Source of the DNA: Chondrosia reniformis
Taxonomy: Eukaryota; Porifera; Demospongiae; Chondrillida; Chondrillidae
NCBI GenBank assembly: GCA_947172415.1
Contig: OX359196.1
Location: forward strand, 1,862,501 to 1,926,500
Length of the DNA: 64,000 nucleotides
Reading direction: 5' to 3'
In this document: in pieces, positions 1-64,000 of the stretch
How positions within the stretch are numbered: position 1 is the first letter of the stretch
Layout: each line of letters starts with the position of its first letter
Notes under the pieces: model-generated
What the model was told of the DNA's origin: nothing
What the model saw: only the letters and a program-made list of their open reading frames with translations
The model's database searches: none
Position numbers and translations under genes: made by a program

Positions 1-520
1 TGCATGTTAGCGCTAGCTCATTTGAAAAAAGAAGAAAAAATGAGGAATTTCAGAATTTGGCCTATTTAGGTTTAACCACTTTGCGAAGGTTGTAGAACAT
101 CGAAACATGTTTTGGCATTTATAAAAGCATGCAAACACTCAATGCAACCAAAAATCCCATTGTTGTTGATTTATGAGGTGTTAATTGATAATACATTGAT
201 TTTTTTTCAGCCATCCCTACTTAGAGAGTATACTGCTGTACTCTCTGATATAGCCAATCAATTGGTGACAAAACCACAGTATTGTACAAATGCTCTGCAA
301 ACCTTTAACAAATCATGATCATATTGCGTGTAAACCTTGGCAAACGCTTTGTAAATCAGTACAAATCAGTTTACAAAATTGCAAACTATAGCAAACTGCT
401 TTTTTCTTGCAGTGAATTGCATGCTTGTATATATGATTCATTCACACAAATGCTTCACTGTATAACATCGACCCCTTAATTCTTGTTTCTGTACTTTTTG
501 TGCCAACCCTATATACACAG
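1..520. other. AT-rich intergenic DNA
   Basis: I see no gene, domain-bearing ORF or clear repeat here. Short open frames lack codon structure or recognisable motifs. Confidence 0.5.
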
Positions 521-730
521 GATCAAATGTCAGGTTTCAGAACACATGAAACCTATTTGAACATCCAGATTTCAAAGGGTGCTCAAGTGTGGTCTAATAG
601 ATTAATTTCACAGGTTTCAAATTTTAACAGCCCCCTTCCAGTTTTATACATATTTTTATACCTTTAATTTGAAACCTGATTCTTTGGGTTTTAAATAGGT
701 TTCCTGCCTTCAAAAACCCGACATTTGATC
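521..730. repeat. 210-bp MITE-like element with imperfect terminal inverted repeats
   Basis: The left end starts GATCAAATGTCAGGTTT and the right end is the inverted equivalent, AAAACCCGACATTTGATC. A second inverted pair (TGAAACCTATTT / AAATAGGTTTC) lies just inside, so the arms match over about 38 bp with one mismatched patch. There is no coding capacity. The size and layout fit a non-autonomous DNA transposon of unknown superfamily. I could not identify a target-site duplication with confidence. Confidence 0.6.
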
Positions 731-949
731 ATGTGCATCTTCACTATTTTTTAAGACACCATGCAATCATTTATTTATAATATGTACTTGTGTTAAATTA
801 AAACCTATATCGGTAGATTTGTTTGCTCGAAAGATCCCCTAGGTAGGAAGACAGCATTGAGAATAAACTGTCTGATGCAATAAGTATTTTGCATGAGCCA
901 TTAAAGCTATATCTGCAACAGTATGTACTATTTCTTCTTGGTACTTTTC

Positions 950-1318
950 AGGTGTTTTTTTAGATTTTTCAACAGACTGGCCATGGGTATCCTTTATTAT
1001 ATGTATCGGAATTTATCCATGGTAATGAGTTTATCTTTGTATGTCTCTTTAGCCCAATCTTTGCAATCTGTTAAGTCAGTTGCCAAAAAGAGTGGTGCTT
1101 TTATATGATTTTCCTCCTTAATCTTAAGTGCCTATTCAATCTGTTTCTTCAACTTTTCCTTTGTGGAAAGGAACCTCTTTGTCTTTTCATTATCAACAAG
1201 GCCAGAATCAAATGAACCTGTTTGGATGTGAACAGCAGCATAATCTATAGATTCACTTCCATTCAGATCTTGCAATTCCCAAAACTTCCTTTCAAACTTT
1301 CGAACAGGTTCCCCAAAC
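950..1318 (-). pseudogene. Fucosyltransferase-like gene relic, copy 1
   Basis: Read on the minus strand, this matches the plus-strand copy at about 3105-3420: GEPVRKFERKFWELQ, then AAVHIQTGSFDSG, then a segment ending PLFLATDLTDCKDWAK. The VHIRTG-type motif followed by an FLA(S/T)DS-like segment resembles GT-B fucosyltransferases of the FUT8/O-FucT type; that family assignment comes from memory. The similarity begins exactly after a good acceptor (TTTTATTTTAG), so this copy keeps an exon boundary. An in-frame stop interrupts it in the middle (in the stretch matching KKQIVCALKIK) and the frame closes again before 950. It is a dead exon, probably of a once multi-exon gene. Confidence 0.55.
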
Positions 1319-1492
1319 TAAAATAAAAGTCTTGTAGTAATGAATTAACAATGGATTGACATTGAAATTAGTCCCATGCAGACTTGGACCTCTTAATTTT
1401 ACCAAAATTCCAAGTACCAATTTCTGCATAGCCCAAGCGTCTTGCATAATCTCTTTTTTATATGCCCAACATTCAATGTCGAAAATTAAACA

Positions 1493-1826
1493 AGTCAATG
1501 TAGATTCTTATCAATTTGATATTTCGTTTGCAAACCTTTTATATATAAAGGAGAAACAATAGCGCTCTCTGAAACACTATAAGCCAAATCTAGTACTATA
1601 TAAGAGATACAAAGCCACTTCACATTTGAGTGCCTTGTCTGTTTCCGTGTACCTAAACGTTTCACTAATTCTATGCTTTGCTATATATACAAGCTAACCT
1701 TTTCAGATTGCATCTGAGATACCTTAGCCTCTTGTCTATGATTATGTGCTCAAGTTTCAAATACACTGTGTATAGAGATGATCAATGTGATTACTCCCAC
1801 GGGCGTTTCGTATTTTACGCTATATA
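1493..1826 (+). repeat. Duplicated flank block, copy 1
   Basis: Positions 1493-1826 are closely similar to 3598-3915 in the same orientation (shared start AATGTAGATTCTTATCAATT, shared end around CATTTCGTATT...ACGCT). At the second site the block follows the fucosyltransferase-like ORF, whereas here the nearby ORF relic is inverted. The locus was therefore duplicated and partly rearranged. Confidence 0.7.
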
Positions 1827-2639
1827 CTACTAATTTTTAGTCCCCGCGGCGTATGTATAATTTGCTTTGTTTGTTCACAAACTCCTCCTTCGCGACCTTT
1901 GGATCGCGTGCCGTCGACCTCAAACTACCCTGACGTACTTAGGGATGTCCGTGGAGTGTCCTATAAGGGTTTGGCGTTTTCTTTTTAGCCTTTCTTCGCC
2001 GATTCGGTCTTACTTCCGTTATTCTCTGTATTCAAAGTCGCCATTTTTGCTACAGAAGTACGCGGTTGTCATGAAAACAGGAAGTACTCCGCCCGCCAGG
2101 GCGGTTCTCGTTTTCCGTAAATGCGTGTACATATATGGATAAGCCTTGGAAAAAAATATTATACATCGTTAATCCTGTTAGTAAAATGCGTGTAAATATA
2201 TGTTTTAAACTGGTATCTATAAAGTTTTGTTACTGTAATATTGCACTTTCTTAACAGAAGAGTAAAGGGTAACTTTCTACTAGAAAATGATGAATCACCC
2301 AGTACCTTTGCTCAACCTCCGTTAATTTCAAAACTGCATCTGTCCAACATTCAGAGCTCCAAGGCTCCATACAAACGCCATTTTCTCCACTGCACATAAT
2401 AAATCAGCAAGCCTACCTGATAAGAATCCAACAGATGAAAAGAATACGGATTCACAGGTCTATAATAATGGACGTAGGTACATTTGTAAAATTCTCTTGA
2501 ACTAGAGCGGGTCGGATTACAATAGCGATTATCTAGAGGACTGCGTACGTCTGGTGGACAGTCATCCTCGTCTCAATGAAGTCTTAAACTAAAACTAAGC
2601 AATACATTGGATGGCACAAAAATCGAGTCGAGGAGTTAA

Positions 2640-3600
2640 GCAAATCTAAAAGGGGAATCTCTGACGAGCGAACACTTGTGGCCACATGCCCACATCCGAG
2701 ATGTGGAGGTTATGGAAGTCAGATGCTTCCGTCTGGGTTTTACTGTTCTACTGGCAATCGCGACTGAACGACTACTTCTCCTTAAGTGGCCAGAAAATCT
2801 GGTATTACGCAGCCAACTGCAAGACGTAAGACTATAGATATATTTAGTCCAAGGACATTTGATTGGTCCGCTTTTGATAATGACAGCGAAGTTTCAACTT
2901 CTAAAACTACTGATCTTTGCTCCGATGTGCTAAGCCAAAGCAAGAAAACTGTGTTATATATAACATTTCAGCTTGGAAACTCCCTAAAAGAATGGGTTGT
3001 ATAACGCATTTGGACTACGTAACCACAAAAATTTTGAATTATGCATCCAGCGCCCAGATTAAGAGTAATTACAATGACTCTCTATTGTTCATTCTTATAA
3101 GAATGCTATTTAAATTTGGGGAACCTGTTAGAAAGGTAGAAAGGAAGTTTTGGGAATTGCAAGGTCTGAATGGAAATGTAGAGTATGCTGCCGTTCACAT
3201 CAGAACAGGTGTGTTTGATTCTGGTATTGAGGAACCCCCTCGTAGTAGGTTTCTTACCACAAAAGATGACTGGAAGAAACAAATTGTATGTGCACTTAAG
3301 ATTAAGGAGGAAAAGCATATAGATGCACCACTCTTCTTGGCATCCGACTCAACAGACTGCAAAAATTGGGCCAAAAAGATATACAAAGATAAAATCATCA
3401 CCTTGGATGTAATTTCAAAACATTTAGTAAAGGACAAGTATGAGAGCAGTAAAAAACACCTGACGACTACAAACAAGAAGCAGTAAATAATGTTGCAGAT
3501 TTAGCTTTAATGGCTCATGCTCTGTTGTTCTTTCCATCCACTAGTTCTTATTCAATACTGTCTTCCTACCTTGGGGCATTTGCAAGCAAACAAGTCTATC
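2640..3600 (+). pseudogene. Fucosyltransferase-like gene relic, copy 2
   Basis: Conceptual pieces in order: an N-terminal part around 2653-2800 (LLAIATERLLLLKWPENLV), then IDIFSPRTFDWSAFDND at about 2835, then the best block 3105-3450 with GEPVRKVERKFWELQ, YAAVHIRTGVFDSG and PLFLASDSTDCKNWAKK, then a tail in another frame with VADLALMAHALLFFPSTSS (3492-3545). The HIRTG motif and the later Asp/Ser-rich strand resemble GT-B fucosyltransferases. The pieces lie in three frames; one shift is in the A-run near 3456, and others lie upstream around 2730-3000. The exon junction seen in copy 1 is absent (LFKFGEP reads through), so this may be a processed copy. It is either a pseudogene or affected by assembly indels; I favour pseudogene. 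Confidence 0.55.
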
Positions 3601-3915
3601 AATGTAGATTCTTATCAATTTAATATTTCGTTTGCCAACCTTTTATATATAAAGGAGAAAGAATAGTGCTCTCTGAAACACTATAAGCCAAATCTAGTAC
3701 TATATAGGAGTTACACATTTGGTGCCTTGTCTGTTTACGTATACCTGTAAGTGTCACTAAATCCATTCTCTGCTTTGCTATATATACAAGCTAATCTTTT
3801 CATGCAGATTTCATCTGAGATACCTTAGCCTCTTGTCTACGATTACAAGCACAAGTTTCTAATACACTGCAGATGTTCTATGTCATTACTCCCACAGGCA
3901 TTTCGTATTACGCTG
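3598..3915 (+). repeat. Duplicated flank block, copy 2
   Basis: Direct counterpart of 1493-1826, with scattered substitutions and small indels. It lies directly downstream of the second fucosyltransferase-like relic. The following 570 bp, to 4487, is AT-rich with nothing I can identify. Confidence 0.7.
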
Positions 3916-4487
3916 CTACTAATTTTACTTTGCTACTTTACTTTCATGATTGGACTCACTCAGTATATTATGAAGAACTAAGTATAAGCATGCATATACA
4001 AGCAATATATATCCATATATGGAAAGTGGTCATCACATATTAAGCAATACCTGTATATATTATATTTTTACCAATTAGTCTAAGGAAATATGAAAATGCT
4101 TAAATGGTGAATATTACATGGGTAAAACTTACATTGTGCATCATCAATTAATTTTTGCCTTTGTATAGTGACAAATATTGTGTATGATATACATATGGTT
4201 TTCAATTTATGAATTATCATCACTTGTTTTCTTTCTCTTGGAAAATATCAGAAGATTTATCCTGTAATTGTTCTTGGGACTCCAGTTCACTTCCCACTGC
4301 CATTCCACGATTATAAGTAGGATTTTATAATTGGTTTTCTTCTAAAATAATCTTGGCATTTTATGTTTCTTAGGCATTTTACAATATTCAGAGGAAAGTA
4401 TGTGCAGTGGTAACAAACTACAAAGCCCATCTATTAAATAGCTGCTGATAAAAGGAAAACACAAATTACTTGCAAAACAGTGCTAGT

Positions 4488-5665
4488 TTACTCTGAGTTA
4501 CCAATCACTGATCCAAAAGCAATTAAAAAATTACCATCAGATATTTTTGGTTGACTAAAATGACTAATCATACTTGTCAATTTGGCTTTCCATCCCGATT
4601 TCTGTATGCAGACACTATAGCTTGTTCTTTTGTGAAATGGTCTAATTAGAAAATGTTGTGCAAAGTAAAAAGCTAAGAATAGGCCAAGTAAGATAGAATT
4701 ACACAATTGAAATATTGTTATCAATGGCAGTACAAAAAGTACTCTGATAAGCATTCTCAATCCTAGCCAGAAGCCAAATGGACATGTATAAGCTCCATGA
4801 AATACATCTAAGTGACTGAACCATAAGCTATGAATGCAGTTTCTTCTCAAGATATCCCCAAAAAGAATAAATGCAGTCATTGGGAAAATGTATAAAAGTG
4901 CAACAGCAATAGATATAATTCCAAGAGCCAAATGCCTTCCCTTAACATATTGAAGAGTTGGTTGATATTGCCATACCCGATGAGCTTGCAGAGCTGTGTC
5001 TTGTGAGGTGAAGGTATACACATTAGTGTATCTGAGTGAGTCAATAATCAGACCTATAAGGTTGGTGTATGTTAGTAACATCAGTGTGGCCAACACAGGT
5101 ACAGCTCTCTTAGCAATAAAGTCCACTTTGAATATTCTCAAGTTAAACTTGTATGGTCCTAAGATGATGTAAACAACCTGCAAAAGTATTTAGAAAAAAT
5201 GGAAAGGCAAAGTGAAGCATGGATTTAGTAAACTCATCCATACCATTGTACAAGCACATGCCAAATCCACTTTTAAAGTTTAGAAGAGAAATGATGCTAT
5301 AGAAAGGCTGCACTGAATACTGCCTCAAGTGGTCATCATAGAGGTACATGATATTGGCATAGAAACTGATCCCATTGACAGTTACCTGGGAAATGGTCAA
5401 ATTAAAGAGAAAGAGTAGAGCAATGAGTGCTACTACTCCAAGAGCATAGAGAGGTATTACTAAGAGGTACCATGGTCCATCACAGTCAGCACATTGGAAG
5501 CCTCCAAAGACAGAGCTGTATATTTCCATAGGGACACTCACTGCACATGTAGCCGACTCTATTATTCTTGTTGTTGCATTGAATGGTTGAGAGTGGACTT
5601 ATGTCTTGTAAGGTCACTCCCACCTCTAGCAGCATCTTATTGCAAAAGAAATTTGGGCAATAATC
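4488..5665 (-). pseudogene. C-terminal multi-helix tail of a large surface receptor, frame-broken
   Basis: The minus strand encodes, in order, a Cys-rich EGF-like stretch (CNNKNNRVGYMCSECPYG), then YSSVFGGFQCADCDGPWY, then several membrane helices with NGISFYANIMYLY, FGMCLYNGMDEFTKSM, PVLATLMLLTYTNLI and FWLGLRMLIRVLF. These match, from memory, the conserved tail of large extracellular-repeat proteins common in sponges, choanoflagellates and filastereans (motifs like NGLIFYAN, ETCFYDGMD, PVAVLATLFLLSY, RYWVGLLLLVR). Two +1 shifts break the frame: near 5526-5530, after CPYG, and near 5172-5175, at LNTFA/VVYIIL. Both sit in short mononucleotide runs, so assembly error is possible. The ectodomain is not found upstream, and no convincing exon is seen between 5670 and 6345. 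The reading ends at a stop at 4488. Confidence 0.65.
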
Positions 5666-5735
5666 AGTAAAATTAATATTAACTTCTTTTCTTCAAATAT
5701 ACATGCAAGGATTTCGAACTGTCAATTAGTGACAT

Positions 5736-6080
5736 TTACCCCAAAGAACTTATTCTTAAAAAGACAAATACCAGCCTAGGAAATCACCCTTTTTAGATTT
5801 AGATATAACCATTACTAATAATCAATTTATCACTAAAGTATATGATAAGCGAGAGGACTTTAACTTTGATATAGTAAATTTCCCCCATTTAGATAGTAAT
5901 ATTCCTAATATATACCCAAGCCTATGGTGTCTTTATTACACAACTAATAAACACAACTTTACAAAAACTTTAAGCTAAAATCAACCTTTAAAACCTTCCT
6001 ATCCCAACAGCCTCAGGTTAGAATCACGTATAAGCAAAACGTAGCTAGTATATGCTTAAGGACTGTCTTGTGTTACCCCA
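5736..6080 (+). mobile_element. Reverse-transcriptase C-terminal fragment, copy 1
   Basis: The plus strand reads TFTPKNLFLKRQ..., then DKREDFNFDIVNFPHLDSN and a later basic tail. Patterns of the type FNFDIV.FPHLDSNIP...YGV(F/Y)ISQLIRYSR are familiar from the 3' end of retroelement RT genes in cnidarians and sponges. It is a decayed fragment. The same segment recurs at 15076-15490, where an extra internal stretch is retained. The exact retroelement class is not settled. Confidence 0.55.
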
Positions 6081-6350
6081 TATTGTGTTACCCCACCTCC
6101 AAAGAAATGTTACTACTAGAAGACCTAAGGGTAGACTTACGTAATATGTCCTACTTGTATCTATAGTTATGCTGAGTCTGTTTTACCTATATACAAGCAA
6201 GATTACTAATAGATTTATAATTAATTCATAAAAGGTAATTGGACCTACATTCCTTTCATAAAATTAAATTTCATCATGTGTCTTAGTTAACACCTTATTT
6301 AACTTTTGGTGCTAAATTGTGTATATAAGGCCCCTTGATTTAGCATGGAG

Positions 6351-6593
6351 AGCCAAGGATTCACAGAAGATCAAGATAAAGAAAAAGACAAAGACTTTCA
6401 GGATCACTGATGAACCGTAGAATTGCCAGAAACTACTGTCTGACCCAGTGGAGAAGAAGATGAAAGAAAGGAAAAGAAGGAAGAAAAGACTCCTGTATCT
6501 TCATCCAAAGCTCTCTTTAGGTTTAGTTCCCCTATAGGCTGTTTTTACAGAATAGGCATATAGCAAGTAGAAAATGGTATCTTAGATTTTCGT
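6351..6593 (+). repeat. Dispersed 240-bp repeat, copy 1
   Basis: This segment (CACAGAAGATCAAGATAAAG through GGTATCTTAGAT) recurs at 32136-32345 (same strand) and 48771-49025 (opposite strand). Shared landmarks are CTGTCTGACCCAGTGGA, TTCATCCAAAGCTCTC and AGGTTTAGTTCCCCTATAGG. It has no convincing internal tRNA-like promoter, so I call it a dispersed repeat, possibly a retroelement 3' tail. Confidence 0.7.
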
Positions 6594-6950
6594 GCATACG
6601 TACGTATATAGTCTCATAAAGTCATGTATGTATGAAGTTAAGTCTTTAACCTTTTACTGACTGTATTACACCCTTTCACAAATGCGTTTATCGACTGAAG
6701 ACCACATTTCTGGCGCGAACATTTAAGAGCCGTTTTTGGATCGTATGGATACATTGAAACCTTCCACAAACAATGTTAAGTAAATAAAGCTTCCATAGAC
6801 CCTTAAAATAGACGATTTTTGAATGAATGCAATATAGTGGTTCAAAATGTTTCGAAAATTGATCTATCTCTCATATATAATATTCTGTATATAGACTTGC
6901 AGAAGTTTGGACACACAATAATTTTACATAACAGTATACATTAAATACAA

Positions 6951-8733
6951 ATGGCAAAAACACACAATGCTTCATTTGTACTAAGAGAATTTGACTCTGA
7001 TAGTGACTGGGAACTATCAGAGGATGAACACTTGGAGATGGAAGAAGATGGAGAGCCTGAGCTTGTTAGTCCTTGTACTCCTTTAACCCCCTTGAAAAAT
7101 CCCAGGAAACAGCTGACACTGCAACTTTGGATCAAGAAGCCTTGCACTCCATCTGTCCCTCAGGATGAAAATGACGTTGTGCTGATGTGCAAATGGATTC
7201 CTTTTCATCAACACTAACTCCAGTATGTACCTCAACCCCAACAAGAAGTCTTTTGCCATCTTCATCTGAGTCAGAAGACTCTTTAGCAGCTAGCAGCCTT
7301 AGAATCTCTGTTCAGTTTGAGAAGCAACCAGGTCCACTTTTAAATGATGAAAGTGATGATCCCTGTGATTTTTTGCCACCATCCTTGGCATCAAGACATA
7401 TGATTACATAGCAGATCAAACTAACCTGTATGCTATAGTCAACAGCAGCAGTTATCCTCAACATCAACAACGTCACCATCATCTAAGTGGGAAGAAGTAA
7501 GCAGAGATGAAATGAGGGCTTTTCTTGATATCCTAATTGCTATGGGTGTTCACAGTCTACAGCTTAGCCGATTACTGGAGTACCCATCCCTTACTAGGGG
7601 CACCAGGCATTAATAAAGAAATGTCCAGAGATCGTTCTAAGGATATTCTAAAAAATCTACATCTTAATGATAATAGTAACATGCAAGAGGAGAAGCTGAT
7701 TTTGATTAGCTCTACAAAGTTAGGCCTTTGTTACATGAGATTAAGAAACAGCTTACCAGCCACATCAGCAAATGACAGTATAGACGAGGCAATGGTTTTG
7801 TTCAAAGGCAGATCCAGCATCAAGCAATACATGCCTTTGAAGCCAATAAAAAGGGGTTATACATTTGGTGCCTCTGTGACTCCACCAATGGCTTAGTTTA
7901 CAATTTTGAAGTTTATTTGGGTGCTATGGATGGAAATTCAGGCCAAGGGTTAGGTGAAAAAGTTGTCAATATGCTCTGTTAGCCAATCATTGAGAAAAAC
8001 CATACATCGCTTCTATATGGACAACTTCTTCAAAAGTCCAGCCTTGCTCTGTCTCTACGTGAAACAAACACGTTCATTATAGGGACAGCTCAGACCAATC
8101 GCAAAGGTATCCTTGAAAGTCTAAAAGACACAAAAACAATGTCAAAACCTTAAGAAGAGGTGACCATAGTTCAATTTTGATCCATGACAATAAGACTGAA
8201 TGTCTAATTTGGATGGATAAAAAGCCTGTTATGATCATAAATTCCATATCTGACCCTGCTAGCATGACTAATGTTAGTAGGACCGGAAGGGATGGCAACA
8301 GGGTGGAGATATCATGCCCAGAGAGCATTAGGCTCTATAATAAATACATGAGTGGAGTTGACTTGTTTGGCTTTAGAAGAAAGACATACTCATGTAGCAA
8401 AAAATCTAAGAAATAGTGGCTAAGGCTTTTCTATTTCCTCCTAGACATGACATTGACAAATTTCTACGTCTTACATAAAGCAATTAATAAAGAAAAACTT
8501 ATCTTATGGATTTTGTCCTAGGAGTGGCCATAAAGCTGATCTCCAGTTACAATTCTAGAAAACGCCCTCTCAACTACTTTGGTGATCCTCCATCTGACGT
8601 CAGATGTCGAGAGAGACACAATTCCTCTTATTTGGACAAGCCAGGACAATGCTGCATTTGCCAAAGGAGGAAAAGGACACGAGATTGCTGCAAGGACTGC
8701 ACGCTACCATTTCCAATCTATCTGTGTATATAA
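6951..8733 (+). pseudogene. piggyBac transposase (DDE_Tnp_1_7), frame-broken
   Basis: The order of parts matches piggyBac transposases: an acidic N-terminus (FDSDSDWELSEDEHLEMEED), a helical region (ADYWSTHPLLGAPGINKEMS), the catalytic core, and a Cys-rich C-terminal zinc-binding segment (CCICQRRKRTRDCCKDC). All three expected catalytic Asp positions are visible: SIDEAMVLFKGR near 7780, LYMDNFFKSPALL near 8017, and MSGVDLF near 8350. Pieces lie in all three forward frames with intervening stops (for example after TPPMA at 7896 and after KKSKK at 8416). This copy cannot encode a full protein and is an old insertion. Confidence 0.85.
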
Positions 8734-9239
8734 TGATCCGTGTTTCAGGTTGTTTCATACTCGGATCATACGAATACGGCCGCCATATTGATTGCTGACG
8801 CATACCTAACGGCATGCACGTGCAACAAATTGCAGTAATAATCCTTCGGTTTGTCTTCTTGTTGTTTTCTACAAGTTTGGCTGCATTGCTTGAAGGCTTC
8901 TCCCGATTTTGCATAGTTTTTCATATTTTTCAGATCCCCGATTTCTAGGAGTTCAGGGCATCTGTATTTAGCCTGGAAAAAATGACGTAGGTGACTGATT
9001 CAGGTTTGTTACTGATCACACTCTTTATGAAAGAAATCACTGAATACCATATGGTTACTATTAATTTGCTTGATTAATGTTCTAATTAAGTGTTTAACAT
9101 GTGCATACTTATTTTAGCCATTTTAATGTTTTTGGCTAAAATCGCTAAAATTAGTTGCCACAATTAATAGTAGCCTTAAGGTGTGAAATCTCTGGACAAA
9201 ACTTAGTAAATATACCCTACAAAATCTGTATTTGAGCGG

Positions 9240-10050
9240 CAGATGGATGCCTTTTTGAATATGGTGCAATGCAACAGCAAGAGGCTACAAGATTATAAAG
9301 CTACACAAAAGGGTACAGTGCATTTACACAGGGTGCTGATCTGCAATGTCATGAATAATATTGTTCAAAGCTTCATTGGCTGTAGATTCATGGTGCTCCC
9401 GCCACATGAACTCATCCAGGTAGCTAGGCAGCTGTGTTGCATGACACCCTTTCATTGGGTTTTACACCGATTCCAATAAGATTCAATGTGCCGGGTGTGG
9501 ATACATGTCACAGGATTGACAAACTCCAGTGAGGGATTCATTGTTGAGTGTGATGCTACATTTTGTAGAGAAGCAACCTGACTGTAGGCCCTGTGAACCA
9601 CTGTGCCAGGGAAAGTGTGGACCTGTATGATTGGAAGTATAGTGTTGCAGCATCCCTTTGAGGTACTATCTCCATGTACACCAATGTTGGAGAGGAGCTG
9701 GTATCCACCATGCCAAAGACCCACACTTCATTTGCAGTTGCTCTCCCTCTGTGATGCTGAAGAAGAGGGAATCATTTAGATTCACTTATTCAGAGCAAGT
9801 ACTCAATATTGTCAAAATACTTTGGGTTTATGTCGGAAAAGGGATTCATCTATTTGTACAATTACTCCGTTATCACCAAACTGGATCCTGGTCTGGAGTA
9901 ACTTTGTGCTGCACACCTTACGGAGCCATTGATACACAGCAATTGCTGTGTTATTCTACACTTTTGGCTTCTTCTGCTGAATTTGTGACAGGATACTGAC
10001 GTACCCACCAGTAAAGCAGGATCAACCACTTTTGCCGGGTGAGCTTTGAC
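9240..10050 (-). pseudogene. Merlin / IS1595-like transposase relic inside the piggyBac element
   Basis: Minus-strand frames show HRGRATANEVWVFGMVDTSS, then LPIIQVHTFPGTVVHRAY, then LEFVNPVTCIHTRHIESYW, then a degenerate LATWMSSCGGS segment. This is the expected order of an ISXO2/IS1595 DDE domain (H.GR..G...WVFG, LLP.I...V.PGT.V.SD, FV.P.TG.HTN.IE..W). Part of the catalytic motif has changed (HRAY where HSDxW/AY is usual). Frames switch at least three times. Upstream on the same strand (9790-10050) a weaker N-terminal stretch with a conserved-looking DINPK segment continues the similarity. Its terminal repeats were not located. Confidence 0.65.
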
Positions 10051-10394
10051 CTACAGAATAGCCGGCAAATTAACAAATATCTCTCTAACTATATATAGTT
10101 CAACACACTTTCGTGATTTTACACACTTTACGCCATTTTTATTAATTGTAAATTTTCGGATATTTGATTGTATAACTGCATTAATCGGTTATCGGTTGCA
10201 TAATTCTTCTAATTTTCATTTGTATATTTACGGACGATACCACGTAGTAATAGCATAAAATGGGTATGTATATGGCATGCACTAAACGTGCTCTATCGAA
10301 TAATATAAATTTCGTAGCTATACGGAGCTTTATTGTGGTTGTCGTCTGCTAACCTAAAAGCCGCAAATGTGGCTTTCAGTCAATAAAGGGTTAA

Positions 10395-10904
10395 AATTGA
10401 GTATTAGCTCATAATTTGTGGAAGTATAGAATCAGTAATCTTGAGGTAAGGAATTATGATTACATCTTGAAAGGCATAAGACAAACACCTGTAGAACTTA
10501 CTCTTTTATCATGAATGAATGTACATATGTACGTAACATTTATATCATGGTAAAACATTTCATCTGGGCTATCTGTAGAGTATGTCCTTTAATCAGGTGT
10601 AAAGTTGGGTCCTCCTAAAAGGTTTAAGTTTCCAGAGGAGGGAAAAGTAGTGCAGCTTGCCAAGGATAAACTGAAAGAGCTTTGTTAATATTTAGGTACT
10701 GAAGTTGTGTTTTCATTGCTACATACGTACATACATGGCAACATTATGAATTTAAAGATTCAGGCTGAACTGATAATTGTTTCAGGTTTGAGACTGGATG
10801 TACTTTTTTATGCTTCTAATGTATGTAATCTAATATATATATGTATTTAGATTTAAGAGAATGTTTCTGTTTGAATACGCTCATGTTATATCACCTGCAT
10901 GCAT
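10395..10904. other. AT-rich spacer between the piggyBac element and the satellite
   Basis: I see no gene or repeat with internal structure here. It is an AT-rich spacer with scattered TACGTA-type palindromic hexamers. Confidence 0.4.
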
Positions 10905-13480
10905 ATACAGACACATATACAGTGTGTCTAATAAGTTTTTGAAATTTTGATGGAACTTAAAATTTGTCCTATCTCTCGCCATACATTAACTTTGTATACC
11001 AGGATTTAATGTACATTGAGGGCTGTAACTCTATCAAATGGAAATTGATATGAAGCTGTGACTTTTTGTCAGCATTCACAAACACATATAGACTATGTCT
11101 AATAAGTTTTTGAAATTTTGATTGTGCTTAAAATTTACCCTATCCCTCACCATACATTCATACCAGAATTTAATGTACATTGAAGGCTCTAACTCTATGA
11201 AATGTAAAAGATATGAAACTGTGACTTTGTATCAGCATTCACAGACACCTTTAGAGCATGTCTAATGGGTTTTTGAAATTTTGATGGATCGAACTTAAAA
11301 GTTGTCATATCTCTCACCATGCATTAACTTTGTATACTAGAATTTAATGTACGTTGAGGGCTATAACTCTATCAAATTAAAGATAATATTGAAGCTGTGA
11401 CCTTGCGTCAGCATTCCCAGACACATATAGACTATGTCCAATGAGTTTTTGAAATTTTGATGGAACTTAAAATTTGTCCTATCTCTCGCCATGCATTAAC
11501 TTTGTATACCAGGATTTAATGTACATTGAGGGCTGTAACTCTATCAAATGGAATGATATGAAGCTGTGACTTTGCATCAGCATTCACAGACACATATAGA
11601 CTATGTCTAATGAGTTTTTGAAATTTTGATGGTGCTTAAAATTTACCCTATCCCTCACCATACATTCATACCAGAATTTAATGTACATTGAAGGCTCTAA
11701 CTCTATGAAATGTAAAAGATATGAAACTGTGACTTTGTATCAGCATTCACAGACACCTTTAGAGCATGTCTAATAGGTTTTTGAAATTTTGATGGATCGA
11801 ACTTAAAAGTTGTCATATCTCTCACCATGCATTAACTTTGTATACTAGAATTTAATGTACGTTGAGGGCTATAACTCTATCAAATTAAAGATAATATTGA
11901 AGCTGTGACCTTGCGTCAGCATTCCCAGACACATATAGACTATGTCCAATGAGTTTTTGAAATTTTGATGGAACTTAAAATTTGTCCTATCTCTCGCCAT
12001 GCATTAACTTTGTATACCAGGATTTAATGTACATTGAGGGCTGTAACTCTATCAAATGGAATGATATGAAGCTGTGACTTTGCATCAGCATTCACAGACA
12101 CATATAGACTATGTCTAATGAGTTTTTGAAATTTTGATGGTGCTTAAAATTTACCCTATCCCTCACCATACATTCATACCAGAATTTAATGTACATTGAA
12201 GGCTCTAACTCTATGAAATGTAAAAGATATGAAACTGTGACTTTGTATCAGCATTCACAGACACCTTTAGAGCATGTCTAATAGGTTTTTGAAATTTTGA
12301 TGGATCGAACTTAAAAGTTGTCATATCTCTCACCATGCATTAACTTTGTATACTAGAATTTAATGTACGTTGAGGGCTATAACTCTATCAAATTAAAGAT
12401 AATATTGAAGCTGTGACCTTGCGTCAGCATTCCCAGACACATATAGACTATGTCCAATGAGTTTTTGAAATTTTGATGGAACTTAAAATTTGTCCTATCT
12501 CTCGCCATGCATTAACTTTGTATACCAGGATTTAATGTACATTGAGGGCTGTAACTCTATCAAATGGAATGATATGAAGCTGTGACTTTGCATCAGCATT
12601 CACAGACACATATAGACTATGTCTAATGAGTTTTTGAAATTTTGATGGAACTCAAAATTTGCCCTATCTCTCATCATACATTAACTTTAATGTACATTGA
12701 GGGCTATAACTCTATCAAATGGAAAGATAATATGAAGCTGTACATGTGACTTTGCATCAGCATTCACAGACACATATATGGAATATCCAATGAGTTTTTT
12801 AAATTTTGATGGAACTTAAAATTTGTCCTATCTCTCACTATACATTAACTTTGTATACTTGAATTTAATGTACATTGAGGGCTGTAACTCTATCAAATGT
12901 AAAAGATATGAAACTGTGACTTTGTGTCAGCATTCACAGACACCTTTAGAGCATGTCTAATAGGTTTTTGAAATTTTGATGGATCAAACTTAAAAGTTGT
13001 CGTATCTCTCACCATGCATTAACTTTGTATATTAGAATTTAATGTACATTGAGGGCTATAACTCTATCAAATGGAAAGATAATATTGAAGCTGTGACCTT
13101 GCGTCAGCATTCCCAGACACATATAGACTATGTACAATGAGTTTTTGAAATTTTGATGGAACTTAAAATTTGTCCTATATCCCAACATTCATTCACTTTG
13201 TATACCAGAATTTAATGTATATTGATGGCTGTAACTCTATAAAATGGAAATTGATATGAAGCTGTGACTTTTTGTTAGCATTCACAGACACATATAGACT
13301 ATGTCCAATGAGTTTTGGAACTTAAAATTTGCCCTATATCTAATCATACATTAACTTTTTATACTAGAATTTAATGTACATTGAGGGCTATAACTCTATC
13401 AAATGGAAAGATATATAAAGCTGTGATTTTGTGTCAGCATTCAAAGACACATATAGAGCATGTCTAATGAGTTTTTGAGA
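10905..13480. repeat. Satellite array, ~170-bp monomers with a 508-bp higher-order unit
   Basis: About fifteen monomers follow head to tail, each containing GAGTTTTTGAAATTTTGATGG, TTTAATGTACATTGAGGGCT and GCATTCACAGACACATATAG. Monomer starts (the CACA(T/C)AT/CACCTTT point) fall near 10912, 11083, 11246, 11422, 11589, 11752, 11929, 12097, 12260 and onward, giving about 163-177 bp each. In the middle, groups of three distinct monomers repeat almost exactly: the TGGTGCTTAAAATTTACCC type near 11581 and 12089 is 508 bp apart. Edge monomers are more diverged. The last monomer breaks off at about 13478. No coding potential is seen. Confidence 0.95.
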
Positions 13481-13489
13481 GGACTATGG

Positions 13490-14065
13490 TCATTCCATCA
13501 GGGCATTCACGCCTGACCGGTGAAGCCCAGAAGGTTCTAGCAGAGACGGGATGTTTGCAGCTGTGAGGGCATGTTGGATGATGTTGTTCAATGCGTTATG
13601 GTGCGGAAATCTTCCTTGGCTGAACCTATATACACTTTAGACCATGCCTGGCCAATTGATCAACCTCAATGCCACAATTTGCACACTGGTGGGGCTGTCC
13701 AAGAGAGGCTCCCACTCGCAGTCCCACAGCTATCCAGATGGCCTCATCACTCATTCTCAGCCCCAGGGAGGAAACTGGCAGGGCATTCAACCAGCCAGGA
13801 GGGGCTGCTGCTCACGCTGAAGAGGAAAAGGTCAAGAAGTATGCTCACCTCGACAGCATCTATCGATTCCAGCCAGTAGCTATGGAGACATGTGGCTCTA
13901 TATATAGGTCCCAAGTCCAGGGCTTTCCTGAGGGAGCTTAGCAAGCGTCTCAAGATGGTGAATGGAGAACCAAAGTCGCATGCCTTCCTAATGCAGAGGA
14001 TCTCCGTGGCCATCCAGGTTGGGAATGCTACATCAGTAATTGCATTCCTCGAGCCCTAACAGTGC
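13490..14065 (+). mobile_element. Non-LTR-like reverse transcriptase tail, fragment
   Basis: Plus-strand frames give EEEKVKKYAHLDSIYRFQPV, then AMETCGSIY, then in another frame FLRELSKRLKMVNGEPKS and HAFLMQRISVAIQVGNATSV. This order (KY.HL...F.PVA.ET.G..., FL.ELG.R., FL.QRIS.A.QRGNA.SV) is familiar from the C-terminus of LINE-type polyproteins in cnidarians and sponges. It abuts the satellite on its left. It is decayed and lacks the RT core. Confidence 0.6.
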
Positions 14066-14301
14066 AGCAGTCAACATTGATTTTATGGTTTAATGTGATT
14101 ATTATTATTATTTATCTATTGTAAATTTAAATTTTATGTTATAATAATAATAATAATAACATGAGGATTTGGGATCATATAGAATAGACATGTGTATGTA
14201 CGTAGCTTGTTCTAAAGACATTCATGATTATTTAAAGTATGGCCTCTGAGTCTCCTAAATTTGTATACACTCATGCACTTGTTGTATCTCCTCATTTGCA
14301 G

Positions 14302-14589
14302 ATTCCAAATTGGAGATGGTGTTCCTGTACTGGTTGGTGCTATTAATATCTCTAGATCCCTTAATCTAATTGTAATTATAGTTCCAGTAGTGGTTGGTGG
14401 ATTTCTGATACTGTTAGCCATATTGATTATTATTATCTGCTGTGTGTGTGGGTATGTGAAGAGGAAATCTAAAAGGGTGGAATTGGAGAGATTGAAAGAT
14501 AAAATGACTCACGAGAAGGAGAAGGAAGATCTTCATCAACAAGTGGAGAATGTCGTCTCTCAAATGCAAGTGCTGCATGTCAAATGCAG
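14302..14589 (+). CDS. Orphan exon: transmembrane and juxtamembrane segment of a receptor
   Basis: A clean exon lies between CTCATTTGCAG and CAG/GTAAGC. After one split base it reads FQIGDGVPVLVGAINISR, then a strong single helix (LIVIIVPVVVGGFLILL followed by further Ile/Leu and Cys), a basic stop-transfer KRKSKR and a charged amphipathic stretch rich in Glu/Lys/Gln that could form a short coiled coil. The arrangement is that of a type I receptor leaving the membrane; a plexin-like or sponge tyrosine-kinase-like receptor is possible, but no diagnostic domain is present. I find no flanking exon on either side in this window, so it is either one exon of a long-intron gene or a stranded gene fragment. 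Confidence 0.4.
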
Positions 14590-15075
14590 GGTAAGCTCTT
14601 TCAGAAGTAATGTGTGTACATTTACATCCTTGCCTGTATGTAGCTATGTGTATATAGTGGTAGTTTGTATATAATATGTATAATTTTATAAAATAATATA
14701 CAAAGATGTCATATACTAACATTTAATTTAAGTTTAATACCAAGCAGTATTCAATGAACCCTTCTTATAGTAGAAATATCCAAAGTAAAACTTATATAAA
14801 TTCAGTATACAGCTGATGACCTCTCAAAAATGGCTGATGAAATGTTTGTTAAAACTGTACCATAACAATTCAAATCACTCACAAAATAGGATGTCAGACA
14901 TTTTATACATTCAACCTCATATAAAAAAGATATAAAACCACTTGTCCAAAGGTGTTCTTTGGATGCAGGTTCTACTATTTTGGACTTATTGTAATGATTT
15001 TCCACATTTCATTTATACAGCCTTATAGAATGATGCATGTGGAAGGCATAAATCAAACATACATGCTTTGTGAAG

Positions 15076-15490
15076 GGACATTTACCCCAAAGAACTTATT
15101 CTTAAAAAGACAAATAACAGCCCTAGGGAATCCCCTTTTTAGACTTATATATAGATATAACCATTACTAGTAACCAATTGCAATTTATCACTAAAGTATA
15201 TGATAAGCGAGAGGACTTTAACGTTGATATAGTAAATTTCCCCATTTAGATAGTAATATACCCCAGCCTATGGTGTCTTTATTTCACAACTAATTAGGTA
15301 TTCCAGAATATGTAGTGACTTCTCCAGTTTTCAGGCTAAAAGTTTGCAGTTATGCAGTAGGCTTATTAAGGCAGGGTTACAAATACTTTAAGCTAAAATC
15401 AACCTTTAAAACCTTCCTATCCCGACAGCCTCTAGTTAGAATCAAGTATAAGCAAAAAGTAGCTAAGGACTGTCTTCGCTAGTGGAACAT
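15076..15490 (+). mobile_element. Reverse-transcriptase C-terminal fragment, copy 2
   Basis: This is the same segment as 5736-6080, with shared landmarks TTTACCCCAAAGAACTTATT and GATAAGCGAGAGGACTTTAA. Here an additional stretch translating to CSDFSSFQAKSLQLCSRLIK is kept between the two shared halves. It is a decayed retroelement fragment. Confidence 0.55.
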
Positions 15491-15689
15491 GTCCACACTT
15501 CCGGGAATTTTCAATAAAAGTCGCTAACTAACACTCTTTTTTAATTTATTCTATTTTACGTTAGAAACATTGTATCGCTAAAAAAATTATAGAGAATTGA
15601 AGCGCTATTCTTTCGTAATATTTTGGCTACAAGAGTGTCACGATTGCAGGCTTAAAGGAGAAGGTAAGCGGCCGTAAGTGATAGGTGCC

Positions 15690-15835
15690 AAATCAGTATG
15701 CCACTTCTGCAATGTTAGCCTTACCATATGACAACTTTCTTGTTTCGCTACTTTTTCTAGATGTGCCAATCACTGCTATAGTGCCATCCCTACTTTTAAC
15801 TTCATTTCTGAATGGTTTTATTTAACTTGTATATA
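15690..15835. repeat. Half copy of the 38-kb foldback family
   Basis: This carries the run TTTCGCTACTTTTTCTAGATGTG, ...CTGCTATAGTGCCATCCCTACTT and TTTTATTTAA in the same order as the right arm of the inverted-repeat element at 38079-38484. Only one arm is present. Confidence 0.5.
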
Positions 15836-15923
15836 TATATAATGACAGATAGCGAAGGAAACATGGGTTAAGTATTTTTGTCAGTGTCCAGCAAAGTTTT
15901 TACTTGAGTCACTAATAGTGAGG

Positions 15924-16640
15924 TCAAGGGTGCATGTCTGCAGGATAGGTGGGATTGGGTACAAATCCTATGGCAGACCTTGTGCCCCTCAGGCAAGTGA
16001 TGGAGATTGAAGGAGGCATAGGGAGAATCCGAGGCGACATCTGATCCATTCCATCACATGGCAATAAGGCTGGTCCCTCTTCCTGGAAAGCATTGAGGTA
16101 AGATATTTGTGCACGACATTTGCTTGTTTGAAGTTGGAGAAAACTATGCAAGGGTCAAAGCTCCGTGCTCGACTTCACAGATGCATTCGTCATATTCTTG
16201 ATCTCATGTCTACAATAGCAGCCTTCCAGCTGATGTTTGAGGTTAGTTGGAGCAAAAGTGTTGAATACCCGAACGTCAAAAAATGCCTTTCCTGACCTCT
16301 GCATGTCAAAAGTCTGTGGTGCTAATGTCAGCTTTCCATTGTCTTCTGTATTTGCTGTCCTTAGTTGGAAGCATTCATTATGGAGCCTCGGAGTTTCGTG
16401 TTTTTCCCTCTTCATGTTTAATTGATTATTACTTGTGGTTTGATTATCACATCAATTATTCATAGCAACGTTCCAAGCAGGCATCATGGCATACCTCAGA
16501 GAGGCACTCTGTAGTCAGATCTTGAATTTTGTTATGACGGTACCGGTGGATGGGAAAAGCTCCAGCTTAGGGCATGTTCCACAGATAATGCATTCCTGCA
16601 AATGCTGTTGGTTGGTAGGAAGGGTGGAGTCCAGCCGTAC
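15924..16640 (-). mobile_element. Non-LTR-like reverse transcriptase C-terminal fragment
   Basis: The minus strand from about 16415 downward reads QLRTANTEDNGKLTLAPQTF, then AFFDVRVFNTFAPTNL, then CYCRHEIKNMTNASVKS. This follows the order familiar from LINE-type ORFs of corals and sponges (...TED.ARLD..A.GFW......AFFDVRVFNP.A......CYRRHE..K...Y..R). The 3' part (15924-16150) continues in another frame. Multiple breaks are present and no RT core is seen. Confidence 0.6.
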
Positions 16641-16652
16641 CTCATGGTTTCA

Positions 16653-16905
16653 ATATAAATTTCCTATAGGTTTTCTATAGACCTATATATGGCATTTTAT
16701 ATGCAGACTTTGTCCTCTGTTTTCTAACAAACGGAGGCCTATTGTAAATGAAAAATCCCTTATTTTAAAATGAGTTTTATACCCTGAACTTTATGATAAT
16801 ATACCCATTCTCTTTCTAGGTCCTTCCTTGAAGCCATATGAATTCTTTAATTATTTATATTATATTAGATTAGATTACCTTAGTATATTGTAACTTGTTA
16901 ATTAT
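16653..16905 (+). repeat. Dispersed repeat R3, partial copy 1
   Basis: The segment from AATATAAATTTCCTATAGG to TTACCTTAGTATATTGTAAC is shared, in the same orientation, with 26100-26350 and 51890-52135. Only the right half of the longer R3 unit is present here. No coding sequence is seen. Confidence 0.75.
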
Positions 16906-17200
16906 ATTTAGTGAATTAAGTGTACATAATAGCTTATTGTATTCACTTGTAAATTAACACAACTTGTAAAATTAATACAAAATTGAGGTCAATTCATATA
17001 ATGAATGTTAATGTGCTTTATCGATACAATTATATTATAATTATAATATTGTAATTATAATTTAATTGTAACAATATAGTTTTATTCATCCTTTCAGTAT
17101 GATACATATACCTTCCTGCTGTATTTTATGATTCACCATAATTTATGTATATATATATAGATCGCTTCTATAATAAAATGTAGTGAATTAAATATTCACT
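16906..17200 (+). repeat. Upstream block of membrane gene A, shared with gene B
   Basis: Two sub-blocks are shared with 20190-20400. One carries GTGAATTAAGTGTACATAAT and TCATATAATGAATGTTA. The other carries CCTTTCAGTAT and TACCTTCCTGCTNTATTTTATGATT. In gene A the order is first then second; upstream of gene B it is reversed. They are probably remnants of the duplicated unit, and could include the promoter. Confidence 0.6.
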
Positions 17201-17295
17201 TAAATTTCAGATAAATAGGGCACTAATTACATGGGAAAATATCAGTACAAATCAGTGGTTACGTGAGAACTTGACTAAAAGAGGACTAATATACT

Positions 17296-19442
17296 ATGGA
17301 GTCATCAAACTATAGAAAGTATAGTCTTCGTATAACAAATGCCATATTATCAGTAGCAGCTATGATTGTTTTTTGTGGATTCATAGTTTTAAGTAAGCAT
17401 ATGCATCTTAGTAGATTATATTAATAAATCTATTTCCCTACAATGATAGCTATATAACCTTTAATTGTCACACAAGAGTAACAGGGTAGTTCTATAGCTA
17501 TATAGTTACTTTCATTGAATGTAAAGTCGGTTTGTTGAGCTAACAATATCAGCATGCAACTATTTCTATTGAAACCACCAGTTGTAATCCTATCCTCATC
17601 ACACAGATTTTCAGACGTACAAACTTATACAGTGAAAGTGTTGATTATTTCTTACCCATTGGCCAATTGGGATAATTTAAAGTCATATTGAAGATTTGAA
17701 TTAGCCAATACTATTAGGGAAATTAGAGAAAAATTCCAAAAACTTTTAAATATATATGGTTTAAAAGTACCTATATACATATAAATGATTTGTTCCCAAT
17801 TCATATGCATGCAATGTAAATCCCTATTATAGTCATGCCCCTTTTCCCTATACTATAGGCTTCATAGGTCTAGTGATGACTTCTAAAGAGAATCAGATGT
17901 ATGCTTTGCCCTACATGCTGTATGCTACAGTTTTGGCAGTTCTGTTTCCTATTTTATTTACTTTTCAATTGAAGTACGTTGTTGACCTGATTATATACGA
18001 GAGCTTAACTGATCCTAACTATGTATTAAGGCAGAAAAAACTAGTCGACATGCAATTGTCCCATTTTGGATATTTACCAAATCACTTACCGCCAGAAGAT
18101 GCTGATAGTGATGTTGAAGAAATTGATTTATTAGAGATTACAGCTCTTGACCAAAGAGTAGTAAATGCAGACCAAACTTTATACAACCATTTGAACATAG
18201 AAGCTCTACTTGTTCTATTTGCTGGTAATTGTGCATTAACTCTGGCATTTTTATCATGTAAGTTAACTTGCATAGATGATGCAGTATATTTGTGTATAAT
18301 TTGCATGATTACATACGTCTTAGTTTATTTTGAATGAGAGCATTTATACCAACAATAATATAGGGTGCATGGATATATAGCCATGCAGATATACAAAAAT
18401 AATAATATGGTTATGTTGTACCTATGTAGGTTTTTGGGCTTTGTTCATCAGTTTATATCTGAAGGACGTGCAAATACAAACTGATGTTCCTTTCCACCTT
18501 GTTCGTGCTCTTGGTGGTATTCTTTTCCCCTTATCTCTGGCACTAGCAGTTGGTATTTACTCAGTAATACTACATTTTGTAACTGAAGCACAGATAGACA
18601 CAAGAACCTTAATGGAGTATTTACTTCCATCAATTAACTTCTATACTGGTCTAGATTCAGATGATGAAGTGCCAAATATATTCTTTTGGGTTATAGTGGA
18701 CCATTTCTTTCTATTTGCAAGGCATGGAACAGCAAATCAGGAAAAAATTGTGAAAAATTATGTGGATAAAACATTCAGCACATTTATCATAAGTATGATT
18801 ATAGTTTTTGCCTTTCAATTTGCAGTTCTTTATTTTTTCAATAATACGGTGATTCTAGATGCTACAGTAGCAGTACCCTCCAATCAAATATACTGTGAAA
18901 ACTACCTTTGTTTCAATGATAAGAGCAAAAGAGTTGATTGCAGTAATCCTAACAGCTTTATGAATCTTACCCATATCCACTGCTACAGATTTTTTAATGC
19001 AGACTCCAAATCACAGAATATTCTGTCTGCTTTTGGTATCACATTTGGCCTTTACTATGCAACAGTGGCTATATTTCAACTGCTTTCCTCATTTGCTTCC
19101 ATACTTCACAACTTTTATCCTGCCAGACTTTGGGGTATTCTTTTTACAGCTTTTGGTCTCATTGGAGTTGTTGCAACAATTACTTCATACTTTGTACCAA
19201 TTTTTGGAACTTTTCACACCACAGGGCTCGATACTTTACAGATTCTCGTTATATTTTTGTATCTAGTGTCAATAGGAATCCTCATTTGGATTGGCTCGGT
19301 TGAGGATATTGTTATGGCACCCTTAGAAAGCAAATCAATTCTTGTGAATAATGCTTTAAGCTCTAGTACTGTTACACCAACTTCTAGAGGCCTAGGGATT
19401 CGATACAGACCAACTCTGAGAAAAAGACACCGAAAGGTCTAG
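17296..19442 (+). CDS. Multi-pass membrane protein of an unrecognised tandem family, gene A
   Basis: Three exons, 17296-17392, 17859-18257 and 18430-19442, give 502 residues, with GT-AG borders and both introns in phase 1. I chose the ATG that opens MESSNYRKYSLRITNAILSV, leading straight into the first helix. About eight hydrophobic segments follow: one spans exon 1/2, the second is LPYMLYATVLAVLFPILFTF, the third spans exon 2/3, and the rest are in exon 3. Between helices 2 and 3 lies a soluble loop with SHFGYLPNHLP and ALDQRVVNADQTLYN. A second long loop carries FFWVIVDHFFLFARHG. A third, Cys-rich, loop has CENYLCF...VDC...HIHCYRFF and NLT glycosylation-type sites. It ends in a short basic tail (RKRHRKV). 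I know no family with this layout; transporter, channel or receptor cannot be chosen. It lies upstream of B and C on the same strand. Confidence 0.8.
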
Positions 19443-20032
19443 TCCTATATAGCAACACAAAATGCAAGATTTTTGATTCAGAAATGAGAAATATGCACAC
19501 ATTAAGTTATTAGAACATGATAATGCAAAAAATTTTAGAAGGAATTTCCACCTGGAAACATTTATTAAAGAAATCTGGTTTGTACGTATTTAACAATCAT
19601 GCATGGCTTATATGGAGTAATATATGTCTTTAGCAATCATGCATTTATATTAATTTTGAAAAATTAAATTGTTGAGATTCAACCGCACCCCATGCACGAC
19701 AGCTGGTCTTACCCACCTCTGCTTAATTTACCACAAAGTTATGCTGACCAAGACGGGCCATTTAAATTTGTATATATGTATCTCCCTGAAGGCGTGAAAT
19801 GTCCCAGTAGCCACATGTACACATACATATGCATGTACGAATATGTATTTGTATATGTGTTTAAATGCAGTCAAATTTTGTGTTATTTGATTTCCTTCTC
19901 AAAGTAAATTTTCCATTAAGCATATATGGTTGTTAACTTTTAGACCCTCAAAAAGACTGCCAGCTATAGGCCGGGTCCTTATATGGACATGTAAGAGGGC
20001 TACAAGATGTGAAAATATTATATGTATATATC

Positions 20033-20118
20033 ATTTGGCGGTTAATTGTTGAGCTTGGCGTGGCGTTATGAAACAAGAATTTCAATGCTACGGCAAGCTC
20101 AACAATTAACCGCCATAT
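20033..20118. repeat. Short foldback (86 bp) between genes A and B
   Basis: ATTTGGCGGTTAATTGTTGAGCTTG is mirrored about 36 bp later by CAAGCTCAACAATTAACCGCCATAT, giving a near-perfect hairpin. It may be a tiny MITE or structured element upstream of gene B. Confidence 0.8.
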
Positions 20119-20189
20119 ATTCAATGTAGCGATGAACCTCCGATCATTCATATATGTCATGTGTTCTATGATGATGATTATTTCCTGTT

Positions 20190-20400
20190 ATATTTCAGCC
20201 TTTCAGTATATATAATATACCTTCCTGCTCTATTTTATGATTTATGTTAAGTATATTTAGATCACTTATATAATTAAATTTAGTGAATTAAGTGTACATA
20301 ATAGCTTATTGCATTCATAGCTAAGTATAAGTTATCACTTGTAAATTAACACAACTTGTAAATACATTTGTGATCTGTTCATATAATGAATGTTATTATG
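20190..20400 (+). repeat. Upstream block of membrane gene B, shared with gene A
   Basis: This carries the same two sub-blocks as 16906-17200 but in swapped order. It ends about 130 bp before the gene B start codon, so it may include promoter DNA copied with the gene. Confidence 0.6.
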
Positions 20401-20530
20401 TGCTATAAATATATTGTTAATTGCCCTAGGAACATTATAGAAGCTGTATATATATATTTACAGGAGCAATTATCAGTTACCACAGAGCTTAAAGTGTTTT
20501 TGATACGTGGTTGCATGCGACTTGGAGTAA

Positions 20531-22405
20531 ATGGGAAGTCTCCTTATCCAAAGCAAAGTGACACTCCTAGTACTGAATATTATCTTAAGTATAATTGCTT
20601 TAGCTGCTGCTATAGGGGCTATAGTTTTAGGTATGTTGCTGTAAAATCTATAACATACCAGTATATGTATATATATTATCGTGCGTATATATATCATGTA
20701 AAATATACATATGTATATATCTGTGTATAGGTATATGTGCTATGGTTTTAGCTGTTAAGGGAAACTATGAGACATCATTATACATTATGATAGCAGCCAC
20801 AATTACAGCAAGCTTCTATCCGATTTTTGGAACTGTGCTAATAAAATATTCCGTTGATTATATTATTGTTAGCAGTGACACTATTCAATATGAAGCTGAA
20901 CAAGCAGAATTACGGGCGAAGGAACTGAGTTACTTTGGATACATTCCTAATGGACTGCCTATAAGAGCGGAAGATGATTTTGATGGCAATATGGCTAATA
21001 TATATAGTGTTAGAGCTTTGGATCACATAGTATCATCAGTGGACCAGAGGCAATACAATGAATTAACACTTACCAGTGGATCTTCCCTTGTGCTATTTTC
21101 TGGCAACTGTGCTGCAATGTTATCACTGCTGTCAGGTAAGGTATAAACTATATATATATATGCTATTGTGGTAAATATGTCAATTATATACATGCGTATA
21201 GACACACATGTATTATACATAATACAGACAGAGGAATACAAATATATATAATAGATATACGTATATATATAAGCATGGATGTTTTTAACCTAGAGCATAA
21301 TTATGTTTAATGTTGTGCGTGCATACTGGCAGAAATATTGTTAAATTATTCTTTTCTCTATCCTTTAGCTTTCTGGGCAGTTTTTACAGCTTTTTATATG
21401 TGTGAATATCCTGTGCCTTCTGTTGCAATATTTCACATGGTTAGAATTCTTGGTGGAGTAATCTGTCCTATATTTTTGGTAGTAGCTATAGCTGTATATG
21501 CTGTTGTGGCAAACTTTATAACTAATGGTCAACTGGATTTTCGAACATCCTTTCAGTACTATCTACCTGCTGTAAATTTTATGAGTGGACTTGATGAGGA
21601 ACCAGAGGATGTTATTCGTGACACAATACCCACTCTATATTTCTGGGTTATAGCTGATCATTTCTTCATCTTTGCTAGACATGGCTATTCAGATATGGCA
21701 AAGACTATTAAAAATTTTGCTGATCATACCCCTGCCACATGGCTACTTACCTCAATTATTGTCTTTGCAGTTATATTTGCTTTCCAGTACTTCATTAACA
21801 CAACCATAGTTTTGGACAAGACTGTAATGATTCCTTTCACAACTGATAAATGCAGTGGATACACATGCTATGCTGACTACTACTATGGGGTAAAAATAAT
21901 TGATTGCCAGAATCCAGTCACTTATGCTAATCTTACACATTTTCATTGTTTTCGTTTCATGACTGTAAATAATCAAAATAGTCAAAGCTTTTTGACATCA
22001 ATTGGCATTGCTTTCAGCTTGTACTTTGCTGCTGTAGGATTATTTCAATTGTGTGCTTCATTTGCAGCTTTGCTTCACCATCTTTGGGCTTCAGATATTT
22101 GGGGAATACCGTTTATTGTCCTTGGTATAGCTCTTCTTATAGTAGCTATAACGTCATATTTCCTTCCAATTCTTGGCAATGTACACAGCAGTGAAGTTGA
22201 CACTTTCCAGGTAATACTTCTCGCTGTGTACATCATAATAATCGGTATTTTGCTGTTACTAGGATCTGTGCAAGATGTTATTCTAGCACCAAATGAAACA
22301 AAGTCTCTACTCCTTAATGTTCAAGACCGTAGTCAAAATACAAATTTTATCGGTAGAGGTTTACGTTATAAGCCAGCGTTCAGAGGATACAGGGAAAACA
22401 ATTAA
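20531..22405 (+). CDS. Multi-pass membrane protein of an unrecognised tandem family, gene B
   Basis: Exons 20531-20630, 20731-21135 and 21369-22405 give 513 residues. Both introns are phase 1 and fall at the same protein positions as in gene A. The N-terminus MGSLLIQSKVTLLVLNIILS leads into helix 1. The first loop has LSYFGYIPNGLP and ALDHIVSSVDQRQYN, close to gene A. Exon 3 repeats the A pattern: FWVIADHFFIFARHG, DHTPATWLLTSIIVFA, the Cys loop C..YTCY...IIDC...HFHCFRF, then helices with SLYFAAVGLFQLCASFA and LGSVQDVILAP. B is much closer to A than to C. A poly(A) signal AATAAA lies at 22465-22470. The function is unknown. Confidence 0.8.
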
Positions 22406-24210
22406 GAAGAACTTGTTTTTGTAGCATTCATTAGCACATGTGAATGATATATACAACTGACATGAATAAAATTCTTGTATACCTATAATATTATGTATAA
22501 GATGCAACTAAAACAACTTGTTGCTATAGGTACAAACGTATATGTATATATACGTATATATATGCAAATTTCTATATACAAATATTAACGTTGTAATACG
22601 TATGTACAATATATATACACGAACTTAATATAATCTATATAATATAATATATATATATACCCACATTTACATACATCTAAACAATATAGGAGTATGGATT
22701 ACTGACCTTTGAATAAAATCCTATACCCTTACATTTCCTAGAACATTCGCTGTAATATATATAGCTATTGGCTTATAGTATATTGTTATAATACATACAT
22801 ATACGTATACCTATAAAAAGATAATCAGATAATATGTATGTATTGTATGAATTTTGAAGGAAGGAAATTATATAATAGACCTGTAGAAAAATTATAAGAT
22901 CCTTCCCACAGCTTGAATAACAAACACCTACATACGCATATATATGTACATATGGAAGGTTGGTTTGCAATAGTCATTTGTTTAAATAAAGCTTCCACTT
23001 CAATTGAGTCGAAAACCTCTCATATTTTAGCTTTTATAAACAGAAAGCACCATTGCAGTTTACTTGGAGAACATACTAAAAGTAGCTATAGGGAGTTCAA
23101 AACCTATAGATTAAGTGATATTGTTTCATATATAATTGCATATTAACAAAATGGCCTGTCTGGTTGAGGTGCCTCTTGACGTAGAGCACATGGAACACTT
23201 GAAGGAGCTCTACTTGTTAATGTATATAAGTACAGAATGGCCACCCATTGAGTACACAAGACATCTGCCAATTTCATGCAACCTCCAGTACACCATACAT
23301 CCATCAACCACCATGGTTAACATTAATTGTGCTAAAAACTATATACTGCCCCTCCGGGTGCATGAGTGGGAAGCATCTAAATGTTCATAGTTTGTTTTCT
23401 GTCTTTCCTCTGCATTGGCTACACAATACCTATGTCTCTGGTTGCATTTGAGGAGCATGATTGAGCAAATGTATACCAAAACAGGTGAAGTCCCATTTCC
23501 TGGGCTTCTTTCCTAAGGAATTAAATATTTCATCACATTTGGAGCAGTATAACTGTAAGCTCCAATTGGGAAGGGACCTTCACAGAATTCAAACAGTTCA
23601 TAGCTTAACAGATTTGTTGATGTTAGTACAAAAAAACAGTATGTATTTCTGTATAAAAAGCTGCATCAATATTATAATAAAACTTGTAATAGTACATGTA
23701 TGCATTTAACCGTACCCTTAAAAACCAATTATATAATAAGTAACTGAAAGTGCATGCATATTATTTGCATGCAATTCGTACATATTAAACATGCATGTAA
23801 ATACACATATACGTACGTACGTATGTGCAATATCATTTTATCTGTATATATTTCATAGGAAGGAATTATTCAAATCACTATTATAGAGCTGTAGGAAAAT
23901 TGTATATAAGTAGGATTTTTCCCACTGCCTTCAAATGACAAACACCTGCTATTATGTATTGCTCAATAATAGAAGCATAATATAATTTGTATTATATATA
24001 CTTACAAGGTGCATTCATAAGTATATTGATGCAATATAATATGATTATAAACTCATGGATGTGCAGTTATATGAGTAATTAACACCATTGCATTGCAATA
24101 CCTATATATAAAGACAATACATATGAATTATGTATAATAATATGTAATATAAATTGTACATATATATATATTATTCAAATCCCATTTAAATCTATTTTAG
24201 AGGACTAGCA
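22406..24210. other. AT-rich spacer between genes B and C
   Basis: It contains the poly(A) signal of gene B at 22465 and many TATATA / TACGTA tracts. Short plus-strand open frames at 22913-23709 show no domain or homology that I recognise. The small boxes GGAAGGAATTATTCAAATC (23859) and GGAAGGAAATTATATAATAG (22859), each followed by similar text ending in CTTCCCACAG / TTCCCACTG and ACAAACACCT, look like two copies of one short repeat. Confidence 0.4.
22465..22470 (+). terminator. Poly(A) signal of gene B
   Basis: A canonical AATAAA lies 60 bp after the stop codon of gene B. Confidence 0.55.
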
Positions 24211-27200
24211 ATGTGCTTTCAAAATGGAAGGAGATTTTACCGTCTTAATACCTGTGTAGGAGTTGGAACAGGTCTACTTTCTCTTGCTGTACTTGTTTTA
24301 GGTTAGATAATAAATCAACTTTAGATAATATGTACATATGTATATACGAATGTGGTTAGTTGTATTATGTACTGCGTAAAGCATAATCTAACTTAATTTA
24401 TATGGCTCCTGGGGAGTCCAAATATTCTCAATATATTGAAGGTACTTTTGGATATTTAAATTATATATATAGGCTCTATCATCATCATTATTGAACTCTA
24501 GATATTACCGTTGCCCACTCATGTCCCCTGGAGGAGCACAATGAGTTAATTATAATGGGCAGAACCAAAGTTCACTTGATGGGAACCAGAGTCTCCCCCT
24601 AGCCACTCACAAAGATCGATGATCAAGCCATGGACAGCTGTTTCGTCCTTATTAGGACTCATCAGTATGGCATACGATGGAAGCTTGAGTGGCTAGTCTG
24701 CTAATAAGTACTCCCAAAAGCAAAAATGCTTATGGTTTCCTTATCAGCAGATAAGGGGTACAGCCAAGAGTGTGACTGGCCCACTAATATGGAAAAAATA
24801 GGGGAACTTTAAGATCCAAAGCTAATTGACCTTAAAGCATTGATATCATCCATCATCACTGAACTCTGGATATTCCATTAAGATAAATTTGGTTCCACGC
24901 CCAGTAACTCATTGTGCACCTCAGGGAACATGATGATGATGATGATATTAATTCTTTAAGATCGGCTTTGGATCTTGAGATTCCCCTATTTTCTATATAG
25001 CATTTGTTTTCCCATAAATTGGGGATAACTTCAAATAATGTATGCATTTAATATACTCAATTCATCCATTTTTTGACAGTTTTACTCTGTACTGTATTAT
25101 AATCAACTGAAAATAGGTCTCTCTCTCTATCTCTCTCTATAAATATATAGCCATTGCAGCCATTATTGTTGCTGGTGAAGGGATATTAAATACAGCAATC
25201 CTTTTGATGATGGTATCAAGTGGACTGGCATTGATAGTCCCCATTTGTCTGACCATTTTGATTAAACTTCTAACAGAGTATGAGGTTCTGAAGGCCAAAC
25301 AGAAAGAATATTTAGAATATGCTGAACAAGAAGACCAGACAGAGCAAGACTTCTTTGAACAGGAATATGACCAAATTGAGAGAGCAATGCGGGCTGTGTT
25401 TGCAGAACCATCCGTCGGAATAGAACTACTGTATACATTTGATACACATTTAGTTGATGTTGATCCTGAAAATATACAAAGTATGCCAGCAAATGTATTC
25501 ATTGCAACACTCTTTGCAAGTTACTTCACGTTTGCTTCACTAATGTCAAGTATGTTAACATATATCACTACACATTAATTCCATGCACATGATATATATA
25601 TATATATATATATATAGTACTACACAGTGCAAGTTACAAATTTATATATACACGGATGCAAGTGACTCCCAAGATAATCACACTGAGGTATATAATATAA
25701 TACGGATGCAAATGACTCCCTAAATAATCACAATCAGGTATATTAAACGCTACAAGACTTTAGCCACACTGAAATTCTCAACTGCTGCATACAGAGTAGT
25801 AGTCTCTACAGATCATATAAGGTTAAATACATGGCCTTCCAATTACCGTTTTCGCAACGTCACATGATTCACAAAATGTGTGTACGGAGCGACATACGAA
25901 GGTGTTGGTGACGCATTCGAAGAACATCACAATACATCACCAGCTTGCGCAATCGTAACTTTGAATTCTTCATTATATCTTGATTATTTTGCTCATTTAA
26001 TTAAGCAACACTTCGCCAGACGTTTCTTATACACATGAACCATGATATATGTTGATTTCACAGTTATCTGACAAATTGAAATTTTTTATTAATATAACAC
26101 ATGGTTTGCATATAAATTTCCAATAGGTTTTCTATAGTCCTATGGCATTTTATATGCAGACTTTGTCCTACGTTTTCTAACAAACAGAGGCCTAAATGAA
26201 AAATCCCTTAATTTAAAACGAGTTTTATACCCTAAACTTTATGATAATATAACCATTCTGTTTCTAGGTCCTTTCTTGGAGCCATATGAATTATTTAATT
26301 ATATTACATTACATTATTTAGATTACCTTAGTATATTGTAACTTGCACTGTATATAAAACTTAATGCAAAGTATATATATAATATATAGTCATCAAGTGG
26401 AAAATGTTATACGTACGTACGTATCTATAAATTTTTGTGGTTTTTGAATTACTAAGGTAATTACATACTTATATAAGTTTTTGCTTAAGAAGCTACTTGT
26501 TATACTTATATTCTTTTTCTTATATATTACTATGCACAGTTCTTTGGACAGTTTTCCTTGGATCATATCTACAGCACATGAAACTATACAGTGTATTACC
26601 ATACATTGGTGTTCAGATTCTAGGAGGATTCTTGTGCCCCATTTTTATGACGATTGCAGTAGGAATCTTGGCAGTTGTAATGCTTTACATCACAAGTGGC
26701 AGATTAGATTTTCGTTTCACAATGCAATTTTTGATTCCAGGTGTGGAATTCAGAACTGCCATACCTGCTAACACCTCAGGGCCAGAAGAAGAAGTTAAAT
26801 TTGATTTTTGGCTAATAGCACATCGTTTCTTTATCAAGGCTGAACACAAGAGCTTTGAGGATCCAACTGGTAGTTTAAAAGATTATGTAGATAAAACCCT
26901 GTCAACGTGGCTTCTTACGGGCATTGTAGTCTTATCTGTCTTACTTGCTACATCCTACCTTATCAATACAACCATTGTATTTCAAGGATACATAAAGTTA
27001 CCAGTATCCTTGGATATATGTCAGTCCCGATATTGTATCAAAGAAAGTATGGAGTTAGTAAACTGTACAATGCTCCAAAATTTTACTTCTGAGAGAAGGA
27101 TCTACTGTTTTTGGTTTCTAGAGACAGACGACAGGTTGCAGTTGCTCAAGTCTGTGGGTGTAGCTTGGGGTTTACTGTTGGCCACACTTGCCTTCTTCAA

Positions 27201-27519
27201 AATCTTTTTCATCTTAGCATCATTAGTAAATGAAATTTATCATTCTAGGTTCTGGGGAATAGTGTTTGTTGCAATAGGTTTAATAGCCTTTGCTGCGATC
27301 TCAGCTGGATATTTTGCACCTGCTAATGGAGCGGCCAGATTAGATATTGTTAGAGTTGGGCAGGCATATGTACTTTGTCTATTCCTTGTAATTGTAGGAG
27401 TATTGTTACATAATTCATCAGTGAAAGACTACATCAAGGCTCCATCCTTAAACAAAGCAATAATAACAGAACCAAAGGATTACCTATTAGCAGCAAGTGG
27501 AGACCTCTTTGAAGATTAA
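24211..27519 (+). CDS. Multi-pass membrane protein of an unrecognised tandem family, gene C (divergent)
   Basis: Exons 24211-24301, 25151-25549 and 26540-27519 give 489 residues. The phase-1 introns match A and B, but here they are swollen by repeats (850 and 990 bp). It starts MCFQNGRRFYRLNTCVGVG before helix 1. The first loop has diverged and become very acidic (EYAEQEDQTEQDFFEQEYDQ), losing the YFGYxPN motif. Exon 3 keeps the skeleton: LGGFLCPIFMTIAVGILAVV, FWLIAHRFFIKAEH, YVDKTLSTWLLTGIVVL, the Cys loop C..RYCI...LVNC...RIYCFWF, and three C-terminal helices. The A/B signature DHFF.FARHG has become AHRFFIKAEH. This suggests an older duplication with changed function. It converges on the dehydrogenase gene, with only 148 bp between stop codons. 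Confidence 0.78.
24475..24985. repeat. Retroelement-tail-like insertion in intron 1 of gene C
   Basis: It is bounded by related CATCATCATTATTGAACTCT and CATCATCACTGAACTCTGG motifs, with ATGATGATGATGAT near the right end. Inside is CTGTTTCGTCCTTATTAGGAC-TCATCAG, a motif type I associate with 3' ends of invertebrate retroelements. No protein is seen. Confidence 0.4.
25620..25856 (+). repeat. Diverged copy of one arm of the 50-kb palindrome
   Basis: This runs parallel to the left arm of the palindrome at about 50115-50330 (CACAGTGCAAGTTACAAATTT, CTACAAGACTTTAG.CACACT, GAGTAGTAGT, CAGATCAT, ACATGGCCT.CCAATTACC). It lies in intron 2 of gene C and runs straight into R3 copy 2. Confidence 0.7.
25857..26350 (+). 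repeat. Dispersed repeat R3, copy 2
   Basis: This is nearly the same sequence as 51630-52135 over about 490 bp, from CAACGTCACATGATTCAC through GTATATTGTAACTTG. It sits in intron 2 of gene C. Confidence 0.85.
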
Positions 27520-27644
27520 AGCAGTTATCAGTTAACATAACATCTGAAACTTATATATTACAGTATGTACGTACGTATGTTATGTAATCATTGCTATGCT
27601 TTAAAATGACATACTTTATACAGTGACAGTAACCACCAAATATA

Positions 27645-27660
27645 AATAAATTATAATAAA
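27645..27660 (+). terminator. Poly(A) signals of gene C
   Basis: Two AATAAA hexamers lie at 27645-27650 and 27655-27660, just before the stop codon of the converging dehydrogenase gene, so the two transcripts probably overlap at their 3' ends. Confidence 0.5.
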
Positions 27661-27667
27661 AACAATT

Positions 27668-28552
27668 CTAGTAGTCTTCACCGGCAAAAAAGGACTTTTC
27701 TCCAAGTCCTTCAGGTCCCATAGCAGTGTAGCCTCCATCTACAGGTATATCAGTGGCAGTAACATACAGCGAGTCCTTACTAAGAAGGAAGGCCACAACT
27801 GCTGCAATTTCCTTAGTCTCTGCCATCCTGCGAGGCATATGGAAGTTGCCCCAAATTGGCTCCCATTTGTCTCTATCTCCCCCAGCCGCCTTAGATACTT
27901 CAGGTGACCACACCCAGGCAGGACTAACAGAATTGACACGTATTCCACTGCCAGATAAATCAAGTGCCATACACTTGGTCATAGTCAATACAGCTCCTTT
28001 GGTAGCAGAGTATGTCCACCTCTTTGGCTGGGCCTGATGTCCTGAGATGCTGGCAATATTGACGATGGACCTACTAGTCGATATAGGTGCTTCACTGTGG
28101 TGCTCCAACTTCATAAAGGGATGGCATGACTGTACCATATTGGAATAGCCCACAATATTTACATTTAAACTCTTATCCCAATCCCCTTTCTCTGCAGTTA
28201 GGCCTTTCGACCCGAAATACACAGCGCAATTGACGAGGCCATTTATAACACCTTGATGCCTCGAAGCGAAGTCTTTTACTGCCACTCTGCACTGATCTTT
28301 ATCAGAGACGTCAACTTTGTAGTAAACAGCTGTCTTTCCTTTCGATGTAAGCTCTGCTTGCAGTTTAGATCCTAAGGATTCGTTGACATCAAAAATGGCG
28401 ACTGTTGCTCCCTCTTCCACTAGTCTTTCAACTGTAGCCCTTCCTATACCAGAGGCACCTCCCGTAACTACCACATTATGATCAGCAAAGCGACGGCAGG
28501 CTTGTTCGTTCAAAACAATTGTCCTCGATCCAGGAAGTTCCGAAGTTGCCAT
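27668..28552 (-). CDS. Short-chain dehydrogenase/reductase, intronless
   Basis: A single-exon ORF of 294 residues. It has a classical SDR fold: an N-terminal extension of about 25 residues, the cofactor loop TGGASGIG at residues 30-37, an Asp at the end of strand 2 (VAIFDVN) that suggests NAD(H) rather than NADP(H), VDVSD, the stabilising Asn in LNVNIVGYSN, the catalytic Ser in NIASISGH, and the YSATK catalytic Tyr/Lys. The usual NNAG is replaced by NCAVYFG, an unusual variant. The C-terminus (ATDIPVDGGYTAMGP) is typical of FabG/cis-diol dehydrogenase-like SDRs. It is probably a soluble oxidoreductase of small alcohols or ketones; the substrate is unknown. The lack of introns among spliced neighbours could mean retroposition or an old bacterial origin. 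The start is the first Met after the minus-strand upstream stop region. Confidence 0.9.
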   Translation of the reverse strand: MATSELPGSRTIVLNEQACRRFADHNVVVTGGASGIGRATVERLVEEGATVAIFDVNESLGSKLQAELTSKGKTAVYYKVDVSDKDQCRVAVKDFASRHQGVINGLVNCAVYFGSKGLTAEKGDWDKSLNVNIVGYSNMVQSCHPFMKLEHHSEAPISTSRSIVNIASISGHQAQPKRWTYSATKGAVLTMTKCMALDLSGSGIRVNSVSPAWVWSPEVSKAAGGDRDKWEPIWGNFHMPRRMAETKEIAAVVAFLLSKDSLYVTATDIPVDGGYTAMGPEGLGEKSFFAGEDY

Positions 28553-28802
28553 GTTGGGCGCTAAGGTAGGCTCTTATATTAGATGGCCCATGTGTAGACT
28601 AAAAGGGCAAAGGGTTCCACCTAAATGTTGGTCGGTAAAGAAACGAACCATTGCAAATAATAATTAAAAAATGCCTTTTGCTTTAGAGACTGACATTTAA
28701 ATGGTGATTAAAGAATAAGTTATTAAATGAATAAGGCAGGCTGAAAATATTGTACAGTTGAAAGAAACGGATAATTCTATATAAGGGTTTCACAACCACA
28801 AA

Positions 28803-31800
28803 CTATAACTCCATATCATTGACGCCATTTTCATCATCTGAGAGATCACTTAGTTCACTCTCCTCCCCGCTGCTATCGTGAATTCCATTTGTCTGGACAA
28901 TATCAGCTTCTCTAAGAGCCTCATCCGTTGCATAACGCTTAATATAATCTGAAATGTGAATAGAAAATGATTTCAGTCTGAGAATGCAAACATATAATGG
29001 CAAGGCAATGTCAAAAGTAAATGCGAAACCTTTGAATTGCATCCATAGCTGCTATTATATAGTTATTATATAATGTATCCATAGCTGCTATTATACAGTC
29101 ATTGTATTATAATGGAATAGTCAAACCCTCGTATAGCCCATTCTGACAAAAAGGCTTGGTTGCAAGGACTATGTATTGAAGTTAGGGGAGGGGGAACTTG
29201 TAGAGTCAGTGACTTGATAAATTGAAATAACTTACTACATTGTATAAAGGCCTACGTAATTTCATTAAGGCTTATGTGAGCATAGCACAAGTGTAAAAGA
29301 GAACAGAATGTACTAGACAGCAAGTTTTGGGGTGAGCTACATGTAATGGGAGCAATTAAGCATTATAAATCTTAAAAGAAATTTTTAGGGTGGATCAATT
29401 CAAATTTAATGTGTACAGTAGGGATTAAAAGTAATAAGCCATGTAACATGCGTTTAAATGAGAGTATTCGAATGTACTTGCACGAATTAAACGTTGAAGG
29501 TGCAAATTTCAACAAAATTTGTCTACTTCTAAAGTTAATTCTTAGGCTCGTAATAATATAATATCATCTCTCTACATACCTATAATGTGTTAATAGGCAC
29601 ATTGAATTACACTTTAGAGTCAATTTGAGCGTTTACTTATTTTCGTGTGGGATCTAGGGTTCTTTGGTTGCATCACAACACTTCCTCTGATAAGTTATGG
29701 TCAACAATGGTCAATCATTTTATCTCAGCTTTCACACAAATAGATACACATTGTATAGAGTAATGTTTCTATTATACCTGATATTTTTTTCTTGTATTCT
29801 TCTGGTTTGTGTAGATAGAGAGCTGCAGCATCCCCATTGAGGGGGTCGGAGGGGTTTGGATAGGTTAGGAGTTGGGGTAAGAAGGATTCAAATATATTAT
29901 TGAGGTCTGCAGAGGGAGAAGTAAGATTAATGACATTCACAAACGTGTATGTATGTTCTTATTTATCACCTTTAGATCTATATATACGTACATACGTACA
30001 TTCCTACAGAATAACTCCAAGTAATGCATTATGTATGTATTTAAAGTACAGCAGTGGTTCACTGTTTCAGAGAAGATTTGTGGTCATAGTGGCATAGTTA
30101 CAGAGGAATGTAGGGGTCCGCCTTAACATACATAGCCTAAAGTGTACCTGGTTCTAGCTGAGACACCCAGGTTAAGTTTGACGGTGACAAACATGTTCTT
30201 TAAATTTCAGTAAATATAATGCAAGGAGTACATACATGTAGCACACTCACCGTATAAAGCAGTCCAAGTCTGATTAATTACATCTAGGCACACAGTCCCT
30301 GACCTACAAAAAGGTAGGTAATCATGTGAGAATACAATATGTGTGAACATACAACATATGTACGTATGTTTGTAGCTGGCTCCGGGCCTCCGTATATATA
30401 ATTACATGTGTGTAACACCAGCCCTGTCGTTCAGCAATCCAAAGTAAGTGAAGACTGAACATAGCGTTACAAAGAAGGACAAACATGAGTGAGAACGGTC
30501 GCAAACGGGCGCAGACACTTGTACAACTTTTAATAATAACAGCAAATACAACCTCAATAAGAGAGCTGATCAAAAAAACTGTCTACTCTAACTAAGATTC
30601 CTTTTTATATGTCACATAAAACCACGAGTAATTAATTAATAATGATACTTCATATACAAACGTTACATATGTTCATATGAATGACTAGAAGAAGGAGAAG
30701 GCTATTACAAGCAGAACGTTTGTTTCAGACAAGATGGCATGCTTGACATATGTATATATGCATGCATAGTATATCAATGTGCCTGCCAGGAGAATTAACT
30801 GTAACTTACGCTTCATCAATGTTGGGATGAAATATTCGATTTATGAACCCTAAAATCATTAGTAAGTAAAATACACAAGTGATGCAAAGGGTAGAAACAA
30901 AATATGTTAGAATACAACATTCATTATGCTACACTAAAATTCTCATTCTATTCTACGACTTCAGTACTTCAACAGTTCAATACAATCCTCTCATTTATAT
31001 ACTTTATGTGGTAGAAATGTTTATAAAAGCAGAACCATTAGGCAGGAATAGATTCTAATGCAAACAAAGTTCAACATTCAAACTACAGTAGACACATATG
31101 TACGTACATACCAATAGAGGGAGACTTGAAAGGGTAGGATTCTGGTAGGTCTACTTTGACTTTCCACACTCCTCCTTCATAAAGTGCTAAACAGAAAAAA
31201 ATTGAAATTATATAACAAATTCTTTATTTCATTATTAAAAAATGCAAACAAACTATGCCAAAATCTGAATAGCATGCCAAAGTGTAGTGTACATTGCTGA
31301 GATACTTAGGTAATATTGGTATTCTACTAGACCAATCATCTAACTGACTGATTTAATATACCTATGTATGTATGTACATTTGCTATTAAGTTAAGTTTAA
31401 CATCAACAATAACTTTGTTTTTTTGAGAATCTCTATAAAAACCAAATTTGTAAGCACTAATCATATAGCTTACAACATCAGTACAGTACTTTCTCAGTAG
31501 CATATACCATCTTTCTTGTAATAGGTAGGCGTGTATGGGCGCAGAGGGTAAACTATTTGCAAGATTGGAGGTTTTATTACAATATAACGTTTAAGCACAA
31601 CATTAACCATTTACAGCAAGCAGTAATAAACAAGGAGAACATGTATTATTGTTCCTTATTCTATATAAGTGTACATGCACAAATACCATACTAACACATA
31701 CAAAAATAGTGGAAGCACACAATGCTCTAGAACTCGTGGACACTTGCATACATACGTATACATGTGTGTATGTATAGTATAAATGTGCTTTACTCACTGC

Positions 31801-32819
31801 CAATTGGTCCTCGAAATTTAACTACAAATTCATTTAGTCCTCCCAAAATGGTGACTTCATGTTTACTGTTAATCCTAATGGAAATTCAAGAGAATATGTA
31901 CAAATGTACACATTATGAAGAGTGATAGATAATATCGGAGGTTTGGGGACATATTGATAAATTATAGTTAAATTTAATGTATACAATGAAAATATTTTTA
32001 CATTGAAAACAGATCTGCAACCACAAATAGCAAAGGCAGCCATATGCAAAATCAATGGATATTGTAAATAAGTAAACTTCTTTACATGTTTGAAATTAAC
32101 ATACATACAGATATGTGTCAGTGTAGCATACAGAAGACAAAGATTCCCAAGATTAGAAGAAAACAAAGATTCCCAGGGTCACTAATGAAGGGTGGAATTC
32201 CCAGAAACAGCTGTCTGGCCCAGTGGACAAAAAGTAAAGTAAAAGTATAAATCTCTTCATCCAAAGCTCTCCTCTCACTAGGTTTAGTTCGTTATAGGCC
32301 TTTTATTCTAAAGTAGATGTATAGCATGTAAGGAAAGTGGCATATTGATTATTCATTAAGACTTCCAGTGTCCCTGAAAAAAATAATTGGGGTCTGTGTA
32401 TAATGTCATTTAGTCATTTCAAATTTTTAGACAATGAAAAAGTATGTAAACTATGTAGCTATAGCTGAATAAAAGGATGAACAAGAATGCATATAAAGTA
32501 TATGGAAAGGTATCCAACTCAATATAGCAAGTCTCTATTTTAGGACTTAAAATTAGAATTAGTGTACCTTTGAGTGTTAATCTCTATTAGTAAGGGTACC
32601 TATTTGGTTCAAGAATGAGGGAGGTATACCTTTGTTGAATACTGCCTCTTAGAGAGAAAACATATGATCAGTAACCAAGCACAAATATTATAAAACCTGC
32701 TTGTTACCGTGTCACACAAAGTGGAAATGTATGGAGGGGTGATGTTATTGGACACACCACACTTACAGTCTTGCTACATCCATGTCCATACGACGTTTAC
32801 CAGCTGCTGGAGAGCACAT
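28803..32819 (-). CDS. UBE2H: Ubiquitin-conjugating enzyme E2 H
   Basis: Seven exons on the minus strand: 32819-32767, 31874-31798, 31186-31112, 30849-30810, 30303-30251, 29906-29778 and 28948-28803. All have GT-AG borders and consistent phases, giving 190 residues (human: 183). The product starts [18 protein letters not shown] and follows human UBE2H closely: [27 protein letters not shown], the HPN motif at 76-78, the catalytic cysteine at residue 87 in [32 protein letters not shown], and the acidic tail ending NDMEL, as in vertebrates. The enzyme takes ubiquitin from E1 and transfers it with partners such as the CTLH/GID ligase (family knowledge). Intron 1 carries a dispersed 240-bp repeat. 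It lies head-to-head with THADA. Confidence 0.97.
32136..32345 (+). repeat. Dispersed 240-bp repeat, copy 2 (UBE2H intron 1)
   Basis: Matches 6351-6593 in the same orientation and 48771-49025 in inverse, including GGAATTCCCAGAAACAGCTG and CTAGGTTTAGTTCGTTATAGG. It is the most diverged at its left edge. Confidence 0.7.
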
Positions 32820-33827
32820 ATTCCTCTTCAGTCAAACTCCAATATTGACTGAACTGATGGTCAAACTATAGCAAATAAAAAATTGGAGACATACACTGTA
32901 AAACATCCTATAATTACTGAGTATCAGAGATAAGGGAACACTAGAAAGTGATATAGGTATTTATAACTATAATATTTTCCAGTGACTATTAACACTTTAT
33001 CTATAGTCTTTGGACAGTGTTTGTGCAATTATCTCCTTTAGGGTTTCCTATCGAGGGAAGGGGGAGATTTGCCCCTTCTTAAAAAAATATATTGCTTCCC
33101 CTTTGAAGATAGGCAGATTGCCAATTTCTAACAGCAAACAAACATAAACTTACCACCTCAAAGTTTGACTATGTACTGTAATTGTCCATCCCATTGTGAT
33201 GTATTTTCTAAAATAAATGCTATCCCTTTAGTAGATGTATTCAAATGAGTCTACTTTGTTGTTAATTTTCTATGCTATATACAAGTTTGTCACATTTCAA
33301 AGAAAAGGTTCTTTTGTATAACTAAATACCAATAGCCAGATCAGATGTGATAATATGTCAGTAGACCTTCTACGTGTACATACATAGGTAATATACTTAG
33401 GTAATATACTAGGTACATTAACCAATCTCTTTAAATTCTACTGGTCCAATCCCATGGTACTATCTTGTTTCATAGAATAGCCTCAAATAGACTGTTCATA
33501 AATGAATAGAGTGTAGAGTGAACCTGAAAATACAATGCACAGTCATTTAGGATGACATCATAAAAACTGAGAATAGACAATCACAGCTCAGGGACATTTC
33601 ACCACCTCAGTGACTTATCCCTTGTACCAGAGGGTACTGCCCCCCATTGAGTTACTAAGAGGAGGTAGAGGCTAGGTATGATTCTTGATGTATAATTTGT
33701 AATATGATCTGAATTATCTAGGCAAATGTGTTTGGATATCCAGCAGAGCATACTACAACTACAAAGGGCCCTCCCTAGAACTGCTGCACACAAACTGACT
33801 ATATACGTAACATAGGACATACATACA

Positions 33828-33858
<31 letters not shown>

Positions 33859-34649
33859 TCAAATACATACATATTCACATAATAAATATTCACATATGCT
33901 ATATCAGCAATTCTAAATATAGAAAATATGATATCACTTTCACAGTCATGTGATTACATCATGTGGCTCATCCACATATCCTGTACCACACCTAGGCTGT
34001 CTACAAATCAAAATTATACACCACAATGGGAGTGGCTAGGCTTTCACCTTCTGATAATCAGGCTTATTAGGATCTAACCATTTTTAAGGTGTTCCCAAAT
34101 GGATGAATACACTACACTCCATTGTGGCTCAGTGTGAGCCTGTAGGTGACTTACACACAAGACTAGTGAACAGTAGACTAAATGAATTTATGGTCAAGAG
34201 CCATAAACAAGACCTCTGACTCTCACAATTACAAGGTATCAGCATCGGTCGATAAAGCGAACACAAGCCTACATATGTTGGGGTTGTATACATCTTTGGA
34301 GAGACAGGATTGGGTGTTCCGACACATGTGAACATGTGTCTGTATGCGTACACTGCCACCGGTTATACGTACATTGAAGAGGGCTTACATTCTTCCACCA
34401 TCCAATAGCATAACTGCCCAATTAAATTGACTCGGACATGGCTCCGGGTGTTAAGCCATAACCAGACACTGGGAAAGTAGGAATCTGAAACTTTTATTGA
34501 GTAACACAGCGAAACGAGAATTTACTCATACAAATATCAATTTCAGGGTCAAACACATCTAACGCTACGTGTCTGTCAATAGTTACACCTGCACGTTGAC
34601 TACTCGGAGTCACATGTGTCATGTTCGAGTCCTACTACATAATTCAATC
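32820..34649. other. Region upstream of UBE2H, no gene seen
   Basis: It may hold the UBE2H 5' UTR and first intron but shows no coding exon. It contains a (CATA)n microsatellite at about 33815-33858. Several short plus- and minus-strand frames look like noise. Confidence 0.45.
33815..33858. repeat. (CATA)n microsatellite
   Basis: About ten tandem CATA units. Confidence 0.95.
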
Positions 34650-35091
34650 ATAATTAAAGTACTAAAGGGATCCATGGTTATATTTAGATAGAGCTACAGC
34701 GACATTACCATTTATCTCACCTCGGAGAAGGGTTGACTTTGTTGTGAACGCTAACAGGAGATAGTCTTCCTTGTAGGAGAGTCGTGAAATTAATCAGTTG
34801 TTAAAATACCCTACCCTTCTCTCTAATATTACGTCTAGTTAACACTACTGAGACCTTCTTAAACTCTTTCCTTGATTTATTAAACAGCTGATGTTCTGAC
34901 AATGAATCGTTAACCTCCTAGGGACTGTTGCCTACAGAACGGATCTTTTGTTTACAACCCCTGCTCTTCCTCCTATAATTACGTACGTTTTTGGTAACAG
35001 GGGAACGTAACTACGTATTACCCGCACAGAGGGCGGGACCAGGAAAATTTGAGTAAACAATGTGGTGCACGTGCCTTACAGCTGGTTTTGG
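34650..35091. promoter_or_regulatory. Probable promoter region of THADA, at the divergent UBE2H/THADA interval
   Basis: This short interval is visibly richer in CG dinucleotides than its surroundings (GGGCGGGACC at about 35032, ACGTACG, TACGTATTACCCGC) and precedes the THADA start directly. UBE2H starts 2.3 kb away on the other strand, so a shared bidirectional promoter is possible only if UBE2H has a distant untranslated exon. An ATG at 35060 opens a 20-codon frame ending at 35122 that overlaps the THADA start; it is a possible upstream ORF if transcription begins before it. Confidence 0.45.
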
Positions 35092-38000
35092 ATGGCGTAC
35101 CCGGGATATAAGCCAGACGTAGCGAAGGCGAAGCAGCGACAGGAGTTTCCTGAAGATGCCAAAAGTGAATGGATGAAGGAATTACGACAACTAAGTGAAA
35201 GCAGAGTGAAATCTGCCGATGGTAAAACGACCGTTAGATACGTAATATGCTGCTAGTAAATTTAGTAAATTTCTATCTTTATAGCCTACGGTTAAGCTTA
35301 TCTCATTTAACTCTTACATAATTTATTCCTCTCCAGGTAAATGCGTTAGGGCGTTGGAGAACCTGTTGATTGCTACAACTGTTCAAGACCAGTTGAAGGA
35401 ACTGCTAAAGGTAAATAAGAATGACTGAATCAATTCTCTCATCGCGTTGTTTGCATGGTAAGAAGGTGTAATTTGTGTAGTCAAATGTAAACTTTCAAAC
35501 CGAAAAGTCCGCGACTGATGAAAAATCCATTTTCCTACATGCTATGCCTATGTAAAAAGCTTATAGGGAACTGATGTACAATTTGCAAAGCTAGCTACAC
35601 GACTTTACCTAAAAGTGTAGTTCACGTTTTCATGTTAATGTGATACCTACTTTAAAAATGCCTGAATACAAGTTAAAGGTATACATTCTGATAATACTGT
35701 GTATGTTTGCTGTTTAATTGTCTTGTTTAAAGGAATCATGGGTTGTTGCTTGAAAGGAGAATTCTAACATCTTTTTTTGTTTAACAGTTGGGGAAACTAT
35801 TGAAAAAGGATGTCAGTGAAGATGTTGGAGTTGCAAATGTGGAGCGAAGGTTTATTGTGGCTACTCTAGTGTCGATGCACTCCCTGTGCATGTGTAGGCA
35901 CCCATTACAAAGGGCTCTGACCAGGTGAGCGCCTCCTCTATTGTTCTCTGTTCTTCTCTGTGTGGTCCCCCTTGCACCCAGAGTGAGTAAACATGTTGTG
36001 GCAGGTCAGTAGCCTTTATTGTTATCCTGCAGGCTTTTGAATACACTTCCTTATAAGGAGAGTGTTACTGAGGAGGTCAGGCAGAGAATTCAATTATCAC
36101 TTGGTTCTGCTAGTGTGGCTGTATCCCATGAGGTGGTGTTTCAGCAGATCAGCTACCTTGAAGCTCTAATGGAGAACTTCCCAATTGGCAATCAATGTCT
36201 GCAAGATCAGATAGTCACAGGTGAATATGTACACATTCAGTTAAAGCTAATGACTTGAATCACTAGTCTATTTTCTCTCTCAAATAGTGCTGTCTTATTT
36301 TGATAACCTCCTACAAAGCCTACTGCAGCGGATTGATTCAAGGGAATACCATATATGTCTAGCAGTGTCTGTTAAAGGTCTTGTAACCTTTGCATCAAGG
36401 TTTCTCAATTTTCTGCAATCGTGTATGTCAAAGGCTTCAGGAGGATGTGAATGTGACTTACCTAACAAAAGTGGAGAAACTTGCCAAGCGGGAGACAACT
36501 TTGATGATGATATATCTTTAGACGGCGGCTCAGATTGTGTCACCGTAAGAAGTGAATCGGTTCCTTTGGACATTGATAGCTGCAGCATGCTGCAAAAGCA
36601 TTTGACTAATCTTCTTGAAGTTACTGATCGGGTTTTGAAAGAAGAAATGCTGATGTCTGTAACAGATTTGGTGACCTCTGGTGGAATGCTCTATATCACC
36701 TTTCTAAGGATTTTACATAGTGCAAAAGCAGATCTGAGACATGCAGTAGTGGCTTTGTTGGATACAGGTAGATACGAGAGTGCCGGGACTAGAGGTTTAT
36801 GAATGCATGTCTTTGCATATGTTATTGTTCTACTGCAATATGTTCATTTCCAAGTGCATTTTCTATGTATTGTATTGTTTTAAGTGGATAAGGAATTCAG
36901 TCTAATTTCAGTACAAAGTAATAATGAAGGTAGAAATAGTGACTAGCCGACTATATATGTACAATTTGTAGTAAAAATCGTCATAAACCTCAAGTTTACC
37001 ACTGCTATAAGGCCTTTTCGGAGAATACCACTCCTCATCAGTAGCACTGGGTAGCAATTCTTTAGAGTAACCAAGCTACCAATTCTTTATCTCTCGACAA
37101 ACGGACCGTTAAAACGGTTAATAATTTCCTTGTACATATATATATGTACAGTTTAGTTTTAGTGCTGAGTGATCGCTATGATTATGAAGGTGCACTAGAT
37201 GCTGTCATCACAGTAGTGTTTAGAAACAGTGGAAACAATATAGTCTAACCCTGATCCTATGTTTCCTACAAATAGTACTGTATATAGTTACTCAATTACA
37301 TCCTAAGACCATTCAAACCATGCGTTTCCCAAGGACGGTAGCTGAAAATAATTATTTTTTGATGATTTACGGGAGTTTTATTTTGCTGAGCAATATTTAT
37401 TCAATTATCAGATACATTATAGGAAAAGAAACTCATTTCTGCTTGTTGCTAGTAAAACTTATGAATTAAATTTATACAGGTAATATTAACAAGAAAAGGG
37501 AATATAAGTAAAATAAAAACATTAAGTGATATATCATGGAGTACGGTAGTACTCTCTAAGTAGGGATGGCCCGAAAAAATAGGATGCCGTATTCAATGTA
37601 TTACGGGTTAACACCTTATAAGTAGTCAGCGAATGCGTTTTTACCTCTTTTAAACTCTTTAATGTGTCTTTTGTACGATTTCAATTTAGGGAAGCTGTTT
37701 TCAAGAGTGCATAAAGGCTCTAAGTTTGTAAAACGGTTTCAGGCCTACTTCCGGTTTTCCTCATTTTCTTATTCTTCTTATTATTATTCTTTCTTTTATT
37801 TCACGCTAGTGCATAAACGCGCTTGTAGATAAATACATCTTAGGGGCATATTGTCTAAATGTTTTAGCAACTAGGGAATAGGCACCTTTCTGTCTTTAAA
37901 CGATTTGTGCAAAGACGGTTTCTGTGGCGCGTAAGAAAATTGGAACCTTTTTGTCGCCATTTTCTTATTAGGAGTTCTTGGTCATATCCTCTTTATCTTC

Positions 38001-41000
38001 GACTACGACGTTATTTTGAGTTGCCAAAAAAAAACTTACAAACTAGTTTTAATAAGTATAAAAAAGAAGGAATTCAAGTAAATAAAAACATTTAAAAATG
38101 AAATGGGAAGTAGGGATGGCAGTCCCTGCAACAGTACCTATCACATCTAGAAAAAGCAATGAAACAAGACAATGATCATATAATAAGGCTAAACAATACA
38201 CAAATGGAATATATACTGCCTCAAATTTCAGTGACTTAACAATACACATCACTTCCATGTTTGGGTGCACTATCCCTACTTCAGCCATCATGGTGCGCCC
38301 AAACATGGAAGTGATGTGTATTGTTAAGTCACTGAAATTTGAGGCGGTATATATTCCATTTGTGTATCGTTAGCCTTTTTATATGATCATTGTCCTGTTT
38401 CGTTGCTTTTTCTAGATGTGATAGGTACTGTTGCAGGGACTGCCATCCCTACTTCTCATTTCATTTTTTAAATGTTTTTATTTAAATATATAGGGTTAGC
38501 CAGTGTTGGAACCATGAATAGCATATCTGGAAAGAATAATGAAGTAGATATTGATCATGTAATATGGCTAACTGTTCAGAAGTGGCATACATTCTGCAAC
38601 TGAACAACAATTGGAATTAAGTATAAAAAAAATACTCTCCCAAAGATTCCTTGCGAGATATTTAGCTAGTATACTGAACCTCACTTTAAAACTGCTCCTT
38701 ACACTTGAGTGATAAAACATCTTTTACTTAAACACTTTTTTAACTTTAGTTTGTAGTTTGCCAGAACTCTCACAAGTCTGTCTGATTCAAGGATTGATAT
38801 CTAAAGTTCCACATTCTGTTCTGCTCAGCTGTGGACAAAGTAACTGTACAGTGCATGAAGTTTTATTTTTACTGGCATGTGAGATATTTGATCAGTAAGT
38901 TAAGTATGCATAATGTACGTATACGTGTAGTATCAGTATTAAAGGTTATGTAACAGCTTTTCTAATTTGCTCAAAGCTTTTGAAATGATATGCCTTAGGT
39001 AATAACTAATATAATCTAAGTAGTAGAATAAGGATTTCTTCTGATTGTGTTGAACTTATCTTTTGAAAGGAATTGTTATAATAAAATGGGTGATTTGTGC
39101 AAGAGTTTTATAATTATAATTTTGGCTAACAATGAATACCTGTATGATACAAATTGTAAAAAGTTAACGTACGCCCGGTCGTCCCCTGTAGGTTTATCTG
39201 TATCATACCTGTACATTTTAAGCAGAATTCCCGTATAACGACCTCCTTAGGAATGTCTACATATCTACTAGTATGCCCATAGCTATGGAATATGCACTTA
39301 CAGGGATGATTATTAAGAATGTCACACCTTTCTGAGATTCATTTAGAGTCGAGATTCTTCAGTGTTGAGTTGAAGAATGTTTTTCTCTGATTATGTTAAC
39401 AAACGCCCGGCGAGCGTTAACTTTTTTACAATTTAAACCATACTATGAAAGAGGAGTCAGCCTGGAGGTGTTTGGTGTGTAATGCCTTGCCTTCTTTCTA
39501 TTGGATGGGCCCCTATGGCCTCAGAAATAGTATATACAATTATGCAATATTTTTCAGAAATAATATACAATTATGCAACATTCCTCTAATTTCACAAACC
39601 GTGAAAAATGATACACATTTTTACTGACTTATTATTACAGTTCCTCTAGAGCAGCAATACAGTATGTTGGATCAAGAGTACTTTGTTTATGGACCAAAGT
39701 GACAAGGTAATGTATGTAGTTATCTTGTAGGCAATGTATACTGGATAGTTTAACCCTTAAATGCAATCATATTTAATCGATTAAACTCTAGCGTCCTTAC
39801 CTACTATTAAGCACGTGTGTCTTATATTGGATGCACTGTATCTATTCCTATGTACGGTACGTGACACGGAAAACTTACTCTGATCTGTAGAATTCTGCAT
39901 ATATCCGTTGCAGACGTCTGCAAAGAGCCGTGGATATTTCGTACAAATCCGTATGGAAAATGATGGAATGTAGTACATTTGTGTACGTGCTTGCGAACGA
40001 ATTTGACACTTGCGTACTTGTAGGCCATAATCCTGAACGAACGAACGAAACACATTTTACAGCAACGCGCACTTGGCCAAGGATGGCTCATGTTAGCTTT
40101 GAATTCAATATAGGTATTATAAAGTGCAACAACGAGAAAAGAGTGAAGTAGCTACATACGTTAAGGGTTCTCAGTTCCAGGAACAATCTTGATCTTGCGA
40201 CATACATCTTCTATTGTGTTCCTCATCTCCTTTTCTGCTGTTGTCCCGGTCTCCAAACGGTCCAAGGGATAGTGCTTAATGCAAGTGGAGAAAATCGCCT
40301 TCACCTTCAGGCAGTTGAGGGCTGTCTTACCGCAAACTCCTCTGCAATTGCTGCTGGCCTTTTCTTGTGTGGTAAACAGCTTGTTGGCCAGACGAGCCGC
40401 AAGGTTCCTTCTCGATTTGCAGCTGGCAAGGTATTGGTTGACGTCTTCCTGGACTATCGCATGTTCATAGCTGGCGACAGCCCCACCACCGACACTTCTG
40501 TTGGAAACGTCCAGTAGGGCTGGGGATTGCGAGGGATTGGAAGGCATCCAGTGTCCAGGGCGTGAAAAGTCCACAGCTTGAGATAGTGATGGGTTGAAAG
40601 GCGGGCAGACACCAGCGCGTGTTGGTGTAGGTATCAATCCTGTCTCCTCAGGCCACCATCCTTCCTCTGTATATGCGAGGACGCACTTCAGTTTGTCTAC
40701 GTCTTAGGAAGCTTAGTTGTGATACTTTAAAGACCAAACTAGCTTATCACTCGACAAATCAACCGAATTACACTACTTGTTTCTCGCTTGTAAATCTCGA
40801 TCGAGGTGGCGTATGTACATTACAATAATTTTTGCTTCACATATTTGATTGTTTCAGTTATCTGGACATGGTCCAGTCCCGTTGGGTCCGGATAAGCGAG
40901 GGTCCACTGTACATAATCTATTCTGGTATGATTTGTGGGTCTTAACTTTTACTGTTTCAAGGATTTGTCTCACTGGTGGACATCCCATGCCCAGGCGTTC

Positions 41001-44000
41001 TACGTTCCTGCATAAATAGGGTAACCAGTAATGTTGAATGGAATAGTTTATGTAAAGTTCAGTAGGTTGGGGGGATTGTGTAACTCTGTGTATGCATGTA
41101 AGTTTGAGGGACCTGCCCTGGTTAAATCTACAAAATTTAAGATTGCAGTGCCTTTCGGCTGTGTATTCAACAGCTGGCCAGTTAACAGGTGGGGGTTGAG
41201 GACCTGCCTCTGCAGCTCTTGGAAAGGGAAAGCCTGCCATAGCCCCCCCCCCCCTTGGTTTGCAAAATGGCCAATGTTCCTACCATTGTAAGTGAGGGCA
41301 TTGAAGTGGATTCTGTCCCCACTCACTATGTAGTCCTCATCATCACCAGGGTAGGGTGTGCCTGAAGCAGTCTCTGCATAAAGACAGACACTGGCAGACA
41401 TGTAGGTGCTGCAGGGACCAGCAGCAAAGAGGCACAGGCCAGCCCCTTCAATGGAGCTCTTTTGGATCAGCAGGTGGCAGCAGGAGTCGAATGAAGTCCC
41501 TCTTCATTGTCGTCATTGGAGGCTGAAACGTTCCTTTGGGTCTACGTAGATTTTCTATGCCAAGATACACATTTTTCAAAGGCTATCCATTGAAACCCAT
41601 TTTGACCCAAAAAGACCTTGGAAACACACCATTGTGATCCTGTCACCCTGTCCTTTTGTCCACTGTACCATAATCTCTTCTGCTGATGGTTTGTGGGTCT
41701 TGACTTTTACTGTTTCAAGGATTTGTCTCACTGGTGGGCATCCTGTGCCCAGGCGTTCTGCGTTTCTCCATAAATAGGGTATCCAGTAATGTTGGATGGA
41801 ATAGTTTACATAAATCTCAGTGGAATAAATCTCAGTGGATTTGGGGATAGTGTAACTCTGTGTATGCATGCAAATTTGAAGAACCTGTCCCGGTGAAATC
41901 TTTAGAATTTGAAGTCACAGAGGTAGACTTGTACCCATCTAGCAGTAGACTGTATCCATCTACAGTGCCTATCGGTGGACTCAAAAGCTGGCCAGTTAAC
42001 AGATGGAGAGCTGAGGTCTGAGTCTGCAGCTCCTGGAAGGCCTGCGCCAACCCCCTCAACCTAAAGGCCTTCATCAGCAATTAACTAAAGAGGAATATAC
42101 TAGTGTTTAAGTAGTTGATTTGTCTGTTGATCTGATTCTTCTTATCTTGTTCTTAAGGTCTCGAAAGTTACTTGACTGTACAGCACTGTGGGGCCTATAA
42201 GTCAGCAACCCGTAGTAAAGCATTGTATACATTGCAGTATGTGACCCAATTCCTAGGACAAGCTTCAACACTTGTTTCACCCAATACCAGGGCTCATCAA
42301 CTAGGATGGGGTGTAATTTTTGGGTGATCTCTTTTATTGTTAATTAAAGGGTTTTTAGTCTTCTTGGTCTTGTTTTTGCTATTCCAGTGTTCTCACCGTG
42401 ATCAAGTACTTTGACTGGGATATTTCCTTGATCAAGGGAAGTAGTTATATGAAGTAAAGACGTAACGTGAATGAATTAATGAAATAAATGGAGAGTGCGG
42501 AATCTCGCTCATTAAGAGGAGGAGGTGGAGTAGCCTCGCTATTCCTATCCCTGATTGCGCAAAAGGTAAAGTAGGGGATTTCCATACAGTAAATACAATT
42601 CGATCTGTCCATTAAACGTAAATTAGCGAACGATTGCAAACTCCGTGCTGGTACAAAATCAATCGGGCGATTTGCTGTGATATAAGGTCCATGTTAACAA
42701 ACATCTAATAGCAAAATTCATGAACTGTTTTTGTGATCCTCCTGTTTGTACCAATGCACACTTTCACTTGTATATTAATTAATAAGAGCAGCAATGTTCC
42801 TTTTTTACATTTCTATCTACTCCTTGTTTGTACTGACCATAAACCTGTCAATGCCAACTCTTCCTGTTCAAATGGTGATTGTCTAAACTACAAAAAAACA
42901 TTCAGCTTTCACATGGTAGTCTCATGTAGGCTTAACCCCCTTCCAGCTAGCCGTGAACATATGGTATGCACTCAAAAAATCTTGACACGTCTTTGGCAAC
43001 TTCTTTTGCATTGAAACTCTTCTAAATTCTTTAAAAGTTTTCAACAGTACTTTGAAAATGGGAAGATTTTTGAAGTTTCGAAGGTACCATAAGTGACAGG
43101 TTCAAAGACATTTCTTGAACCAAGTTGGTTGTCTTGATATGATGGTATTTGTTGTGTGTACATAGATGAGATGTTCTATTATACTTCGAGATGTGATCAA
43201 CAGGGCTTTATACCCAGGTTTTTAATTCATCTACAATACCTGAACCATTTGCTGTAGAATATGTGGAATGCACATTCATAATGGATTTGGAATAATGTTG
43301 TCCACAATTGAAAAGTCCATTTGAGAATATTGTTAATACAGATGAGATCATAGGAACTAGAAATTATCAAAGCCACCACTTTTACTGTCAGAACAAGGTC
43401 ACGCTAGAACATGGTATTCATCTACGTAAATGTTACCAGTTAATCTACCATTAAATAGATAGTCTAACTGCCCTCTTAAGGTGGATAATTACGACATAAC
43501 AAATAGAATAAGTATAGCATCAGTTTTTGTAGATTTACTGGTTTTCTGCAAACGCTGTAGATAATATCAACGAAATGCGATTAACTGCCCCACAGAACAG
43601 CTTCTGCCCTCAATGTCTGTACACTTCGGCCTCATATTCCTCGATAACGATTAGTGACGACTCGTGACGTTTCGATGGCTAGCGCTCTGCTTCATACGCA
43701 GGTCACATGCTAAAGATACTTCCCCTTGTAATGTGACACGTCTGCTAACAGGACGAAATTCGCTGACATATTCCACATGCGACACTATTATTATTTTATT
43801 GATCTTCTTTCTATGCCTTGTCAGCTTGTTATGGGATGTTTATGATTATAGCCTTAATTATGGTCAATGCTTTGTTTACTCAATTTTATAGAGATATGTG
43901 CTACAAAGGTGACATTATGGAGAAGAGCAGTTTGAGTAATAATCTAAATAGCACAGGAGCTACTACAAGAAAGTTATTATTCTATATATGGAGCTACTGG

Positions 44001-47000
44001 GAACATCCCATAGAGGTATTATGCAATAGCTGATGATGAGGGGATAATTTTCCATTTCCATTTTGTATACCTGTTTTAATGCAAGTTCTTTTAATAATAT
44101 AAGCTAAATTACTACTTCTGTTTCTAAAGGCTGATTCTGTGAATTCTGTCAGTTTTACATGATTACGGAAAATTATCCCATTTATCTGTCATTACTGTAT
44201 TTCTTGTGAGGTATGTTATATAAACGATCACTTGACTTTTATCTCAAATTGGTCATTTGTGAAATGGAATGTTAAGTAAAAGATTAAGTTTGCTTCTTTC
44301 TATTTGCATGGTCACTCTCCAAGGGTGTTGGTCTTTTGCACTGGGAGCAAGTGGCAGATATCATTAAGAAAACCTTACAGTAGGATTTAGTTTGCAATAA
44401 TCACTAAATAATTCTTGTTGTAACAAAATAGGGACTCATGTATATATGTGGATTCTATCCTGTTAACTTCTATACTGATAAACATTGGAATAGTTAAGTG
44501 ATTAATCGAATAAGGATTTCTTCTAACTGCGTTGAACTTATATTTGAAAAGGGTCATCTTTCGACTTTGGGAGCGTCTAGAGACACAGTTTTTTTGGTTC
44601 TTCTTTTCGCCAGACGTTTCGACCCTGGGAGTCTTCTTCAGTTACTGATGTTGGTCCTCAAGGTGTCTTCATTTATAGGCATCATTTTCCGCCATTTTCG
44701 ATTGCCTCATTAATTAGTACTAATTACTAATTTATTTCTTGTGAACGTCTACAATGATAAGTGAGCTATGCCCAAAGTATTCACAATATACCAAATAGAA
44801 CCGTATGAGAATCGTAGTGCTTTCGGAAAAAGGTTTCAACGTGCCTACAATCAAAAGAATATTACGTTACGAAGGCCTCCAAAGAGCAAGACAAGGAATC
44901 CACTATATTTTGAAGCAATTCCAGGAAACAAGTTGGTGCTTAGTCGCTACATTTCAATCATCTTCACAACTTTCAGTTTTGATTGCGATCGAATTGACAT
45001 CAAATGGTGTGAAATCAAATTCATGTGAGAACTATTAACACTGTAACTACTGGTTGAAAGTTCCAGTGCTTTTAGTTCAGTAAGGGTATTTTTATTTCTG
45101 TACCAATACTTTTACAATCACTAGGTAGTACCTTTACAAATGTAAGGATAATTTCCGAGTGTACTGTAGGGTTACCATCAAAATTAGTGATTTTTTCCTT
45201 ATTTTTTTCTCACAGGGTATCCCACATCAGATGATGGACATCTTTGCAAATCTTTTAATGATTCACAAGTCGCTGCATAGTGGTAAATGAATTAACTGAG
45301 GATATATTATATGTTTCCTTTTAAGAGTACAATACATATACGTATGTGGCTTATGAGACTGTATCTTATATATGTAGTTTATGTCTGAAACTGTCAAATC
45401 CTTAACATTTTGTAGATGAAGGGAATTCTTTCACAGGAGACATTATCACTCGTCTCTTGAGTGTTGATCACTTTGTCAAACCAAAGTATATCTTTCTTGG
45501 TGTGGTGTTGAACGAAGTGTCGGTAGATCAGATCTTACAGATAAACAGTAATCTTCCCTCCGACATAATGAGTGTCATGGAGTATCAGACTCAAGCTCCT
45601 TATGTAAGTATATATATATATACATCCATGAAGTAATAGATAGTGGGTGTTTATATCAAACCTTATGGCATTCCAATTATCAAAACACATTACGGACGAC
45701 ACAAAATTAGATATTTATTCTTTTCCAGGATATTTGTTACTTTCAATTTCTTGATCCACTTCTGTAATTCTTGTGAACTATATTTTGCAGTTGCAGTTTT
45801 CTTGATAAAGGCAGCAGTGTTTTCTCGGAGCTATCCAACTTTTTGATAAGGTTTAACAACAACTGCTTCCTGTAAAGTTGTTTCATTACTCTAATACCCT
45901 GATATGACGGTTATGTTAGGAGGTAAAAATTCTACTAAAAAGCTTGTCAGCCTGGCAGATTATGTACATCATCTTGAGGCTATGCGTTTATGGTGGGGCC
46001 CACTGTTATAAAAAAAAATACTATTAATATCTACTTGCCTATGAGACTTAAACAATGTTACATGTTTCTCTAATTCCTTTCCTGCAAGTAGACCTTTCAA
46101 ATACCTATACATATATGGTCCCTACTTTTCTAAAGTAATTTCTGATATCCTCCAGTTTCACGAAATCCAGGCCATTTGGAACTGCACGGCGTAATCCTTG
46201 CAAGATACATATAATTGCAATAGGCCTTTGTGTAACGCAGCCTTCATGTCTGAATAAAATCCTACCTATCTTATATTTATACCCGCGGAGGTCCAACTGT
46301 AAGTTTTCCATTTCTTTCATACATGTGGACAAGGACATATTAAGCTGTAAAACATGTTTTTGTGAAGCAGCCTCCTCCATATTAGGGTAGTATTACTGCT
46401 TTTTTAGCCATATTAGAGTAGCCTATTTAACTATGTCTAACCTCTTTTAGGCTGGAAACCTCTGGGTCAAACTATTGTGCAAGCATCAGAATGAAGCTAA
46501 AACAGACGTCTGGGGACCTGTAAGTTCTGAGAAATAGATACGTATTACTTTTTACTGAAAGGTCACATGAATAATGACATCAAATGAAATCAACAATTAC
46601 TGGTGCCCAAATTTGACCGAGTTAACTTTCTCGGTGAATAAACGTTATAGTCGCTGGCCTTTAACTAACTAACTGATTATTGTATACAGTATGGATAATT
46701 CTACGATTTGATGTTTGTTTGAGGCGAAAATATGGCAAGACCTTTTTTTCCGTAGTTACCTTGTATTGAATCAGTGTTAACTTAGGTGTTGCAAATCTAA
46801 CTAGTCTGTTACGTTGCAACCGATTCATTCAAACGCGGACAGCTTGCCTGTAAAGGCACAAACTGACGGGAGCGAATTGGGATACTTGAAGTTTTGACAA
46901 AGATAGTGCAATTTTTTGGAAAACATGAATTATTTCAGAATACAAGCGAGAATGGCGATTTACTCCCGTAGTCCTGTGAACCCAATCTTGTAGATTATAT

Positions 47001-50000
47001 ATACCAAATTTGGTGCTTCTCAGTTTATTTATGTAGAAGTAGATAACTTTTTGACACTTTTTGAGGTGAAATTTTTCGACTTTAAATTAAAATATCTTGG
47101 TAATGGAGTAGCCAGTCAAATTATAGTTGACACCAAATAATGTGCAATTTACCTGTTTATTTTACTTGTAAAATTCAAGTTAGTTGGACTTATGATGATG
47201 GACTTTGAAAATGGGCACCAGGGGTTGCATTGAAGGCATTTTTAGCTTGCTACTGTACCCCCAACTAGTAACTCACTGCAAACTCAATAATTTTTGGACA
47301 AACAGGAAATAGCAAAGATAGTGGGGGGAGAACATCAGAAAAGAGGCAAAAGGAACAGGTTTGACTTGTTCCTTTTTCTTGTTATTTCGCACTAATAATA
47401 GATTACAAATTATATTTCAAACACCAAGACTTGAAGGTGTGTTCTAACAGTTTTGACTGGGGTGATTCAAAGGATGAGGGAACCTGACAATTTTCCTTAG
47501 GAAGAGTAAATATCTGGATGTAGACTCAGCTCAAGTCAGAGGAGATGATACAGTAGAAATGAATACAAATATACCTACCAAGTGTATCACACAACACCAA
47601 CCTTACTGAGTCTCTTGGGAATACACACTAAATTATCCTTATTACAGTATTTTCACCCCCTTAACAACCAACTTATGCAGCTAACAACTTCTATACACCA
47701 AATAATGTATAATGTAACGAAAGTTATTTTGAAAGGTTCATATTCGACTAACTTTTTAGCACTAGAAATGCAGGTGTTAATCTTGATTGTGAGATGTTTC
47801 GAGAATGTTTATTCCCAAAAAATAGATTCTCACAGCATATTTGCGTAACACACATTCTGTGATGATTTGTGAAATCACCATTGAAATAAGGTAATGTCTA
47901 CATTTTTTTAGATTTGGTTGGATCCACTGTTTGGTGTACTTTGTAATGGATCTCAACGTCAAAGGATGTTTATTAATAGAGTAAGACAAGTTTTTTAATG
48001 TAGTTTGCCTAGATATATTTAGTATTTAGTTTTTAGGCCACATTAAATTTTTTGGTGTGTCTTTATACTATGCAATCATGTCCTTTGTACTGTGTGAGAA
48101 ACGTATATGTCCTTTGTACTATATGAGAAACGTATATGTCCTTTGTGCTATACGAGAAACGTATATGTCCTTTGTGCTATACGAGAAACGTATATGTCCT
48201 TTGTGCTATACGAGAAACGTATATGTCCTTTGTGCTATACGAGAAACGTATATGTCCTTTGTGCTATACGAGAAATGTATATGTCCTTTGTACTATATGA
48301 GAATCGTATATGTCCTTTGTGCTATATGAGAATCGTATATGTCCTTTGTGCTATACGAGAAATGTATATGTCCTTTGTACTATACGAGAAATGTATATGT
48401 CCTTTGTACTATATGAGAAACGTATATGTCCTTTGTGCTATACGAGAAACGTATATGTCCTTTGTGCTATACGAGAAACGTATATGTCCTTTGTGCTATA
48501 TGAGAAACGTATATTTCAAGGATTCTGGGACTTTGTTTTCTAGTATTGTCTGAGTGCTCCAGATGTGTCAGACTCTGCCTTGGAGTACTTGCTTTGTAGC
48601 TTTCCTGAAGTGACATCTTCAACAAAACAAGGTAAAATTTAGGTTTGCTGTGAATTTAAACTACGTATTAATCATTAGCTGGTGTATACATATGCTTATA
48701 TGAACATATGTTTATTTTTACAAAATATTTTTTTTTGTAATTGTTGAATTACCAGATTGTCGGTTTTGAAGTTGCATGAAAAATCTAAGATACCATTTTC
48801 CTACATGCTATATGCCTATTCTGTAAAAGAGCCTATAGGGGAACTAAACCTGAAGAGAGCTTTTGGATGAGGATACAGGAGTCTTTTTTTCCTTCTTTTT
48901 CCTTCTTTCATCTTCTTCTCCACTGGGTCAGACAGCCGTTTCTGGGAATTCCACCCTTCATCAGTGATCCTGGGAGTCTTTGTCTTTTCTTCATCTTGAT
49001 CTTCTGTGAATCCTTGGCATGTATTTGTTTTGCTCTTTAAAAATGCAATTTTTGAGCTAATTATATGTAAAACATACAGCATGGTTCATAAACAGGTATT
49101 TCGAATTTAAAACATGTGGGGCTGCCCCCCCCCCCCCCCCCCCCGAATTAACTCAAACTACTTGGCCGCATCGTTGGCCTTTAATATATATATATTCTTA
49201 ACAGTTACCCGTAACTGGGACTATTTATTACGTCACTACCGTCGCGTCACAAAATGTATTAAATCTCCATACATCGAAGTGTGAAGTTTATATATATAAA
49301 CGTTTTCGCTAAGATGGATAGAGTCCTTATACGATATATAAATAACGAATCAGCAAGATATGACGGGAAAGATTACTTAGAAGCAGCTAAGAAGGTAACC
49401 TTTCTATCGAAGTACAATTGCACTATCTGTTGTTTGCAGTATGTATAGTTAAAACCATTACTCTTACCTTCAATCGTTGATTTCACAGTTACGAGGACAT
49501 ATATAGGCAAGATCAGAATGTCAAAATACATAGTCATTAACAGTTAACAGATCAAAGTTAACCGTTACCTGTTACCAGTTTTCGGTAATAATTAACTGAA
49601 AATGGTAACTTCTAACCATTAACATTACTTCTTTTTTTATGAACCGTACTGTAGCTGTGAGCCTGATATTACATGAATTGACTGTGTGTTTTATATACGT
49701 TTGTTGCATTTCAAAGTCAAGCACTTTTGAAAGACTCAAAAATGAATATATACAGTACTGATTAAAAGTATTATAACTAAAATGATGAGTAGTGATAGTT
49801 ACATCTTTATATTAATTGTTCTTGTGTCACATTACTGACTGATGCTTCAGTGTCAGTTAAGAGAAGCAAAGTTGCATCCATAATGTAGTTGAGAGTGTAT
49901 ACCCTTGTTCTGAATTTTTGTTTCCTGATTGTATATATATATATTGTCTATAAGTATAGTGAAATACTTTGTTAGCTAATTACACTCAAGTACACTACAC

Positions 50001-53000
50001 AGTGCAAGTTACTAGCAAATATATAAAATATTAAATTACAATCAAGTACTACACAGTACAAGTTACAAATTTAAGAGATCCAAGTGACTATGTAATATTA
50101 AAATTACAATCAAGTACTAGCTACACAGTGCAAGTTACAAATTTAAAGAGATCCAAGTGACCCCTAGGATAATCAGTATTTTAAACAGTACAAGACTTTA
50201 GTCACACTAGTACTGTTGCAGGCTTTGAAATCCTCAACTACTGCATAGAGAGTAGTAGTTGATACAGATCATCCAATTGCAAGGTAGAACACATGGCCTA
50301 CCAATTACCTTTTCACACCTTAGTATAGACTGAAGATGATGCATCTGCATGCCATATATCAACAAAGGCTTCAGTATTAAAGGGGTCTCAGCTAATAACC
50401 ACAGCAGATTTGATTTGCCTTGTGAGGGAGCTAAGAACACCGACGGTTGGTTGCATGCATTGGCATAATCAACAGGGTTAGAGACCATTTTGTAACTTGT
50501 ACGCAAGGGACATCATATACGTATATAAAGGCCTTGGCCTTTTATGTCCCTTGTGTACAAGTTACAAAATGGTCTCTAACCCTGTTGATTATGCCAATGC
50601 ATGCAACCAACCGTCGGTGTTCTTAGCTCCCTCACAAGGCAAATCAAATCTGCTGTGGTTATTAGCTGAGACCCCTTTAATACTGAAGCCTTTGTTGATA
50701 TATGGCATGCAGATGCATCATCTTCAGTCTATACTAAGGTGTGAAAAGGTAATTGGTAGGCCATGTGTTCTACCTTGCAATTGGATGATCTGTATCAACT
50801 ACTACTCTCTATGCAGTAGTTGAGGATTTCAAAGCCTGCAACAGTACTAGTGTGACTAAAGTCTTGTACTGTTTAAAATACTGATTATCCTAGGGGTCAC
50901 TTGGATCTCTTTAAATTTGTAACTTGCACTGTGTAGCTAGTACTTGATTGTAATTTTAATATTACATAGTCACTTGGATCTCTTAAATTTGTAACTTGTA
51001 CTGTGTAGTACTTGATTGTAATTTAATATTTTATATATTTGCTAGTAACTTGCACTGTGTAGTGTACTTGAGTGTAATTAGCTAACAAAGTATTTCTTAT
51101 AGACATTCGCTATAAGCAATTTTGTTACTGTATGTAGTACACATGGAAAATGTACTAACATGGATAAGAATAAAGCCTAGTTGAAAGTCAGCAATATGAA
51201 TTTAATAATTCTGGACGTTTCGACCCAGAGGTCTTCATGCATCAGCAATATATGAGGAGTGGGAATACAATTCAGTATAAATAGGAAATTAGTAAATTCA
51301 TGTTGCTGACACTCAACAAAGCTTTATTCTCGTAATGATCGCAACAAACACTCCTAATTCCTACACATGGACAATTAAAAATATTAACAGATAACGTAAG
51401 AAGAGAAGGCAGAGCTTAAATTGCCAAAGTAATACGGTCGACCAAACGAATCCAGTCTTTCGCATCAATATAGGAACAACTCTGCCTCAAACTTGACGGG
51501 AACGTATACAAAAACGCTTTATCTAACCTTGGCTACAACTCGCCTGTTCGGTAGCTCCTTCTCGTAGGAGAGCGTCGACTTGTCATAGCCGTTCTCGAAG
51601 GATGATCTTCTTTAGCAACGAGTCGGAGACGTTTACGCAACGTCACATGATTCACTAAATGCGTGTACGGAGCGACATACGAAAGTGTTGGTGACGCATT
51701 AGAAGAACATCACAATACATCACCAGCTTGCGCAATCGTAACTTTGAATTCTTCATTATATCTTGATTATTTTGCTCATTTAATTAAGCAAAACTTCGTC
51801 AGACGTTTCTTATACACATGTACCATGATATATGTTGATTTCACAGTTATCTGACAAATTGAAATTTTTTATCAATATAACACATTGTTTGCATATAAAT
51901 TTCCCATAGGTTTTCTATAGTCCTATGGCCTTTTATATGCAGACTTTGTCCTCTGTTTTCTAACAAACGGAGGCCTAAATTAAAAATCCCTTAATTTAAA
52001 ATGAGTTTTATACCCTAAACTTTATGATGATATGCCCATTTTGTTTCTAAGTCCTTTCTTGGAGCCATATGAATTAATTTATTATATTATATTATATTAG
52101 ATTACCTTAGTATATTGTAACTTGTACTGTATATATATAGTTATCACTGTAAACCACAATGAGAGCACTTTGCCTTTTCCTTGCTTAAACCTTGTACTAA
52201 AGTTCACTTGTAAACACTCTTGAGGAGTCCCTAATTATTTTTACAATTGTAATTTAATGTAATCTTACTCTTGAGACCATGCTGATCATTTTCTGTTTTC
52301 CAAGACTAGGCATAACATTGTAATTTCTTATCTAATTCATGTAGATGACAGCATACTTTCGGCTCAGTTGGAATGTCTAAAGTTGATAGTGAATAGGTCA
52401 TCTCAGAAAGGTCAAAGTTCTCATGACTCTTACTGGAACATGTTGGATCATGCTCTGAAATCTGTTTCTGATGATGTAAGATACTACAGGCCTCAAATCT
52501 ACTTTGTATTAGTGCAATAGCTGTCTTGTTATCGTTGTATAACTTGGTTATGCTATGTTCCTATAGTTTTGATTGCTAACCATTTGAATACTGCATTGCT
52601 TGCAATTGTTTTTATAGAAGTATTCAATCAGTAAAGTAACTTTTTAGTTTATTTGATAATTTGCAAAGCAAATACTTAAGTTTGTTATTCTTTTGTTGGT
52701 TTAAGCTTGTCTGAACCATTCAATGGGGGAAGCATTTTATATTGTGTATGGATACAATTTGTGTGAATACATGTTTGCAGTTTTACATAATATGTTATGT
52801 AGTTCTTAAAACAGTTTATGGCAACTGAATAGAAATTTTAATAGCCTTCGTATCCTGGTTGTTTTGCAGGTGAAGGTGGCTGCCATGGGACTGTTGTGCG
52901 AGTGTAGGCATACTACTGAACCGCCCATGGAGGAAGGCCTTAACCTCATACTGAAGTGCCTGCCAGACATTATGAACAGCCAGTCACCACTGTTTAGACA

Positions 53001-56000
53001 ACAAATTCAGACACTATTGAAACAGGTATTGTTAAATTACCATTAATTTTGTTTGTATACGTGGAGGACACTTACTGTCAAGATGGCTTAACTAATTATT
53101 AACTGTTATTTTATTATTTGGTTAAGAAATGACAGTATATTGTATACTCCTTAATGGATCCAATGAATACTATTACTATAATATGAATACTTGGGCATAT
53201 TGTCCTTTTGTTGTAACATTTTTAGCTATTCAGAAGAATCTTTGACAGTGGTTTGTATCTTTTGAAGAAGCACAGAGAAGACAAGCTTCCAGACCAAGTG
53301 TTGATAATGAAGGTGTATATAAGCACATTTTTATTATACCACATTACTGTTTGAGTTGGTTGTCTAGACCGGACATGGTAATCGGCTAGCACACTCACAA
53401 CTACCATTTGAACAAATTTTCCACTAGAATGACGTTCACCAATTGCCGATTACCGATTGCAACATCCAATCTGGACAACCAATCCAAAAAGTAATGTATA
53501 ATGAAAAAACAAGTATGAGAACTCTCAATCTCTTTCTTACATAATACCACATATGTGAAAAAGATGGGAGGGGAAAATTTCCAAGCTTATAATGAAATAT
53601 ATATATACAGTGAAAATATATACAGTGAAAACTGGTTAACACGAAGTCACTTCACGCGAAATATTGCTTAACACGAACGATTTGCCGACACCAGGTTATT
53701 TACTGTACTAAAATGTACTGTTTAACGTGAAAAGTACCTGTTAACGCTAAGGTCTGAATACACTTGTAACTTGACAAGATGGCAGTCACAAAGAAGCAAC
53801 GAAGCTACTCGATAGACTTGAAGACGAATTTTTTGTAGATCAATAACACCAAGGAAAAAGGTTTCAAAGAACTTAACCTTATCATCAATGTCATAAAATG
53901 TTTCTGTCAGCTGCCAGGGAGTACTATCTAAGTCAACTAAGAACTTAGAGACATCAAAGTTTTTAAATGAGCGTCAGGAGATAGTTTTAGGAGTAGGCTT
54001 AGGTGATGACCAGGATGTTAAGAGGCTAATTGGATAATGATCAGTAATGATATGATCTAGCACTGTGGTTTGGGTATAAGGAACATCAGGAGAGATAAGG
54101 AATAAATCGAGTACAGAGCCGGTGCTCTCAGAGACACGAGTGGGATGATAAATTGGGGTTGGGATATGAGATGTGAGTGGACAAAATCACGTGAGATCTT
54201 AAGAGAGGTGGTTACTAGAATCACTGAAATAAGCATTAAAGTAACCAATGAAGTACTTACTGGAGATGAGGATGTTGTCGATAGTTGATCATATGTTGTG
54301 CACTGACTGGACGAGGGCTGGGAGGACAATAGAAGCAGCCAAACAACAGTTGTGAAGGAAGGAGGGTCCCTTTGACACCAACCCACAGATGCTCCAGACC
54401 CGCATTAGTAGTTCCACAGGAGAGGACTTTGCTAGAGAGGGTGTCAGATACATAGCAAGCTACACCTCCGCCTGAGTGTTTTTAACTTCAGAATTGTTGA
54501 AAGACGGGTCCAACCAAGTCTCAGAGAGGCAGAGAATCTCTGGGCAAGTGATAGAAACAAAATACTGAAGTTTGTAGAAATGTCGTAGCAGACTACAGGT
54601 ATTTAGATGGATGACAGCAAGATTCTTTATCTTTAGTCTTTGAGATGATCTTGTAGGTCCAGGGTGAGTCTCTACATCACCCAAAAGCTGTATATATAGA
54701 GAAAGGTAACAGCAGTTCCACTAGCAGGTATTCCATGTAGATATTTGAAAGGCCATCAATATACTTTTAACTATGGTTATAACCAAGTGATAGTTGCCGG
54801 TGTCCCACTCGGACTCGGACACAGACTCGATTATCTTTGTGATTTTCACTAAGCTTTGCGTCAAGTTTTTACACCCTGAGCTGCACCTGGTCCATTTAAA
54901 CAAAGAATTCACCTTATCCATCATAAATAGATTCATTTTGCACCATGGATTTCTCGCTAACCAGTTTTCATTGTGTAGCTTTAGAAGAGGATGCAAAGGT
55001 CTTCTCTTTGTTCTTCTACTCTACCAGTTCAGATAGCTGTTTCAGGAAATATTATCGTTTGTCAGTGACCCTGGAATATCCTCCTTTAATTTCTTAATTA
55101 AAAATCATTTTTGTATAATGAAGGTGCTTAATATGTTAAACTAAACGTCCATTTAATTCAATTTGTTTGTCATTTTCCTTTTTTTCCTTTAGGGATTTAT
55201 GACCAAGTTTGCTACTCTCCAGTTTTGCTATTTAACACCTTTGGTATCATTTCAAAGAAGAACATTTGCAATGAATAATCTTGATGTAATCTGTAGAGCT
55301 TCAAAACTAGTTCAGAGTGATAAAGGTACCTTCTCAAGCAGCTAACCATCCAATCGAACAACCACCAAGGGGGAAAGCATTACCTCATGGTTAATTAAAT
55401 GTTTAAATGTTCAATTTGACTATGAGTTTTGAATATTAGTATAAAAATGTCTTGTTATAATATAGGTACTACTGTACAATTCTATACTATAGAAAATGAC
55501 TTATAAAATACAGCTTAAGTGTTAAGATTCTTTTTGTTTTCTTTTAGGTCGTGATTACAGTCTAATGGATGAAGTGTTTGATCTGAATCAATTCATAATG
55601 TCCTCTTTTTCTTACACAAGTGCTTTGGTACACTGTCTTCAGGACTCCTCAGAGAGTAATAAAGATATTGCTCTAGGGCTGCTCTTAAGTTTGCCATTTT
55701 CTCATCAAATAATTAAGGTCAGTTTTTATATACGTTTTTGTGCATCTTTATGCAAGATTTTTGGTCTGTCTTTGTTACCCCCGATGTTGTTTTCAGAAAT
55801 TGGGTTTTAGTATGGCTTCCTCTTTGTAACCTTGTATATATTATATGTATATCAACAAAATGGCGGACACTCGGCTGGCCTTCATTTTCTAAGTTTAAAA
55901 TTAGCTATCACTTCCTTTGTGTCAAGCAATCAACCAATGAAAAGGATTTAGAAGCCATCTTTACTAATAATATACAACATATCTTTACTAGTAATATACA

Positions 56001-58045
56001 ATGTAAAGCCTGTGTAAAGCTTTCTACGAGATATGACCTTAAAATTGATATAGTTACCACCAGGCTGTAGTTAGTTAGTAAACTAGTAACAAAATGTTGC
56101 TGTAACAGGTCTGTTAACAGCTTTCAGTACAAGCTTATGTAGTAAGCATTATCATGCCAAACTGCACTGCAGTATTCCAGGTGGGGTCTGATGTAAGCCA
56201 CATAAAATCTCCTAATTGATATGGGAACACATTTTCTTTTGCTTCTAAAAATATATAACTTCACATTGGTTAATTGGAGTATCCTGTTGATATGATGGTC
56301 AGATTTCAAGTTGTCAATACTCCAGATAAACCTGAAGAGTCTTTCTATTCTATTACAATTAATCATGGTATCAGCTGCATAACTGTTCTGACTGCTAGTA
56401 GGAGCTCCATGAGATGATGGTTATGTGATCTCTTCACCATTGTGTGCTTCTATCCCTGATTGTTCATCCAATGAAATAGAAGCATATATTTGGTCAAATG
56501 CCTGTGTACCTCCTCCTTAAGGAACCATGCCAAAGTTGACATCTTCTGAATCATGTGACTAGAGTTGCAAAAGTGTCACTGCCTTGTTGCAATAGAAGAT
56601 CACCCTTTTGTAAACATTTTATGATATTTGGAGGCCAATTTTCTCTATACCTTGATTGTGGAAGACGATTTCAAGAAACCCTTCTTGGAGCCTTTGGCGA
56701 AGGTCAAAGGTAGTGTTATTACAACTGCCTGTCAATTGGAGCGCCAATGTAGCTTTTATGCATATGCATGCATCTTTTGACTCTATTATAATAATAATGT
56801 ATAAATGGAAATAAAATTTTTGTTCCTAAAAACCTGTGGCTTGTCCATTCCAGTTTGATTACTTTTCCTAATCTGTGTTATTTTTGGCTGTTCTTCTAAT
56901 GTATTAACGTTTTACAGATTGCAATAATTTTTTTGCACACCCGTTAAGGACTGCTTACCACCACTTTAGTGGTGCGAGGTTCAATGTCTGTTTTCTGTCA
57001 TTGTGAAGAGGAATTTAAATCAAACTTTATAGATAGATACATTAGGGAATTACTAAATGAAATATCGTGATCAAGTTGCATTGTAGCTCTTTCTTGGACA
57101 AATTAGCATGAATTACAGGTTTGGTATTCCATGACTGTACTCCAAGCCCATGGTTTCCAGTGATTGGTTAATGAACCTTATACACCGGAGCTGGACGGAG
57201 TGGGGCTTTTGGACCTTTCATTCCTGGAGGATGGTAAGATGAGTCATCTTCCAATGATTTGTGAGGTGATTCTTAGATTGGCTTCTGCACTGGTCTCTTT
57301 CACGTCTTGCCTGATGGTCGATTAATAGGGAGATGATAAGGAAGACCACTCCCCTCAGAAACGAAACCTCCAGTCCTTCAGCAGCACATGGTCCCATGAC
57401 CGTACTATACTAATATACGGACGTATCGAATAGTATATTGGCATAGATTATCTATACTACATAACCGGGATTGGAATCCACCTACACACAGCTGTCACCA
57501 CTGAGGTTTTTCACAACGAATCTGTATTGTTCAAAGTACTATGTCGGAATCAAACGAAAAATCCTTTTTAGGACCCTTCTCCTTCCACGTACGTATATAT
57601 TTTCTGAATCTTATGCCAACCTATATATTTCATGCTTGTACATCTACAGATATCTGGATATATATATATATACGTATCTTATTGGTCTCCGAATATCCTC
57701 TTTGGATTTCGATTAAAGAATTTACTATGAACGATTTAACAGCTTTAAGTGTCGATTTACATAGCAATTTATCCCTGACGGCTTCAGTTAACTATTAACA
57801 GCTAACCGTTAACGGTTTCGAGTTACCTTTTAACCTCTAACGGTTACCTTTAATCGGTTACCGTTACCTTTTTATGCACTGTACCATACAGGAAACATGT
57901 CACACACATGTTCTGGACACCAGTATGCATGTGTAGGAAACTTTATCCCCGTACGCATATATACCTATATATAATAAAGCAATAAAAATTAAATATAAAT
58001 TAATATGTTTACAAAATAATAATAAAATAGTAATAAAATGGATTT

Positions 58046-58087
<42 letters not shown>

Positions 58088-61000
58088 GGAAGAAATATTA
58101 TTGCACGCATGTCTGTAAATATAGAGTATAGACACAGATATTGTTTACTGTCCCAGAGGGTTGTTTGGATCCATCGTCTTACTCCACTGTGGAAGAGTGA
58201 GATGACTACATGTAGCTGTAAAGCTATTGAAGAAATTGTACGGATGAGACTTCATGATGTGAATTATAGAGACTGAGTCTTTGTAACACACTTTAAATGT
58301 AGACCTATAAATCTGTCCTTATGGCAGTACCTGGCCTGTAGACTGAACTTTTAAGCATTTTTAACAATAGCTTTCATTGTAGAGAGTACCCCGTGCAGCA
58401 TATTTTCTGGCTTGTGATCGTACACTTTGCTACCGCTTCTGCACATTTGAACATCCTCTCCTCATTGAAAGTTTCACATTGGTTCTTCTAACAAGGCATT
58501 AAGTTGTTGCACAAACACAAAAAGTCAATCTTGCTGAATGTAATGAAATATGCCATGTGCAGTTTGGCATTAGCCGCTTTCTTTTCAGCAGAGAATCTGA
58601 ACTTTTCGACCCTTTGGTGGTGTCAGGGATACAAATTGTCCTGAGGATGGTGGAAGAAGCAGAAGCTTACATAAAAATCCCTAATTCGAGGCAAATTTAT
58701 GAATTATTCTACATTTAAGCTTCAGAATAAAAGGCCACCTCAATTTGTTTGGTTCAATTGCTTTGAACCACTCCGAACTGGACTGAATGCAACGAAATGC
58801 CAATATTACTGAATGCAATGAAAAAAGCTTATCTTGCCTTAACCCTTTATCGACTGAAAGCCCCACATTTGTGGCTCAAAATTTATTAGTCTGTTATCGA
58901 CGGCAAAGTTAAATAATCATACGATCTTTCTGAAATTCATATTAATCAATAGTGCTTATACAGTGCAATATACGTGTGAAAAGTACATATTACATATGGC
59001 AAATATATGGATTACGCAGGTGTTTTAGGAAAAATGCAAAATGGACGTCAAGTCATTTTTCGGCAATTTCCAATATTTTCGTCTATTAACTTCAGCGAAG
59101 GTTTATTAGATGTTATCCTAGCCAACAAAAGTACAAATGGAACTTAAAAAGGTTAGAAGAGGTAATTTTTACACTTGTGCCACAAAAGTGGCCTTCAGTC
59201 CGTAAGGGATTGCGGTAACAGTTACATGCAGTCGTTAAAAGGTTAACGTAGAATACTCTGTGCTATCTTTAAAATACATACAATCCCCCAAAATGTACAT
59301 ATGCAAGGAAAGAATTGCAGTTTGTCTACAGGCCCTACATTCCTAAACTGACTAGCAGACACTTCTACCAATTATGTAGGCAAAGGATACAGCTACGTAA
59401 GCCAAACACCTGCCAAGGTTAGCAACCACTGTTCACCCTAACTCTACTATAAAACACAAGCAACTCTCTCTTAATTGAGTAATACACATACAACCAATTT
59501 CCAACAAATGTCTCTTACACTAATGGAGAAACCAATCCAAACTTTAATGGGTAATCATTGTTCCACTATACTCCCTCTTTCACCCTTGCTTCCTTCTGGT
59601 TGATGTGACACTATATGGTCTGCCTACACATGAAATGTTCTTTTGTTGTTTGAGACGTGAGAATCTCAGATAAGTTTATAGCATTTAGTTGCTTGTTGAG
59701 GCTTGTTCTTCTGTCATAGGAGTAGGGCAGGCAGGCAGGCTTGCTGCATAGATAGAACCACAGCCTATGTGTTGTAACCTATTAGCTACAAACCTGCCAG
59801 CATAATGGAAACAGCAGTGGAATTTTGTGGATATACATATTGCCTTTGAGTGATTGTACAAATAATGGACAAGGAAACAGCAGGTAGATTCTTAGAATAT
59901 TACTGGTCTCTTTCAGAAGATGTTAGGAAGTGCTATAAGGAAAAACTACAGAAAATTGGCTTCGATATTGACTCCTATTTGCCGCAAGAATTGAAAAACC
60001 TTAACATCTTGACTAACATAGAATGGCCCAATGTACAATATCCAGATATTTACACTGTTAAAAAAGGTGGTGGGTTTGACTTGTCCCTATAAACCCACCA
60101 ATTTGTGGTGGCTATAAACCATCATTTTACATTGGTGTGTGTTACACACCCGTTTTTTACATTATTCATTGCAGGCACTGCCTCTAAATAATCAACACAG
60201 TTTAATTGATTAATACGCTTGGATATTTCAAATAGCTCAATTAATTGTTAACATATCATTAAACATCATAATACAACTTCTAAATTAAATAAACAGAAAT
60301 AAAAGGATGAATATTAAATAAGACATACAATAAGTCAATAAAAAGAATATGGGTGCATGCATAAATAAATTAAAGTGAATATAGTTTGGAAAATACTCTG
60401 GCAAAAGTGTTACCTTGCTTGGAAGGTTTAACCTTCAAAAAAATGTATTCTAACAGTGAAAAAATCTGTGTGCATTCTTTAGGATAAGTAATGTTAAAAA
60501 CATAATAAACGGCAAGTAATGCCACAACAATTTCCTCAGATTGCACTTCAAACAGTGGGATCTGATCTATTGAAATAAAACATTGGTTCTCACGGCAGAG
60601 AAGGCACGGTGTTGAGGCTCTGCATTTTTGTAGCATCTTCCAATCCAAGGTTCTCCTATACAATAAATACAAGTATAATTTACAGCTCTATACTGGTTGC
60701 TATATTTTAACTGTTAATAAAGTTAAACATATTACATGATAAACACACCTAGCCTATACACAAAAGAGGATCTCAAGGCCTATAAGAGTCTGGATTCATA
60801 TAACTACTTTGTATCTGGATGGATCGTTAGTGTTGAAGTTACGTAGAACTATTCAGTCAACTGACAGCCAATTCGGGAACATGTATTTAGTTATAGCCGT
60901 CGTGAAACACCCCTAAAAACTAACAGCCAAGGCACTAAAGCCTTGGATTGCAATAGAAAGAGAAGGAACAATTGTATGTGCGCAAACGATTGAAAGATAT

Positions 61001-64000
61001 CCCACTATCTTGTAGACGCTCGATTTATACAACCATAGGCACAACAGGTATGCGGCATATTTCTAACATAACCGTACAACTATGGTAGCTACAACCAATA
61101 TAAATGTTTAACAAATAAATGACTTACCTTATAATATATCGAACTCAAATCCCTCTTTGAGCACGCCGCACCCTTTATTAACCGACAAAGAAACCTTGTA
61201 AAGATGAAACAAGGCTGCGCAAATGCTGCTTATTCCTTCAAAAAATAAGACGGATTTACTACGGATGTGCATACGACGAGTCCATTTTTGACCCCCAAAA
61301 TGGCCGCTACTTACGCCCTCGCGTAGTGCACACTGTCTATAGGATCAGCCCATATATTTTCTGTTTTGTATTATGTAATCTAACCACTATAACTCGAAAG
61401 GGTTTTCTTTGCTAAGATAGTGTAATGTAATGTTAAAGACTAATTTGTAAACTTATTTTAATTTTTTCCTTCTTAGAATGTAGCCAGTCACTTTAAATGG
61501 TGTTACTGGTTGATGTGTACACCAAAAGCAGTGGATTGTACTACATCAGCCTACAATTGGAGACTTCTTCTTCACAGTTACTGTTGGCAAGGACCTGGTT
61601 ATTTGAAGGCCTTGAACAAACAGCTTGCATCCCAACTGATGCATGACTTCACCACTGTAGAATATAACCATGAGTGCAACAACAAAATCCTTGCAAAGCT
61701 GAATATTTCTGCAGATGAAGCTACCAAGTCTCGCACATACTCATATTTACTAACTCTTTATGGTTTATTGCAAACCCTGCAATTGCATCACATGGCTGCT
61801 CAGCATAGTTTGCTTCAGGCTTCTCTGCAAGCTCCTATGTATGGAGTTATCCAAACACTGTGGACTATTCTTAAAGAACGGAAAAGGTGAGATATTACAA
61901 TAATGTGTTGTATTTATACTGTTCAATAAATTCAATTCTACTTCATTAGCTATTCAGTTCCATCAGAAGACTTGAAACAGTTTTGTGATTGCCTAGTGAA
62001 TGAGTGTTTGTGCATTTCTAAGATATGTTTGCCGGTTGTATGTAACAGCTCTCCTGAGGGATTCATGCCAGATTACAAGGCTCCTGAGATGAAAGATGAT
62101 GTTCACTTAGGTGTACATGGCAGAGCTCCGAGACAAAATGTTGACTGTAAAGGTAGCAATTCTACATTCATTTAACTAATTTGCAAAAATGTCTTTGCTC
62201 TCAATTATTGTATTTGTTACTTCCTAAACTTTATATGTGTATACGGTACACGCCAAAATAAAGGTTACACTAACTACACATAAATTTAACTGTTTTCCAA
62301 CAGGTGTTTACAGTTAACCAATAACCATTTCTTTGCATAACATACGTATAAATATGCATATAGCAGATATGAATTATAATACATTTCTATAAAAATGTAC
62401 CCACAGTATGTAAGACTTTCAATTTTGAATGAATAAGTAAAGCAATGGCCGCAGGCTCCTTTAGGCTACTTTTTTCCTGCCATTGGTTTGCTTTCTGAAG
62501 TTTAAATGTTCTTACTTTTATTATCCAATTTAGCTATTGTAGTGCTGGTAATTATATAGTGCTTCATTTCATTACATTAGGAATTATAGTGTTTCATTTC
62601 ATTACAATAGGAGTCCCCACTGCCCAGTCTCTGTTGCTGTGCTGCTGGCACAGTATGAAGGAAATATCACTACTCTTTGGAGAAATAGTTGTAAGGAAAT
62701 CTAAGCCTTCATCAGTAGCTGATAATTTGATAAGCCCTGAAAAGGTAACTGACATAAGCAATGAAGGTACTCTTTGTCTGTTTATATTCTTGTATCATGA
62801 GATATAAAGTTTTGTTTTTTATTGATGTCTGTTTATGCCTAGTTTTGTCTGGTTGGAGACTTCTTTATCACTTTACTCAATGATGCTCGACATAGAGGTG
62901 CCTTTGAAATGGGCTATGTAGGATTCAAGAATTTTTGCAGTAGTCTTTGGACAATGAGTTCGCCTAACAATATTGGCTTAAGTAGACAGAGCTTGAAGGA
63001 TTGGCTTGACAATGGGATTCAGTCCTTGCAGACCACATCCATTGGAAACATTACAAGAAGATCAGGAGGGCTGCCTTATTACTTTCAGGTGAGTTATTGA
63101 ATCTTTATTGCCTTATTACTTTCAGGTGAGTTATTGAATCTTTATTGTGGTTAATTTGCCTGTGATTTAATTAACTTCTGTTACCAGCTACTAAGGTCCT
63201 AATTTTTTGATTAGACTTTTTGTATAATTGCATAGGCAATTCTTTCAAGTGCTCCTCCTGCTGAAACTCACCAGTTGCTGGAGTATGTTTTCAAAGAGTT
63301 AGTTAAAGTAGTGACGACATCCACTCTGACCTTCCCTTCAAAGTCTGACAATATTGGATCTGATAGCATCAGAGATGTTGGTGAAGTATATCTGCTGCAA
63401 TGTGTATATATAGCTGAACATGTATGTTTTTGAGATCTAGTAATTGGATTTTAACCATTTCTACGTGTCCTTGGTGTTACCTGTGTTAGCAGTTTATAGA
63501 AAACTTCCTGTTTTCTCTGTAGGGCTCAAATGTTTCCCCAAATTCCACCTTCCTCCCCAGGAGGTTTTTTCCCATTGTAGCCAAAGTATCAGAGAAAAAT
63601 ATATTGCCTGCCAGTATAGAAATACTGAATTAGGTTTTATTTTTCAAATAGAGACCCAGAGAGAAGCTCCTCCTAAGTGACCTTTGTACTGCTGTCTCTT
63701 TTTCACTTTGATTTTCAGATCCAAAAATCTGAAATTCAAAGATCGAAAAATTCTATTTTTTTTCCTACATAAGACCAGAGTGAAGTACATAGGACAGTGT
63801 GATTGCTCTCCTTAAATAGTTTGTCTATGTAGTACTATGGAGCTGGTTTGATCTCCTCTTTAGTTTGAGAATGAGGGATTGGTTCCTGAACCAGCTGCAG
63901 TGCATGCTCTTAATGTTTTAAGAGCCCTCGTGAAAGACACAAAACTTGGAGAGAGTATTTTACCATTCTTAAGTGAAGTTTATATGCTTGCTGTAGAAGG
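35092..64000 (+). CDS. THADA: THADA homologue (armadillo-repeat, DUF2428), 5' two thirds; runs off the window
   Basis: 24 exons with fully consistent phases: 35092-35221, 35337-35410, 35788-35924, 36033-36220, 36288-36767, 38750-38894, 39641-39706, 43892-44015, 45216-45282, 45416-45603, 46451-46519, 47912-47980, 48544-48631, 52345-52475, 52870-53025, 53226-53312, 55193-55325, 55548-55717, 61477-61886, 61950-62152, 62611-62744, 62843-63088, 63236-63385 and 63864 onward. They give about 1260 codons (human protein about 1950). Diagnostic matches to THADA are [82 protein letters not shown] and [25 protein letters not shown] relatives are helical-repeat proteins: yeast Trm732 supports tRNA ribose methylation, and fly THADA binds the SERCA pump. 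The start is the first in-frame ATG ([10 protein letters not shown]). Introns 5, 7, 13 and 18 are stuffed with mobile DNA. Confidence 0.93.
36768..38078. other. THADA intron 5, left part
   Basis: No exon fits the phase here. A stretch at 37540-37620 shares the AGTAGGGATGGC motif of the nearby foldback family. The ORF at 37907-38095 has no recognisable content. Confidence 0.4.
38079..38484. repeat. Foldback (inverted-repeat) element, about 406 bp, in THADA intron 5
   Basis: The left arm, from TAAATAAAAACATTTAAAAAT to about 38263, is mirrored by the right arm from about 38300 to 38484, with only a few mismatches and a loop of about 35 bp. The arms carry AGTAGGGATGGCAGTCCCTG at the outside and ACATCACTTCCATGTTTGGG near the centre. 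No ORF is seen. A one-armed relative lies at 15690-15835, and a shorter related stretch directly follows at 38495-38620. Confidence 0.9.
39151..39436. repeat. 286-bp MITE in THADA intron 6
   Basis: The terminal inverted repeats read AAATTGTAAAAAGTTAACG (left) and, inverted, AAATTGTAAAAAAGTTAACG (right), followed by a GC-rich CGCCCGG motif on each side. There is no coding capacity. It lies 200 bp before THADA exon 7. Confidence 0.85.
40161..40704 (-). CDS. BEN-domain protein, C-terminal exon, nested in THADA intron 7
   Basis: The minus strand is open from about 40704 to the stop at 40161. The C-terminal half is a BEN domain: [54 protein letters not shown] and [10 protein letters not shown] follow the usual pattern (ARKLL..LFT.EEL..SNC.GK.G...LD..KV.AI). 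BEN domains bind DNA and work in chromatin regulation (family knowledge). The N-terminal part is Pro/Ser-rich and begins without an ATG after [19 protein letters not shown]. An acceptor-like GACGTAG at the edge suggests this is the last exon of a longer minus-strand gene. Upstream on the same strand lie SET-like fragments; a fused gene is possible but unproven. Confidence 0.6.
40855..40915 (-). mobile_element. Pogo/Tigger-like terminal sequence
   Basis: The inverse strand reads ACAGTGGACCCTCGCTTATC followed by CGGACCCAACGGGACTG. This closely resembles the ends of Tigger-type pogo transposons and their MITEs. Only one end is recognised. Confidence 0.45.
40916..41475 (-). pseudogene. SET-domain-like fragment 1 with its tail
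   Basis: The minus strand from 41475 reads [20 protein letters not shown], then [19 protein letters not shown], then ANQGG. This fits the SET order: an N-terminal SxIxGxGLF turn and the (D/N)A...GNIxRFxNxGG motif that binds S-adenosylmethionine and helps form the pseudoknot. The following C-terminal SET motif with the catalytic Tyr (EELxFDY) is not seen. Instead a tail ([20 protein letters not shown]) runs to a stop at 41048. The tail is duplicated at 41640-42080. It is probably an inactive gene piece, or an exon of an intron-nested gene. Confidence 0.45.
41576..42080 (-). pseudogene. SET-associated tail, duplicated fragment 2
   Basis: It repeats the end of the previous fragment on the same strand: [20 protein letters not shown] and [13 protein letters not shown] parallel [20 protein letters not shown] and [13 protein letters not shown]. 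The DNA similarity continues through CAAGGATTTGTCTCACTGGTGG at both sites. The SET-like part itself is not retained here. Confidence 0.5.
44770..44955 (+). pseudogene. Tc1/mariner-type transposase N-terminal fragment
   Basis: The plus strand reads [20 protein letters not shown] followed by [20 protein letters not shown]. This is the helix-turn-helix DNA-binding start of IS630/Tc1-like transposases (RI..L...G...PTI.R.L..EGL...R.GI..FLK.F.ETG). The rest of the gene is missing. It is in THADA intron 8. Confidence 0.55.
46600..47221. repeat. 622-bp MITE-like element in THADA intron 11
   Basis: The ends read CTGGTGCCCAAATTTGACC and, inverted, CTGGTGCCCATTTTCAAAG, so there are about ten exact terminal bases plus weaker similarity. 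No coding region is seen between them. The target-site duplication is unclear. Confidence 0.55.
48080..48517. repeat. 29-bp minisatellite, about 15 copies
   Basis: The unit is GTCCTTTGTGCTATACGAGAAACGTATAT with exact 29-bp spacing (for example copies at 48080 and 48109). Variant units are interspersed (TACTATATG, AATCG, AATG). Because 29 is not a multiple of three and no frame has a stop, long artefactual open frames appear. The array ends 26 bp before THADA exon 13, within the expected polypyrimidine/branch region. Confidence 0.95.
48771..49025 (-). repeat. Dispersed 240-bp repeat, copy 3 (THADA intron 13)
   Basis: Inverse of 6351-6593, with shared landmarks TTCTCCACTGGGTCAGACAG and TCATCAGTGATCCTGGGAGTC. 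This is the best-preserved copy. Confidence 0.8.
49125..49144. repeat. Poly-C tract, about 20 nt
   Basis: An uninterrupted run of about 20 cytosines in an AT-rich region. A shorter C run lies at about 41241-41253. Confidence 0.9.
49312..49390 (+). other. Possible stranded first exon
   Basis: An ATG opens [19 protein letters not shown] and continues to KK, ending at AAG/GTAACC, a plausible donor, after a TATA-like TATATATATAAACG. No continuation is found and it does not fit THADA phase or content. It is a weak candidate for an exon of another gene or of a transposon. Confidence 0.2.
49945..51105. repeat. 1.16-kb near-perfect palindrome (foldback element) in THADA intron 13
   Basis: Left arm 49945-50525 and right arm 50530-51105 are reverse complements over about 575 bp. 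The differences I can see are a 7-bp insert near the left tip and an 11-bp insert (CATATACGTAT) at 50512-50522. The outer ends are TGTCTATAAG / CTTATAGACA and the centre is AAAGGCC-TT-GGCCTTTT. Identical 90-residue open frames therefore appear on both strands and are not evidence of a gene. Inside each arm a CACAGTGCAAGTTAC motif occurs about three times. The very high arm identity implies a recent origin or ongoing correction. Confidence 0.97.
51106..51629 (-). mobile_element. Retroelement 3'-end fragment
   Basis: It carries GGACGTTTCGACCCAGAGG-TCTTCAT, a motif type often seen at 3' ends of invertebrate retroelements (a relative is at about 44615). Further right, the minus strand has a short open stretch [20 protein letters not shown] that resembles the end of a retroelement ORF. 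The class is not determined. Confidence 0.4.
51630..52135 (+). repeat. Dispersed repeat R3, copy 3 (THADA intron 13)
   Basis: Nearly identical to 25857-26350 and, in its right half, to 16653-16905. An open frame at 51663-51854 is shared with the other long copy only in decayed form and has no known domain. Confidence 0.85.
53620..53745. repeat. Possible pogo-like MITE piece
   Basis: TATACAGTGAAAACTGGTTAA-CACGAAG, followed by several further TTAACACGAA / TTAACGTGAAA / TTAACGC motifs, resembles ends of Tigger-like elements (CAGTGGAACCTCGTTAACACGAA type). A matching other end is not found. Confidence 0.3.
53770..54720 (-). mobile_element. LINE endonuclease-domain fragment
   Basis: The minus strand near 54684 reads [20 protein letters not shown] followed by [20 protein letters not shown] and [12 protein letters not shown]. 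This is the typical start of a CR1/L2-type ORF2 (GD.E.NPGP, N..SL..., P.I..L.ETWL), where the Glu of ETWL is a catalytic residue of the apurinic-like endonuclease. Later parts (LLFGCFY, then a stretch of the DFN type) are scattered over frames down to about 53800. No RT domain follows on this strand. It lies in THADA intron 16. Confidence 0.75.
56124..56366 (-). mobile_element. LINE reverse-transcriptase C-terminal fragment
   Basis: The minus strand reads [20 protein letters not shown]..., then [20 protein letters not shown]. The phrase [10 protein letters not shown] is a hallmark of the RT thumb region in CR1/jockey/L2-type LINEs. It is short and isolated, in THADA intron 18. Confidence 0.75.
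56367..58838. other. THADA intron 18, left part
   Basis: No exon fits. It contains a run of TAACGGT / GTTACC-type motifs at 57780-57870 similar to one at 49540-49620, and an (AAT)n microsatellite at about 58046-58087. The short frame at 57471-57798 has no recognisable content. Confidence 0.4.
58046..58087. repeat. (AAT)n microsatellite
   Basis: About thirteen tandem AAT/TAA units. Confidence 0.9.
58839..59246. mobile_element. piggyBac-related MITE, 408 bp
   Basis: It is flanked by TTAA at 58839 and 59243. The left end reads TTAACCCTTTATCGACTGAAAG followed by CCCACATTTGTGGC. The inverted right end reads TTAACCTTTTAACGACTGCA, later CTTACGGACTGAAGGCCAC and TTTTGTGGC. These are the same terminal and subterminal motifs as in the broken autonomous piggyBac element at 6646-10394. 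It has no ORF and was probably mobilised by that element's family. Confidence 0.8.
59863..60846 (+). pseudogene. N-terminal part of a SWIM/YqaJ-type protein, interrupted
   Basis: The first piece, 59863-60056, reads [20 protein letters not shown] ... [15 protein letters not shown]. The second, 60733-60846, reads [19 protein letters not shown] followed by [18 protein letters not shown] and a stop. From memory, (W/F)P.(V/L)..(P/G)DIY.YLI.TP..Y....[17 protein letters not shown] is the conserved N-terminal stretch of animal proteins that carry SWIM and YqaJ-like nuclease domains and are often transposon-linked. The two pieces are split by about 675 bp that looks inserted, at a similar TTTACACTGTTA / TTTTAACTGTTA boundary. 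SWIM and YqaJ domains are not found downstream. It is a fragment in THADA intron 18. Confidence 0.45.
60370..60657 (-). CDS. Unrecognised minus-strand exon inside the interrupted SWIM/YqaJ-type fragment
   Basis: Open on the minus strand from an acceptor-like TTGTATAG at 60658 to a stop at 60370. The product includes [20 protein letters not shown] and [20 protein letters not shown], then [15 protein letters not shown]. The pattern AL.A.YYVFN..YP......LE...... occurs at the C-terminus of uncharacterised animal proteins, some near mobile elements. A possible first, non-coding exon with a GTAAGT donor lies at about 61130-61290 in a CG-richer patch. It may be a small nested gene or cargo of an insertion. 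Confidence 0.35.
   Translation of the reverse strand, partial: RRTLDWKMLQKCRASTPCLLCRENQCFISIDQIPLFEVQSEEIVVALLAVYYVFNITYPKECTQIFSLLEYIFLKVKPSKQGNTFARVFSKLYSL
61477..64000 (+). other. THADA: THADA DUF2428 core region
   Basis: Exons 19-24 encode the most conserved part of the protein. Exon 19 (136 codons) includes [16 protein letters not shown] and [18 protein letters not shown]. Exon 20 carries [10 protein letters not shown]. Exon 21 carries [15 protein letters not shown] and must end at GAAAAG/GTAACT (62744), because the apparent later donor at 62766 would break the frame. Exon 22 contains [14 protein letters not shown] and [11 protein letters not shown]. Exon 24 has [19 protein letters not shown]. 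Order and spacing follow human THADA. Confidence 0.93.
63072..63145 (+). repeat. 37-bp tandem duplication across a THADA splice donor
   Basis: Two exact copies of a 37-bp unit starting TGCCTTATTACTTTCAGGTG lie at 63072-63108 and 63109-63145. Each contains the last codons of exon 22 and its donor CAG/GTGAGT, so there are two identical candidate donors 37 bp apart. Confidence 0.97.

Follow-up and report, generated by a model that had tools for sequence, protein, structure and literature searches.

A tandem array of three paralogous genes encoding predicted eight-helix membrane proteins in the sponge Chondrosia reniformis, with a claudin-type lead for their C-terminal half

Claudins and tandem clusters in sponges

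In members of the claudin group, both termini are described as cytosolic, the first outer loop as large, and strands 3 and 4 as linked by a disulfide (PMC13307082). Reports disagree on whether claudins occur in sponges and in other animals outside Bilateria. Freshwater sponges are stated to have sealing epithelia; the Amphimedon genome is reported to lack occludin and claudin genes, and 'unknown molecular components' are suggested (PMC2993944). No claudin was found in a glass sponge either (PMC10280926). By contrast, PMC7385117 names a claudin of Ephydatia muelleri. According to a figure legend in PMC9729800, claudins have 'only been identified in Cnidaria'; the text of the same paper mentions claudins of placozoans and claudin-like genes of ctenophores.

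In E. muelleri, tandem clusters whose genes have the same intron-exon structure are described as common (PMC7385117). For Amphimedon queenslandica, 10,644 genes without a UniProt match are given beside 19,271 with one, and some of the unmatched genes may be wrong models (PMC3447736). The locus described here comprises three genes (A, B and C) of Chondrosia reniformis, located in a 64-kb window (window: the whole stretch of DNA that was analysed). It resembles the Ephydatia clusters in that neighbouring paralogues have an identical exon structure. It differs from them in its three copies with 25-42% identity, whereas the coding sequences of the Ephydatia clusters, among which families such as integrins are named, are described as closely similar (PMC7385117). 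Sponge genomes are thus rich in tandem clusters and in genes without annotation, and an undescribed tandem trio is ordinary and its novelty modest. No published description of the A/B/C family was found among the matches listed by title and abstract start. The phrase 'eight transmembrane' in PMC12716839 was a false lead: where it occurs in that paper, it denotes a GPCR filter.

A tandem array of three paralogous genes

Gene A (17296..19442, + strand; 502 aa) has exons 17296-17392, 17859-18257 and 18430-19442. Gene B (20531..22405, + strand; 513 aa) has exons 20531-20630, 20731-21135 and 21369-22405. Gene C (24211..27519, + strand; 489 aa), the most divergent of the three, has exons 24211-24301, 25151-25549 and 26540-27519. 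The spliced models thus confirm the three neighbouring same-strand genes, with these lengths and three exons each, that had been proposed in a first-pass annotation of this DNA. Each of the six introns has GT-AG borders and lies in phase 1. In the three proteins, their sites interrupt alignment columns 36 and 177, as expected from the two equivalently placed phase-1 introns that the annotation had noticed.

The paralogues match each other by blastp far above chance (E values: A-B, 2e-124; A-C, 3e-56; B-C, 1e-62). Pairwise identity over aligned codons is 42.1% (A-B), 25.2% (A-C) and 29.2% (B-C). This paralogy and the common intron positions support the tandem duplication already suggested in the first-pass annotation. 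The 'one strongly diverged member' mentioned there fits C; with three paralogues and no outgroup, either an older split or a faster change may account for its divergence.

The third exon of each gene contains at least 325 codons without a stop; in a 2 Mb dinucleotide-Markov sequence read in three frames, no run of that length occurred (longest: 176). The aligned codons differ at positions 1/2/3 by 46/34/61% (A-B), 59/43/64% (A-C) and 56/43/68% (B-C), the third positions being close to saturation. Position 2 is the lowest and position 3 the highest in the three pairs, and the pattern is therefore that of constrained proteins. In-frame stops are located 3 to 24 bases upstream of the starts of A, B and C (at 17287, 20528 and 24187, respectively). 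Possible poly(A) signals follow each gene: ATTAAA variants only, from 122 nt past the stop onward (A); AATAAA at 60 nt (B); AATAAA at 126 and 136 nt (C). No fourth copy was found by tblastn of the A, B and C proteins against the 64-kb window at E 1. An off-register match of 17 residues between TM2 of B and TM7 of A (E 0.34 and 0.50) was obtained by tblastn and was judged to be due to chance. The sequence evidence establishes A, B and C as paralogous protein-coding genes that result from tandem duplication and are under protein-level constraint. Family and tandem array are both real, and no family in the Pfam, NCBIfam and PDB profile searches gives a credible match to them.

Several repeats are found in and around the array. 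Copies of a dispersed repeat (87.5-94% identical), probably a mobile element, are located at 16643-16897 (upstream of A), 25847-26356 (intron 2 of C) and 51630-52135. Two stretches on opposite strands, 50045-50317 and 50740-51012, also match parts of intron 2 of C. Near-identical 92-residue frames, one on each strand and located within 50234-50512 and 50482-50823, indicate an inverted duplication. The 5′ flanks of A and B (16882-17191 and 20194-20407) are 73-80% alike in two blocks whose order is swapped. This likeness, despite a third-position difference of 61% between the genes, could reflect kept regulatory DNA, conversion or a common repeat. An 86-nt self-complementary palindrome (79.5%) between A and B (20033-20118) looks like a small inverted-repeat element. 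An inverted pair (24795-24858 and 24934-24992; 81%) lies inside intron 1 of C.

The window is low in GC and its genes lie close together; its other features are as follows. Two long ORFs in overlapping frames at 4488-5598 (- strand) contain, on visual inspection, several hydrophobic stretches and gave no match in Pfam at E 0.1; they are probably part of another multi-pass protein. Transposase fragments at 7537-8413, which we take to be piggyBac-type, match DDE_Tnp_1_7 (first, E 3.8e-14; second, E 0.0095, below cut-off). A short-chain dehydrogenase ORF (27671-28573, - strand; PF13561, E 2.8e-52) is convergent with C, the ends of the two being separated by about 150 bases. An ORF in a GC-richer patch (40161-40703, - strand) matches a BEN domain below threshold (E 0.00034; 21.2 versus 23.2 bits). 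The repetitive stretch 48030-48553, open in overlapping frames with YVLCAIRE / YMSFVLYEK-like units, is likely a minisatellite. Two ORFs within 52810-63097 match THADA/Trm732 families (PF25150, E 6.4e-09; PF10350, E 1.7e-18).

Predicted topology and searches for known families

Eight hydrophobic segments (TM1 to TM8) were found in each protein by a 19-residue hydropathy scan. According to K+R charge and sequons, the preferred prediction places the two ends of the protein and the loops that follow TM2, TM4 and TM6 inside. K+R summed over inside/outside loops are 23/8 (A), 19/6 (B) and 23/10 (C). Part of this bias arises because the inner loops are longer, and the gap per residue is smaller: 9.7/7.1% (A), 8.0/4.8% (B) and 10.6/8.3% (C).

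The predicted outer loop between TM5 and TM6 contains four cysteines that A, B and C all share, and each protein has one or more sequons inside this loop. The four-cysteine span is located at 18894..18983 (+) in A (C321, C326, C336, C350; sequon N344), at 21851..21949 (+) in B (C330, C335, C348, C362; sequon N356) and at 27019..27108 (+) in C (C324, C329, C339, C353; sequons N338 and N344). The middle pair is spaced C-x9-C in A, C-x12-C in B and C-x9-C in C. A further sequon directly follows TM5 (N303 in A, N312 in B, N306 in C); a sequon in this position may be too near the membrane for use.

The loop after TM4 carries a conserved FW[VL]I...FF..A.H stretch: FWVIVDHFFLFARH in A (18684..18725, + strand), FWVIADHFFIFARH in B (21641..21682, + strand) and FWLIAHRFFIKAEH in C (26806..26847, + strand). 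The coordinates of these motifs and of the four-cysteine spans were counted by hand on the sequence. The about eight helices and the four-cysteine loop that the first-pass annotation had predicted are found in A, B and C. Its motif FW(V/L)I..(H)FF stands in part: FW[VL]I is present in the three proteins, but the histidine is only partly common (DHFF in A and B, HRFF in C). Another motif, S[HY]FGY[LI]PN.LP after TM2, is common to A and B and absent from C.

Hydropathy, charge, sequons and invariant cysteines together suggest eight-helix membrane proteins with cytosolic N and C ends, whose TM5-TM6 outer loop is probably disulfide-bonded and glycosylated. The sequons and cysteines of this loop would fit a protein of the secretory pathway or of the cell surface. 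The adaptation to some surface role that the first-pass annotation had expected of a putatively lineage-specific family is a weaker reading.

A single outer loop rich in cysteines and long loops on the cytoplasmic side, as predicted for A, B and C, are also what could be expected of a lineage-restricted family of chemosensory or ligand-gated receptors or channels, in which the outer loop would bind a ligand and the helices would form a pore or relay a signal. Chemoreceptors typically form small tandem arrays of divergent multi-pass paralogues, and the array resembles such sets. A GPCR has seven helices and its N end outside; the eight segments with N inside that charge and sequons predict here do not fit. 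No Pfam family of receptors or channels is listed for A, B, C or their parts, and only three copies are present within the window. A receptor or channel family is held to be rather unlikely.

The best full-length Pfam match is that of A to tetraspanins (PF00335, E 0.0086). This weak local likeness reaches 16.2 bits against a cut-off of 32.1, and it covers residues 14-68 of A (profile positions 42-96), i.e. the first two helices only, in one of the three members (not listed for B and C). All remaining full-length Pfam matches have E values of at least 0.028; one of them, DUF1418 in one other member, is sub-threshold (best E 0.028). Six protein parts searched against Pfam gave four rows, all sub-threshold (DUF308, DUF202, PIG-P, DUF3169). 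The best NCBIfam matches, an antiporter subunit (E 0.31) and a putative permease subunit (E 8), each in one member, are not credible. Against PDB profiles, the full three-protein alignment gave no match and TM5-8 gave one at E 1, considered as chance. No claudin family was listed by hmmscan at E 10, a search whose filters drop most weak matches. A significant match of all three proteins to one characterised family was thus not found in Pfam, NCBIfam or PDB profiles. Within these three collections, where no match is above cut-off or credible, the 'unrecognised' status given to the family in the first-pass annotation holds.

A transporter or lipid-handling polytopic protein, of the plasma membrane or an internal one, would find some support in the glycines and prolines that are invariant within or close to the helices and in the invariant aromatics of the cytoplasmic loop of A, B and C; the FW[VL]I...FF stretch would then be an interfacial helix near the substrate path. 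No family of this kind reaches its cut-off among the rows shown, the two NCBIfam matches included. An internal repeat was searched for by hhalign of helix groups and rejected (14 comparisons; best: 8.4% probability over 16 columns), which also argues against a transporter. This possibility is rated as rather unlikely.

The query was built from three sequences only, and A, B and C might be strongly diverged, distant members of a described animal family that lie beyond the sensitivity of the Pfam, NCBIfam and PDB searches. The lack of any credible match in these searches speaks against such an origin, which is considered as unlikely. Relatives were also searched for in non-animal collections, whose null results say nothing about animals. 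None was found in viral contigs (three-protein alignment, exon 3 of B, exon 3 of A; few short peptide patterns), in prokaryote genome contigs (two peptide patterns, 134 stretches) or in plasmids (tblastn with 297 residues of exon 3 of A). The two genome-contig scans ended with identical patterns and stretches and count as one.

The TM5-TM8 half and the claudin group

The best single guess, a tentative one, is that A, B and C are plasma-membrane scaffolds with a claudin/PMP22/TARP-type module made of TM5-TM8. The likeness concerns the predicted order of these four helices only: a helix, a large outer loop with a cysteine pair round a predicted hairpin and a second helix (TM5-TM6), then a short inner loop, a helix, a short outer loop, a helix and a cytosolic tail (TM7-TM8). 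As judged from hydropathy and charge only, the order and the inside/outside assignment of TM5-TM8 would fit those of the claudin bundle; four extra helices are predicted. The middle cysteine pair sits at the predicted hairpin, and a disulfide between strands 3 and 4 is putative. By contrast with claudins, PMP22 and TARPs, A, B and C have eight predicted helices instead of four and four loop cysteines, and they lack W-GLW. The claudin signature is W...[GN]LW..C...C; it is visible in the claudin and TARP sequences compared, and W-GLW before the cysteines is absent from the three proteins.

The claudin/PMP22-like idea for TM5-8, which the order of the loops and the C-x9-C spacing had suggested, was recorded ahead of the fold searches. 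The structure prediction and fold comparison called for in the first-pass annotation yielded models, but these are poor and no significant fold match was obtained. The folded stretches each come from a single exon: exon 3 of A (mean pLDDT 44.0, pTM 0.27) and TM5-8 of B (mean pLDDT 53.5, pTM 0.35). Three strands are predicted in the latter model, at this pLDDT, versus the five-stranded antiparallel extracellular sheet of the claudin fold. Loop cysteine 2 lies inside strand 55-60, cysteine 3 two residues past strand 63-67 and cysteine 4 inside strand 81-84.

A Foldseek search of PDB with B TM5-8 gave a TARP chain as first row (E 0.37, TM-score about 0.25; not significant). TARP (6) and claudin (1) chains make up seven of the best 50 of 135 rows, with 182-202 columns aligned; other proteins make up 43. 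These seven rows show the same few proteins repeatedly and thus count as one or two observations. With exon 3 of A, the best E value was 0.89 and none of the best 50 of 82 rows was significant; they include five VKOR, a DUOX1-DUOXA1 chain (rank 2) and one TARP chain (7ldd_G, rank 33). B TM5-8 against viral models gave a best E of 0.31 and no theme among the best 50 of 279 rows. At these pLDDT values, the fold searches with A exon 3 and with viral models are uninformative.

Profile comparison by hhalign gave a score of 17.6 for TM5-8 versus three claudins and one TARP (12.7 versus the claudins; 16.0 versus the TARP). At block sizes of 5, 10 and 20, respectively, 26, 27 and 24 out of 200 shuffles scored at least as high, and the value of 17.6 is not above chance. 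In a smaller shuffle set (n=30), the top two scores, 17.7 and 18.0, exceeded it. One of 200 shuffles per block size reached the score together with at least 60 columns (real pair: 80), by a criterion that was chosen post hoc and is not claimed. As a positive control, claudins versus TARP gamma-2 gave 73.7% probability. The failed profile test and the missing W-GLW lead to the wording that the TM5-TM8 half possibly works like a claudin-fold protein, not that it is one. The claudin-fold group, as suggested by cysteine spacing, predicted topology and the redundant Foldseek rows, is a lead for TM5-TM8 and implies no membership.

If TM5-TM8, together with the outer loop, work as a claudin/PMP22/TARP-type module, this module might make side-to-side or cell-to-cell contacts or bind a partner channel or receptor. 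The predicted cytoplasmic loops that follow TM2 and TM4, both of them acidic, might then carry cytoplasmic partners. It is very improbable that A, B and C represent a new architecture, in which a four-helix N-terminal half is fused to a claudin-fold module, and are candidates for sealing or receptor-seating parts of sponge epithelia.

If the claudin-type proposal for TM5-TM8 is false, A, B and C are another undescribed membrane protein family. If it is true, they would bear on the molecular basis of epithelial sealing in sponges, a lineage from which claudins have been reported missing.
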